IMG/VR virus record: IMGVR_UViG_3300027759_003879
Coordinates: 1 to 46,316 of that record
Direction: 5' to 3' (one strand)
DNA length: 46,316 bases
Source: a virus
In this document: positions 1-46,316 of the stretch, one piece after another
Layout: each line of letters starts with the position of its first letter
How positions within the stretch are numbered: the stretch's first letter is position 1
The notes under the pieces: model-generated
Told to the model about the DNA's origin: nothing
What the model saw: the letters and a program-made list of their open reading frames with translations, nothing else
Databases searched by the model: none
Translations under genes and position numbers: made by a program

Positions 1-980
1 AAGCTGAAATCTCCATCAGCCCCAATAATCTCTTTCCAATACTCAGCATTTTCTTTCTTGTATTGTTCAATAGATACTTTCTCTTCTGCAGCGTCTTTTC
101 CTGCCAAGAATCCGTGTGGTGTTACGATGATTTTTCCATCCTCATATCCCAAACCATTGATGTGGTTTTTCATAACAGAAACTTTTGTACGGATTGCAAA
201 CTTAACAGTTCGTTTGTCTTTGGTTGCTGAAATTTTGTTTGTTCCAGCACCTTTTTGATTACCGAATAAGAATACCAAAGATGAGTTTAACCAAATTGCT
301 TCACCACCTTTTGCTTTAATCTTTGGTTGTCCAAATGGATTGTCAGGAAGTTCAACCCAAGGCTGATTAACAATAACCAATGTGTTTTCATATTTTGAAT
401 CAGATTTACGAGAACCTGAAATACGTTGGTTGATACCCATTCCAATCTTGTCGGCAAGAACCGCAGCGTTGTGTTGTTTACCACCTTTACCTTCGTAAGT
501 CATCTTACAAGGAACCGAACCTACTGAATCCCAAAGGAACAATAAATCATATTCCAATTCACCTTTTTCTTGAGCGTCCAACAAACTATTAATATAATCT
601 GTAATTTGTTCAATGTAAGAGAAGTTGTTATTGAAGATGAAGAATCCATCCCAATCTAACTCTCCTGTTTCGGGGTCAACTACTTCGTCACAATCAAAAC
701 CCATAAGTCTTGCGTGTTCAAAACTCCATTTCTGTTCGGTGATGATGAACACGGGAAGGATATTTTGTTTCTGAGCTGATACGGCCGCTTTTACAAGAGC
801 CGTTGTCTTACCTGTATCAGAGTGACCCAAAAACATGTTCAAGTGTCCTATGGCGGGTCCTGGTAGTCCTACAGCGTCCAAGAAATCTTTACCCAAGTCA
901 AAGTATCTTTGTGGTTTATACTTCGCCGAAGTTGAGAATTTCTTCTTTACTGAATTAAAATCGTTTTTCTTGATTGCCAT
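1..980 (-). CDS. uvsX: UvsX/RecA-like recombinase, C-terminus cut by window edge
   Basis: About 326 codons are visible from the ATG at 978-980; the reading frame runs open off the left edge. A Walker A motif, GHSDTGKTT (residues 52-60), is followed by a Walker B-like hydrophobic strand ending in LLFLWDSVGSV, and by a DNA-loop region (GMGINQRISGSRK) typical of the RecA/UvsX core. By family, UvsX forms ATP-dependent filaments on gp32-coated single-stranded DNA and drives strand exchange for recombination-dependent replication and repair. It lies 62 nt downstream of gene 32, its functional partner, with a perfect inverted repeat between them. No Shine-Dalgarno sequence precedes the start. Family assignment is firm; choosing UvsX over a generic RecA rests on the T4-like context. 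Confidence 0.93.
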   Translation of the reverse strand, partial: MAIKKNDFNSVKKKFSTSAKYKPQRYFDLGKDFLDAVGLPGPAIGHLNMFLGHSDTGKTTALVKAAVSAQKQNILPVFIITEQKWSFEHARLMGFDCDEVVDPETGELDWDGFFIFNNNFSYIEQITDYINSLLDAQEKGELEYDLLFLWDSVGSVPCKMTYEGKGGKQHNAAVLADKIGMGINQRISGSRKSDSKYENTLVIVNQPWVELPDNPFGQPKIKAKGGEAIWLNSSLVFLFGNQKGAGTNKISATKDKRTVKFAIRTKVSVMKNHINGLGYEDGKIIVTPHGFLAGKDAAEEKVSIEQYKKENAEYWKEIIGADGDFS

Positions 981-997
981 GTGTGTTATAAATTAAT

Positions 998-1029
998 CAT
1001 GTATGGTACCATACAAGATACCATACATG
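998..1029 (-). promoter_or_regulatory. Inverted repeat between gene 32 and uvsX
   Basis: An 11-bp perfect inverted repeat (CATGTATGGTA at 998-1008 and its complement at 1019-1029) has a 10-nt loop. It overlaps a smaller palindrome, GTATGGTACCATAC, at 1001-1014. It fills most of the 62-nt gap between the gene 32 stop and the uvsX start. In the minus-strand transcript the stem is followed by AT-rich sequence rather than a clean U-run, so it is not a standard intrinsic terminator. An RNA processing site, attenuator or protein-binding operator are all possible. Confidence 0.6.
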
Positions 1030-1042
1030 ATGTTTTGTTTTA

Positions 1043-1897
1043 TTAGAACGGTAAGTCCTCGTCAGGTTCAGCGTTAATCTGTGGGTCTGAATGGAATGGA
1101 CTTGGTACTGTTGATTTAGCACCACCCATAGTCATAACACCTTCATCACCATAAAGGTATTTACCTGTTTCAGAATCCCAACGTGGTTCTTCTCCACGAG
1201 AAAGAGCTTCTAAATACTCAACAGGTTTTTTAGAGTAAACGTCAGCCCAAGTCAAAGCGTCTTTCAACCACTCTTCTTTACTTGCCGCGTTTTCATGAAG
1301 TGATGATGGGTCATCGTGCATGATTGTCTGAATTGATGTGTAATCTTTTCCACCAGGTGTTTTAGATTTAACCAACTGTACGATAAGGTCTCTACCTTTA
1401 TCGGGGTCAGTAATATCACCCTTTTGTCTCCAAATTGGAATGATTTTGTCTAAAATACCATCGTTTTTGTAATTGTGTTTGAAACGCCAGAATTTTACTC
1501 CTTCTTCTTCAGCATCACGGTCAATAACCTTCACGATGTAAAATTTACGTGATTTGTATTGTTTAGCCAATTCTTTGTCAGATTCTTTACCTGTTGACAT
1601 AAGTTCTTCATGAACTTCATTCAAAGGTGAACGTTCGTTATCGTTCTTACCTGGGTCATAGAATTTTTGCCATTTACCACCCACTTGTAATTCATGGTAC
1701 CAAACCTCTTTGAAAGGTGAAGAACCATCGGGTGTAGGAAGGATACGTACTCTACGTTGTCCTTGAGCTTGACCTTGTGGAAGGATACAAGCGAAATACT
1801 TTTTCATTCTTTCCTCTTGAGACATTTTGTTTGCGTCTCCGAAAGATTGTGTGTTTTTTTCGTACTGTGAAAGTACTGCGTCAAGTGAACTCATCAT
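1043..1897 (-). CDS. 32: gp32-like single-stranded DNA-binding protein
   Basis: The 284-aa protein is close to T4 gp32 (301 aa) in length and layout: a basic N-terminal segment (QEERMKKYFACILPQG), an OB-fold core rich in aromatic and basic residues (about 45-215), then a linker and an acidic tail. gp32 coats single-stranded DNA at the replication fork and recruits UvsX and the polymerase. Two oddities: only one cysteine remains, so the zinc-binding His-Cys3 cluster of T4 gp32 is absent; and the C-terminus ends PDEDLPF, nearly identical to the tip of bacterial SSB (DDDIPF) used to dock partner proteins. The start could be either of two adjacent ATGs. The leader is A-rich without Shine-Dalgarno and lacks the TATTTAT motif seen at late genes. 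Confidence 0.9.
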   Translation of the reverse strand: MMSSLDAVLSQYEKNTQSFGDANKMSQEERMKKYFACILPQGQAQGQRRVRILPTPDGSSPFKEVWYHELQVGGKWQKFYDPGKNDNERSPLNEVHEELMSTGKESDKELAKQYKSRKFYIVKVIDRDAEEEGVKFWRFKHNYKNDGILDKIIPIWRQKGDITDPDKGRDLIVQLVKSKTPGGKDYTSIQTIMHDDPSSLHENAASKEEWLKDALTWADVYSKKPVEYLEALSRGEEPRWDSETGKYLYGDEGVMTMGGAKSTVPSPFHSDPQINAEPDEDLPF

Positions 1898-1962
1898 AAT
1901 TTTGTTTTTTAGTTGTTTAAGTATAGGTTAATTTTTAGTGTTCGTCAAATTATTCGCCAAAT

Positions 1963-1985
1963 AAAAAAGGGTCACAATGTGACCC
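1963..1985 (-). terminator. Intrinsic terminator after the 2014-2703 gene
   Basis: On the minus strand a 7-bp GC-rich stem (GGGTCAC/GTGACCC, 1969-1975 with 1979-1985) closes on a 3-nt loop and is followed at once by six T residues (1963-1968). It lies 28 nt past the stop codon at 2014 and before gene 32, so it should separate the late tail module from the gene 32-uvsX unit. Confidence 0.85.
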
Positions 1986-2013
1986 CTAAAGTATAGTAAA
2001 ATTTCTTTTAAAA

Positions 2014-2703
2014 TCAACCCATCTTAAATGATGATTGGGTTGGTTCGTCACCGTAATTGTCAAATGTTCTTTTAATTTCAGAAGGTACAATTTGTTCTAC
2101 TTCATCAGATGTTAAAACATATTCGTTTTTACCTGATTTTTCCATATCTTCTTGTTTGTCATTAAAGAAAGTTGAAAGTTTTTGATTAAATGGTCCACTA
2201 TCAAGACTTCTTAATTCTAATTTTTCTTGAGACGTTTTTGGTCTGTATTTTTCAATTTTTTCTTCCATAGAATTTAATTTTTCAAATACTTGGTCCATAT
2301 CATTCAACTTTGTTTGCATGTTTTCAATTTGTTTGAACATCATGTCAAAATATTCTTGTTGTTTGTTTTCAATACTTTTTTGACTATTAACTAAATCCGT
2401 AATATCCAATTCTTCACTATCAGAACTAGTATCATCACTTTCTTCTGATTTTCCCGCCGAATCAATTTTTTCAACTTCAGTATCTGTCGCAGTATCAATC
2501 ACTTCTGGTTCCATTGGTGCCGTTGCTCCTAATGTTGGGTCAGCAGGTGCTGCAGCATCAGGTGCTGGTGGTGGAACATCTCCCGCAGTATCATCGGGTG
2601 CTGGTGGAATATCTCCAAGACCCGCAGCGTCTTGTTCCATAATATAAGAATTAATCTTATTATGTCTTTTTATTTCTTCAATTATTTTTCTATCTATAGC
2701 CAT
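2014..2703 (-). CDS. Acidic coiled-coil protein, probably virion-associated
   Basis: Function not recognised. The 229-aa protein has three visible parts: a basic N-terminal helix (1-23), a low-complexity Pro/Ala/Asp-rich stretch (about 28-100), and a long heptad-like region (about 105-160: IENKQQEYFDMMFKQIENM and onward) that should form a coiled coil, followed by an acidic/polar C-terminus. Residues 21-24 read I-M-E-Q, matching the (L/I)-x-E cleavage rule of T4-type prohead proteases just after the basic helix. It starts 5 nt after the 74-aa gene upstream and ends before a clear terminator, as the last gene of the tail module. A scaffold, internal virion or baseplate accessory role is possible; none can be chosen from sequence alone. 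Confidence 0.7.
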   Translation of the reverse strand: MAIDRKIIEEIKRHNKINSYIMEQDAAGLGDIPPAPDDTAGDVPPPAPDAAAPADPTLGATAPMEPEVIDTATDTEVEKIDSAGKSEESDDTSSDSEELDITDLVNSQKSIENKQQEYFDMMFKQIENMQTKLNDMDQVFEKLNSMEEKIEKYRPKTSQEKLELRSLDSGPFNQKLSTFFNDKQEDMEKSGKNEYVLTSDEVEQIVPSEIKRTFDNYGDEPTQSSFKMG

Positions 2704-2708
2704 TTTAA

Positions 2709-2933
2709 TTATCCATTTAATAATTGTTTAACACCGTGTGGAGTTTCAACTTGAACTCTTCTGTTTGTCTTAAGTGTATTGTCTACTCTTTCAATAAGAC
2801 CATCTCTATCTCTTACAGTGTAGCAACTTCCTGTATCTAAGTCACAAACTTCGGTATAACCACCACCAGTATTTTTTTCGGTATATCTTGTGTTTTTACC
2901 AAGATAGTTGTCTAAATGTTGTTTAATATCCAT
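2709..2933 (-). CDS. Small conserved-looking phage protein, unknown
   Basis: This 74-aa polar protein has a central beta-like stretch (GGGYTEVCDLDTGSCYTVRD) carrying two cysteines ten residues apart. No family was recognised. It sits 24 nt after the giant baseplate gene, and a TATTTATTAAG motif fills that gap 9 nt before the ATG. It is followed directly by the acidic coiled-coil gene, so the two are probably cotranscribed late in infection. Its size and position fit a minor virion component or an assembly factor. Confidence 0.65.
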   Translation of the reverse strand: MDIKQHLDNYLGKNTRYTEKNTGGGYTEVCDLDTGSCYTVRDRDGLIERVDNTLKTNRRVQVETPHGVKQLLNG

Positions 2934-2942
2934 AATATTTTT

Positions 2943-2953
2943 CTTAATAAATA
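2943..2953 (-). promoter_or_regulatory. TATTTATTAAG motif (candidate late promoter)
   Basis: The minus-strand sequence TATTTATTAAG lies 9 nt upstream of the start codon at 2933, inside the 24-nt gap after the preceding gene. The same motif in the same orientation precedes many late-type genes here. Confidence 0.5.
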
Positions 2954-2957
2954 TATC

Positions 2958-5900
2958 TTAAAGGGTAAATAGTTTATAAACTTCACATTGATGTAATGCT
3001 TCGTCCGCGGCTTTTTTCAAATCATCAAAAGTATTTTCATTTGATTTAATCCATTTATCAATTTCTTCAGGTGTTTGGAATCTTTGTGTTGGCCACCATA
3101 AAATCCAAGTTGCAATCATATTGTTAATAATTGTTTCTCTTGGTTGGTTAACCCATTTTTTACCTTTATCATAAATCAAACTATTATTTGGTGTTTGTGA
3201 ATTATAATAAGTTGATGAAATAAATTTTATTGAATTCTCAAAACTTGAGAATACTGCATATGGTGTAGATAAACCAGATTGGTTGGATTTACATGCGTAT
3301 TGATTTGTAAGGTAAGTATTTCTACCACCATAAGATATTTGTGGGAATGGTAAACCACCCAATGGTGTTCCACCTAAATCGTGATTATAAGAATAAATTG
3401 TTTTATCGTCATGTCCATTTAAGTATGCGGTAAAGAATGTCATTAATTTTGTCGCACTATTTGAAACATTTGAGTTAATTGCTCTCGCAAAATCAGCAAA
3501 CGTAATATTAGTAACAACATTATTAATACCATTAAATTTCCTATAACTTGGGTCAGCAGCAGCAATATCTTTATTACAATAAACCGATGGTGATGCTGTG
3601 TATTTAGCATTTGACTGAATACCATTTCCAATCGTAATAATATTAACGGTTGTTTGTGCCGTTGTACTCGCAGTTTCTTTTAATCTATAAATTGATTCTA
3701 CTAACTCACCCAATAAATTTTGGTTAATTGACATGATTTGTTGACTAATAAGTGGTAACGAATAAACAGGCATTCTTGTTCCCGTAAAATATGTTTTGAA
3801 GTTTCCTGAATCAATTACGTGTTCAACTGATTGAATCATGTAGGGACCTCTAAACATTGGTACGTGTCTAAGATTAAAATACATTGTTGGTTGAATCATT
3901 ACATTACCCAACGCCTCAACTCTACATTCATAACTTCTATTTTTATATAAGTTATATAAACTAACACTTTGTGTACTAACTTTTCTTCCTGAAGCACCCA
4001 TAGCCATATCAGTAATAACTTTATTACCTTCGGTTGTAGCGGCTGCGGGGTTTTGGTCAAGTTGGATACTATAAAATATACCCTGATTTCTAGTTCCAAA
4101 ATCAACGTTAAACGCAACTACTTTATTTGAAATATTCCAATCAGTCTTACCTTGTAAATTTGAAACAATTGGATTGTCTGAACTTCTTGTTAAATCAAAA
4201 GCATCTGTTCTCCATCTGTAGTCGGCATTATCTCTCATATCTAAGTGTTCACTTGGTTTACCAGCGTAATAACAAACTAATTTTGGTTGGGAGTTTCTAT
4301 AATCGACATCTAAGAAAGTACCAAATAAAGAATTCGCCAATGATTCAGAAGATTCTGCGTTTGGTGCGGCACCTTGTTTTACATCACCGACACCCCAAAA
4401 ATTAATATAAGCGGGTAATGGCATCATTTGGAATTGGTTATCGGCAATAATTCTACTTACAAAATCAATAACTCTTGTATCCATAGATGTGGTACCTGAG
4501 AAGAAACTAATAAGTTTGAAAACGTCAACTAATACTTTATCTCCAATATCTCTATTAGCTCTGTCTAAAAATAAAACATCAGAATATAATGTTTTATCAG
4601 TATATTCAGTTCCCGCAATCCACTTATCATTAAATGATTTGAAGGCTTCATAATATTCTAACTTTGGTTGATTTCCGTCAACTGCCGATAAAATTGGTTT
4701 TTCAACTACTTCGGTAACATTTGGTAATGTTTTTTGAAGTGAGAAAAATAACTGACCTAACACTTGATTGATTGAATCATTTTTTTCAACAAAATAATTA
4801 TTTAATCCATCTGTAAAATCAGCCTTACTATATGTGTCATTTGGAAACTGTTCTTTTAGAATAAGTTTTTGTGTTCCAAATATTTTAATCATTGGGGCAA
4901 AATTAACAACGTTTGTTTGATTAAACTCAACATTCATTGTTGGAAAGAAATCGGTAAAATAACTTCCGTTATTACTATAAGTCATACCTGATTGTGTTGC
5001 GAATCCTACGTATGTGTACATCGCTTTCCACGCAGCCGTATTGTTTGCATATGATTGTGCGTAAGTTGTGGTTCCCCCTTGTGTTGGTAATGAATTTGGT
5101 ACATAAGAATTGTATGTAAATTTATCCAATACATTACTTGGTGGAACTTGTAATGTTGTAAACGTACCAAATAACTTACGGTTAAAGTTACTTGGGTTCC
5201 CGTATCTAAATGTTTTATAATAATTTAAGAAGGCGTTTAATGTGTTTCCAGCATTTTTCATCTGAGATACAGAACATTGATTAACATAATCATTTGAATT
5301 GATTTGATTACTTACTTCAGGAATAAATAATAAACTTGTTATCAACGATTGGAAATTTGTATTTGTAGTTCTTCCTTCTCCAATATCAGTAAGTGTTAAA
5401 TTGAAATATGATTTTGAGAAATTTAAGAATTCGGTTTCAAATGAATCCATAATTTCTTTTTTGAATGTTCCAAACACTTCCTCAATTTTTGTATACGTTT
5501 GTCCTAATTTGAAAGCATCTTGTCCTGTTTTACCAGTATATATTTCTTTCAAATATTCATCATACTTTGGTTTTGTAATACTTGGTAATTCAAAATATCC
5601 ATAATTTGGTGCTGTCCAAAATGTTCTAACTGAACCATCTTGCACCGCTTTGTTATTCACAACTTCCTGTGTTAATGTCATACCAGTTGCGGTAACATTA
5701 AAACATTCACTTTTAACTTGATTTGTTAATGAACCAAAGGATGGAATAATCATTGTAGTATTATTCTTAAACCTATCTTTGATTTCAACTGAACCTGTAC
5801 CAAAGTTAAATGTTGAATACCACGTATTATAGTTTAACACTCTATTAGGGTTATTTCTATCAAATCCTAATGGTGCTGAAATTTGTGATTTTTGGATTGT

Positions 5901-8900
5901 GTCCAAATTCAAACCTTTATTAATACCTAATTGTATTTGACTGTCCGTATAACCAGTAAACAAATCAACACCCGTTGCCATGAAATAAACATCGTTTATT
6001 ACCTTTGGGTAAAAACCAACATTCATTGTTGTTGTTGTAATTGGAGTTCCTCCTGGGCTATTCTTAACCACAGAATTTTGTCCTACAACAGTAAAGTTAA
6101 CTTGTTTTTGGTTCTTAAATTTGTACTCAGTATTTAAGTCAGATGTTGTTGGGTCATATAGATTTGCCGTGTTAACATTTGTCCATGTTGAGTCGATGAT
6201 ATCAACACCTTCTTCAATATACTTTTTATATCTATGCCAAATGGAACCATATTTAAGAATCCAAGCGTATGGTAATCTGTGAACACCCCCAAATTTAGTT
6301 AAAGTTGCGAAGATATAATCTAAGTCCTTATCTAATGTTTGGTCAGTTGCTGATGGAATGTTTTTATATTTTTCTCTTAACGTTCCCAATGGTAATGAAT
6401 TTAACAACATGTAAGCGGCTTTAACATATGGATACTGTGTTCCGCTAAGTCTACTTAAGTTGATTGATTCTAATAAGGCGTTTGTGAACATCGGTGTGTT
6501 TAACAACGATGTTGTTTGATTAGCAATGAGATTACCAGTTTTGTTTTGATAAGTAATTGGTCCTTCAGTGATTAGGTAATCACTTGATATAGTTCTTGCT
6601 AAATAGAATGGGTCTAATAATGATGTACCCACTGGTTGTGTTAAATTTGAGAATTTACCATTAATAAATGGTACGTTTTCTTTTGTACTAAAAGGTTTGT
6701 AGTTACTAATAAATTTCTTATCGGGATTTAACACCAAACTAAGTGTTGTGTCATACCTATTGTTTTTTTGTGTAAAATTAGCCAAGTTCTTAGCCGACCA
6801 CTGTTCACTTGTAAATGGATATAAGTCAGTAAAATCAGTTGTTGTTGATAACGAACTTTTCACATATTGGTCAATGTTTGTTAATGACTCAACATTCTTT
6901 GATGTACTACTAGTAGTGGGGGTTAAGTATTCAAATGGTAATATACTATAATCATCTTTTGTAATTGTTCTTAGATATTCAGATGTGAATTCACCTCGAA
7001 TAAATTGTTGCCAACTTGGACCCGTACCATCGTTTGAAATGTTTCTTAAAACTACCAAAATATCTGTTGGTGTTAATGGAAGGTTCTTTAATATTCTTAC
7101 AAGACTTGGACTTGTACTATTAAGAGCAGTTGTAATGTTGCTAACCTCTAAATCAGAAATGGTTTTATAAACCGAAAGTTGTGCTGAGTTTGGTCTTGAT
7201 AATCTATCATAATAAACAGATAATAAAACTCTTTCATACACTTCATATAAAAACTTAACAATTTCGTAGTTTGTATATGGTATATTTGTCATTGGGAAAT
7301 CAACAGCGTTTACTGAAATTCTATTGATTGAACTTCCTTCATTTTGGTCTCCTCCTGGTGCCGCAGTGGCTTGAGATGATTGACTTTTAATGATACCTTT
7401 CAAATATTCTTCAACAAATTGAACTTCGGGCCAAACTTCAAAGTTATTACCACGAGTTCTTGATATTTCTTTTGAGTCACCAGGGTATCTTAACTCAAAT
7501 TGTTCTCCGTCAGGTGAGTTTGTTTCAACATAATATAACGGCCAAGGATAAACAGGAATACTTGCCAATGTATTACCATTGGTAGTTTGAGTTAGATTTT
7601 TACTATCAGGTGTAACACTTGTTTTAGCTCCGTCAAATACGGCTCTTTTTCTGATTGGGTTTAATCTTTGTGACCACGCTTCTCTATGGACATCATCCAT
7701 CATAAGATAAAACGCTTCAACTGAAGCAAATATCATACCCATAATGTTTCTCATGGTTGGTTTGAAACCCAAACCATTTGGACCTTCAATCTTTTTAGCC
7801 AAGAATTCACTTAAAGCTAAAACCAATTTTTCTTTTTGTTTTGATACCTCACCAAATGTTTTATCTATTAAAGAATTAAATGATGGATTACCATAATAAT
7901 TTCCATCAAAAACAAAATTGTATGTTGGAATTAAAACATCTTGGTCGGTTTGTTGGAACGTTGGTCTAAAAAATAACGATTCTTTTGCCGCTAAAGCCGC
8001 AACTTCAGCATCAGTCCCCGTTCTTTTTTCTCTAATCTGAAATGTTTGAACCCAATCAATATCTTGTGGACTTAAAGATTTTCTAAATGTATCAGGAATT
8101 GAAACTTCTTTTACACTTGGAGCAACAAACAAATCGTTTAGTGTAGATATTTTAGATTGGTAATTAACGCCATCCACGGTAAAATTACCATTTAATCCTA
8201 ATGTTGGATTTTTATCTAATTCAACTTTATATTGCGTAACTAATTTTCTTAATTCATTGTAAGCATCAGTTTGTTTTTGATTACTCACATCATCTCTAAT
8301 GTTTTGATTAAAAATCCAAGTAAAAATTGTTTCACCACTTGTTTTATTTGTATCCAACACAAATTGTTTAGTTTGGTCAATGTATCTTACAAACCACGAA
8401 TTTGGTTCGTTAGATGTTACATCATCACGTAATTTTGTAAGTGTTGTTGAGTAAGTATTGATATTACTTAATGGTGTAAAATCGGCTTGTCCAAAACCTT
8501 TTTGCAAATTTCCTTCTAACGCAAATAATCTAATTCTTAATTCAGGAACAGATAACTCAGGGAGGTCTTGTGGGATTAACCCTTCGGCTTTGTATTTCTT
8601 ATATACATTCTTAATTTTCTCCATCCCTTTGGTACTTCTCACGTTTGTCGTCAAACTTGTAGTATTACCATTGGATGCCAATGCGGCATTTACAGCACCC
8701 GTCTGAGCCGCAGTCGCACTGATTCTATAATCTGTCGAATACATGAATGGAGTCGCAAACAAAGCCCCCACCTGTGTTTCAGCTAAAACCGTATATTTGT
8801 ACGAATAAAACTTTAAGTTAATTCTGTAGTTACCCGTATTACCTTCAAACGACGCTGAAAAGTTTGTAAGAATTAATTGGTATCTGATTGCCTTACCATA

Positions 8901-9491
8901 ATAACCTTTAAGTGTTAAATAAAATGTTGGATAAGGTAAATTAAAGAAACACGCATATTCTGAGTTTTCACCCTTTTCAAACAACGCTCTTCCTTGGGTA
9001 TCAATCAAAACCATCTCAACTGTAGGTGTCATACTACGAGTGTTTCTAACTCTAATAGATTCAATACCTAATAATCCAGTATCTTCTCTATTCAAAGTGT
9101 TTTGTTTAATATAAAAATCGTTTGTTTTGTTTTCTTGTTGGATATTGTCTTTAGATGGTTGGTTTGTTCCTTTACCACTAATAGAATTTAACCCCGTAAT
9201 TTCATCCAAATATGAATTAGTTAGATTTGTTTTTCCACCAGGTCTTAAAAAATTAATTGAGGCAACTGGTGTAGTTTGAACCGAATCCAATAAATTTGCC
9301 CCAACGGCAAGTTTTGTTCTTGGGAGCATCTTTGCTTCCAAGTTGGCATACATAACCAAATTTTCATGGTGAATTTGTCTTTCTTGTACCGTTCCGTCAA
9401 GGTTTACCGTTTTGTTCGGGTCAACCAATACAACGTTTTGATAGTCAAAGTCAACTAATATATTGTCATTTGTCTGAAAGTTATCTGCCAT
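2958..9491 (-). CDS. Giant baseplate hub-type protein (2177 aa)
   Basis: This is the largest gene in the window. The N-terminal part (about 145-260) has a strand-rich region with TPTVEMVLIDTQGRALFEKG. Residues about 1830-1910 resemble the second beta-barrel of hub proteins of the gp27/gpD type: a YECRVEALGNVMIQPTMYF stretch, then FRGPYMIQSVEHVI and FKTYFTGTR. The last ~170 residues (GGTPLGGLPFPQ, ACKSNQSGLSTPYAVFSSF, WILWWPTQRFQ) form a separate module, possibly wall-active; I do not see a convincing catalytic glutamate. T4 gp27 is only 391 aa, so this looks like a hub protein with very large insertions. It overlaps the LysM-like gene upstream by 11 nt. A baseplate role is well supported by context; the exact T4 counterpart is inference. 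Confidence 0.75.
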   Translation of the reverse strand: MADNFQTNDNILVDFDYQNVVLVDPNKTVNLDGTVQERQIHHENLVMYANLEAKMLPRTKLAVGANLLDSVQTTPVASINFLRPGGKTNLTNSYLDEITGLNSISGKGTNQPSKDNIQQENKTNDFYIKQNTLNREDTGLLGIESIRVRNTRSMTPTVEMVLIDTQGRALFEKGENSEYACFFNLPYPTFYLTLKGYYGKAIRYQLILTNFSASFEGNTGNYRINLKFYSYKYTVLAETQVGALFATPFMYSTDYRISATAAQTGAVNAALASNGNTTSLTTNVRSTKGMEKIKNVYKKYKAEGLIPQDLPELSVPELRIRLFALEGNLQKGFGQADFTPLSNINTYSTTLTKLRDDVTSNEPNSWFVRYIDQTKQFVLDTNKTSGETIFTWIFNQNIRDDVSNQKQTDAYNELRKLVTQYKVELDKNPTLGLNGNFTVDGVNYQSKISTLNDLFVAPSVKEVSIPDTFRKSLSPQDIDWVQTFQIREKRTGTDAEVAALAAKESLFFRPTFQQTDQDVLIPTYNFVFDGNYYGNPSFNSLIDKTFGEVSKQKEKLVLALSEFLAKKIEGPNGLGFKPTMRNIMGMIFASVEAFYLMMDDVHREAWSQRLNPIRKRAVFDGAKTSVTPDSKNLTQTTNGNTLASIPVYPWPLYYVETNSPDGEQFELRYPGDSKEISRTRGNNFEVWPEVQFVEEYLKGIIKSQSSQATAAPGGDQNEGSSINRISVNAVDFPMTNIPYTNYEIVKFLYEVYERVLLSVYYDRLSRPNSAQLSVYKTISDLEVSNITTALNSTSPSLVRILKNLPLTPTDILVVLRNISNDGTGPSWQQFIRGEFTSEYLRTITKDDYSILPFEYLTPTTSSTSKNVESLTNIDQYVKSSLSTTTDFTDLYPFTSEQWSAKNLANFTQKNNRYDTTLSLVLNPDKKFISNYKPFSTKENVPFINGKFSNLTQPVGTSLLDPFYLARTISSDYLITEGPITYQNKTGNLIANQTTSLLNTPMFTNALLESINLSRLSGTQYPYVKAAYMLLNSLPLGTLREKYKNIPSATDQTLDKDLDYIFATLTKFGGVHRLPYAWILKYGSIWHRYKKYIEEGVDIIDSTWTNVNTANLYDPTTSDLNTEYKFKNQKQVNFTVVGQNSVVKNSPGGTPITTTTMNVGFYPKVINDVYFMATGVDLFTGYTDSQIQLGINKGLNLDTIQKSQISAPLGFDRNNPNRVLNYNTWYSTFNFGTGSVEIKDRFKNNTTMIIPSFGSLTNQVKSECFNVTATGMTLTQEVVNNKAVQDGSVRTFWTAPNYGYFELPSITKPKYDEYLKEIYTGKTGQDAFKLGQTYTKIEEVFGTFKKEIMDSFETEFLNFSKSYFNLTLTDIGEGRTTNTNFQSLITSLLFIPEVSNQINSNDYVNQCSVSQMKNAGNTLNAFLNYYKTFRYGNPSNFNRKLFGTFTTLQVPPSNVLDKFTYNSYVPNSLPTQGGTTTYAQSYANNTAAWKAMYTYVGFATQSGMTYSNNGSYFTDFFPTMNVEFNQTNVVNFAPMIKIFGTQKLILKEQFPNDTYSKADFTDGLNNYFVEKNDSINQVLGQLFFSLQKTLPNVTEVVEKPILSAVDGNQPKLEYYEAFKSFNDKWIAGTEYTDKTLYSDVLFLDRANRDIGDKVLVDVFKLISFFSGTTSMDTRVIDFVSRIIADNQFQMMPLPAYINFWGVGDVKQGAAPNAESSESLANSLFGTFLDVDYRNSQPKLVCYYAGKPSEHLDMRDNADYRWRTDAFDLTRSSDNPIVSNLQGKTDWNISNKVVAFNVDFGTRNQGIFYSIQLDQNPAAATTEGNKVITDMAMGASGRKVSTQSVSLYNLYKNRSYECRVEALGNVMIQPTMYFNLRHVPMFRGPYMIQSVEHVIDSGNFKTYFTGTRMPVYSLPLISQQIMSINQNLLGELVESIYRLKETASTTAQTTVNIITIGNGIQSNAKYTASPSVYCNKDIAAADPSYRKFNGINNVVTNITFADFARAINSNVSNSATKLMTFFTAYLNGHDDKTIYSYNHDLGGTPLGGLPFPQISYGGRNTYLTNQYACKSNQSGLSTPYAVFSSFENSIKFISSTYYNSQTPNNSLIYDKGKKWVNQPRETIINNMIATWILWWPTQRFQTPEEIDKWIKSNENTFDDLKKAADEALHQCEVYKLFTL

Positions 9492-9801
9492 AATAATAGA
9501 AATAGTTGTCTAAACCATTTTTGTAGTCTTGTAATGAAGATATAAGTGGATATGGTATAGTCAATACAGAATTATTAGGGATGTTCCATTCTAGTCCTCC
9601 ATATTGGGGGTTGGCTTGTAAGATTAACCATCCAAAAAATGGTGTTCCGTAATACTCTTGTGAAATTTTATCTAACCTACTAAAACCAGTTCTGTAAATA
9701 TATCTTTGGTCAGATGTCTTTGAGGGTAGTGGCACGAATGGAACTACAGTTTGTTCACCGTTAAGTAAGAATTGTTGATATCGGTTATAATATGCGTCCA
9801 T
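9481..9801 (-). CDS. LysM-like baseplate protein (gp53/gpX-type)
   Basis: The 106-aa protein has a LysM-like core (about 39-85): RLDKISQEYYGTPFFGWLIL, then ANPQYGG and a proline-rich NNSVLTIP end. This is the signature shared by T4 gp53 (baseplate wedge) and P2 gpX-type proteins, which join hub and wedge parts or contact peptidoglycan. It overlaps the baseplate genes on both sides: 1 nt with the 1624-aa gene upstream and 11 nt with the 2177-aa gene downstream. This implies translational coupling of the three. The fold call is good; gp53 versus gpX cannot be settled here. Confidence 0.75.
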   Translation of the reverse strand: MDAYYNRYQQFLLNGEQTVVPFVPLPSKTSDQRYIYRTGFSRLDKISQEYYGTPFFGWLILQANPQYGGLEWNIPNNSVLTIPYPLISSLQDYKNGLDNYFYYYGR

Positions 9802-12800
9802 TATAAGAATTTACGTTTGAAGTTGAATGGGTTAGTTTCAGCGTTATCGTTTTTATTTGTGTAAATATTTTGAAGAGTTACTTTTATTAAATCACTTGGT
9901 GATTGGTCGGTGTCAAATGTTAATAATCTTTCTTGTGTTAATGGGAAAGGAGTATATTTTTCATATTTTTTAGCTGTTTGACTTGTTTTCCATTCACTCA
10001 CTAATTGAAGACCAAATTTATTTAACAAACCCCATTGACCTTCTGTTTTAGTATAGTAATTAGTTACAGCATCTATCGCTGGTTTATCCAATCCTGTTGT
10101 AAGAGATTTGATAAAGTTTTCTTTATTACCAACCAAAGCTTTACTCATTAATGTATATTCTCGTTGACTTTCTTTAGTTGGGAAAGCACTATCAGGGAAA
10201 TTACTTGGGCTTGTAAAACAACCAGGGTTTTTTGTATCATACGCAGTATCAACATATAATTCCGCCTGTGGTAAGTCATCTACGATAAAACTAAAACAAT
10301 CCAATCCAATAGTATTATAATCACTCTTTAATTTGTCATACGTATCATATACGGTTCCACCAACTGTTTCTGAAGTACCCGAAATGTTATAGATAATTGC
10401 AATATTTTTTTGGTTAAGTTTTCCATCTCTTGAACCTCTTGTAACAAAGTTCAATCTATCTACTTGATAAACATAGTCAACTTGTAAATCTACTAAAGTA
10501 TTAACATCAGCCGTTAAATCATTTATAAACGATGTTTTATATGTATTAACATAATCGTTGTAATTTTTCTTAAATAATCTCTTTTGTGCGTCAGTAATAA
10601 GTGGGTTAATAAAATATGTACTTGAGTATATTGGTAACCTATCAAAATTATTGTCATCAACTAAACTTACAAATGCGGTATTAACTAGACTTTGACTTTG
10701 TAATGGTTTACCGTAAATGTAAATGTCTTGAGTTGGTTCTTCAAATAAACCTTTGTTATATCCAATGTTTTTATTACTACTTGTATTAATCAAACTCAAC
10801 ATACCATAATTGTATTTTGTAAGTACATTTGAGAACATATTTACCGTTCCATTAAAATAATTTTGAGTTTGGTCAACAAATTGATTCATAATTGTTTTAT
10901 AAGTCATCGTCCCACTTTCACCCGAAACCGTTGTTCCGGTAATTGTTTGAGCCCCAATAGTATTACCCCCATCATTATTTATTTCAGTTGGAACTGATGA
11001 AACACCAACAACTTTTTGAGACTCTATAAGACTTTGTACAACCTGTCTATCCAATTTACTTGTATCTTCAGTCGCCTCAGCTCTTTCATCATACATTTCT
11101 GTATTGGCGTAGTAGTTAAACGATAAAGCGTTTTGTAGTGTATCAATCGGGTTTTTCAATCCCATACCACCAACCAAGTTGAAACTTAAATTTACCTCAA
11201 CAATCATTGGTTGGAAACCAATACCTTCAGGGTTCATATCCCATGTTTTATCATAACTAAAGTTAATACCCGTTGGTATAATCTTAGTATTAAAGAAGTC
11301 ACCCACTCTTAATACCAATACTGGTGGTGCCCCAAATGATGTATTTAACGCATCATTATAAAGTTTCTCACCATTAGGTCCAATTGTAGGAATTGTTTCA
11401 CCAGGTCTTGCACATTGTTGTAAGAACGTCAATCTTGAGTTCAAACCTTCAGGTGTCATCGAGTGGAACGCTGGTTGGAAATATTTTAACTTTTCTTTAA
11501 TCGAATCGTAAATAAATGGGTTGTCAGCCTTAAGAACTTCAAAGTAATCACACTCATTCAAAAGGTATCGTAACAATTTCTTAGACGCTCCCTTGTAAAG
11601 TGATTTTACTGGGTCAACGTTAGCCAAATTGTTTTGGAAAGGTTTTCTTGGTTGTAATGGTTTACCATCTTCCAACGTTTTTTGTTGTGCAGCGTTATTA
11701 TTTGGTTCAGGATTTGGTTGGTTTGGAATTATCGTAATGTCCGTTACAATAACCGCTCGACAAGACATAGCATCTGTTGAATATATTTTATTATCACCAG
11801 TAAAGTCTTTATGACAATCTACAGTACCATACGCTTTTTTATCACTTTGGATTGGTGTAACAAGTACTATTTCTTCACCCGCAGCTGTTTGTGATAAAAG
11901 AATTTTAGTTCCAACTAATTCACCCAAACTATTTGTCCCGTCAAATTTATATGTTTTTAAGAATTGTAAAACCGAATCAATTCTTCTTGACGATAATTTT
12001 TTATTGTAATCAACTGTCTGTGGTGATGAAGAACTACCCTGTAAAGCCAATACAATTTGTGCCGCTTGTTTTTGTGTAATAATATTATACATCTCACCAA
12101 CAAGTTTTTGTAATGATGTATAGTTGTCCTCGACCACACTTGAAAAGAATTTAGCCGTTGTTGCGTTTTTCTTCTCATAAGTTTGTTTATTACTAATTGA
12201 TGTGTAGGCTGCGTAAGCTGATTGGAAATCAGTTGATGTTGTAAGTTGTGGGTTAGTACCAGGAATGTCATTATCAAAATAAAAACCTAAATTCTTAAAT
12301 TCGTCTAATGTTTTTTGTGGTGTAGCATCAGTTTGATTTGGTGCGTTTGTAGGAGTGTTATTGGTGTTAGTTTGAACATTATCAACAGCACTTTGGAATT
12401 GTTCCTGAGTCACATTTGGGTTATTAATAACTTCTTGCCAAGCCTGTAATTCAGTCAAAGGTACCGTATTGTAAATTTGTGCTAAATCATACAAATCATA
12501 TTTTTTACATCCCGCAAAAAATGAATCAATTATTGAATCAGCCTTGGCTCTATCACCTTCGTTAGCCAAAACTTTATTTACAATCAAATCCATAATTGAC
12601 GGGTGGTCAACAATCATTTTCCACTTTAATGTTCCACTTCTTGATGTGTTTCTATAAGTGTAAATTGGTTCAGGTCTACCTAAGAATACGTTTTCATTGA
12701 ACTGTGGTCTTGTATCCTCGGTAATTGCTATATCATATGGGGGAAACCACATAACTCTACCACCATTTGGTCCTTGTTCACAAGCCGGTAAATCACTTAC

Positions 12801-14675
12801 ACGGTAACCAGCCCTATGTCCTGTTCTCCATGCTAAATTTTCAATTGAAAACAAATATTTTTTAACTTGTCCTTGTGTGATACCATTTTTAGTACCAGTC
12901 GTAATTAGACTATCACCACCTTTTTCAGGTGCTATATTCAAATTGTATGTCGAATCTAAGATTGAATAACTAAATTTACGAATGTTCCCTTCTTTTTTCT
13001 GTAAATCATTGAATGAGTAATATGGTGTATCTTTAGTAAACACACGACAATATTCAATACCTACATTGGCTTGTCCATCACTATATTTAATAACTTGTGA
13101 ACCTTTGGTAATCTCTTTATAACCATCAAAAAATACTTTAGATGTTTGGTCAATAGCGTTTCCAACGTGTCCAAAACGAGCACCTGAATTAGGTTGAGAA
13201 TCAATTAATCTTTGAGTATTATCTAAGATTGAACCTGGTTTGAATTCATAATTAACAGATTCTGTTGATACTACTTGGTCGGATATTGATGGCCAATCAG
13301 GACTTTCAGTTCCATAATCACCACCTGGTTTTTGTCTTCTACCAGCATTTGGAGCCCATTTACCACTAACCCATGTAAAACCACCTGTAATATTACCATC
13401 ATCATCAAACGCTCTACCTTGTAAACCAAATTTGAAGTTTTTATCAACACCTTCATATTCTTTACCTAAAATATCAGGACCATAAACGGGAGCGTTTACT
13501 TGAGCGCCATATTGGTCAATTGGAACTTGTCCTGCTGGTGATGTTAAATATTCGGGTTCTCTTGATGGACTACCTACATAGTAGTTACCTTCACTCATGT
13601 CCTGTGAGAAGGCGCCTGTAATAGCATTTCCTATTGTAGATATAATACCAGCACCTCCAGTATTGTATTTAGGTCTATATCTATTACTATCTAAATTGTT
13701 TGTCAGTTGTTCTCTTTGCCCTGAACCCGTATAGTCTAAGAATAATTGTGAAGGGGATGTTGGTCTTGAACCAAACAAACCAAACAATCCACCACGTTTT
13801 CCATCACCCGCAGCTCTTGTTAAAGATTGTGATGAATTGAAATCACGGTATTGATAGTAACTTCCAGGTATTGGTGAAAATGGTAACGTAAATCCAGCAA
13901 TTCTTTCAACAATATCTTGTCCTTGTGATAATATGTTTCCCCCACCTGAAGTAATTTTATAATCACGAGCAATTAATGGACGTTTACCCGCAATAATCAT
14001 TGCAAGTTGTACTGGGTCCTGTAAACCGTTAAGAATATTTACTCTACCAAGAGTTTGTGCACGAACACTTTGATTAACTCTTTGTTGGAAAGAGTATTTT
14101 CCACGTTCAACACCTATTTGAGCTAGTTTTGAGTCATCAGACGCTGGTCCATTGTCACCAGTTGGGTCGGCCTGTAATAAAACCGAATATGGTGAGTAAG
14201 ATGATGGTCTGAAACTTGGTGGGTCCCAATATGAAGCGTTTTTCTGAACATTAATAACATCACCGATATCATAATATCTGAATACTTTATCATTTGGACT
14301 ATAAGCATTTTTTACATAAACTTTCTTTTGAAAACTTACCGAATAGTCTTGTAAGGCGTTAGTATATGGTGGAAACGAACCATAAGGTCCTTGGTTAGAT
14401 ATAGCTTGTTGTGTATTAATTAAACCATTAATATTTTTATTATATCCACCATTTGGACCAAAAATGTTATTGGTATATAATAAATCCGCAAATGGGTCGT
14501 TATCTATTAAACCATCAGGTGAATCTATTACAGAATAATCATTTTGTACCAAATCACCAGGTGCTGGTGATGAAGTTGATGTATACACGCCAGGTTTTGT
14601 GTAAGGTTTTAGGTTCCTTACCAAAAGTTTGTTTCTTAAAAGTTGTGTAGCACTAAAACTTAATTGACTTGGCAT
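9801..14675 (-). CDS. Large baseplate structural protein with OmpA-like domain (1624 aa)
   Basis: The N-terminus carries PYTKPGVYTS, a segment also common in sheath-interacting proteins. Residues about 640-760 contain a baseplate-type region (TYRNTSRSGTLKWKMIVDHP). Residues about 795-980 resemble an OmpA-like peptidoglycan-binding domain: a YFDND strand, a helix, IVLALQGSSSS, then KKLSSRRIDSVLQFLKTY (the family's N-x2-LS-x-R-A pattern) and a closing CRAVIVTD strand. Further on, VGDFFNTKIIPTG and EGIGFQPMIVEVNLSFNL recall tail proteins that bind sheath or tube. It starts 15 nt after a CTATTTATAG motif, is followed with a 1-nt overlap by the LysM-like gene, and lies next to the tape measure. 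Its role is probably the baseplate wedge/hub. The OmpA call rests on motif order and needs profile confirmation. Confidence 0.75.
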   Translation of the reverse strand: MPSQLSFSATQLLRNKLLVRNLKPYTKPGVYTSTSSPAPGDLVQNDYSVIDSPDGLIDNDPFADLLYTNNIFGPNGGYNKNINGLINTQQAISNQGPYGSFPPYTNALQDYSVSFQKKVYVKNAYSPNDKVFRYYDIGDVINVQKNASYWDPPSFRPSSYSPYSVLLQADPTGDNGPASDDSKLAQIGVERGKYSFQQRVNQSVRAQTLGRVNILNGLQDPVQLAMIIAGKRPLIARDYKITSGGGNILSQGQDIVERIAGFTLPFSPIPGSYYQYRDFNSSQSLTRAAGDGKRGGLFGLFGSRPTSPSQLFLDYTGSGQREQLTNNLDSNRYRPKYNTGGAGIISTIGNAITGAFSQDMSEGNYYVGSPSREPEYLTSPAGQVPIDQYGAQVNAPVYGPDILGKEYEGVDKNFKFGLQGRAFDDDGNITGGFTWVSGKWAPNAGRRQKPGGDYGTESPDWPSISDQVVSTESVNYEFKPGSILDNTQRLIDSQPNSGARFGHVGNAIDQTSKVFFDGYKEITKGSQVIKYSDGQANVGIEYCRVFTKDTPYYSFNDLQKKEGNIRKFSYSILDSTYNLNIAPEKGGDSLITTGTKNGITQGQVKKYLFSIENLAWRTGHRAGYRVSDLPACEQGPNGGRVMWFPPYDIAITEDTRPQFNENVFLGRPEPIYTYRNTSRSGTLKWKMIVDHPSIMDLIVNKVLANEGDRAKADSIIDSFFAGCKKYDLYDLAQIYNTVPLTELQAWQEVINNPNVTQEQFQSAVDNVQTNTNNTPTNAPNQTDATPQKTLDEFKNLGFYFDNDIPGTNPQLTTSTDFQSAYAAYTSISNKQTYEKKNATTAKFFSSVVEDNYTSLQKLVGEMYNIITQKQAAQIVLALQGSSSSPQTVDYNKKLSSRRIDSVLQFLKTYKFDGTNSLGELVGTKILLSQTAAGEEIVLVTPIQSDKKAYGTVDCHKDFTGDNKIYSTDAMSCRAVIVTDITIIPNQPNPEPNNNAAQQKTLEDGKPLQPRKPFQNNLANVDPVKSLYKGASKKLLRYLLNECDYFEVLKADNPFIYDSIKEKLKYFQPAFHSMTPEGLNSRLTFLQQCARPGETIPTIGPNGEKLYNDALNTSFGAPPVLVLRVGDFFNTKIIPTGINFSYDKTWDMNPEGIGFQPMIVEVNLSFNLVGGMGLKNPIDTLQNALSFNYYANTEMYDERAEATEDTSKLDRQVVQSLIESQKVVGVSSVPTEINNDGGNTIGAQTITGTTVSGESGTMTYKTIMNQFVDQTQNYFNGTVNMFSNVLTKYNYGMLSLINTSSNKNIGYNKGLFEEPTQDIYIYGKPLQSQSLVNTAFVSLVDDNNFDRLPIYSSTYFINPLITDAQKRLFKKNYNDYVNTYKTSFINDLTADVNTLVDLQVDYVYQVDRLNFVTRGSRDGKLNQKNIAIIYNISGTSETVGGTVYDTYDKLKSDYNTIGLDCFSFIVDDLPQAELYVDTAYDTKNPGCFTSPSNFPDSAFPTKESQREYTLMSKALVGNKENFIKSLTTGLDKPAIDAVTNYYTKTEGQWGLLNKFGLQLVSEWKTSQTAKKYEKYTPFPLTQERLLTFDTDQSPSDLIKVTLQNIYTNKNDNAETNPFNFKRKFL

Positions 14676-14690
14676 GTTTTATTGTTTCCT

Positions 14691-14700
14691 CTATAAATAG
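14691..14700 (-). promoter_or_regulatory. CTATTTATAG motif (candidate late promoter)
   Basis: The motif lies 15 nt upstream of the start at 14675, in the 42-nt gap after the tape-measure gene. The ten bases are nearly palindromic, so orientation is less clear here than at other copies. Confidence 0.45.
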
Positions 14701-14717
14701 AAGTTTATTTATTTTTT

Positions 14718-16568
14718 TTATCTACCACCAGATTTACTTGGCATATTTGGATAAGTTCCTTTTGATTGCATATCAGCAAACATTCTTTGGAAAGTTTTTT
14801 GGAATTCAGCGCTATTAAGTAATTGATTAATTTGGTCTTGAGTTAATTTTGTTGTTGAACCATCCGTATTTTTCAAGTTGAAATTAATATCACCTTGTAC
14901 TTTTAGTGGATTAAAATCAATTGTGGTTGAACTATTAACATTTGTTTGTTTTTCAACTGCTGTTTTTTTCTCAATACCTTTATCACTAAACAATGCAACG
15001 GCTTTGTTTCCAAGTTTTGTTAAACCATCATAAGCTGCCGAAGCTCCTTCAGCAATTTTATTTCCTGAAGAAATATATGGTTTTGCAGCACCTTCATAAT
15101 TAAAATTAGAAAATGTTTCAGTCATTTTTTTAAGACCAGATTCAATATCATTACCACCTTTCTTTAATACTTGAGCCATTTTATCAATTCCACCCTCACT
15201 TGACATCAAATCAATTAAACTTTGTCCTGTTTCTTTATAGAACTCATTAGCTTTACCAATTCCACCCCTAACATTTCCACCAGTCTCACGAGCAGATTTG
15301 GAGGCTGAAACAATTGTTCCTCTTATTACTTCTCTTAAATCTTGTGGTGCTCTTGCCCCTGCAGCTGTGGCTTGTAATGTGGCCTTAATTTCACCCAGAG
15401 CAGCTACCGCCAATTTAGATTCACTAAGTTGTTCTCTCGCCAAATCTTCAACACTAACAGGTGCTTGGGCTTCTTTTAATTCTTTTAAGTCACCAGTACT
15501 TAACGATGAAACCAATTTTTGTTCACCTTTAACTTTAACTGTAAATCCACCTTGTTCTTTACTATATGTAGCAACATTGGCAATGAATTGTTTTGACTCC
15601 TCGTCAAGACCCCCAATTTTGAAGTCTTTGGCTAACATATTCATTTTTTGTCCTGCCGTAGACATCTTAACCAATTCTTCATAACCAATACCAGTTTGGT
15701 TAGAAATTTCCCTTAAATCACGTTTAGCATTTGGGAAAACCTTAAATTCTTTACTCTTTTCATCAAAGTAAGTGAATTTTTCGGTCATCTTAACAACTTG
15801 TTTCTGTAGTTCTTCAGTGTCTTCAGAAGCCAAGTACATTAATCTGAATGGGTCCGCTAAATCACCCGCAGCAACCCCCATCCTTTGAAACGCTGAAACC
15901 ATTTCGACAGCACCTTCAGGATTAAACACCCTTTCAGCAAAACCAAAGATTTCTTGCATGTTAATACGTAATCCAGCGGCTTGTGCCGACATTCTTGCCA
16001 AACCTTCAACACCACCTTGAAAACCGTATTTGTTAATTGTTGATAAGTTATCCTGAACATTTTTGAAAACCGCACTTGTATTAACACCCACATTACGTGC
16101 AATGTCCACAGTTTTCTGCATGTTATCTTTTATATAATCAGTTTGAATACCTGCGTTTTGGAATCCTTCTACAACTCTACCCACTTCACTACTTGAAAGT
16201 CCAACCGCTTTGGCGCCAGCATATAAACCACTAACAGTTTCACCTAATGTAACAACATTCGTATTAAGTTGTTGAGCAATACCTTCTTGAATTGTTTGAA
16301 CATCAGAAAATGAACCACCTAATCCAACAATGGTTGGGTAAGCAATTGCCGCTTCTTGTCTTAACCCCGCAATAGCTTTTTGGGTTTGACCCAAAGTTCC
16401 AGCCATACTTGCGTTAAGTTCCGCAAGTTGTGATTCTAAATCTATTGTTCCTTGAACTAAACCATCGTAAACACTATTGACTGAATTTTTTAAGTCATTC
16501 AACATTTTACCAAGTTTATCAATACCACTTGGTTCTACTGGTGTATTTGGATTTGTGTTTTGTTGCAT
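14718..16568 (-). CDS. Tape measure protein (gp29-like)
   Basis: The 616-aa protein is mostly helical and Ala/Gly/Gln-rich. It has an N-terminal coiled coil (about 15-75: LGKMLNDLKNSVNSVYDGLV and onward), then repeated small-residue helices (VGLGGSFSDVQTIQEGIAQQ, AGLRINMQEIFGFAERVF) typical of phage tail tape measures. The C-terminal part (about 540-616) is polar and strand-rich. T4 gp29 is 590 aa, so tail length should be similar. The position fits: upstream are the gp26-like and small overlapping genes, where tail-chaperone genes usually sit, and downstream are baseplate proteins. A TATTTATTAG motif precedes the start by 11 nt. Confidence 0.8.
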   Translation of the reverse strand: MQQNTNPNTPVEPSGIDKLGKMLNDLKNSVNSVYDGLVQGTIDLESQLAELNASMAGTLGQTQKAIAGLRQEAAIAYPTIVGLGGSFSDVQTIQEGIAQQLNTNVVTLGETVSGLYAGAKAVGLSSSEVGRVVEGFQNAGIQTDYIKDNMQKTVDIARNVGVNTSAVFKNVQDNLSTINKYGFQGGVEGLARMSAQAAGLRINMQEIFGFAERVFNPEGAVEMVSAFQRMGVAAGDLADPFRLMYLASEDTEELQKQVVKMTEKFTYFDEKSKEFKVFPNAKRDLREISNQTGIGYEELVKMSTAGQKMNMLAKDFKIGGLDEESKQFIANVATYSKEQGGFTVKVKGEQKLVSSLSTGDLKELKEAQAPVSVEDLAREQLSESKLAVAALGEIKATLQATAAGARAPQDLREVIRGTIVSASKSARETGGNVRGGIGKANEFYKETGQSLIDLMSSEGGIDKMAQVLKKGGNDIESGLKKMTETFSNFNYEGAAKPYISSGNKIAEGASAAYDGLTKLGNKAVALFSDKGIEKKTAVEKQTNVNSSTTIDFNPLKVQGDINFNLKNTDGSTTKLTQDQINQLLNSAEFQKTFQRMFADMQSKGTYPNMPSKSGGR

Positions 16569-16579
16569 AATAACTTATT

Positions 16580-16590
16580 CTAATAAATAG
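16580..16590 (-). promoter_or_regulatory. CTATTTATTAG motif (candidate late promoter)
   Basis: The motif lies 11 nt before the tape-measure start (16568) within the 28-nt gap after the 61-aa gene. It is one of the best matches to the shared motif. Confidence 0.5.
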
Positions 16591-16596
16591 AATACA

Positions 16597-16782
16597 TTAT
16601 GTTTTTGAAAAACTTTCAATAATTTTGTCAACCAAATACCTACGAGCAAATGTGGGTATTAAATGGTATTCAGTCCAAGAAATATTCAAATTCTTGTTGA
16701 GGACGTAAAACTCGTCCAATTGATATTTTTTGTAATCAGAAGAAAACGCGAAAAAACTCCACCCCGAAGGCGATTTCGACAT
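16597..16782 (-). CDS. Small protein between gp26-like and tape measure genes
   Basis: This 61-aa protein has a C-terminal half (NLNISWTEYHLIPTFARRYLV) that looks like a conserved helical segment. Its first 47 nt overlap the end of the gp26-like gene in the +1 frame. Position and size suggest a baseplate-hub or tape-measure assembly chaperone (compare gp51/gp28 in T4, or the G/T chaperones of other tailed phages), but no family was recognised. It may start at its own ATG (16780-16782) or be made by frameshifting out of the upstream gene at the run of six T near 16751-16756. Independent initiation is the simpler reading. Confidence 0.65.
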   Translation of the reverse strand: MSKSPSGWSFFAFSSDYKKYQLDEFYVLNKNLNISWTEYHLIPTFARRYLVDKIIESFSKT

Positions 16783-17485
16783 CTACCTTTTCTCCTGACG
16801 GGGTCATAACTACTTTTCTTAAATCTAATTGGGGTTCATTTTCTGTAATAAAATTTCTAATATATTTGGAATCCATAATTGGTAAACCCTCAACAAATTT
16901 GTTAATTGTACCTTGGTCACTATCTCCAGCAACAGATACAATTTGTTTTTGAAGTCTCCAACTAACTTTTGGTGCCACTCTACCAACAGGATAACCTTCA
17001 CCCAGTTTGTTAATTTCTTGTACTTCTTTCCAAGTTAATGGTTTAATTCTAACATTAACACCAGATTTTGGTAATGTAACGTCAAATGTTCCGTCATCAT
17101 TTGGTGTTACAGATGTTTTTTTGAAATCCAAAGAGTCCAACATGATTTCAGTTTGGAATCTCTTATTAGTTTGGGGGTCAATTACTGAAATTTTATATTC
17201 AGGACCAAAAGATGTATTTCTTAAGAATATTAACAATGCTTCAATGTCACCATTTAACATGTCTTCAGGTCTTAAATCTGGTTCATAAACTTTACTACGG
17301 AGTAAACTCATCACTAAGTCATCACCATTTGAAGCCATGATTGTATTTTCATCAGCCGCAGTTAAGTAACCTACTTTAACCGACTTCTTTTTTGATTTGT
17401 AGAATTTACCTTCCGATGGAAGTTTAACCACGTCATGTGGTAAGTTAAATTCTTGTTGACCATATTTCATTAAATTTTCTTCCAT
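16736..17485 (-). CDS. gp26-like T4-type baseplate protein
   Basis: The 249-aa protein has the opening typical of T4-type baseplate proteins of this family: a LPSEGKFYKSKKKSVKVGYL stretch, then TAADENTIMASNGDDLV and an RPEDMLNGDIEALLIFLRNT helix. The second half has VNVRIKPLTWKEVQEINKL. By family it is a hub assembly or structural factor. A second in-frame ATG (MKYGQQEF, residue 6) is an equally good start. The upstream gap holds an intrinsic terminator whose T-run ends against the first ATG, so this gene depends on read-through or on a promoter I could not identify. A weaker TATATTTAA sequence overlaps the terminator's upstream edge. Confidence 0.75.
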   Translation of the reverse strand: MEENLMKYGQQEFNLPHDVVKLPSEGKFYKSKKKSVKVGYLTAADENTIMASNGDDLVMSLLRSKVYEPDLRPEDMLNGDIEALLIFLRNTSFGPEYKISVIDPQTNKRFQTEIMLDSLDFKKTSVTPNDDGTFDVTLPKSGVNVRIKPLTWKEVQEINKLGEGYPVGRVAPKVSWRLQKQIVSVAGDSDQGTINKFVEGLPIMDSKYIRNFITENEPQLDLRKVVMTPSGEKVDVEIAFGVEFFRVFF

Positions 17486-17516
17486 AAAAAAAACACAGGG
17501 AATTAGTCCCTGTGTT
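17486..17516 (-). terminator. Intrinsic terminator after the tail tube gene
   Basis: A 9-bp stem (AACACAGGG at 17492-17500 pairing with 17508-17516, 7-nt loop) is followed on the minus strand by an eight-T run at 17486-17493. It lies about 50 nt past the gp19 stop and directly touches the next start codon at 17485. Confidence 0.85.
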
Positions 17517-17565
17517 AAATATACCTTAGATTAATTATTAATCAATAATAAAAGTAAATACCAAA

Positions 17566-18054
17566 TTAGTAAACCAAGATACAACGGTCCATTTGTAATG
17601 TAACGTCTAATCCCGCTAATTTGTCATCACTGTAAGCTACGTTATCCCAAGCAGCCTTTGTAATCATACATCCGTCCAAAATCCATTTTTCTACGACAAC
17701 ACCAGTTGGGTCTAACATTTCAAGGTCAACATTTTTCTTGTAACCTGCAGCATAACCCATACGACCTGTAACAGATTCTGCATGTAAACGAACCCACTCC
17801 ATAAGAGCCTGAGTTGCTGATGGACCAATTGGGTCACGGAATTTAACAGAAATTGGGTTCCATTTGAAACGACCTGCTACGAATGTAGAAGTGTTCAAAA
17901 ATTGTATTTCTGTAGAGTTGATGTCAATAGATGGTCTTCCTGATGATTCTACGAACCATTCATTAATACCTAAAGTTGTGTCGAATCTCAATATAAATCG
18001 GTTCGCTCTTTTTGGTTCGTAAGGAACCGGCATTTTCATTAATAAATCAGCCAT
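17566..18054 (-). CDS. 19: Tail tube protein gp19
   Basis: At 162 aa, it is almost the same length as T4 gp19 (163 aa). It shows the expected pattern: N-terminal PYEPKRANRFILRF, the central FKWNPISVKFRDPIGPSA segment, a helix (LMEWVRLHAESVTGRMGYAA), and C-terminal strands with AAWDNVAYSDD and a final DVTLQMD. gp19 hexamers stack to form the inner tube through which DNA passes. The start lies 38 nt after a GTATTTATAAAG motif, giving a longer leader than at most late genes here, as would suit a highly expressed protein. A strong terminator follows. Confidence 0.93.
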   Translation of the reverse strand: MADLLMKMPVPYEPKRANRFILRFDTTLGINEWFVESSGRPSIDINSTEIQFLNTSTFVAGRFKWNPISVKFRDPIGPSATQALMEWVRLHAESVTGRMGYAAGYKKNVDLEMLDPTGVVVEKWILDGCMITKAAWDNVAYSDDKLAGLDVTLQMDRCILVY

Positions 18055-18092
18055 GGTATATTTGTTTTTTTTACGTTTGTTTTAGTTTATTT

Positions 18093-18104
18093 CTTTATAA
18101 ATAC
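18093..18104 (-). promoter_or_regulatory. GTATTTATAAAG motif upstream of gp19 (candidate late promoter)
   Basis: The motif is in sense orientation 38 nt upstream of the gp19 start, in the 104-nt gap after the phosphatase gene. The rest of the gap is A/T-rich with no other clear signal. Confidence 0.5.
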
Positions 18105-18158
18105 ATACTACTAGAAAATTTTTGCCTTTACTTTGTTTTTTTCAAAATTATACTCACA

Positions 18159-18977
18159 TTAGTATTTAGTTTTAGCTCCTTTACCAGTATAGTAGTTTTT
18201 TAACATTGGTTCATCTTCAAAACTCTTCTTCATTACTTCTACATTCTTAATATCATCATCTGAAAAACCAATACTAGGAACAAAGTTATTCTTTATATCA
18301 TTTTTAAGATATAATTTTTTCCCTAATTGTTTTGCTTGAGATTTTACATAAGAAATAAATTCTCTCATTGCGTCCACTTTTAATTGTTCGGGATTTCCGG
18401 CACCTGTTGGGTCAAGAAAACTAACGGGGTAGTATTTGTTCATCTCGAGATAGTCTTTAATTAATTCCATATCTGATTTGTCTTCCATTCCTGAAATGTC
18501 CCTGTATTTTCTAAGATTCTTTAATAATAACTCTTTATTTATACCCTGATGGTCAGACACAATTAAATTGTAAATTGCATCTTTAATTGTCTCAGGGTTA
18601 TGACCACGAGCAGTAATAATTGAAAAAATAGACCCGTTATTAATCGCTTCCACAAAATCAGACCAAGCAGGACCAATTTTTGCTTTCATCGCATCAACCT
18701 TAAATTGTTTGTCACCACCTTCTCTAAAATTTCTATAAGGTTGGTCGGCATACCCAACAATTTTGTGTCCATTATAATCAAAATCTTCTTTACCTATTTG
18801 ATGTCTGTGTTCGGCAAAATCTTCGGTAGACATTGGGACTTCATCACCTTTATCATCTCTTAAAATAATTTTTGTAGGCATGTACATTAAATTATCATCC
18901 CAATCAAATGCGTAATATTTTAAGTCCGGTGTACCAGCGTCATCAAATCCCTCTTTTAATACTTTTTTTAATTTCAT
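18159..18977 (-). CDS. HAD-superfamily phosphatase-like protein
   Basis: The 272-aa protein carries HAD motifs: motif I FDWDDNL (residues 24-30; nucleophile D25, D27), motif II SIITARG (119-125), and an acidic motif IV-like GFSDDDIKNVE (237-247). By family it should hydrolyse a phosphate ester or anhydride via an aspartyl-phosphate; the substrate is unknown. The N-terminus (MKLKKVLKEG) ends in L-K-E followed by G, matching a T4-type prohead protease site, so the enzyme may be packaged in the capsid and trimmed. It lies oddly between the sheath and tube genes, 50 nt after the sheath gene and behind its terminator, with no TATTTAT motif of its own. Expression probably relies on partial read-through. 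Confidence 0.8.
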   Translation of the reverse strand: MKLKKVLKEGFDDAGTPDLKYYAFDWDDNLMYMPTKIILRDDKGDEVPMSTEDFAEHRHQIGKEDFDYNGHKIVGYADQPYRNFREGGDKQFKVDAMKAKIGPAWSDFVEAINNGSIFSIITARGHNPETIKDAIYNLIVSDHQGINKELLLKNLRKYRDISGMEDKSDMELIKDYLEMNKYYPVSFLDPTGAGNPEQLKVDAMREFISYVKSQAKQLGKKLYLKNDIKNNFVPSIGFSDDDIKNVEVMKKSFEDEPMLKNYYTGKGAKTKY

Positions 18978-18993
18978 CTAAAATGTAATGGCT

Positions 18994-19021
18994 AAAAAGT
19001 GGGAGTTTGACCTCCCACTTT
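18994..19021 (-). terminator. Intrinsic terminator after the tail sheath gene
   Basis: A 10-bp stem (AAAGTGGGAG at 18996-19005 pairing with 19012-19021) has a 6-nt loop. On the minus strand the stem ends in a run of five T, including stem bases. It starts 7 nt past the sheath stop codon. Confidence 0.82.
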
Positions 19022-19027
19022 GTTTTA

Positions 19028-22000
19028 TTAAATGTTTTCGAATGATGCTCCTGTTGGAGTAATCAAGAAATCAATTTCAATGAATTCCAACGCTTTTGTT
19101 GGTTTCAAGTAAATTTTACCTGTCATTGTGTTTCTGTCTAAGTCTTCTGGTGAGTTACTTACTGTAACACGGAAGTCATACAAACCTCTGTCTCTTCTAA
19201 TAGCGTCCAAGATAGGGTTAACAGAATCCAAGAAGTCTTGTCTTACTTTAGCGTCGTTTTGTTCAAACAACAATCTTACAGAAACTGCTGAAATTAACTT
19301 ACGAGCTTGTAACAATAATCTTCTTACGTTGATTCTGTTTAATGCCGAGTCAGCAATTTGAAGTGTTTTGTTACCCCAAATTACAGTTCCAACATCAGAG
19401 AAAGTTGCGATAGGGTTAATTCTACCTTGATACAATGTATCTCTGTCTTGTTGTGTAAGTTTCTTACGAGCTTTGATTGAGTTAACCAAACCTCTTGTGT
19501 AACCCGCAGTTGCGAACCATGGGAATGAAATGTTGTCAGTCAACGCTAAGTTTCTACAAACTTCATTTGTTGGTGGTAAGTAAATTTGTGTGTTATTAAC
19601 AGTGTCTCTAACTAAAATCCATGGGTAGTAAGTTGCTGTGTAGTTAGAATCAATTCCGGTATTTACCAAGTTGTCAACCGCTTCTGTTGGGTAAATAAAG
19701 TTACCTGTTTGTACAGGAATATTTAAGTTACAGTCAGGTGTTGTACAAATGTAGATTGAATCTGCTCTGTCATATGTAATCATTGATATAGCATCTTCAA
19801 CTAAGTTTGAGTTGTTAATATAATCAATACCCGGTGTTGCAAATACGTTAATTGTTGTTGCTTCAGGGTTTGCGAATGTATTAATACCTAATAAGTAAGC
19901 GTAGTAGTCAGTGTTTGCGTAGTCTGTGAAGTTATCAATTGCAATTGGTTTGAAAGCTCCCCAACCTGTTGCGTTTGGATATCTTGTAGTTGAACAAGCT
20001 CCTTTTTGATATCCAGCACCACCCAATTGGAATCTATCACCATTTGTTCTCTTTTCAGTGTAGATATCCCAACCGTCAAAACCTTTTTGTACTAAGAAAG
20101 TGAATTTTCTTGCTTGGATTTGGTAGTAAGGGTTCGCAGGAGTATCAGGGTCAGTTTGGAATGATGCATCACCACAATCAAACGCTGGTGTTCCTGATGT
20201 TGGACCAATAGCAATTGTTACTACAGTAGCTCCTGAGTCCATGTGGAAACCTTTTGTTTGATAGTTCCATGGTTCTGCTGGGTCTTCAATACATAAATCA
20301 TTTGGTTTTTGAACACCTTTAAACATAAAGAAGTCAGGGTCATAACCAATTTGTGATGAAATACCTAAGTAAGATGTTCTTACTCTATCACCCGCACTTT
20401 GAACTGTGTTGTCTTGTCCAGCGGTATTACCAAATGGTGGGTTGTAGATGATTTCACTTGGGTAGTTATATGATGTCTTATAAACTGGGAATGGAGGTGT
20501 AGCACTTGCGTACTCTCTAATTTCGTATCCTTCAAAACCACAAGGTAATGAATCAGGGTTAGCATCTTCATTCATTTCCAACATGATGTATTTTGAATTT
20601 AATGCGTATTCACCGTCAGCAGTACCAATTTTAACAGCAATGTAACTATTTGACGCTGGGTCTAATGTACAATTTGTGAATTTCTCAATAACAACTGGAT
20701 TTGAGTCAGTGTCGTAAAATGAACGAACCGCTAAATCAAATGAACCATTAGTGTATGAAATATTTTGAATTGAAATTTTAATTTGTAAGTTTGCAGAATC
20801 ACCGTCACAAACTGTGATTATCTTGAACAATCTTTGAACTGTATTACCACGAAGTTGAGATACAACCCAAGGTGATTCAGCAGATTTGTAAGGAACCAAA
20901 TAATCAGCGATAGTATCTGTTGATGGAGAATATCTTACACCAGGTAAAGCGATTAATTCAGAGTTAATACCTCTAATGTAACCTTTATTGTATGAGTAAT
21001 TCAATAAGTTTGAGAATTTTTCTTCTACAAACAATGGAACCTCAGTTCTTATTTTACCAAAGTTTGTTTGACCAAACACTTTAGTAATGTAGTTTGTGTC
21101 TGAAGTATTCAATGATGTCATGAAACTAAAATCAGTACCATCAGCAGTTTGACCTGAAATTGCAAATTCCGCAAATGGGTTTTGTGTGATAGCCGAATAA
21201 GTTCCTGAGTCATTAATTATAACATCAGTTAATCCTGATACTGTATAATCAGGACCTGTATTTGTATTTGTGTATGTTGCAATACCTCTTGAACGGAAAG
21301 TAGCTGCAACCATGTTATTGTATTCAGTATATGCAGTACCTGAGTAGTAATAAACAGAACCTGAAACAGTTCCTGAGAAATTTCCTGAACCTAAGTTAGT
21401 CAATGATGTTACAACTGAGAACCAAGAATAACCTGTGTAATTGTCTCCTGATGAAATATTAAAGTTAGCGTAGTACCAAGAGTCATTAGTTGAAGCTGAA
21501 TAATCGTTATTAGCCGTTGTTACACCCGAAACTTCATATACGTTAGTTGATGCTGTATATGCAGATACACTTGGAGTAATCGCTGAAGATACGGTACCAT
21601 AATAGTATATTGTAGTTGCAGATGTTGCTGAACTCGCAATAATACCGCTTAATTGAGCATCAATCTCAGTTAATAAAGTACTTGTACTTCCGTCAAATTG
21701 TGTATAAGGTGTGTTCAAGTTATTTTGAATAACTGATGGGAATGAAGTTAATAAGTTTACTGTTCCGCCAGTATTACCCGAGAAATTTACAGTATAGGCT
21801 TGTGGTGAACCACTGAAACCTATTGTACCTGGGTCAACATTTGCAATTGTTGTAATTGACCAAGATGGACCTGCATCGTAACCCGATAGACCCAAAACTC
21901 TGGTAACAAACAATTGGTTAGATTGTTGTAGATAAGATTTAGCAATGTACGCCAATTCGTACTTTGGAATTTGTGTATTCACAAATTTTTCTGGAATAGT

Positions 22001-22183
22001 ACCTCCGAAATATGATTCAAAGTCATTGTAGTTTGTGATGAAAATAGGTTCAAAAGCTGGACCTGTTAATGTCTCACCCACAACCCCCAAAGTGGTTACA
22101 CCTACACTTTGAGCTACGTAACTTAAGTCATACTCAGATGTATAAACACCTGGAGAAACGAAAATTTTATTTGATACTGCCAT
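19028..22183 (-). CDS. 18: Tail sheath protein gp18
   Basis: The protein opens with KIFVSPGVYTSEYDLSYVAQ, the hallmark N-terminus of contractile sheath proteins. It ends with the conserved C-terminal domain (about 900-1051: LNRINVRRLLLQARKLISA, FLDSVNPILDAIRRDRGLYD, TGKIYLKPTKALEFIEIDF) that joins neighbouring subunits and contacts the tube. By role it contracts to drive the tube into the host. At 1051 aa it is much longer than T4 gp18 (659 aa). The extra length lies in the middle (about 115-850), Ser/Thr/Tyr-rich and probably surface-exposed beta domains. Motifs TATTTAT (22217-22223) and TATAAATA (22207-22214) both lie upstream on the coding strand. A strong terminator follows. Confidence 0.93.
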   Translation of the reverse strand: MAVSNKIFVSPGVYTSEYDLSYVAQSVGVTTLGVVGETLTGPAFEPIFITNYNDFESYFGGTIPEKFVNTQIPKYELAYIAKSYLQQSNQLFVTRVLGLSGYDAGPSWSITTIANVDPGTIGFSGSPQAYTVNFSGNTGGTVNLLTSFPSVIQNNLNTPYTQFDGSTSTLLTEIDAQLSGIIASSATSATTIYYYGTVSSAITPSVSAYTASTNVYEVSGVTTANNDYSASTNDSWYYANFNISSGDNYTGYSWFSVVTSLTNLGSGNFSGTVSGSVYYYSGTAYTEYNNMVAATFRSRGIATYTNTNTGPDYTVSGLTDVIINDSGTYSAITQNPFAEFAISGQTADGTDFSFMTSLNTSDTNYITKVFGQTNFGKIRTEVPLFVEEKFSNLLNYSYNKGYIRGINSELIALPGVRYSPSTDTIADYLVPYKSAESPWVVSQLRGNTVQRLFKIITVCDGDSANLQIKISIQNISYTNGSFDLAVRSFYDTDSNPVVIEKFTNCTLDPASNSYIAVKIGTADGEYALNSKYIMLEMNEDANPDSLPCGFEGYEIREYASATPPFPVYKTSYNYPSEIIYNPPFGNTAGQDNTVQSAGDRVRTSYLGISSQIGYDPDFFMFKGVQKPNDLCIEDPAEPWNYQTKGFHMDSGATVVTIAIGPTSGTPAFDCGDASFQTDPDTPANPYYQIQARKFTFLVQKGFDGWDIYTEKRTNGDRFQLGGAGYQKGACSTTRYPNATGWGAFKPIAIDNFTDYANTDYYAYLLGINTFANPEATTINVFATPGIDYINNSNLVEDAISMITYDRADSIYICTTPDCNLNIPVQTGNFIYPTEAVDNLVNTGIDSNYTATYYPWILVRDTVNNTQIYLPPTNEVCRNLALTDNISFPWFATAGYTRGLVNSIKARKKLTQQDRDTLYQGRINPIATFSDVGTVIWGNKTLQIADSALNRINVRRLLLQARKLISAVSVRLLFEQNDAKVRQDFLDSVNPILDAIRRDRGLYDFRVTVSNSPEDLDRNTMTGKIYLKPTKALEFIEIDFLITPTGASFENI

Positions 22184-22206
22184 TTTGTTTGATATTGTTC
22201 ATGTTT

Positions 22207-22224
22207 TATTTATAACATAAATAT
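22207..22224 (-). promoter_or_regulatory. Paired TATTTAT / TATAAATA elements upstream of gp18
   Basis: On the minus strand ATATTTATG (22216-22224) is followed by an exact T4-type late element, TATAAATA (22207-22214), 23 nt before the sheath start. This is the one late gene here where both orientations of the element occur together. Confidence 0.5.
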
Positions 22225-22258
22225 TCGGTTTTTTTAGAAAAACTTTACTTTCCAATAT

Positions 22259-22290
22259 CTATTTATAAAATGGGCAGATTATTTTCTGCC
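22259..22290 (+). promoter_or_regulatory. CTATTTATAA motif plus GGCAGA/TCTGCC hairpin before the RHH gene
   Basis: CTATTTATAA (22259-22268) is followed by a 6-bp inverted repeat GGCAGA-n6-TCTGCC (22273-22290); TCTGCC recurs 5 nt further on (22296-22301). If the motif is a promoter, the hairpin is in the mRNA leader or is an operator for the small DNA-binding protein encoded next. This also argues against the in-frame upstream ATG at 22270, which would sit on the promoter. Confidence 0.45.
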
Positions 22291-22302
22291 TTTATTCTGC
22301 CT

Positions 22303-22458
22303 ATGGAAAAGAAAATCAAAAACCTTAAGATATCAGTGGATTCACACACAATTTTGAAAAATTACTGTGATAAACGAGGTATTAAAATGTACAAGTTCTT
22401 AGAGAACTTGATTAAGGAAAAGTGTTCTGAAAAAAGAGATATCTACGGGGAAGATTAA
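22303..22458 (+). CDS. Small ribbon-helix-helix-like protein
   Basis: From the ATG at 22303 the product is 51 aa: a short basic strand (KNLKISVDSH) followed by two helices split by a turn (ILKNYCDKRGI, then MYKFLENLIKEK). This is the order and size of Arc/CopG-type ribbon-helix-helix DNA-binding proteins. An ATG 33 nt upstream (22270) would add 11 hydrophobic residues ahead of the strand and is disfavoured. The gene is antisense to the surrounding virion genes, divergent from gp18, and its stop codon overlaps the stop of the convergent gp15-like gene. A role as a local regulator of late genes is inference. Confidence 0.65.
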   Translation: MEKKIKNLKISVDSHTILKNYCDKRGIKMYKFLENLIKEKCSEKRDIYGED

Positions 22459-23543
22459 ACGTATGGAATCGCTGGTGGTTCCAAAACAATTTGATATTGT
22501 AGTGATGCCACTTGCCCCGCATTTGTTTTTGTGATTACAAAACGAAGTGTGTCGTTTGTATTAACTTGGATTAATGGAACATCAGTTCCATAAAAGTCAA
22601 AGTTGGTTGCCCCTTGGGGTTTAATATAAACTTCATACCCATTTTCATTATTAATATTATCACTACCAAGTAATGAAAAATTTCCCGTATAATCGGCGAT
22701 TATATCTTTTGTTGTTTCTGATGCTCCAAAACTTAATGTATAGTTAAATGATGATGGATTTTCAGGATGTCTTCTTCTCTTTGGTGGTGGAACATTTCCA
22801 ACAACCTCAAAACTATTGAATACTCTTGATACCGCAGGTGCCACTTCAAATTCATCAGGGTCCAATAGGAAACCTAACATTGTAAATTCGTAGTTTTGAA
22901 TATAAAATCTTCTTCTTTGTATTTCAACAACTGACTCATCAGAAATGTTATTCATTATGATTGGAATGTAATGTCCTTCAATCTTAGTATATGCTTGACG
23001 AGATGCGAAAGTTTGAATTACATTTTTGTTGAACTCATTTAACTCTCTCATTCTATTACAAAGAATTTTAACATTGTAAGTAATATCAACAGGTACAGGT
23101 TGTGGAATCTTGTAGATATCCATACCCTTAATGTTTCCGTTCCAAGTTGGAACAGCCGCATAATAAAATTCTTTTCTGTTTGGAATGTTCCAAAGAAGTG
23201 CTGGATTACTACCATACTTTACTTCAGGTTGACGGACTACGGTGATGAATGGTAATGTTGGATTTCCGTTCAAGTCTTGGAAATCCCAAGTTTCTGTAAA
23301 CTGAGCCCAGTTCTGAGTTGTGATTATCAGGTCAACCATTGGAATAATTTTACCCGACACAACTGTTTTTAAGTCTTCTTTAACAAAATCTAAAAACCCC
23401 CTATCTAATTCTGGGTGTAATAATTGTTTTGGCAAATAAGTTCCGTCCTCAGTTATATAACTAAGTAATTCTTCTCTTCTTTGAAGAAGTATTTTCTCGG
23501 GTTTAAGATTGATTGTCGGTATAACTTTTTTAGGATATCCCAT
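22455..23543 (-). CDS. Tail terminator / sheath stabiliser, gp15-like (probable)
   Basis: The 362-aa protein matches the general plan of T4 gp15-type proteins: an N-terminal region with TEDGTYLPKQLLHPELDRGF, a central strand-rich domain (PLPFITVV-type PFITVVRQPE, DIYKIPQPVPVDITYNVKIL), a helix (CNRMRELNEFNKNVIQTF), and a closing strand with RRRFYIQNYEFTMLGFLLD. gp15 caps the finished tail and joins it to the neck. The last ~110 residues form an extra beta domain not expected in gp15 (272 aa in T4). It sits directly upstream of the sheath gene, where T4 has gene 15 nearby, and is overlapped 1 nt by the next gene upstream. Assignment is by topology and context, not strong identity. Confidence 0.5.
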   Translation of the reverse strand: MGYPKKVIPTINLKPEKILLQRREELLSYITEDGTYLPKQLLHPELDRGFLDFVKEDLKTVVSGKIIPMVDLIITTQNWAQFTETWDFQDLNGNPTLPFITVVRQPEVKYGSNPALLWNIPNRKEFYYAAVPTWNGNIKGMDIYKIPQPVPVDITYNVKILCNRMRELNEFNKNVIQTFASRQAYTKIEGHYIPIIMNNISDESVVEIQRRRFYIQNYEFTMLGFLLDPDEFEVAPAVSRVFNSFEVVGNVPPPKRRRHPENPSSFNYTLSFGASETTKDIIADYTGNFSLLGSDNINNENGYEVYIKPQGATNFDFYGTDVPLIQVNTNDTLRFVITKTNAGQVASLQYQIVLEPPAIPYV

Positions 23544-23956
23544 TACTCTTTAACTACAAATAGTTTATTTTGTGAATTTATCATGTCAACTTCTTTTGCA
23601 CGATAAACAGGCTCTTCACTGTTTTTGTAAACAAACGAATCGTGTTTATATGGGTTATACGTTACAATTTTGTCTGACGGAGGGTTTGGAATATCATTAC
23701 AAGGGTACTCACAATATTCCAAAAGTGTTCCAATTACAAATGCGTGAACATTTTTTGACTTTTCTGAACGAACTCTTTCTTTACCACCTTTTCTAACTCT
23801 AAACTCAACATCACCCAATTTAACATAATCTGCGTGCATGATAACTTTACTATCATACGTCACAGAAAAGGTATGTTTGTGTAAATTGTAATATACCATT
23901 ACTTTTTTACCCAAAAATATGTTATCGAATTGTGATTCGGTTATAAGAAGTTTCAT
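23543..23956 (-). CDS. Conserved phage protein of unknown function
   Basis: The 137-aa protein has a strand-rich core (KKVMVYYNLHKHTFSVTYDS, then ADYVKLGDVEFRVRKGGKER and SKNVHAFVIGTLLEY). The VYYNLHKHTFSV ... NVHAFVIG pattern looks like a small protein family I associate with tailed phages, but I cannot name a function. The N-terminus, MKLLITES, contains I-T-E at 5-7, again matching the T4-type prohead protease rule. It overlaps both neighbours by 1 nt, so it is translated with the neck and tail-terminator genes and is probably a virion or assembly protein. Confidence 0.65.
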   Translation of the reverse strand: MKLLITESQFDNIFLGKKVMVYYNLHKHTFSVTYDSKVIMHADYVKLGDVEFRVRKGGKERVRSEKSKNVHAFVIGTLLEYCEYPCNDIPNPPSDKIVTYNPYKHDSFVYKNSEEPVYRAKEVDMINSQNKLFVVKE

Positions 23957-24471
23957 TATATTCCTCTAAATTCGTTTTCGCTAACAGGTGTTGCAGTATA
24001 AGACCAATAAAAACCTTTATACCCACCATATGTGTGTTTATTATCGTAGTCAGGAATACCAGCATCAATAACAGAATAGTATCTTGCCTCAGTTTCAGTA
24101 ATCCAATAACCAATGTAATCACCCAATTCAATATTAACTTGTAAATCTGCAAGTTCTTTTTTATAAACAGAAAATTTCAATATACCTGGCTCGTTCTGAA
24201 TAATTTTACTATTACCCAAGAATTGTTCAGATGCTTCTTCAATTCTAACGTAAGCATTAATAGAAACTGGCGGTAAAAATTGAATTCCATCTTGCAACAC
24301 TTCACCATAAACAGAATCTTGAACTGTTTTGGTCCTATCAACTTTATATAATATAATTGTAAAGTTCATATCACCACCAAGCCATTCACGACCCATAGAA
24401 ATATCTAAATCGAAATCTTCCCCACCAAAGAATTTACCTAATCTTGTAATTGGAACTAATTTTTCAGCCAT
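23956..24471 (-). CDS. Probable neck protein (gp14-like?)
   Basis: The 171-aa protein has strand-rich segments: MNFTIILYKVDRTKTV, YGEVLQDGIQFLPPVSINAY, and then a region with FSVYKKELADLQVNIELGDY and TEARYYSVIDAG. The YGE / PPV / GDY order recalls neck and head-completion proteins of T4-like phages (gp14), but the match is only by pattern and T4 gp14 is longer (256 aa). It is first in a three-gene coupled run leading to the tail terminator and sheath, which supports a head-tail joining role. A GTATTTATCA motif lies only 2 nt upstream, too close for an ordinary -10 element with a leader. Confidence 0.45.
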   Translation of the reverse strand: MAEKLVPITRLGKFFGGEDFDLDISMGREWLGGDMNFTIILYKVDRTKTVQDSVYGEVLQDGIQFLPPVSINAYVRIEEASEQFLGNSKIIQNEPGILKFSVYKKELADLQVNIELGDYIGYWITETEARYYSVIDAGIPDYDNKHTYGGYKGFYWSYTATPVSENEFRGI

Positions 24472-24473
24472 AT

Positions 24474-24483
24474 TGATAAATAC
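24474..24483 (-). promoter_or_regulatory. GTATTTATCA motif in the divergent gap
   Basis: The motif sits 2 nt before the 24471 start and overlaps the plus-strand element TGATAAATAC upstream of the helicase. The spacing is unlike the other copies; it could serve either direction. Confidence 0.35.
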
Positions 24484-24491
24484 TTTGTTTT

Positions 24492-26279
24492 TTGTTATCT
24501 TTTACAAGATTGGAAAATGTTGAGAACATAAGTAATGTGTCAGTCTTGGAAAGGAAGGCTCTCGACCTGTTGGAAACCTATTCAGGTGCCAACAACTACA
24601 TCATGCGTTTAAGACAAAAACAAATTGATAACAAAAAGTTTTATCCAACACGAGCTCAATCCGAATATATTGTAAATTATATTAACACGGTTCCAAAAGT
24701 CGCCAAGAAATGGGTTGATTTGGATGAATATTTTTCTAAAAAAATTTCTGATGAAAAATTGTTTACCAAAATTGCAACACAAGTTTATGTTGAAAAACTT
24801 TTGATTGAGAAAGACACATCTTATCATATTTGGGGGAAATTCTTTGATAGTCAAGAACTCCATGACTTTTGGTTACCCAAAGTTGCGTTGATTAAAAATA
24901 ACAAAGTTGAAAATGTTGTGATTGATTATGAAAAGTATTCACACCGTCCACCACTTGAACACCAAAAAGAAGCTGTCCAAAAATTGGCTGAGAATAAAAA
25001 ATTCATTTTGGCTGATGACATGGGTTTAGGTAAGACAACTTCAACAATCATTGCCGCTTTGGAAACGGGAGCTAAGAAAGTATTAATCATTTGTCCCGCT
25101 TCTTTGAAGATTAACTGGCAAAGAGAAATTGAAAACTATTCAGATAGAACGACAAGTATCATTGAAGGTAAAAAATGGTACGACGCTGACTTTGTTATCA
25201 TCAATTACGACATTATTAAAAATTTCCATGATGATAAAAAGAAAGCTGAATCAACAATTGTTAATTCAAAGTTTGACTTGGTGATTGTGGATGAAGCTCA
25301 CTACGTTCAGAACTCCCAAGCCCAAAGAACAAAGTTAATTAATGATATTGGAAGGAAAGTTGAACGTGTTTGGTTGTTAACTGGTACACCAATTACATCA
25401 AGACCAATTAATTACTTTAACTTATTGAGTTTAATTGACTCACCTGTTGCTCAGAATTGGATGGCATATGTAAAAAGGTATTGTAATGGTTTTCAATTCC
25501 AAGCAGGTAGACGTAAAATATGGAATGTTAGTGGAGCTTCAAACTTGGAAGAGTTAAGAGACAGAACATCACCGCTTGTTTTACGTAGATTAAAGGAAAA
25601 TGTCTTGGACTTACCTGAAAAAATTATTACACCCGTTTATTTGAGATTGAAATCAAAAGAATACGAAGAACTTATGGGTGAGTACTACGATTGGTACGAC
25701 AAAAGTGGTGAATCAGATTCATTAACACTCCAATTTACAAAACTTACAAAGGTTCGTCAGGTAATTGCTGAAGAAAAAACCAAAGCAACCATCGAACTTT
25801 GTGAAAATATTATTGAACAGGGTAAAAAAGTTATTGTCTTTACTAACTTTACAAAAAGTTTAGAGATGATATTACAACATTTCGGTAAAAGTGCCGTTAG
25901 ATTAGATGGACAAATGTCCCAAAAAGAAAGACAATTGTCTGTTGACCGTTTTCAGAATGAAGAAGATGTTACAATATTTGTTGGGAACATAAAAGCCGCT
26001 GGTGTTGGTATAACATTGACTGCCGCTGAAGCTGTTGTGATGAATGACTTATCATTTTTACCATCAGACCACTCTCAAGCAGAGGACCGTAGTTACCGTT
26101 ACGGACAAAAAAATAACGTGTTGGTTTATTATCCAATTTTCGACAACACCGTTGAAGGAATTATCTATGACATACTCAAAAAGAAGAAAAGTATCTTTGA
26201 GACAATCATGGGTGATAACGCAAACTCAATGGACTCAGTTGAAGAAATTATGAATTTAATCAACGAAATGAGAAGATAA
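24492..26279 (+). CDS. SNF2-family (SMARCAL1/HepA-like) helicase
   Basis: The protein carries all expected SNF2 motifs: I (DDMGLGKTT, about residues 175-183), II DEAH (267-270), III LLTGTP (about 296-301), and VI near the end (QAEDRSYRYGQ). Ahead of the motor, about 150 residues form a separate N-terminal region. SNF2 enzymes translocate on double-stranded DNA and can remodel forks; in T4 the UvsW helicase fills such a role, so this gene may replace it. The start is uncertain: no in-frame ATG occurs before residue 38, and the frame is open from TTG (24492), with GTG (24537) as another candidate. The gene is divergent from the neck gene with a 20-nt gap and starts the plus-strand block. Confidence 0.88.
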   Translation: MLSFTRLENVENISNVSVLERKALDLLETYSGANNYIMRLRQKQIDNKKFYPTRAQSEYIVNYINTVPKVAKKWVDLDEYFSKKISDEKLFTKIATQVYVEKLLIEKDTSYHIWGKFFDSQELHDFWLPKVALIKNNKVENVVIDYEKYSHRPPLEHQKEAVQKLAENKKFILADDMGLGKTTSTIIAALETGAKKVLIICPASLKINWQREIENYSDRTTSIIEGKKWYDADFVIINYDIIKNFHDDKKKAESTIVNSKFDLVIVDEAHYVQNSQAQRTKLINDIGRKVERVWLLTGTPITSRPINYFNLLSLIDSPVAQNWMAYVKRYCNGFQFQAGRRKIWNVSGASNLEELRDRTSPLVLRRLKENVLDLPEKIITPVYLRLKSKEYEELMGEYYDWYDKSGESDSLTLQFTKLTKVRQVIAEEKTKATIELCENIIEQGKKVIVFTNFTKSLEMILQHFGKSAVRLDGQMSQKERQLSVDRFQNEEDVTIFVGNIKAAGVGITLTAAEAVVMNDLSFLPSDHSQAEDRSYRYGQKNNVLVYYPIFDNTVEGIIYDILKKKKSIFETIMGDNANSMDSVEEIMNLINEMRR

Positions 26280-26285
26280 TGAAAC

Positions 26286-26322
26286 TTCGGCTTATTTATA
26301 GTTAATAAAAACAAAAGCCGAA
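26286..26322 (+). promoter_or_regulatory. TATTTATA motif in the loop of a hairpin before the SOD gene
   Basis: An 8-bp stem (TTCGGCTT at 26286-26293 pairing with AAGCCGAA at 26315-26322) encloses a 21-nt loop holding TATTTATA (26293-26300, sharing one base with the stem). The stem ends 3 nt before the start codon. It could fold in the helicase transcript as a weak terminator, or control translation of the SOD gene. Confidence 0.5.
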
Positions 26323-26325
26323 CTT

Positions 26326-27879
26326 ATGAAAAATCTCAAGAACAGAATAGACGTTTTGGAAGAACAATTAGAGAAAAAAGAACAAAAAAGACAACAAGAA
26401 GTAAAACATAGAAAAGTTGTCGAAGAAGCCAAAAAAATTAGTGTAGAAAAATTACCTTATTCGTATTCATCACTTAAACAGTTCATTGACCCCGAGACAA
26501 TGAACGTCCACTACAACAAACATTACAAAGGTTACGTTGATAAGTTAAATGCCGCTTTAGGAGATAAAGACTACGGTGACTTATCTTTGGAAGAAATTGT
26601 TAAAACCATCGAACGTTTCAACAAATTTATCAGAAACCAAGCGGGTGGTGCATTTAACCATCAATTGTTTTGGAAAATGTTATCACCAAAACCAATGACA
26701 CCAAAAGGTTTAATCTTAAAGATGATTAACAAAAACTTTGGTTCGTTTACTGGGTTCAAAAAGAAATTTGATGCACAAGCAAAAGACAGATTTGGTTCAG
26801 GATGGTGTTGGTTGGTCTTAACCAAACGTGGTACCCTTAAAATTATGTCAACACCAAACCAAGACAATCCATTAATGGATGTTGTGGAACAAGGTGGTTA
26901 TCCGTTATTAGGATTGGACTTATGGGAACACGCTTATTACCTAAGATACAGAAACAGAAAAGAAGAATATATCAAAAACTTTTGGAAAGTTGTGAATTGG
27001 GATTATGTTGAAGACGCTTTGAAACAACAACTTGACAAGTCACTTAAAGAAAGTGAAAGTGCAAAAGAATTTTTAACTGAAGCGACAAAAAGTGAACCAT
27101 GTTCATCAGCCGATAGGATGGCTTCAAAACAATTCTTTAATCAAAACCGTGAAGCGTTAAACGTTTACAAAAACGCAATCATGCAAATCCTTAAAGAGGT
27201 TTTCCCTGAAAGATATTATGGAAAAGATGAATACCAACCAGGAACCATGTCAGGTATTTACAACTTGGAAGGTGATGGTAGGTCAATCATCAACTACATG
27301 AACACAAATTATTCGGCATTTTGTGTGTTGAAAAAAGATTTGAACAAATACCTTGAAAAAATCAACAAACCTTTGATTGATTTCACAAATAAGGAACCAA
27401 AAGAACAAGTTGCTGAAATGGTTAGAATGTTAAAAGTTCTTAACCACGTTAAATTCAGAGTTTTTAATCCTGAGTCAGAAACACTTAAGACAATGATGAG
27501 TGTGATGGGTGCATCATCTAAAAAGGGTAATCAAACTGAAGACGCTGTTGTTGAAAAACTAAAAAAACAATTTGGTGATGATAATGTTTCACGAATTGGT
27601 GAACTTGGTTCAAAAGAAGACATGTTAAATGGTGTTGATGTTAAAATTATTATTGATGGTAAAGAACACACCGCACAAGTTAAACCATTTAGTCATATCA
27701 CAAAAACATCTAATGACATGTACAAAGTTGATGGTACTGCAAATGTTAAAAGATATCAAACAGATTGGATGATATTCATGAAAAATCTTGGTGACATGGT
27801 GATTTTTGACAACAAAAATTCAAGAATATTTGATGGTGTTTATTTTTTCCCAATTGATGCCAAATTGTATCAATTGTAA
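26326..27879 (+). CDS. Mn/Fe superoxide dismutase fused to PD-(D/E)XK-like nuclease domain
   Basis: The 517-aa protein has three parts. Residues 1-40 form a charged coiled coil. Residues 43-235 are a full iron/manganese superoxide dismutase: metal ligands H62 (VHYNKHYKGYV), H112 (AGGAFNHQLFW), D198 and H202 (LDLWEHAYYL), FGSGWCWL, and Q179 in NQDNPLM at the position typical of manganese enzymes. It should convert superoxide to peroxide and oxygen. After a helical linker, residues about 398-517 carry E405 (NQTEDAVVEKL), D438 (NGVDVKI) and Q451-V-K453, the layout of PD-(D/E)XK nucleases. L250-T-E252 before A253 is a possible prohead-protease site between the halves. A late-type motif precedes it and the neck gene follows, suggesting late expression, perhaps virion packaging. 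SOD is certain; the nuclease call is by motif. Confidence 0.88.
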   Translation: MKNLKNRIDVLEEQLEKKEQKRQQEVKHRKVVEEAKKISVEKLPYSYSSLKQFIDPETMNVHYNKHYKGYVDKLNAALGDKDYGDLSLEEIVKTIERFNKFIRNQAGGAFNHQLFWKMLSPKPMTPKGLILKMINKNFGSFTGFKKKFDAQAKDRFGSGWCWLVLTKRGTLKIMSTPNQDNPLMDVVEQGGYPLLGLDLWEHAYYLRYRNRKEEYIKNFWKVVNWDYVEDALKQQLDKSLKESESAKEFLTEATKSEPCSSADRMASKQFFNQNREALNVYKNAIMQILKEVFPERYYGKDEYQPGTMSGIYNLEGDGRSIINYMNTNYSAFCVLKKDLNKYLEKINKPLIDFTNKEPKEQVAEMVRMLKVLNHVKFRVFNPESETLKTMMSVMGASSKKGNQTEDAVVEKLKKQFGDDNVSRIGELGSKEDMLNGVDVKIIIDGKEHTAQVKPFSHITKTSNDMYKVDGTANVKRYQTDWMIFMKNLGDMVIFDNKNSRIFDGVYFFPIDAKLYQL

Positions 27880-27887
27880 TTAATAGA

Positions 27888-27898
27888 TATTTATTAAG
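27888..27898 (+). promoter_or_regulatory. TATTTATTAAG motif (candidate late promoter)
   Basis: The motif lies 8 nt upstream of the start at 27907, within the 27-nt gap after the SOD-nuclease gene. It is identical to the copy at 2943-2953 on the other strand. Confidence 0.5.
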
Positions 27899-27906
27899 AA
27901 AAGACT

Positions 27907-29022
27907 ATGGCAGTTATTGCAGAACCAGAAAGAACCAGACTCTATAATCGTATCCTAAATCAATTAGGTGCTCCTTTAAGAGCCGTTGAATTGGAAATGG
28001 AACAGATGGATTCCTTAATGGAATTATCTATTGGTGATTACACACAATACATCTATGATTGGTTGATTGAAACCCAATGGACCAGTTTATATGGTATGGA
28101 TTTGGCAACACAATCCGTGGCAAACGCTTTAGTTAGAAGAACATTAGATTGGGAAACTCAATACACTTACGCATATTCTAAAATTGTTGGTTTACAAAAC
28201 TCAGGTCCTTGGGTTTTGAAGAAAGACTTTTTTAAGTTAGAGGCGAATGTTCAAATATATGAAATTCCTGCAGGTCGTGAAATTAATGAATTACTTTTTT
28301 ATTCACCCGCAGAACAAAACAGTCTTCTGTTTGACCCATTTTCATTTGGGGGATTTGGTGGACCTGGTATTGGAGGGGCTGGTGGATTTGCTCAACCTGG
28401 ATGGGGTGGTGGTGGATACTTTATGTTTTCATCATATGACGCGATTGCACGTATGCAAGACGTTAACATTAAAAGAAGAATAATCCAACCCGATGTTAGT
28501 TATCGTGTAACAGCATTACCAAATGGTAAAAGAGCTATCATGTTATACAATACACCGGGTGGTAAATTTGACTTTGGTAATAACGAATTAATGAGAGGTC
28601 AAGTTTGGTATTGGTATTATGATACCACTGACGGTGACCGTGACCAATGTCTAAAAGATAATCCTGATATCGTGAAATTACCTTCCGATATCCCATTAGA
28701 CGCTTTAAACTGGCAGGACTTAAATGACCCCGCTCAGCAATGGGTAAGAAGATGGTTTACAGCCTATTGTAAAGAAACTTTAGCAAGAGTTAGAGGTAAG
28801 TTCAGTGGTAACTTAAAAACACCTGATAGTGAACTTACTATGGACTATCAGTCCCTATCTACTGAGTCTAAAGATGAAAAAGTTACTTTGGTAACTGAAC
28901 TTAAAGAAAGGTTAGAACGTCTTCGTCCCGAAAAACAAATGGAAAAAGAAGCGTCAATTGCTGAAAATTTGAACAAACAGTTGAAATTTAGAGCAATGCC
29001 TATACCAATTACAGTAGTTTAA
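27907..29022 (+). CDS. Probable neck/head-completion protein (gp13-like)
   Basis: The 371-aa protein has an N-terminal helical domain (RLYNRILNQLGAPLRAVELE, then SIGDYTQYIYDWLIETQW) followed by a strand-rich part with VQIYEIPAGREINELLFYSP, the arrangement of head-tail connector and neck proteins. A Gly-rich loop of about 30 residues (FGGFGGPGIGG) interrupts the middle, and the C-terminus ends in a charged helix (ELKERLERLRPEKQMEKEA). In T4 this slot would be gp13, at the head-neck junction. It shares a transcript with the SOD-nuclease upstream and a small protein 1 nt downstream. Structural role is likely; the gp13 label is moderate. Confidence 0.6.
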   Translation: MAVIAEPERTRLYNRILNQLGAPLRAVELEMEQMDSLMELSIGDYTQYIYDWLIETQWTSLYGMDLATQSVANALVRRTLDWETQYTYAYSKIVGLQNSGPWVLKKDFFKLEANVQIYEIPAGREINELLFYSPAEQNSLLFDPFSFGGFGGPGIGGAGGFAQPGWGGGGYFMFSSYDAIARMQDVNIKRRIIQPDVSYRVTALPNGKRAIMLYNTPGGKFDFGNNELMRGQVWYWYYDTTDGDRDQCLKDNPDIVKLPSDIPLDALNWQDLNDPAQQWVRRWFTAYCKETLARVRGKFSGNLKTPDSELTMDYQSLSTESKDEKVTLVTELKERLERLRPEKQMEKEASIAENLNKQLKFRAMPIPITVV

Positions 29023-29023
29023 T

Positions 29024-29359
29024 ATGTCAATTATAAAATCAATTCCAAAAGAAAAAATAATTAACGGGACAAGGGTCCGTACTTCTGAATATAGTGTGGT
29101 ATCAGAATCAGAATATAAAACTAATGGTGAATACGCCATTATCATTACAGGAGTTTCTAATTGTAAGTTAAAATTAGATTCAACAACAACTGATAGGGTA
29201 AAAATAAAAGCCATGACTAACGTTTTAATTTTACCCGATATCAATTCCATCGATGAAGAATGGGACGAAATAACCTTAGAAAAAGGTGCTTGTGTTGAAT
29301 TTGTTTTTATTAATAAGAGTTGGTATATCTTATCTTCAGACGGTCTGAAGATTTGGTAA
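29024..29359 (+). CDS. Small beta-rich protein downstream of the neck gene
   Basis: The 111-aa protein alternates short strands (EYAIIITGVSNCKLKLDSTT, VKIKAMTNVLILPD) and ends in CVEFVFINKSWYILSSDG, a closing pattern often seen in phage decoration or fibre-tip beta proteins. No named family was recognised. It follows the neck gene with a 1-nt gap, so the two are coupled, and its last 24 nt overlap the 3' end of the DNA polymerase gene on the other strand. Confidence 0.65.
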   Translation: MSIIKSIPKEKIINGTRVRTSEYSVVSESEYKTNGEYAIIITGVSNCKLKLDSTTTDRVKIKAMTNVLILPDINSIDEEWDEITLEKGACVEFVFINKSWYILSSDGLKIW

Positions 29360-32152
29360 TCCCGTAATTTGATTTTCCCAACCTTCTTCAGCATTTTCAT
29401 AAATGTAGAATGGTTCCAAACCACGTTTACCCCAATATAACATTTCTTGTTCTGAAATTGTTAATACATCACCCAAGTCATCTTGGTCACCTTCACCTAA
29501 TGGATGTCCATTAATTAATTCACATTGTGACGTAGTAAAGATTCCACGATTTTCAGGGTTATCTACAATTAATGCTTCCCTAACTTCGTCTTTGAATACA
29601 ACCAACAATGGGTCAATACGTTTGTTAAAAGTAGCCATTGCTCTTGGAACATTATATTCACCAGTCATTTCAGGATTTTCTTCCAAATCAGAAGGGTTTA
29701 ACAAATAACAATTGATTCGAATCATAGAATCCATTATATCTGTTGGAATCTTACCGTATTTTTCTTGATAATATTGTATATCATCTTCTCTCCAACCACT
29801 CTTCAACTTATTAACTTTTTGAACATCACCATGAGATGCTTTGGTTCCATTATTTACATAAAGAATTACATCTCCAAGATTGACCGCCAATTTGTGGTGG
29901 ATTGCGAGTTCCATATGTGCTTGACGAGACATTAATGAACCCGCTTTTGTTTTTTGAGTACAACGGAACTGATAATCTTTCAAACTTTGTTTAACCTTAG
30001 CTCTTTGGGCAATTTTAGCCAATGGAATTTTTTGGTCATAAATTTTTTGAAGATACTCGTAGTAATATTCAATAAATTCTTTACCTTGACCGTTCAACAA
30101 CATCTTGATTCCTTTATCCAAAAACTCCTCAATATAACCTGGTAACTTCTTTGACTTGATTGTATTACCAACCAACTTAATCTTACCTTTATCAGTCATC
30201 AAAGCGTAGTTCTTACGAGCCAAGTTGATACATGATGGCCAAACACCATCGTTATCTAAAGCCATTTCACCTCTCATGAATATGTCATTGTATTCGGCAA
30301 TATCTGCAGCCGCACCAACGTATTCTTTACCTTCCACTACCTTCCAATTCAAACCACGACCAATATATTTACGGTCACCAATATTAGATGGGGATGAAAA
30401 GTTCACACCGTCCGTATCCATTACCAATGGTTCATATCCACGTTTCATAAAGAAACCAATCATCTGACGTAGGTATTGTCTACCCGTACAAGTAATCTGT
30501 TCCCCCATGTACATATCTCCCCAATGGAATACCTGAGGTGCCGATAACGCTCCAAACATCGAGTTAATAAAAATCTTAATCGGTAACTGTTTACGGTCAT
30601 ATGATTTTGACTTCTTAGGGTCACTCTTTTCAAATTCTTCAGCCAATTGTTTGTACATAATACGAGAACTTCTAAAGAAACCTAACAATCCTTTCATTGC
30701 TCCCATAACATCACACTCAGGAAATACATTATGAACCAACTGAATAGATGGGTAAAGTGAACTAAAGTCCAATTTCAATACATTTGTTGAATAACCAACT
30801 TTAATCAAACGAGAAAGACCACCAACAAAATCTGTCTTACCTTGTTTTTCGGGGATAGCCAAGTTGTACTTGTAAGACCAAGCCAACATAATCATCTTCC
30901 ACAAAGTTGCCGTACCCATCGTACTTACACGCTCATAAGTTGTTGGAACTAACGATGCCAAAAGGAACGAACCTTGGTTGAACTCGTCATCTACACGTAG
31001 GGTTTCATCTAAGTCATCGTCAAGATACTGTTCTACAATCTTATCACCTGTAGTTTTGGTATATGTACCAGGAAAACGAGTGTCTAAGTCATCAAATTGG
31101 GGGTTATTTGCTCTTTTGTATTTACCGTTCTTAATATTTAACCAATAATCTTCTTTTTTGGCGTACATAGGACCGATTTCTGTGTGGTCAATGTATACAC
31201 GGTCTTCATCTTGAATCTCCAAGTACTGAGTTATGTATTTCAAACCCGCTGATTTAATGTTTGAGTTAATCGCTTGGGCTCTACGAACTGAGTGTAAGAT
31301 ATCAATGATATTATACCCCCACATTGATGTTTGTGGGTATCTTTCTACCTCATTGGCAAGCTTCAACATTTGTTCTTTCTGTGATATGGGTCTTTCAGCA
31401 TTAAGTGACTTGGCTATCTTTCTAATATCCAATCCAAGTGCTTTAGCTCGTTCAAAAATCCACAACCAGTCAAAGTTAAATGAGTTATATCCCGCAATGA
31501 TAGATGGTTTAAGTTCGTTAATTGCGTCAAAGAATCTAATCAAACCCAACTTTTCAGTTTCTTCTGTGGCACATTCGATTACCTCGTGGAAACCTTTATT
31601 TGTTTTCATTCCAATCATGAATATACGACCATCCTTTGGTTCAAGTGAGGTCGTTTCTAAGTCAAATACAAATCGGGTTATGTCATTGTATTCTTCATAT
31701 CCTTTGAATAGTCGTTTTTCTTTCTGAATCAGATATTGTTCTACAGGTGGTAACATCAAAAACAACTCTTTTGATTTTTCACCCCACGGGTCAATTCCAC
31801 CATCACGGAAAAACTGAACTAACTCACGATAACCAGCCAATGACTTAACCATATAGGTTAAACCTTTTTCTAATCTTTCGTTTCCGTGTGTTTCTAATTT
31901 GTCAATAACAATCTTGTGTTTTGACATTGCTTCTTTTTGAAGGGCTTTTGAACCTTGATAAAAGTTCAGACCTTTAAGGTCACCGACCCAAGCAAATGGA
32001 ATAAAATGGTCTTTTTGAATTGATTTCCCTTTACCAGGAATTTCTTTAATTTTGTAGATTGAGTTTGTTACATAGTCAAATTCGATGGCGACTATAAATT
32101 GTTCTGGGTCATTACCCTCTAAGAACGATTTAATTTCTTCGTTAGTTATCAT
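29336..32152 (-). CDS. 43: DNA polymerase, family B (gp43-like)
   Basis: The 938-aa protein is close to T4 gp43 (898 aa). The 3'-5' exonuclease shows Exo I FDLETTSL (D164, E166), Exo II YNSFNFDW (D228) and Exo III YLDDDLDET (Y376, D380). Polymerase motif A is DFSSLYPSI (D462 onward), motif B KIFINSMFG (K526, N530) and motif C MDTDGV (D579, D581). All catalytic residues are present, so it should be an active replicative polymerase with proofreading. It is uninterrupted by introns or inteins. The 96-nt leader holds two mutually exclusive small hairpins and, further up, a TATTTATTAG motif; T4 gp43 represses its own translation through a leader hairpin. Its end overlaps the convergent beta-rich gene by 24 nt. 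Confidence 0.96.
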   Translation of the reverse strand: MITNEEIKSFLEGNDPEQFIVAIEFDYVTNSIYKIKEIPGKGKSIQKDHFIPFAWVGDLKGLNFYQGSKALQKEAMSKHKIVIDKLETHGNERLEKGLTYMVKSLAGYRELVQFFRDGGIDPWGEKSKELFLMLPPVEQYLIQKEKRLFKGYEEYNDITRFVFDLETTSLEPKDGRIFMIGMKTNKGFHEVIECATEETEKLGLIRFFDAINELKPSIIAGYNSFNFDWLWIFERAKALGLDIRKIAKSLNAERPISQKEQMLKLANEVERYPQTSMWGYNIIDILHSVRRAQAINSNIKSAGLKYITQYLEIQDEDRVYIDHTEIGPMYAKKEDYWLNIKNGKYKRANNPQFDDLDTRFPGTYTKTTGDKIVEQYLDDDLDETLRVDDEFNQGSFLLASLVPTTYERVSTMGTATLWKMIMLAWSYKYNLAIPEKQGKTDFVGGLSRLIKVGYSTNVLKLDFSSLYPSIQLVHNVFPECDVMGAMKGLLGFFRSSRIMYKQLAEEFEKSDPKKSKSYDRKQLPIKIFINSMFGALSAPQVFHWGDMYMGEQITCTGRQYLRQMIGFFMKRGYEPLVMDTDGVNFSSPSNIGDRKYIGRGLNWKVVEGKEYVGAAADIAEYNDIFMRGEMALDNDGVWPSCINLARKNYALMTDKGKIKLVGNTIKSKKLPGYIEEFLDKGIKMLLNGQGKEFIEYYYEYLQKIYDQKIPLAKIAQRAKVKQSLKDYQFRCTQKTKAGSLMSRQAHMELAIHHKLAVNLGDVILYVNNGTKASHGDVQKVNKLKSGWREDDIQYYQEKYGKIPTDIMDSMIRINCYLLNPSDLEENPEMTGEYNVPRAMATFNKRIDPLLVVFKDEVREALIVDNPENRGIFTTSQCELINGHPLGEGDQDDLGDVLTISEQEMLYWGKRGLEPFYIYENAEEGWENQITGLPNLQTV

Positions 32153-32175
32153 TTTGTATAATTTTAGCCGAGTGA

Positions 32176-32200
32176 CGTATTATCTTCCGTGAAATACGGA
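32176..32200 (-). promoter_or_regulatory. Leader hairpins upstream of DNA polymerase
   Basis: On the minus strand, TCCGT-ATTTC-ACGGA (32186-32200) forms a 5-bp stem 33 nt before the start codon. An alternative 6-bp stem, CGTATT with AATACG (32193-32198 with 32176-32181, 11-nt loop), shares bases with it, so only one can form. The position resembles the autogenous translational operator of T4 gene 43; the loop sequence differs. Confidence 0.4.
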
Positions 32201-32217
32201 GTTTGTCTTACTCATTA

Positions 32218-32227
32218 CTAATAAATA
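32218..32227 (-). promoter_or_regulatory. TATTTATTAG motif upstream of the polymerase leader
   Basis: This minus-strand copy lies 65 nt before the polymerase start, in the gap after the 126-aa gene. It is the only good copy upstream of a replication gene in this window. Confidence 0.4.
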
Positions 32228-32248
32228 TACAGATTAGATTTGGTCCCG

Positions 32249-32629
32249 TCAACAACAGGGTGATTTAATAATGAAACTTTCCTGAACGTAAATGTTAAGT
32301 TCTTCTCTTAACGGTAATACCAAATCTCCTTGGTCATTATGAATTAAAAACTCACCCGAATACTGACCAACTTGGTTAGTATCTCTTTCGGTGAATCTAA
32401 AATACACATAATATTCAGGTAATGCGTTTACATCAAGGTTAACTAATTCCACAATGTAAGCTGGTTTTGCAACAATTTTTGGAATACCCGAAGCCGTGTT
32501 AACCATCGTAAATGTGATTGTGGCGGTCTCTAATGAATCCATAAATTGTTGGTATTCACTTCTACCATCCTTAACCACTTGCATCTTTAGAAGCGGTAAT
32601 GTCGCATTTTTCTTGATGTAAAAATTCAT
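32249..32629 (-). CDS. Small baseplate/fibre-type protein, unknown
   Basis: The 126-aa protein begins FYIKKNATLPLLKMQVVKDG and continues with LETATITFTMVNTASGIPKI and FRFTERDTNQVGQYSGEFLI. This is the strand order of immunoglobulin-like N-terminal domains of baseplate upper proteins. It ends in two cysteines. No firm family is named. A TATTTATTAG motif lies 9 nt before the start in a 22-nt gap, placing it among the late genes, between the glycan island and the polymerase. Confidence 0.6.
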   Translation of the reverse strand: MNFYIKKNATLPLLKMQVVKDGRSEYQQFMDSLETATITFTMVNTASGIPKIVAKPAYIVELVNLDVNALPEYYVYFRFTERDTNQVGQYSGEFLIHNDQGDLVLPLREELNIYVQESFIIKSPCC

Positions 32630-32638
32630 TTGTTTTTA

Positions 32639-32648
32639 CTAATAAATA
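32639..32648 (-). promoter_or_regulatory. TATTTATTAG motif (candidate late promoter)
   Basis: The motif lies 9 nt upstream of the start at 32629, in the 22-nt gap after the first glycan-island gene. Confidence 0.5.
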
Positions 32649-32651
32649 CCA

Positions 32652-34325
32652 TCAAGATTCTTTTCTTAATTCTCTTGGGTAAAAATCAAATCTATCGTGT
32701 TCAGTTGGTGTCATTAATAGTAGTCCTGGATTAATTTTTCCTTTAATTGTTTCTTGAAAAATGAAGCTCATCCATGTCTGTTCAAATGGGTGTGCCCATG
32801 TCGTATCTAAGAACATTTTTTTATTACCATGACGGGTTACAACTTGTGGCCAATTACAATAATAAATCTCACCTGACGCAAACGGAATACCATTATGAAC
32901 CTTTATATGTCTAAATTTGGTTCTTGGTGCATTTGGGTCCTGACCATGAACAGGTAAATTAGGTTTTTCAGGCCAATGTTCTATTCTAAAATGTTGTGGA
33001 ACATTATACCATGACCATTGGGTACCGTTGTCACCATAAAACTCACTGTAATTAAACTTTAAGAAATCAAAATGATTGTTCTTAGTAATTTCTATTGTAT
33101 TTCTGTATAAATTTGGAACGTATCTATTAAATCCGTTTCTACACACATCTCCTTTTTGGGGGTAAAAGAACATATCATCCTCGAAGAAAAAATGAAAATC
33201 AAATCCATTTTCTTCAGAATGTTCCGCAACCCATTGTCTACCACCACAAATACCTAAATTGTCTTTTTTAATATGTTCAAAACCATATTTTTCACAAAGT
33301 TCCGAGTATTTTTCGGTAGTTGATAAATCAGATGAGTTATCCAATAAAAACTTTTTTGGTTTATCTAAGAAATCTTTATCATATTGAGTCATCGAATCAA
33401 TCAATGTTTCAAATTGTTTTGGACTATTGAATGTAATTACATACAAAGCGGCGTTATCAGGATTCAAATCGTCATTAATTGGTGTAAAACCTTGTTTGTT
33501 TTTTCTTTCTAAAGTTTTGTTTTTCAAATCTTCAAAAAACTTTCCAAATAAACCGTTTGATTCTATTTCAAAATAATCAATTAAATCGGCATGTTTATAA
33601 CACATAATTGAGAATATTGACTCCTCAGTTCCCATAAGTCCACGAGATAACGTAGATGATAACAAATTATAATAAATCCCGTTAATGTCCCCTATCGTGT
33701 GTTTTGGACCACCAAAGAACCCACCACGAGCAACCAACTCAACCTTTTCATTAACAATGTTGTTAATTTCATTAAAGTTAAATCCATGAATTTCATTTTC
33801 GGCTTGGTATGGGAAACAAACAAATGAAAACTTGTTAATGTGGTTAGGTAATTTATCTAAAACTTTATCGTGTGTAAAATAACCAGGGTGAACCGTATTT
33901 GTTAAACCAGCATCAATCCAAAACATCATGTCTGAATTGAATGGGTCCATAATTTTAGCGTCATTTAATAAAAAAACCTTTGACATTACCAAAGGATTAT
34001 ACATTTCTAATCGTGCTTGTGTTGATTGAGATAACCAACCCGATTGATTATACCATTCAGGGTTATTCCTAATTGTTTGTATCTTATCGTAAAACTCATT
34101 TTTGAACCAATCTTGACTACGAGAAATGAACATTGTGTTACTTCTATCTCTACGTTCAAAAACAAATGATTCCAAATCAGAATCACCAAAGATAATCATT
34201 GGGTTATCAACCTTAAGTAGTTGGTCAAACTTATCCAAATAGTGTTGAAATGAACGTGACCAACCTTCACCAAGTTCATCACGTTTAATATTCCAAAGTC
34301 CGGTTACTAATGTTATTTTAGACAT
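32652..34325 (-). CDS. Two-domain glycosyltransferase (HtrL/YibB-like plus GT2-like)
   Basis: The 557-aa protein has an N-terminal domain (about 1-265) beginning KITLVTGLWNIKRDELG, with MMFWIDAGLTNTVHPGYF and RGGFFGGPKHTI, features of HtrL/YibB-type putative glycosyltransferases. The second domain (about 290-557) starts with AALYVITFNSPKQFETLIDS, has NLGICGGRQWVAEHS and FHFFFEDDMFF, the DxD-like acidic cluster of GT-A transferases. Each half should use a nucleotide sugar; donor and acceptor are unknown. The N-terminal half is clearly related to the next gene upstream, with which it overlaps by 8 nt. It is the last gene of the island in transcription order. Confidence 0.75.
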   Translation of the reverse strand: MSKITLVTGLWNIKRDELGEGWSRSFQHYLDKFDQLLKVDNPMIIFGDSDLESFVFERRDRSNTMFISRSQDWFKNEFYDKIQTIRNNPEWYNQSGWLSQSTQARLEMYNPLVMSKVFLLNDAKIMDPFNSDMMFWIDAGLTNTVHPGYFTHDKVLDKLPNHINKFSFVCFPYQAENEIHGFNFNEINNIVNEKVELVARGGFFGGPKHTIGDINGIYYNLLSSTLSRGLMGTEESIFSIMCYKHADLIDYFEIESNGLFGKFFEDLKNKTLERKNKQGFTPINDDLNPDNAALYVITFNSPKQFETLIDSMTQYDKDFLDKPKKFLLDNSSDLSTTEKYSELCEKYGFEHIKKDNLGICGGRQWVAEHSEENGFDFHFFFEDDMFFYPQKGDVCRNGFNRYVPNLYRNTIEITKNNHFDFLKFNYSEFYGDNGTQWSWYNVPQHFRIEHWPEKPNLPVHGQDPNAPRTKFRHIKVHNGIPFASGEIYYCNWPQVVTRHGNKKMFLDTTWAHPFEQTWMSFIFQETIKGKINPGLLLMTPTEHDRFDFYPRELRKES

Positions 34326-35184
34326 TTAACTCTTCTAATATTTTATAAAAACTTTTATTTTGCTCAAAAAATTCTTTTGAACCTTCCTTATGGTTATCTT
34401 CATGCCACCATATATCAAAATTTAATGGTTTGAACCAATCTTTGTGGTTTTGATACATTAAAGACATATAATGTTCTTCATAAAACAATTTATTTTGTTC
34501 CGGAATAACTAATCTAACGTAATCATCAAATTGTTTAACAATCTTATCCCATAGTTCGGTTTTTCCACCAAAAAAACCACCAATTATGTGAACACTATTG
34601 TCGTATGTTGTATAAAACTTAGGGTCAACGGTTCCTTCCCAAAAATTTCTTGAATTTTCTTTTGCAACCATTACAAATTTATCATCAGAATAGTTAATCA
34701 AGTTGGTTAAAAAGTTATCGTTGAATAATGTAGATTCATAATAACCTCTATAACCTGGTGCCGATAGATATTTATCAGGAATTAATCCTGTGTGTGATAA
34801 TCCCGCATCAAACCAAAAATAATAATCATAACTTTTATCTTCGTTCTTAAACCAAGAAAATTTAGAATACTGAATATCATAACACCTATCAGATGTTTTT
34901 ATTGCGTCAAAATTTTTGACACTACTAATTAATTCGGCATATTCATTTTGTGTTAAATCAAACAATACAAACTTTAATCTATCTTCAGATATGTTATGAT
35001 TTTTATAAAAAAATTCTTTTAAATCGTCCAATTCTCTATCAGATGTATAACAGATAAAATCCGCTTGTGACATCTTTAATAAAGATAATAGACTAAAACG
35101 ATAATGGTCTTTCCTACCGTGTCTTCCACCTAAATCGGAACCGTAAAGGTCCGAATAAATACTTGTGATTATTTTAACTCTCAT
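34318..35184 (-). CDS. HtrL/YibB-like putative glycosyltransferase
   Basis: The 288-aa protein starts VKIITSIYSDLYGSDLGG and carries YYFWFDAGLSHTGLIP (about 130-145) and a GGFFGGKTELWDKIVKQF segment, the same landmarks as the N-terminal domain of the downstream neighbour. The two look like tandem duplicates. The family is linked to surface polysaccharide synthesis in bacteria, but the activity is not defined. It overlaps its neighbours by 8 and 11 nt, implying coupled translation. Confidence 0.7.
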   Translation of the reverse strand: MRVKIITSIYSDLYGSDLGGRHGRKDHYRFSLLSLLKMSQADFICYTSDRELDDLKEFFYKNHNISEDRLKFVLFDLTQNEYAELISSVKNFDAIKTSDRCYDIQYSKFSWFKNEDKSYDYYFWFDAGLSHTGLIPDKYLSAPGYRGYYESTLFNDNFLTNLINYSDDKFVMVAKENSRNFWEGTVDPKFYTTYDNSVHIIGGFFGGKTELWDKIVKQFDDYVRLVIPEQNKLFYEEHYMSLMYQNHKDWFKPLNFDIWWHEDNHKEGSKEFFEQNKSFYKILEELNV

Positions 35185-35902
35185 TATTATTTCTTAATTC
35201 TAAACATTTATCGTAGTCCATATACCTACCCTCAAGTTTGTCGGGAAAATACACATTCCAATTATATGTCATTACATAAAAATTTGAATCTATTGTTTTG
35301 TTAATATCTGAATAATCTTTTTTTTGTACAACTAAAGGTAATTTAGCCGAAAAAGATTGTATATTAGGGTAAACCGCTCTATCTAAAAATTCATCAATTG
35401 GTACTTGCATATGACTATTTTCAATTATTTCATTAGTATTCCATTTTGAAATATATTCACATGCCTTTTTAGTTAAAATAAAACCAGATGTACCAAAAAT
35501 ACCCCTATGTTTATTTGGGTCTTTTGGTGGTAACGATGTTAAATCAACTAAGTTTTCAGAAAATTTATTAAGCGGTCTGTGAATTGATGGGGCAAAATGG
35601 AAAAAATTCCAATCATTATTACTCAATTCATCTTCAATCATTGGTATTAGATTTTTGATATATGGCATAAAAAATATATCGTCTTCAAACACCATAGCAT
35701 ATTCATACCCTCGTTCTAATATTATTTTAGCGATTTGTTGGTGAGAATAGGCACAACCTTCATAACTATTAGTGTCTACAGCGTTGAATCTTTCAAATGT
35801 CCAACCCATATGTTCAAATTCTTTTGTAACCGCCTCTAACCTATCAGGTCTCCTTTCTAAGTTAATTACAAATTTTGGTATTTCGTTAAAATTAATTTTC
35901 AT
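35174..35902 (-). CDS. GT25-family glycosyltransferase
   Basis: The 242-aa protein shows the GT25 signature: VINLERRPDRLEAV (12-25), CAYSHQQIAKIILERG (50-65) and VFEDDIFF (71-78) with the metal-binding E/D cluster. It lacks a membrane segment and should act in the cytoplasm. GT25 enzymes add galactose or glucose to lipooligosaccharide, and in eukaryotes to hydroxylysine of proteins. It overlaps both neighbours by about 10 nt within the island. Confidence 0.85.
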   Translation of the reverse strand: MKINFNEIPKFVINLERRPDRLEAVTKEFEHMGWTFERFNAVDTNSYEGCAYSHQQIAKIILERGYEYAMVFEDDIFFMPYIKNLIPMIEDELSNNDWNFFHFAPSIHRPLNKFSENLVDLTSLPPKDPNKHRGIFGTSGFILTKKACEYISKWNTNEIIENSHMQVPIDEFLDRAVYPNIQSFSAKLPLVVQKKDYSDINKTIDSNFYVMTYNWNVYFPDKLEGRYMDYDKCLELRNNNES

Positions 35903-36653
35903 ATTTTAAATCTCCTTTATTATCATAACCTCTTCTATGTGCAAAAATAACTGAATTTATTTCTAACGCCTTTTTAAGGTTTCTATTTACGTCAGTCCAA
36001 TATCCATAGATATCAATGTTTTGTGTGGGTATATAATATCTTGACGATAAAATTGATAATACACTTTGGTCGTGTCTGTGGTCTTGTTCAAACCCATCAA
36101 CACACCCTTCAATTTGGGAATATTCCCAACCTTCTTTAATTATGTTTGAATGTTTACCATTACTCTTAAAACCAACCAAACCTGACCAAAGTTGTTTGTC
36201 GTTTAATTCTTTTTCAGTTGCGTTCATTATTTCAACACATTTGTTGTGAGTATAATTTCTATTCAAATGAATATCACCCACCAAAAATATGTCTTCACTT
36301 TCAATAGTATCAAAAATAGGTTTAAGACTTTTTAATGCACACGCACCAGCATCTAACCATAGAACGTTTTTTGAAAGACTCATCGCATCATACAATGTAA
36401 ACATTTTTAAAAAATGACACTTTGTTTTAACTGTAGAAATTGTTTCGTAGATTGGAAAATCTTTTTTAAAGTCAATCACCATTACCTTTTTTAAGGTTTT
36501 TAATCTTTCAATTTCTCTATAATCTAATCCAAAATCATAAACAATGGTCATGTCAACTAAATCAAAACTATCTTTATGGATACTATTGATTAGAGTCAAT
36601 AATGATTCAAAATATGGGCTATTTGCACCTGTTATTACAACATTATTATACAT
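35892..36653 (-). CDS. Putative GT-A type glycosyltransferase (GT8-like)
   Basis: The 253-aa protein begins VVITGANSPYFESLLTLINS and has LDYREIERL, then KNVLWLDAGACALKSLKP (about 95-112), where the LDAG strand sits in place of the usual DxD motif, and later DQSVLSIL. The arrangement fits nucleotide-sugar transferases of the GT8-like group. Donor and acceptor are unknown. It overlaps its neighbours by 8 and 11 nt. Confidence 0.65.
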   Translation of the reverse strand: MYNNVVITGANSPYFESLLTLINSIHKDSFDLVDMTIVYDFGLDYREIERLKTLKKVMVIDFKKDFPIYETISTVKTKCHFLKMFTLYDAMSLSKNVLWLDAGACALKSLKPIFDTIESEDIFLVGDIHLNRNYTHNKCVEIMNATEKELNDKQLWSGLVGFKSNGKHSNIIKEGWEYSQIEGCVDGFEQDHRHDQSVLSILSSRYYIPTQNIDIYGYWTDVNRNLKKALEINSVIFAHRRGYDNKGDLKYEN

Positions 36654-37455
36654 TTTGATTCAAAAAGTTTTGGATTATCTTTTCAGGAAACATATATGCT
36701 TTCGCCAATTCAAAGTTTTTCTTAATAGATTCCATTTTTGACATATAAAGTTCAATATTTAATTTGTCTAAAATTGCTGGTAAATCCTCATCACCTTCAA
36801 AATATATAATACCGTTTTCATCAAAATATTGTGAAGTTGTTTTTGAACCGACATATATAGGGATTGTACCTGATAAGAAACAGTCCAATATTTTTTCAGT
36901 GAAATAATCAGACTCAATACTATTCTCAATAACAATTGAGAACATATAATCTTTTAACGCTTCGGTTTTAAATTCAATTGGTTTTTCACATCCAGAACCA
37001 TAAAAATCAACTCTATTATCATCCTTTAATCTATCGTAAACACGGAATCTCATTCTGTGATATGGGTTCCAATTCTTCCAAGAAAAAACACAACTAACCA
37101 TTTTAGATTTATCATGTATATTAATATCTTCTTCTCTCATCCATGTTCCACCATGTGGAATATAAACCGCATTTTCTGCTTGTGGTAAAATATTTTTATG
37201 ATGTGTAAAAATGTATTTAAAACTTTCTTTGTTTTTAACAATGTTTTGATAGTTTTCACCGTTAATAATTGGTGGTTCAATCAACCAAGCACAATTTGTT
37301 TTAGATTCATCTCTTGGTGATAAAAAACACATTCTATCAATATAAATTCCAACATCATAATTTTCGGGTTCCCTTTCCCAATTTGTTTTAGGGTCAATAT
37401 ACCTAGACAAACCTGGTTGTCCAATTAAGTTTTCATCAAATAATTTTATTCTCAT
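36646..37455 (-). CDS. GT10-type (alpha-1,3-)fucosyltransferase-like protein
   Basis: The 269-aa protein has the GT10 signature in its C-terminal half: YMFSIVIENS (170-179), DYFTEKILDCFLSGTIPIYV (183-202), with E177, N178, E187 and K188 matching GDP-fucose binding residues, and FYGSGCEKP just before. Members move fucose or a related GDP-sugar to GlcNAc-type acceptors. It overlaps the aminotransferase gene upstream by 4 nt (ATGA), a classic coupled start. GDP-activated dideoxy-amino sugars could be its donor in this context, which is inference. Confidence 0.85.
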   Translation of the reverse strand: MRIKLFDENLIGQPGLSRYIDPKTNWEREPENYDVGIYIDRMCFLSPRDESKTNCAWLIEPPIINGENYQNIVKNKESFKYIFTHHKNILPQAENAVYIPHGGTWMREEDINIHDKSKMVSCVFSWKNWNPYHRMRFRVYDRLKDDNRVDFYGSGCEKPIEFKTEALKDYMFSIVIENSIESDYFTEKILDCFLSGTIPIYVGSKTTSQYFDENGIIYFEGDEDLPAILDKLNIELYMSKMESIKKNFELAKAYMFPEKIIQNFLNQNV

Positions 37456-38546
37456 TTTTTTAAATATTTTATTATTTTATTACCAATAAAGTCAACTTGA
37501 CTATCGGTTAATTGTGGATAAGATGGTAAGATAATACACTGTTCATTTAATTTAACAGAATTAATGTCTTCATTTGGAATGTGTGAAATATATTCATGTT
37601 TTTTCATCTCATAAAACATAGGTCTCGTATCAACACCAACTTGAAATAAGTGTAATTCTAAATTTTTCTTTTGTTGCAAAGTAAACTCATTAAATCTTAA
37701 ACCAAACATCCATTCAGAATGTTCAGTATCAGGGTCAATTTGTTGAAAAGATATTTCATCAACATTTTTAAAGAGTGATTTGTAACGATTAAAAATTCTG
37801 TGTTTTTTTTCTTTAATTTCATTTAAAGATTCTAACTGTCCATATAATATTGCCGCTTGAACATTTGTCATTCTATAGTTATAACCCAAAACATCATGAA
37901 TAAACTTTTCATTTGATTGTCCTTGAGATTTAACTTTATTAATATATTCAAACACATCATCATCATTTGTTATAAAAGCCCCTCCTTCACCTGAAGTAAT
38001 GGTTTTATTACCAAAAAAAGATATTGATGACGCAAATGATTCAGTACCTGTATAACTTTCACCGTATTTACCTAAAAAACCTTCACAATTATCTTCTAAA
38101 ATAACCGTGTTTGGAAATTTAATTTTTAATTTTGGAACATTAACAACATTACCAATATTGTGTACAACTAATATAGCTGTATTATCATCAATCAATTCAT
38201 CTAATTTGGATGTGTCAAAATTCCATGTGTCTAAATCAGAATCAATTGGTATTAATTCGTAATTCTTATCAAATAGAAATGAATTCCACGCAGCAACATA
38301 AACATTATTTGGTACTATAATTTTATTAATGTGGGGGTATTTGTATTTTAACGCCAACGCCAACAAATGTGTTGCCGTAGTTCCGTTATTAGTTAATATT
38401 AGTCGTTTGCAACCAAGTAATTCTTTTAGTTTGTTTTTTGCCAAATCCAAATATTCTCCTTGTGATGAAACCCATCCAGAATCAATCGCCTTGTGAGCAT
38501 ACTCTAAATTTTTTTCATTAAAATATGGTTGATAAATTGGTATCAT
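37452..38546 (-). CDS. DegT/DnrJ/EryC1/StrS-type sugar aminotransferase
   Basis: The 364-aa protein is full length for the family and has its signatures: an opening IPIYQPYFNEKNLEYAHKAI, NNGTTATHLLALAL (54-67), the PLP-binding aspartate D152 in VILEDNCEG, and the catalytic lysine K181 in SFFGNKTITSGEGG. It should aminate a nucleotide-linked keto-sugar using glutamate and PLP, as in perosamine or viosamine synthesis. It is coupled to the FkbM gene upstream (4-nt overlap) and to the fucosyltransferase downstream. Confidence 0.9.
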   Translation of the reverse strand: MIPIYQPYFNEKNLEYAHKAIDSGWVSSQGEYLDLAKNKLKELLGCKRLILTNNGTTATHLLALALKYKYPHINKIIVPNNVYVAAWNSFLFDKNYELIPIDSDLDTWNFDTSKLDELIDDNTAILVVHNIGNVVNVPKLKIKFPNTVILEDNCEGFLGKYGESYTGTESFASSISFFGNKTITSGEGGAFITNDDDVFEYINKVKSQGQSNEKFIHDVLGYNYRMTNVQAAILYGQLESLNEIKEKKHRIFNRYKSLFKNVDEISFQQIDPDTEHSEWMFGLRFNEFTLQQKKNLELHLFQVGVDTRPMFYEMKKHEYISHIPNEDINSVKLNEQCIILPSYPQLTDSQVDFIGNKIIKYLKK

Positions 38547-39184
38547 AATTTTATAAAATAAGCATTATTATCTTTTATTAAATCAAATTTATAATTTAAG
38601 TTTTCTAAAAATAATTTTATTTGGTCTAAACCAACGTGAGGATATTCTATCGATAAAATTTGAGGTAAAAATTTAGAATTTTTCATACCTTCCAAAACTT
38701 CCATTTCATACCCCTCAACATCTAACACAAATAAATCAATTGTTTGATTGGGGAAATTTTCATTCATTAACCCATCAATTATATTGTCATATCTTGTTAA
38801 TGTCACATTATATTCTTCAAATTGACAACCTTCATGATTTAATAGCTGTTCATGTTCTAATTTGTGATTAAACGAACCATTACCAAATTTAATCCCATGA
38901 TATGGGTGAACCGCGTGTTTAAAAGACAATGTTGTTTCTTTATCACCTAAACCAAAATTAAAGTTAAATGATTTTTTTCTGTTTGAGTTTAATAACTCAA
39001 ATATTGGTGGAGATGCTTCAATATTAATACAAGACCAATCTAAACTCTCTTCAAAAAACAGTGTTGACGATTCCATAATACCATCAAATGCACCACACTC
39101 AATTGAAATCCCATTTCTTTTTTCTTGAAAATATCTTTCAAATATAAATTTATCTTGTTCGGATTGTCCGTAAAATTTGTACAT
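38543..39184 (-). CDS. FkbM-family methyltransferase
   Basis: The 213-aa protein has the FkbM plan: GISIECGAFDGIMESSTLFF near residue 25 (SAM-binding glycine-rich loop), INIEASPPIFELL, and LFVLDVEGYEMEVLEGM (150-166) with the acidic residue before the last helix. Such enzymes O-methylate sugars or other small groups. Within this island a methylated sugar is the likely product. It overlaps its neighbours by 1 and 4 nt. Confidence 0.88.
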   Translation of the reverse strand: MYKFYGQSEQDKFIFERYFQEKRNGISIECGAFDGIMESSTLFFEESLDWSCINIEASPPIFELLNSNRKKSFNFNFGLGDKETTLSFKHAVHPYHGIKFGNGSFNHKLEHEQLLNHEGCQFEEYNVTLTRYDNIIDGLMNENFPNQTIDLFVLDVEGYEMEVLEGMKNSKFLPQILSIEYPHVGLDQIKLFLENLNYKFDLIKDNNAYFIKL

Positions 39185-39996
39185 TATATTGAGTGTAAAA
39201 ATATATTATAATCTAAAAAAACCTGATTATTTAACTCACATTTAAATTGACGACATACGTTTTCATTACTCAAAGACAATAACTTATCAGTAAAAAGACT
39301 TGTACAAAAAAAACCACCACACCCAATCATGATGATGTTTTTAGAATTGGATATTATTGATAAGTCGTGTAGTATATTTTTCAAATTAATGTTGTTGGGT
39401 GTAAAATCGGTTTGTGTTAGGTCGATGATTTTATCTGAATCAATATTTTTAATAAAGTCATCATAAAGTGAATACACAACGTTACTACCTAAATGTTTAT
39501 ATTCACCAGTGTATTGTATTTCTTTTTCACCCATTATTAATATTTTCGAATCTATTGAATTCAATTTTGAGTAGAATTGTTTGGATATACTATCAAAAAA
39601 AACTCTATTGTAATCCCTTACTTTTGTAAATAAAACAACATAGTTTGAGTCAAAGGTTTCAACTAATGTATCTGAAAATTTAGACTTTAAAATGTTTCTA
39701 ACGACTGGTTCAGAAAACATCCTATCGACATAATCCAAATTTAATTCCCACTTTCTATCTATTTCAAGATTTGGTTCACATTCAATAACATTGTAATCAC
39801 TTAATAAAAATTTAATATAATCAATACAGAATTTTTTGTAGGATTTACTTCCATCTCTATAAGCATTAAGTGTAATATCGTTAATGTTTACCATTAAGGT
39901 ATCTTCTTTGGTCATACGAAGTAACATTTCACCACAAAAAAAAGTTAAGTCACCTAAACCAATAAACGTTAAGTCATATTTGTAAGTTATTGGCAT
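39184..39996 (-). CDS. Unknown glycan-island protein, possibly GT-B-like
   Basis: The 270-aa protein was not placed in a family. It has a helical and strand alternation with a SKILIMGEKEIQYTGEY stretch in the middle and a glycine-rich C-terminal strand, NIIMIGCGGFFCTSLF (near 225), reminiscent of the donor-binding half of GT-B or polysaccharide-transferase folds. Genomic position between a DegT-like protein and an FkbM methyltransferase supports a sugar-related role. Confidence 0.55.
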   Translation of the reverse strand: MPITYKYDLTFIGLGDLTFFCGEMLLRMTKEDTLMVNINDITLNAYRDGSKSYKKFCIDYIKFLLSDYNVIECEPNLEIDRKWELNLDYVDRMFSEPVVRNILKSKFSDTLVETFDSNYVVLFTKVRDYNRVFFDSISKQFYSKLNSIDSKILIMGEKEIQYTGEYKHLGSNVVYSLYDDFIKNIDSDKIIDLTQTDFTPNNINLKNILHDLSIISNSKNIIMIGCGGFFCTSLFTDKLLSLSNENVCRQFKCELNNQVFLDYNIFLHSI

Positions 39997-40002
39997 TTTT
40001 AA

Positions 40003-40650
40003 TTAATCATTATTTGGTAAAATAATTTTATTATTTTTAAAGATTTCAAACTCAGTCAAATCTCTATAACCATTTAATTCGTCTTGGTCTGCCTTGTGTT
40101 GTGGATAATTTTGCATAAGACATAATCCTTGTGCAGCATCTTGAGGGGTCATATACATATTCCACCCTATTGAACTAATATTATCTTCTTTGTAATATTT
40201 TTCACTTCTACCCTCATACCTCGCTTTTTTGAACCAATTTACCGCATCGATATTATCGGTTAAAATCATACCACCTTTACCAATCCCAAGATTTTTCTTT
40301 ATGTGAAAAGATAAACACATAAAACTATTTTCAATATACATGTTAGATGTGAATCTTTTAGCCGCATCATATATAGGATATGGTTTAAGTTGATATATAC
40401 CCGACCAATGATTTGTTGTTGGTGTGGTGTCAAATATAACATCACCACCCGCATTGATTATACTCATTGGTACTGATAAATAAGTTTTAGATGGAATTAT
40501 AACTTCTTGTACTTGTAGGTACTTACATACTAAAAATAACGCATTTGTACAACTATCAACAGAAACAGCATATGGTGCTCCTGTATAAAGAGATACTTCC
40601 TCTTCAAACATTTGAACTATTTTGTAAGGATTATGTTTTTTTATTGGCAT
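40003..40650 (-). CDS. Short DegT/DnrJ-type aminotransferase-like protein
   Basis: This 215-aa protein matches the large PLP domain of DegT-type enzymes: YAVSVDSCTNALFLVCKYL, PYPIYDAAKRF (D95) and CLSFHIKKNLGIGKGG with K119 aligned to the PLP lysine. It lacks the C-terminal small domain (full-length members have about 360-400 residues) and ends with ILPNND soon after the core. It may be a trimmed active enzyme, a partner subunit, or decayed. The sister gene 37452-38546 is complete and only distantly similar. Confidence 0.75.
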   Translation of the reverse strand: MPIKKHNPYKIVQMFEEEVSLYTGAPYAVSVDSCTNALFLVCKYLQVQEVIIPSKTYLSVPMSIINAGGDVIFDTTPTTNHWSGIYQLKPYPIYDAAKRFTSNMYIENSFMCLSFHIKKNLGIGKGGMILTDNIDAVNWFKKARYEGRSEKYYKEDNISSIGWNMYMTPQDAAQGLCLMQNYPQHKADQDELNGYRDLTEFEIFKNNKIILPNND

Positions 40651-40661
40651 AAATTAAGATA

Positions 40662-41435
40662 TTAGTAGGGTATAAACTTACCTTTTGTGGGAAGCAAATA
40701 TTTCATAAATTTTATTTCGGTATCCGACAGTTTTTTTGTGTATTTTCTATTTGACACGTTAAAATAAGAAATATCATCGTCAAAAGATATTTGACTTTCA
40801 TCTAATACAACTTTTATTTTTTCCGTATCTTCAAATTTTTTAAGATAAGACAACATTTTTTCGTATTTTTCATCAATAGAAACTTCTCTAAATTGACGTT
40901 GTATTTTTTCCGTCAAATCTTTTGCTGGACTACCCCCATAAATGTGATTATATTTCATATCTTTTGTTATGACTGAACCGACCAACGCCATTGATTTGTC
41001 TTCTGCAACAATTGGAGATACAATACAATGACCAACAAACCAACAGTCATTTCCGATTGTTAAATTTTTATTTGAGTTGTAGTTACACCCCTCTAAATCA
41101 TCACCAAATAGTATGTGAGACCATAACTGAGAGTGTGCTCCTATTCCACAATTATTACCTATAGTCGTCCCACCAATACCGTCAATAATTGTGTATTGAC
41201 CAATCCAAGCATTATGTCCTATCTTTATAGGTTTGTATCCATGGATGTTTGTGTGATGATGTATTTTACAATAATCACCTATTTCGATTTCATCCACCAT
41301 TATTTGAACATCATCACCTATGTACGTATTGTCACCAATAATAACTTTTTTTGCCTTTCCATCCAAACCTACAATTTTTGCCTTTGGAGATATAAAAGTG
41401 TTTTTTCCTATAATTAACTCTTCTACTTCAATCAT
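40662..41435 (-). CDS. Hexapeptide-repeat (left-handed beta-helix) acyltransferase
   Basis: The 257-aa protein shows the isoleucine-rich hexapeptide repeat over about residues 10-165: VIIGDNTYIGDDVQIMV, IGHNAWIGQYTIIDGI, IGNNCGIGAHSQLW, and closing with GSPAKDL, the usual end of the beta-helix before a C-terminal helix. Family members transfer acetyl (or other acyl) groups to sugars; with DegT-type aminotransferases nearby, N-acetylation of an amino sugar is a sensible pathway step. Confidence 0.88.
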   Translation of the reverse strand: MIEVEELIIGKNTFISPKAKIVGLDGKAKKVIIGDNTYIGDDVQIMVDEIEIGDYCKIHHHTNIHGYKPIKIGHNAWIGQYTIIDGIGGTTIGNNCGIGAHSQLWSHILFGDDLEGCNYNSNKNLTIGNDCWFVGHCIVSPIVAEDKSMALVGSVITKDMKYNHIYGGSPAKDLTEKIQRQFREVSIDEKYEKMLSYLKKFEDTEKIKVVLDESQISFDDDISYFNVSNRKYTKKLSDTEIKFMKYLLPTKGKFIPY

Positions 41436-41445
41436 TTTAATTTTT

Positions 41446-42189
41446 TTAATTATCCCAAAATTCTAAAAATAACCAATCGTCATTTTGAACATGTGGATTT
41501 ATTGATTGTTGAATTGTGTTTATTTTTTTTGCTTCCTCATTAATTAAATGAATTATGTGTCCAACATTATCAAATTTGATTATAGAGGGAAAATCATAAG
41601 GGGTATTCATTATCGTTTTTCTACCCATAAGACCCAATTCTCTTACCGTTACAAACCCATGTTTTTTGGATAAATTTAGATTTAAAAAACAATTATCATA
41701 ATACTTATTTTTTAAAATTTCTATATCCACATATGTACTAATATGGCAACCTAATCCCCCAAAAAGTATTTCATAGTTAATATTTTTTTGAATTTCATTA
41801 ACAACATCGTATTTAAATTCAGTTTTGTCCCTCATGTAACAATATATTTTGTTGCCAAGCCTGTTAGGTTTAAATAACGAGTAATCTTTAAATTCTATTT
41901 CTATTTTTTTTGTATTCAGATTTAAATCTTTATCAATGTGAGGACCATAAAAAACGTGAAGGTTTTTTGTATTTAAATGTTTAAGTACCAATTCATCTGA
42001 TGGTGTAATACAATGTACTAACTTAAATCCGTTGTGGTTATTAATTATATTTAAGTTACCCGTACACACTCCAAAAAAAAGAGTAGGTTCATTTGTATCA
42101 ATATAATCATTAAAATTATATCTTTTTTTTAACCCTTCTTTAAAAAATAATCCGTGTGTATCAACGCACAATTGTGTAATTTTTTTCAT
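41446..42189 (-). CDS. Putative GT-B glycosyltransferase
   Basis: The 247-aa protein lacks a strong family match. Its C-terminal half has NLNLSKKHGFVTVRELGLMG followed by RKTIMNT, a pattern like the donor-binding E-x7-E region of GT4-type enzymes. Gene content is notably AT-rich with long T-runs on the plus strand. A TATTTATTG motif lies 9 nt upstream of the start. Confidence 0.55.
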   Translation of the reverse strand: MKKITQLCVDTHGLFFKEGLKKRYNFNDYIDTNEPTLFFGVCTGNLNIINNHNGFKLVHCITPSDELVLKHLNTKNLHVFYGPHIDKDLNLNTKKIEIEFKDYSLFKPNRLGNKIYCYMRDKTEFKYDVVNEIQKNINYEILFGGLGCHISTYVDIEILKNKYYDNCFLNLNLSKKHGFVTVRELGLMGRKTIMNTPYDFPSIIKFDNVGHIIHLINEEAKKINTIQQSINPHVQNDDWLFLEFWDN

Positions 42190-42198
42190 TGTCTACAA

Positions 42199-42207
42199 CA
42201 ATAAATA
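42199..42207 (-). promoter_or_regulatory. TATTTATTG motif inside the glycan island
   Basis: This copy lies 9 nt upstream of the start at 42189, in the 19-nt gap after the 102-aa gene. It is the only clear copy within the island and suggests that at least the left part of the island is expressed with the late genes. Confidence 0.45.
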
Positions 42208-42208
42208 T

Positions 42209-42517
42209 TTAATATGTTTTATGACTTCTTTGTAAAAATTTACCGTTATCTAAATCTTCACCATTTAATTTTGCTTCAATAATTTCTATGATTTTAGAAT
42301 CTACCTCATTGATTAATTGATTTCTTTGTACGTTCAAATCACAAGCTTTTTTTAATGTTTCCCATAACAAATTAGCACCTTCTTCATTGTTAAAATATTT
42401 TTCTTTATATTCATCAAAACTCATTCTTCTGATGTCGTATAATAATTCTTGATTGTCCCACATTTTCATGTCAACAGTGACTAATTTATCAATTACGTTT
42501 CCTAATGTATCTGCCAT
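42209..42517 (-). CDS. Small helical protein (DUF4254-like)
   Basis: The 102-aa protein is helical, with LGNVIDKLVTVDMKMWDNQE near the start and CDLNVQRNQLINEVDSKIIE (about 67-86). This pattern, including the N-x-x-R-N-x-L-I-x-E-x-D core, is like small proteins found near bacterial glycan genes (DUF4254). Its biochemical role is unknown. It lies between a GT-B-like gene and a GNAT gene, 4 nt after the latter. Confidence 0.6.
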   Translation of the reverse strand: MADTLGNVIDKLVTVDMKMWDNQELLYDIRRMSFDEYKEKYFNNEEGANLLWETLKKACDLNVQRNQLINEVDSKIIEIIEAKLNGEDLDNGKFLQRSHKTY

Positions 42518-42521
42518 AATT

Positions 42522-42938
42522 TTATTTTTTTAATTTCATTATATAATAGTTTATTTTTTTTTCTATAATTTCAAACCCTTTTTTCATATATAGGTAAACT
42601 GCCGAATTATTGTTAATATCTACAGATAAATAAATGTCATTTTCTGAATTAGAAATCAAATCATCCATTATTTGGTCACCAATTTTTTTTCCAATTTCAT
42701 TATCTGAAACCATAATTCCTAACCACGTTTTTTCATCTTCATAATCTAAATGACCATACCCTACATAAACATTATCAATGTAATATAAACATGCGTATTT
42801 ATGATTTTTTATAATGGTATATGGTCTTTTTGAGAAGTATCTAAATGTTTTAATACCATTAATATTTGATTTGATAAATTCATCCAATTCTAATAAAGAT
42901 GAACAATCTGTATGATGTATTATTTTTTTAGATAACAT
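42522..42938 (-). CDS. GNAT-family N-acetyltransferase
   Basis: The 138-aa protein fits the GNAT fold: strand YTIIKNHKYACLYYIDN, the beta4 strand followed by the acetyl-CoA loop region (WLGIMVSDNEIGKKIGDQIM), then SVDINNNSAVYLYMKKGFEI, the N-x-x-A-x-x-x-Y-x-K-x-G-F end. It is likely to acetylate an amino sugar made by the DegT-type enzymes. Neighbour spacing is 4-5 nt on both sides. Confidence 0.85.
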   Translation of the reverse strand: MLSKKIIHHTDCSSLLELDEFIKSNINGIKTFRYFSKRPYTIIKNHKYACLYYIDNVYVGYGHLDYEDEKTWLGIMVSDNEIGKKIGDQIMDDLISNSENDIYLSVDINNNSAVYLYMKKGFEIIEKKINYYIMKLKK

Positions 42939-42943
42939 AAGAA

Positions 42944-43636
42944 TTATAATAGAACCTCAATATCATGTTTTTTTATGTATGGTCCAATATAGGGTCTATC
43001 ACAATACATATGTGCCACAACATTTTTGTTGTATTTTTTACACATCATTAAACTCATAAATGAACTACTAATAAGATTAACACTTTTAGCATTCTCAATT
43101 ACTTTTAATAATTCAAACATACCATATTTGGGGTCTGCGGTAATTATTGGTAAATTTGGTTCTAATTTATCACGATTTATTATTATGTTTGATTCAGGTT
43201 TTTCATGAACAAATAAGTAATCGGTAATACCCTTACTTGTTATTAATTCTTCAAAGACCTTATTTTCTAATTCAATATCACGTTCAAGATAAAAATACTC
43301 AGTTTTAATTTTTGGGTCCATACCAACTAACATGTAAAAAGCATTATCAAAATATGTTTCATAATGATATGGATTACCATCACAAAAATGTGACGATATG
43401 ACTTTATCAAAATGTTGTGTTCGTATTAATTGATGCATCTCACCATCACCATCAACACTAACAACCACAATTCTTGGATTATCTCTAAACATATATTCAG
43501 TATTTTTGAAATTGTGATGTTTAGCTGCCGTGAATACCTGACTGTTTGGATTATCTTCAGCAATTTTACGTATCATTCCATTATGAACAATATTATCGCC
43601 CATACCCAAATGATGTTTTACAAATATTTTTGACAT
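42944..43636 (-). CDS. GT9-like (heptosyltransferase-type) protein
   Basis: The 230-aa protein begins KIFVKHHLGMGDNIVHNGMI (typical GT9 start with the G-x-G-D loop) and has KAVESNL-type spacing to a C-terminal segment LPIITADPKYGMFELLKVIE followed by AKSVNLISSSFMSL, the donor-binding region. It is shorter than bacterial heptosyltransferases (about 320-350 aa). Overlap with the gene upstream is 1 nt. Confidence 0.65.
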   Translation of the reverse strand: MSKIFVKHHLGMGDNIVHNGMIRKIAEDNPNSQVFTAAKHHNFKNTEYMFRDNPRIVVVSVDGDGEMHQLIRTQHFDKVISSHFCDGNPYHYETYFDNAFYMLVGMDPKIKTEYFYLERDIELENKVFEELITSKGITDYLFVHEKPESNIIINRDKLEPNLPIITADPKYGMFELLKVIENAKSVNLISSSFMSLMMCKKYNKNVVAHMYCDRPYIGPYIKKHDIEVLL

Positions 43637-44883
43637 TATAAATTTCCTGTGATTCTATCACACCAATCTTTTGATATTGAGTGTGGCCAAACAACCCAAT
43701 ATTTAGGTTTATGTTCTGTTTGGAATTCTCTCCATACCTTACAGTAACCATCGGGGTCATTCATCATTCTATTGATTTCATCTTTGTCGGCATCTTTTCT
43801 GTGTAATGTTTCATCATTTTCACCGTGGAAGGCAACAACCCAAAAATCATAGTCTTTTTCAGGAACTTGTGAGAATCCAATATCAATACAATGTTTGAAT
43901 ACTTGAGCGAAGTTTTTCTTCCATTCTTCTTCAGATTCAAAGTTGTATGGATTTGGTGGGTATTGTTTATCTAAAGTATATTGTTGAACAGCTCTTTTTT
44001 CAAACAAAAGACCTGAATACTTTTCATAATCTCTTAATGTTCTAACAGTTCCAAAACCATAAGGTCCGTCATGCCCTTCTTGAGTTTCACCGTCCATACC
44101 AAACAATTTTCTATTGGTAAAATGTGAATGACTATTTTTACTTCCCCACTCTTTATCGTCATCCCATTGTTTTGTTCTACCTTTACGAGTATATTCGTGC
44201 CAAATCAAAACTTTATGTGGGTGGAACAAATCATAACCCCAAGTGTAAGCACGAGCGGCAATTGATATTTCCTCACCGTGGAAATAGTATTCAGGGTTGT
44301 GTTGTACTTCTTTTGAGAATTGTCCTAATGTAAAACAGTAGTGAGCTGAATAGAAACGAGATGTAACAGGTTCTGTTAAGCTCTGCCAACCTGGAATTGT
44401 CTCAGGTAAGAAGAATACCGCACCTTCGGGAATAAATCTGTCAAACGCCATTCTCCATGGTTCTTGCATTCTCCCTGCTGGGTCATTGTCGGGGTCAAAT
44501 GATGAAACATATCCTGTAAGTAATGGTTTTTCATGACCTTTCTTTTGGAGTTGTTTAATCATCTTAATCATCTCATCATCCCAATTGGGTGCAAACCTCA
44601 TATGAGAATCAATTTGAAGTGTATATTCTTCATCACCATAAAGTTGTTGTGTTAGGTTTCTTGCCCAACAAACACCTTTTGATTCCAAGTATGGAATATC
44701 AATAATTTTGAATCTTTTATCTTTATTGTACTCTGACAAGTCATCAAATTTATCATCAGGATGAAATTGTCTTGCAATACCAAATCGTAAGTTTTTTGGT
44801 TTCTTTGCATTTTCAATCATGTTTTTGATTGTGTGGACCAACTGTGGGTCTCGGTAAGAAGCAATTTGAACAAATATTTTCAT
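43636..44883 (-). CDS. GlcNAc-type glycosyltransferase (PF11397-like)
   Basis: From the ATG at 44883 the product is 415 aa, starting KIFVQIASYRDPQLVHTIKN, the hallmark of the family that includes the cytosolic enzyme adding GlcNAc to hydroxyproline in Dictyostelium Skp1. It carries LQIDSHMRFAPNWDDEMI (DxH metal site) and GYVSSFDPDNDP. A longer start at 44901 would add six residues that fall within a hairpin and precede the conserved strand, so 44883 is preferred. First gene of the island in transcription order, it lies just downstream of the fibre genes. The family call is good; acceptor unknown. Confidence 0.85.
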   Translation of the reverse strand: MKIFVQIASYRDPQLVHTIKNMIENAKKPKNLRFGIARQFHPDDKFDDLSEYNKDKRFKIIDIPYLESKGVCWARNLTQQLYGDEEYTLQIDSHMRFAPNWDDEMIKMIKQLQKKGHEKPLLTGYVSSFDPDNDPAGRMQEPWRMAFDRFIPEGAVFFLPETIPGWQSLTEPVTSRFYSAHYCFTLGQFSKEVQHNPEYYFHGEEISIAARAYTWGYDLFHPHKVLIWHEYTRKGRTKQWDDDKEWGSKNSHSHFTNRKLFGMDGETQEGHDGPYGFGTVRTLRDYEKYSGLLFEKRAVQQYTLDKQYPPNPYNFESEEEWKKNFAQVFKHCIDIGFSQVPEKDYDFWVVAFHGENDETLHRKDADKDEINRMMNDPDGYCKVWREFQTEHKPKYWVVWPHSISKDWCDRITGNL

Positions 44884-44888
44884 GAAAC

Positions 44889-44906
44889 TAGTTTTTACCA
44901 AAACTA
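44889..44906 (-). promoter_or_regulatory. Hairpin just upstream of the first glycan-island start
   Basis: A 7-bp stem (TAGTTTT at 44889-44895 pairing with AAAACTA at 44900-44906, 4-nt loop) ends 5 nt before the start codon at 44883. It could limit ribosome access. The rest of the 96-nt gap to the fibre gene is A/T-rich with no clear promoter or terminator. Confidence 0.4.
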
Positions 44907-44979
44907 ATTAAAGAATTAAAAAAGTTAATAGGAAAATTTTTTAATTATAATTCGTATTATAGTTTTGTGTTGTTCCCAA

Positions 44980-45486
44980 TTAACTTACTTTAACATATCC
45001 GTAATAAACTATTTGAGGTGTACCACTGTTATTGGTTATACCAAATGTAAAGGTATTTGTATTTGAAACCGCTGGAGATGAATTACTAATAGTTCCCGCA
45101 GTTCCGACTATCTGACTTGGTATTGATGTTAAAACCAAAGCATTTCCTGCAAGATAATACCAACCATATTGTACACCTATTACAGGTACGTTTAAGTTTG
45201 ATAGTGTTACTGTTGCATTCCAATTAACAATACCGTTTGGAATATTTCCATTCACCCACATAACATATGATTCACCCGCAGTAACTGTAAAACTAACAGT
45301 ATTTGTACCTGCAGATAAGGTCCAACTTCCTGTGACGGGTGATATCGCATTTTGCGAATACCCACTAAGTAATGTTTCTTTTTCAACTCTATAACTTTGA
45401 GTCAATCCGCTGTTGTCCATAACCAACCAAACACCCGTGGTGTTTCCTGTGTATATTGGTAATTGACTTATTCTTGTAGTTGCCAT
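44980..45486 (-). CDS. Tail-fibre-type virion protein
   Basis: The 168-aa protein starts TTRISQLPIYTGNTTGVWLV, a common opening of phage fibre and decoration proteins, and continues as Ser/Thr/Asn-rich beta strands (GSWTLSAGTNTVSFTVTAGE) to the end (YYGYVKVS). No catalytic features. It is 25 nt downstream of the Thr/Pro-rich gene and shares its strand; the two are likely cotranscribed. Confidence 0.7.
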   Translation of the reverse strand: MATTRISQLPIYTGNTTGVWLVMDNSGLTQSYRVEKETLLSGYSQNAISPVTGSWTLSAGTNTVSFTVTAGESYVMWVNGNIPNGIVNWNATVTLSNLNVPVIGVQYGWYYLAGNALVLTSIPSQIVGTAGTISNSSPAVSNTNTFTFGITNNSGTPQIVYYGYVKVS

Positions 45487-45511
45487 TTTAATTTATTTTA
45501 ATTTATTTTTT

Positions 45512-46135
45512 TTATATAATATCTATTTCAATATTATTGTCATTTTCTGTTGTGGCGATTGTACCATCCTCAAACAATAAGAAGTATAGTTCGGTTGATG
45601 TTGGTGTAACTGTATTAGTAGGAGTAATTGACGGTGTATAAGTTATAGTTGGTGTAACCGTATTAGTTGGTGTTTGAGTTTGAGTTGCCGTTATACTTGG
45701 GGTTTGTGTTACCGTAGGTGTTACTGTATTAGTTGGTGTTTGAGTATTAGTTGGAGTTATTGTTGGTGTAGGGGTTGGTGTTCTTGTTACCTGAGCTGTT
45801 ATACTTGGTGTTGGTGTTTGAGTACCAACTGGTGTATGTGTTGGTGTTTCAGTATTAGTAATTGTGGGTGTTGGAGTTGAGGTCTTAGTACTTGTTGGTG
45901 TAACTGATGGTGTATTAGTTGGTGTTGGGGTTACTGTTGGTAATGGAGTTCTTTCAATATATGTACTACCTTGACCATACACAACAATATCCCAATCAGT
46001 ATTTCCACTTGATGGTATACTTGAAATATTTGGACTTAATGAAACGTATACCACGTTTTCATACGTAACAAAAGTGTTAGTCTGATACGCAGTACCATTA
46101 TCCCAAAAACCCTCCCAAGCAAAATTTGACATCAT
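45512..46135 (-). CDS. Thr/Pro-rich surface protein with CBM5/12-like module
   Basis: The 207-aa protein has three parts. Residues 6-52 match a CBM5/12-type module ([35 protein letters not shown]), the small chitin/cellulose-binding fold. Residues 63-181 are a repetitive Thr/Pro tract made of TPT, TNT, TQT and TPSIT units, likely extended and a good substrate for O-glycosylation. Residues 182-207 are a conserved-looking end ([14 protein letters not shown]). Two ATGs are adjacent; the second may be the true start. It lies among fibre genes and near the glycan island. A virion-surface carbohydrate-binding role is inference. Confidence 0.78.
45593..45949 (-). repeat. DNA repeats encoding the Thr/Pro tract
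   Basis: Imperfect repeats such as ACACCAACTAATAC and GTAACACC variants recur across this span, encoding the Thr/Pro tract. Units vary and are not separated by spacers, so it is coding low-complexity sequence rather than a regulatory array. Copy-number change by slippage would alter tract length in frame. Confidence 0.75.
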
Positions 46136-46152
46136 TTAATATTTTGTTATAA

Positions 46153-46316
46153 TTATGTATTCTGTGGTGTTATCACAACGTAGTTGCTACCATAGCTTGG
46201 AGCTCCCGATTGAAATGTTCCAGAATTAGACCATGTGGACCCAGAGCCATGGACTACTTGGTACATGCTGTTGTCTGTATATGCAGCCACTCCTTGTGCC
46301 CATATTGTATATGAAG
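46153..46316 (-). CDS. Tail-fibre-like protein, C-terminal end (partial)
   Basis: The last 54 codons of a minus-strand gene that continues past the right edge. The visible part (SYTIWAQGVAAYTDNSMYQV, then GSGSTWSNSGTFQSGAPSYG and VVITPQNT) is Gly/Ser/Tyr-rich, like the tip of a fibre or a receptor-binding repeat. It ends 17 nt before the Thr/Pro-rich gene, so both should be in one transcript. Too short to assign further. Confidence 0.55.
   Translation of the reverse strand, partial: SYTIWAQGVAAYTDNSMYQVVHGSGSTWSNSGTFQSGAPSYGSNYVVITPQNT

Follow-up and report, generated by a model that had tools for sequence, protein, structure and literature searches.

The open reading frame (ORF) at positions 26326–27879 (+) of the analyzed stretch of viral DNA (46,316 nucleotides, hereafter the window) starts with ATG and encodes, in one 517-aa frame, an Fe/Mn superoxide dismutase (SOD) joined to a C-terminal domain (C-domain) with a predicted nuclease fold. 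The phages concerned are T4-like, and the product is probably an internal protein of their heads, made late as a precursor that is cut into a free SOD and a free nuclease and ejected together with the DNA. A more specific version of this reading, in which the prohead protease splits a single late precursor in the capsid and the two products are co-injected, so that the particle would bring both protection against oxidative stress and a DNA-attacking enzyme, seems to us evenly balanced between true and false. The fusion, the invariant residues, the conserved sites, the presence of the protease and of a matching capsid site in the same phages, and the modular loss or splitting of the protein were observed; from these, we infer the packaging, cleavage, injection, both activities, and their targets.

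The search of the 517-aa protein against Pfam gave Sod_Fe_N (1.9e-19) and Sod_Fe_C (5.5e-40), which together cover residues 40–230, and the SOD domain was delimited to residues 39–230 (26440–27015, +). Residues 253–517 had no match in Pfam or PHROGs. Within the SOD domain, the metal ligands H62, H112, D198, and H202 were invariant, as were Q179 and G196, the latter at position D-2. A Gln together with a Gly at D-2 is the rule for Mn preference (PMC10172142); by this rule, Q179 and G196 predict that the phage SOD prefers Mn. The top solved structures for this half were bacterial MnSODs with 42–50% identity and, judging by these features, it should be a Mn enzyme. Among 58 unique homologues, H62, H112, Q179, D198, H202, and E252 were invariant, E405, D438, Q451, and K453 were invariant wherever the sequence exists, and position 250 was occupied by L or I. 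The preliminary description of this DNA had named the SOD ligands, Q179, positions 250 and 252, and the four C-terminal residues; their positions were correct and all of them are invariant, or nearly so, in these homologues.

The SOD is the more conserved half of the protein. The mean identity between representatives was 71% for the SOD versus 44% for the C-domain, with the SOD value being higher in 350 of 351 pairs. The dN/dS ratios, computed for four pairs, were 0.05–0.08 for the SOD and 0.06–0.17 for the C-domain, and by this measure both halves are under purifying selection. The phage SODs formed a single clade (SH-aLRT 100) apart from 40 bacterial SODs. Since Bacteroidota supply almost all of the nearest cellular SODs, this phylum probably includes the hosts of these phages. 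A viral Fe/Mn SOD is listed as an auxiliary gene in a paper on a Microcystis virus.

The Foldseek results for the full-length model were filled by SOD matches and, for this reason, the C-domain was modelled alone. The AlphaFold (AF2) model, obtained with 45 relatives as input, had a pLDDT of 89.3 and a pTM of 0.82. The Foldseek matches of this model were weak but consistent; the best was I-Ssp6803I (E 3e-3), and Hjc was also found. When model residues 145–265, which correspond to protein residues 397–517 (27514–27876, +), were compared using VIA-align, Hjc came first (Z 9.0, 103 aligned residues, 3.3 Å), with NhoI (8.1), Eco15I (7.9), I-Ssp6803I (7.8), HhaI (7.1), and DpnI (6.6) in further rows. 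Models without a match can commonly reach Z values near 8, but the top rows here were nearly all PD-(D/E)XK enzymes. The invariant residues E405, D438, and Q451-x-K453 (Q451-V-K453 in the window) stand in the order typical of this superfamily, with 13 residues from D to Q. The corresponding spacing in Hjc is likewise 13 residues, and a Q variant of the last catalytic motif is known in the superfamily. In the model, residues 397–517 thus have a PD-(D/E)XK (restriction-endonuclease-like) fold, whose absence would have spoken against the nuclease assignment made from the sequence, and a nuclease function is predicted. A chance occurrence of the nuclease-like residues is ruled out, as they are invariant and lie on the right fold. 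At the sequence level, the C-domain matched nothing significantly in Pfam, PHROGs, or the PDB sequences. The helical N-terminal part of the domain (residues 253–396; 27082–27513, +) was confidently modelled, and no known family or assigned fold was found for the first 145 residues of the C-domain.

In T4, the prohead protease gp21 has L/I-x-E as its motif and cuts behind it, and internal proteins are targeted to the capsid by their propeptides (PMC9026906; PMC3012670). The interdomain linker of the fusion (27043–27081, +) carries two putative sites of this kind in tandem, L-K-E242/S and L-T-E252/A (slashes mark the possible cuts), the first lying 10 residues before the second. All 96 unique fusions had [LI]-x-E at residues 250–252, and 58 of the 60 unique linkers had the tandem pattern [LIVM]-x-E-[STE] ... 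[LI]-x-E over residues 240–252. Between positions 229 and 265 of an alignment of 40 sequences, E242, E252, and C259 were the sole invariant residues, and L/I250 came close. The idea that L-T-E (250–252) serves as a prohead-protease site, put forward in the preliminary description, gains from these results: the motif, although short, matches the T4 gp21 type and E252 is invariant, from which we infer the cleavage itself.

A further candidate site precedes the SOD. The helical N-terminal segment (residues 1–34; 26326–26427, +), which we propose to be a capsid-targeting propeptide, ends with V-E-E34/A, and E34 is 97% conserved within the otherwise variable segment. At this place, 72 of the 96 unique fusions had L/I-x-E, 21 had V-x-E, and 3 had neither; the window's own lineage has the non-canonical V-x-E form. 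The segment is unlike the MKKIxRLTES-type N-termini that are commoner in these phages. The AlphaFold confidence was lowest at linker residues 240–251 and at residues 27–35, around the pre-SOD site, as expected for exposed linkers.

The protease and its main substrate were sought in related records. PF03420 (gp21 family, S77 protease) and PF07068 (gp23) occurred together in 9 of 15 of them, and the gp23 of the relatives contains QASHLINE/A at residues 58–60. As this gp23 has an L/I-x-E-type site, the protease of these phages probably accepts the same motif.

The fusion gene had been placed between a helicase and a neck gene under a late-type motif, and both observations hold. Family matches identified an SNF2-type helicase gene upstream (24492–26279, +) and a neck (head-tail adaptor) gene downstream (27907–29022, +; PHROG 211), and the loci of relatives that reach far enough have the same order: SNF2 helicase, SOD with C-domain, neck gene, small ORF, and DNA polymerase on the opposite strand. 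The motif TATTTAT was present within 50 nt upstream of the fusion gene in 69 of 79 unique relatives versus a background of 0.010 expected per search window. In our stretch, it lies at 26293–26299, and copies also precede the sheath, 1624-aa, 616-aa, and neck genes, the last at 27888. This placement fits late expression, at the time of head making. Directly before the ATG (26286–26322, +), the copy of the fusion gene is flanked by the arms of an inverted repeat, TTCGGCTT/AAGCCGAA, and occupies its loop. TATTTAT is apparently what this clade uses as its late motif, unlike T4, which has TATAAATA.

Other genes of the window were also recorded. Two very large tail-region proteins of 2177 aa (2958–9491) and 1624 aa (9801–14675) were without a family match, the tail sheath is unusually long (1051 aa; 19028–22183), and a run of glycosyltransferase, aminotransferase, and methyltransferase genes occupies 32652–44901, including a 421-aa glycosyltransferase of PHROG 24687.

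Searching viral contigs with the protein yielded 216 related loci, and a profile search with the C-domain at least 424. The SOD was in frame with the C-domain in 180 of the 226 C-domain ORFs examined, which come from overlapping searches and are not all independent, and 12 further loci of a divergent branch appear to hold the same fusion. With about 180 open fusions in one syntenic slot, an assembly artefact or a pair of frameshifted neighbours is ruled out as the origin of the join, and the fusion is an old one. There were two exceptions. In one locus (L121), a 1-nt deletion in the linker (2959–3010) puts the SOD and the C-domain in different frames, which is either a sequencing error or a recent break. 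In the other (L200), the SOD is a 241-aa gene of its own, with the N-peptide and LITE/MKKIG, immediately upstream of a separate C-domain gene.

Forms without the SOD were found as well. Loci L216–L223 read SINE/MKKIEIEKLKSIISE/GKSERCS, the SOD being absent between two kept sites, while L143 and its relatives have the N-peptide, LSE, and then the C-domain alone. Several short SOD-less forms keep the nuclease gene and have no linker site (L190–L192, with L-I-Q; L202; L225/L228), and in some of these (L190–L192 and L225/L228) the site is gone together with the extension. Thus, an extension to be removed usually seems to come with a site for its removal. The SOD-less records, which include fragments, yielded no second SOD. 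A 735-kb phage has a stand-alone C-domain, to which no relatives were found in the viral contigs searched. These variants indicate that the nuclease is the constant part and the SOD a module. In the C-domain tree, the fusion was the widespread state and the label needed only two changes: most SOD-less forms fell into one clade (100/100), and another was placed within the fused group, on one branch of its own. The root of this tree is unsure because the outgroup is very distant. An uncultured marine phage protein of 1113 aa (BFVD A0A8D9CCA0) contains the C-domain fold (TM 0.81) within a much longer chain, which suggests that other partners of the C-domain may exist.

The reading as a cleaved internal head protein would work as follows. 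The N-terminal segment, and perhaps also the linker, would carry the precursor into the prohead core, where the phage S77 (gp21-type) protease would cut after L/I/V-x-E at about E34, E242, and E252. The products would be a Mn-type SOD of ~210 residues and a PD-(D/E)XK nuclease of ~265 residues. Both would be kept in the head along with the packaged DNA and accompany it into the cell, and could thus act ahead of any phage gene expression. The nuclease might attack host or competing DNA, process the incoming DNA, or take part in head completion. The SOD would clear superoxide around the packaged or incoming genome; protection of this DNA is its simplest role, although it may instead protect the virion or act in the infected cell. 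T4 offers precedents that support each of these steps in kind: the phage processes and ejects its internal proteins, and a T4 targeting sequence has been used to package foreign enzymes, among them staphylococcal nuclease (PMC9026906; PMC3012670). Several points count against the model. The proposed 252-residue leader is much longer than the T4 propeptides, which have 7–65 residues (PMC9026906), L/I-x-E is short, the pre-SOD site of the window's lineage is of the V-x-E type, and 3 of the 96 fusions lack a pre-SOD site. In addition, the N-terminal segment differs from the commoner N-termini of these phages, and the short SOD-less forms that have lost the linker site still have the nuclease gene.

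The protein could instead act in the infected cell as a late enzyme with two functions and never enter the capsid; the fusion would then only ensure equal amounts of a SOD and a nuclease, and the L-x-E residues would be structural. The late motif upstream of the gene agrees with this, an Hjc-like fold would suit the resolution of replicated DNA, and other phage SODs, such as those of PA5oct-like phages, match the SOD part only. We nevertheless consider it unlikely, since it leaves unexplained why E242 and E252 are invariant and L/I250 nearly so in a linker that otherwise varies and is unfolded in the AlphaFold model, and why the N-peptides of SOD-less and split forms end with the same motif.

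The position of the gene raises another alternative, namely that the C-domain is a head-completion or neck-assembly factor, the counterpart of T4 gp4, rather than an injected nuclease, and that the SOD rides along. T4 gp4 is named head completion nuclease in UniProt. The gene lies directly before the neck gene and is retained in every variant, and six of these records had no match to T4 gp4 in a single-sequence comparison. The same kind of comparison detected no sequence similarity between the C-domain and T4 gp4, however, and the N-peptide and protease sites would have no explanation, which makes this role quite unlikely.

It is very unlikely that the SOD and N-peptide are merely a removable carrier that brings the nuclease into the prohead or holds it inactive and is then expelled or degraded, with the dismutase activity being incidental: T4 propeptides are indeed removed and mostly leave the head (PMC9026906), and the nuclease is the part retained in all variants, but the SOD ligands and second-sphere residues are invariant, the SOD is the better conserved half (omega ~0.05–0.08), and in the split locus it persists as an independent gene that has an N-peptide and a site of its own. 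The suggestion that the fusion couples metal chemistry to DNA cutting was not supported, as the sites in the linker, the relatives without a SOD, and the locus with two separate genes all point to enzymes that work apart.

N-peptides with similar features were noticed on other proteins of these phages. About 10 ORFs of a relative genome, G001 (L261–L273, L104, L105, L109), share an N-peptide like MKKIIRLTESDLxxIVRRVISEQ with two L-x-E sites; the examples in G001 are at 102905–103375, 170758–171561, 186729–187427, 192274–192753, and 252537–252872. The tandem motif occurred in 18 of 343 N-termini versus 19 of 1694 internal windows (p 6e-6), while [LI]xE[AGS] alone was little enriched near N-termini (22 vs. 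16 of 160). Peptides of the MKKIIRLTES type are therefore candidate capsid-targeting peptides that may mark a set of injected proteins. A 137-aa ORF of the window (23543–23956, –; PHROG 586, unknown function) starts with MKLLITESQ, which resembles them.

If the precursor described here is packaged and cut, it would be, to our knowledge, the first SOD carried within a phage particle, and nature would here provide an example of a single head precursor that delivers two enzymes. Superoxide would then seem to be a real danger to free virions or when the phage enters the cell. The old question of which cargo T4-like phages of uncultured hosts inject becomes testable: the conserved L-x-E sites and the SOD-less and split variants are ready-made controls, and the N-peptides could mark other injected proteins.

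We know of no described SOD–nuclease fusion or packaged phage SOD, and no paper on either was found in the literature searched, the coverage of which leaves out most subscription journals. Homologues are already public, deposited simply as "superoxide dismutase"; the proposed two-enzyme precursor would be unusual among internal head proteins with targeting peptides. One 501-aa protein of an uncultured Caudovirales phage (A0A6J5L953), annotated as "superoxide dismutase" only, matches the C-domain in its predicted structure (257 columns, 34% identity), and a fusion of this kind would agree with its length and name. The Fe/Mn SODs of the Pseudomonas phage PA5oct group and Vibrio phage 2.275.O are ~29–31% identical and match the SOD part only. 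The SodFM1 enzymes of Bacteroidota, the nearest cellular relatives of the phage SOD, share its fold, all ligands, and the Mn-type second sphere; unlike them, the phage SOD has an N-terminal segment, a linker with protease sites, and a nuclease-fold fusion partner, and it forms a clade separate from the bacterial SODs sampled. Hjc, NhoI, DpnI, and I-Ssp6803I have the core fold of the C-domain and the order E ... D ... (E/Q)-x-K, whereas the C-domain has Q in place of E in the last motif, an extra helical front of 145 residues, and no detectable sequence similarity to these enzymes. The closest parallel to the proposed precursor as a whole is provided by the T4 internal proteins IPI, IPII, IPIII, and Alt, which are likewise late proteins with an N-terminal propeptide ending in an L/I-x-E-type site, in phages with the same protease family and a gp23-type capsid. 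Each of these has one mature part, none of which is a SOD, whereas the fusion, for which packaging is predicted, has two enzyme domains with putative protease sites between them.
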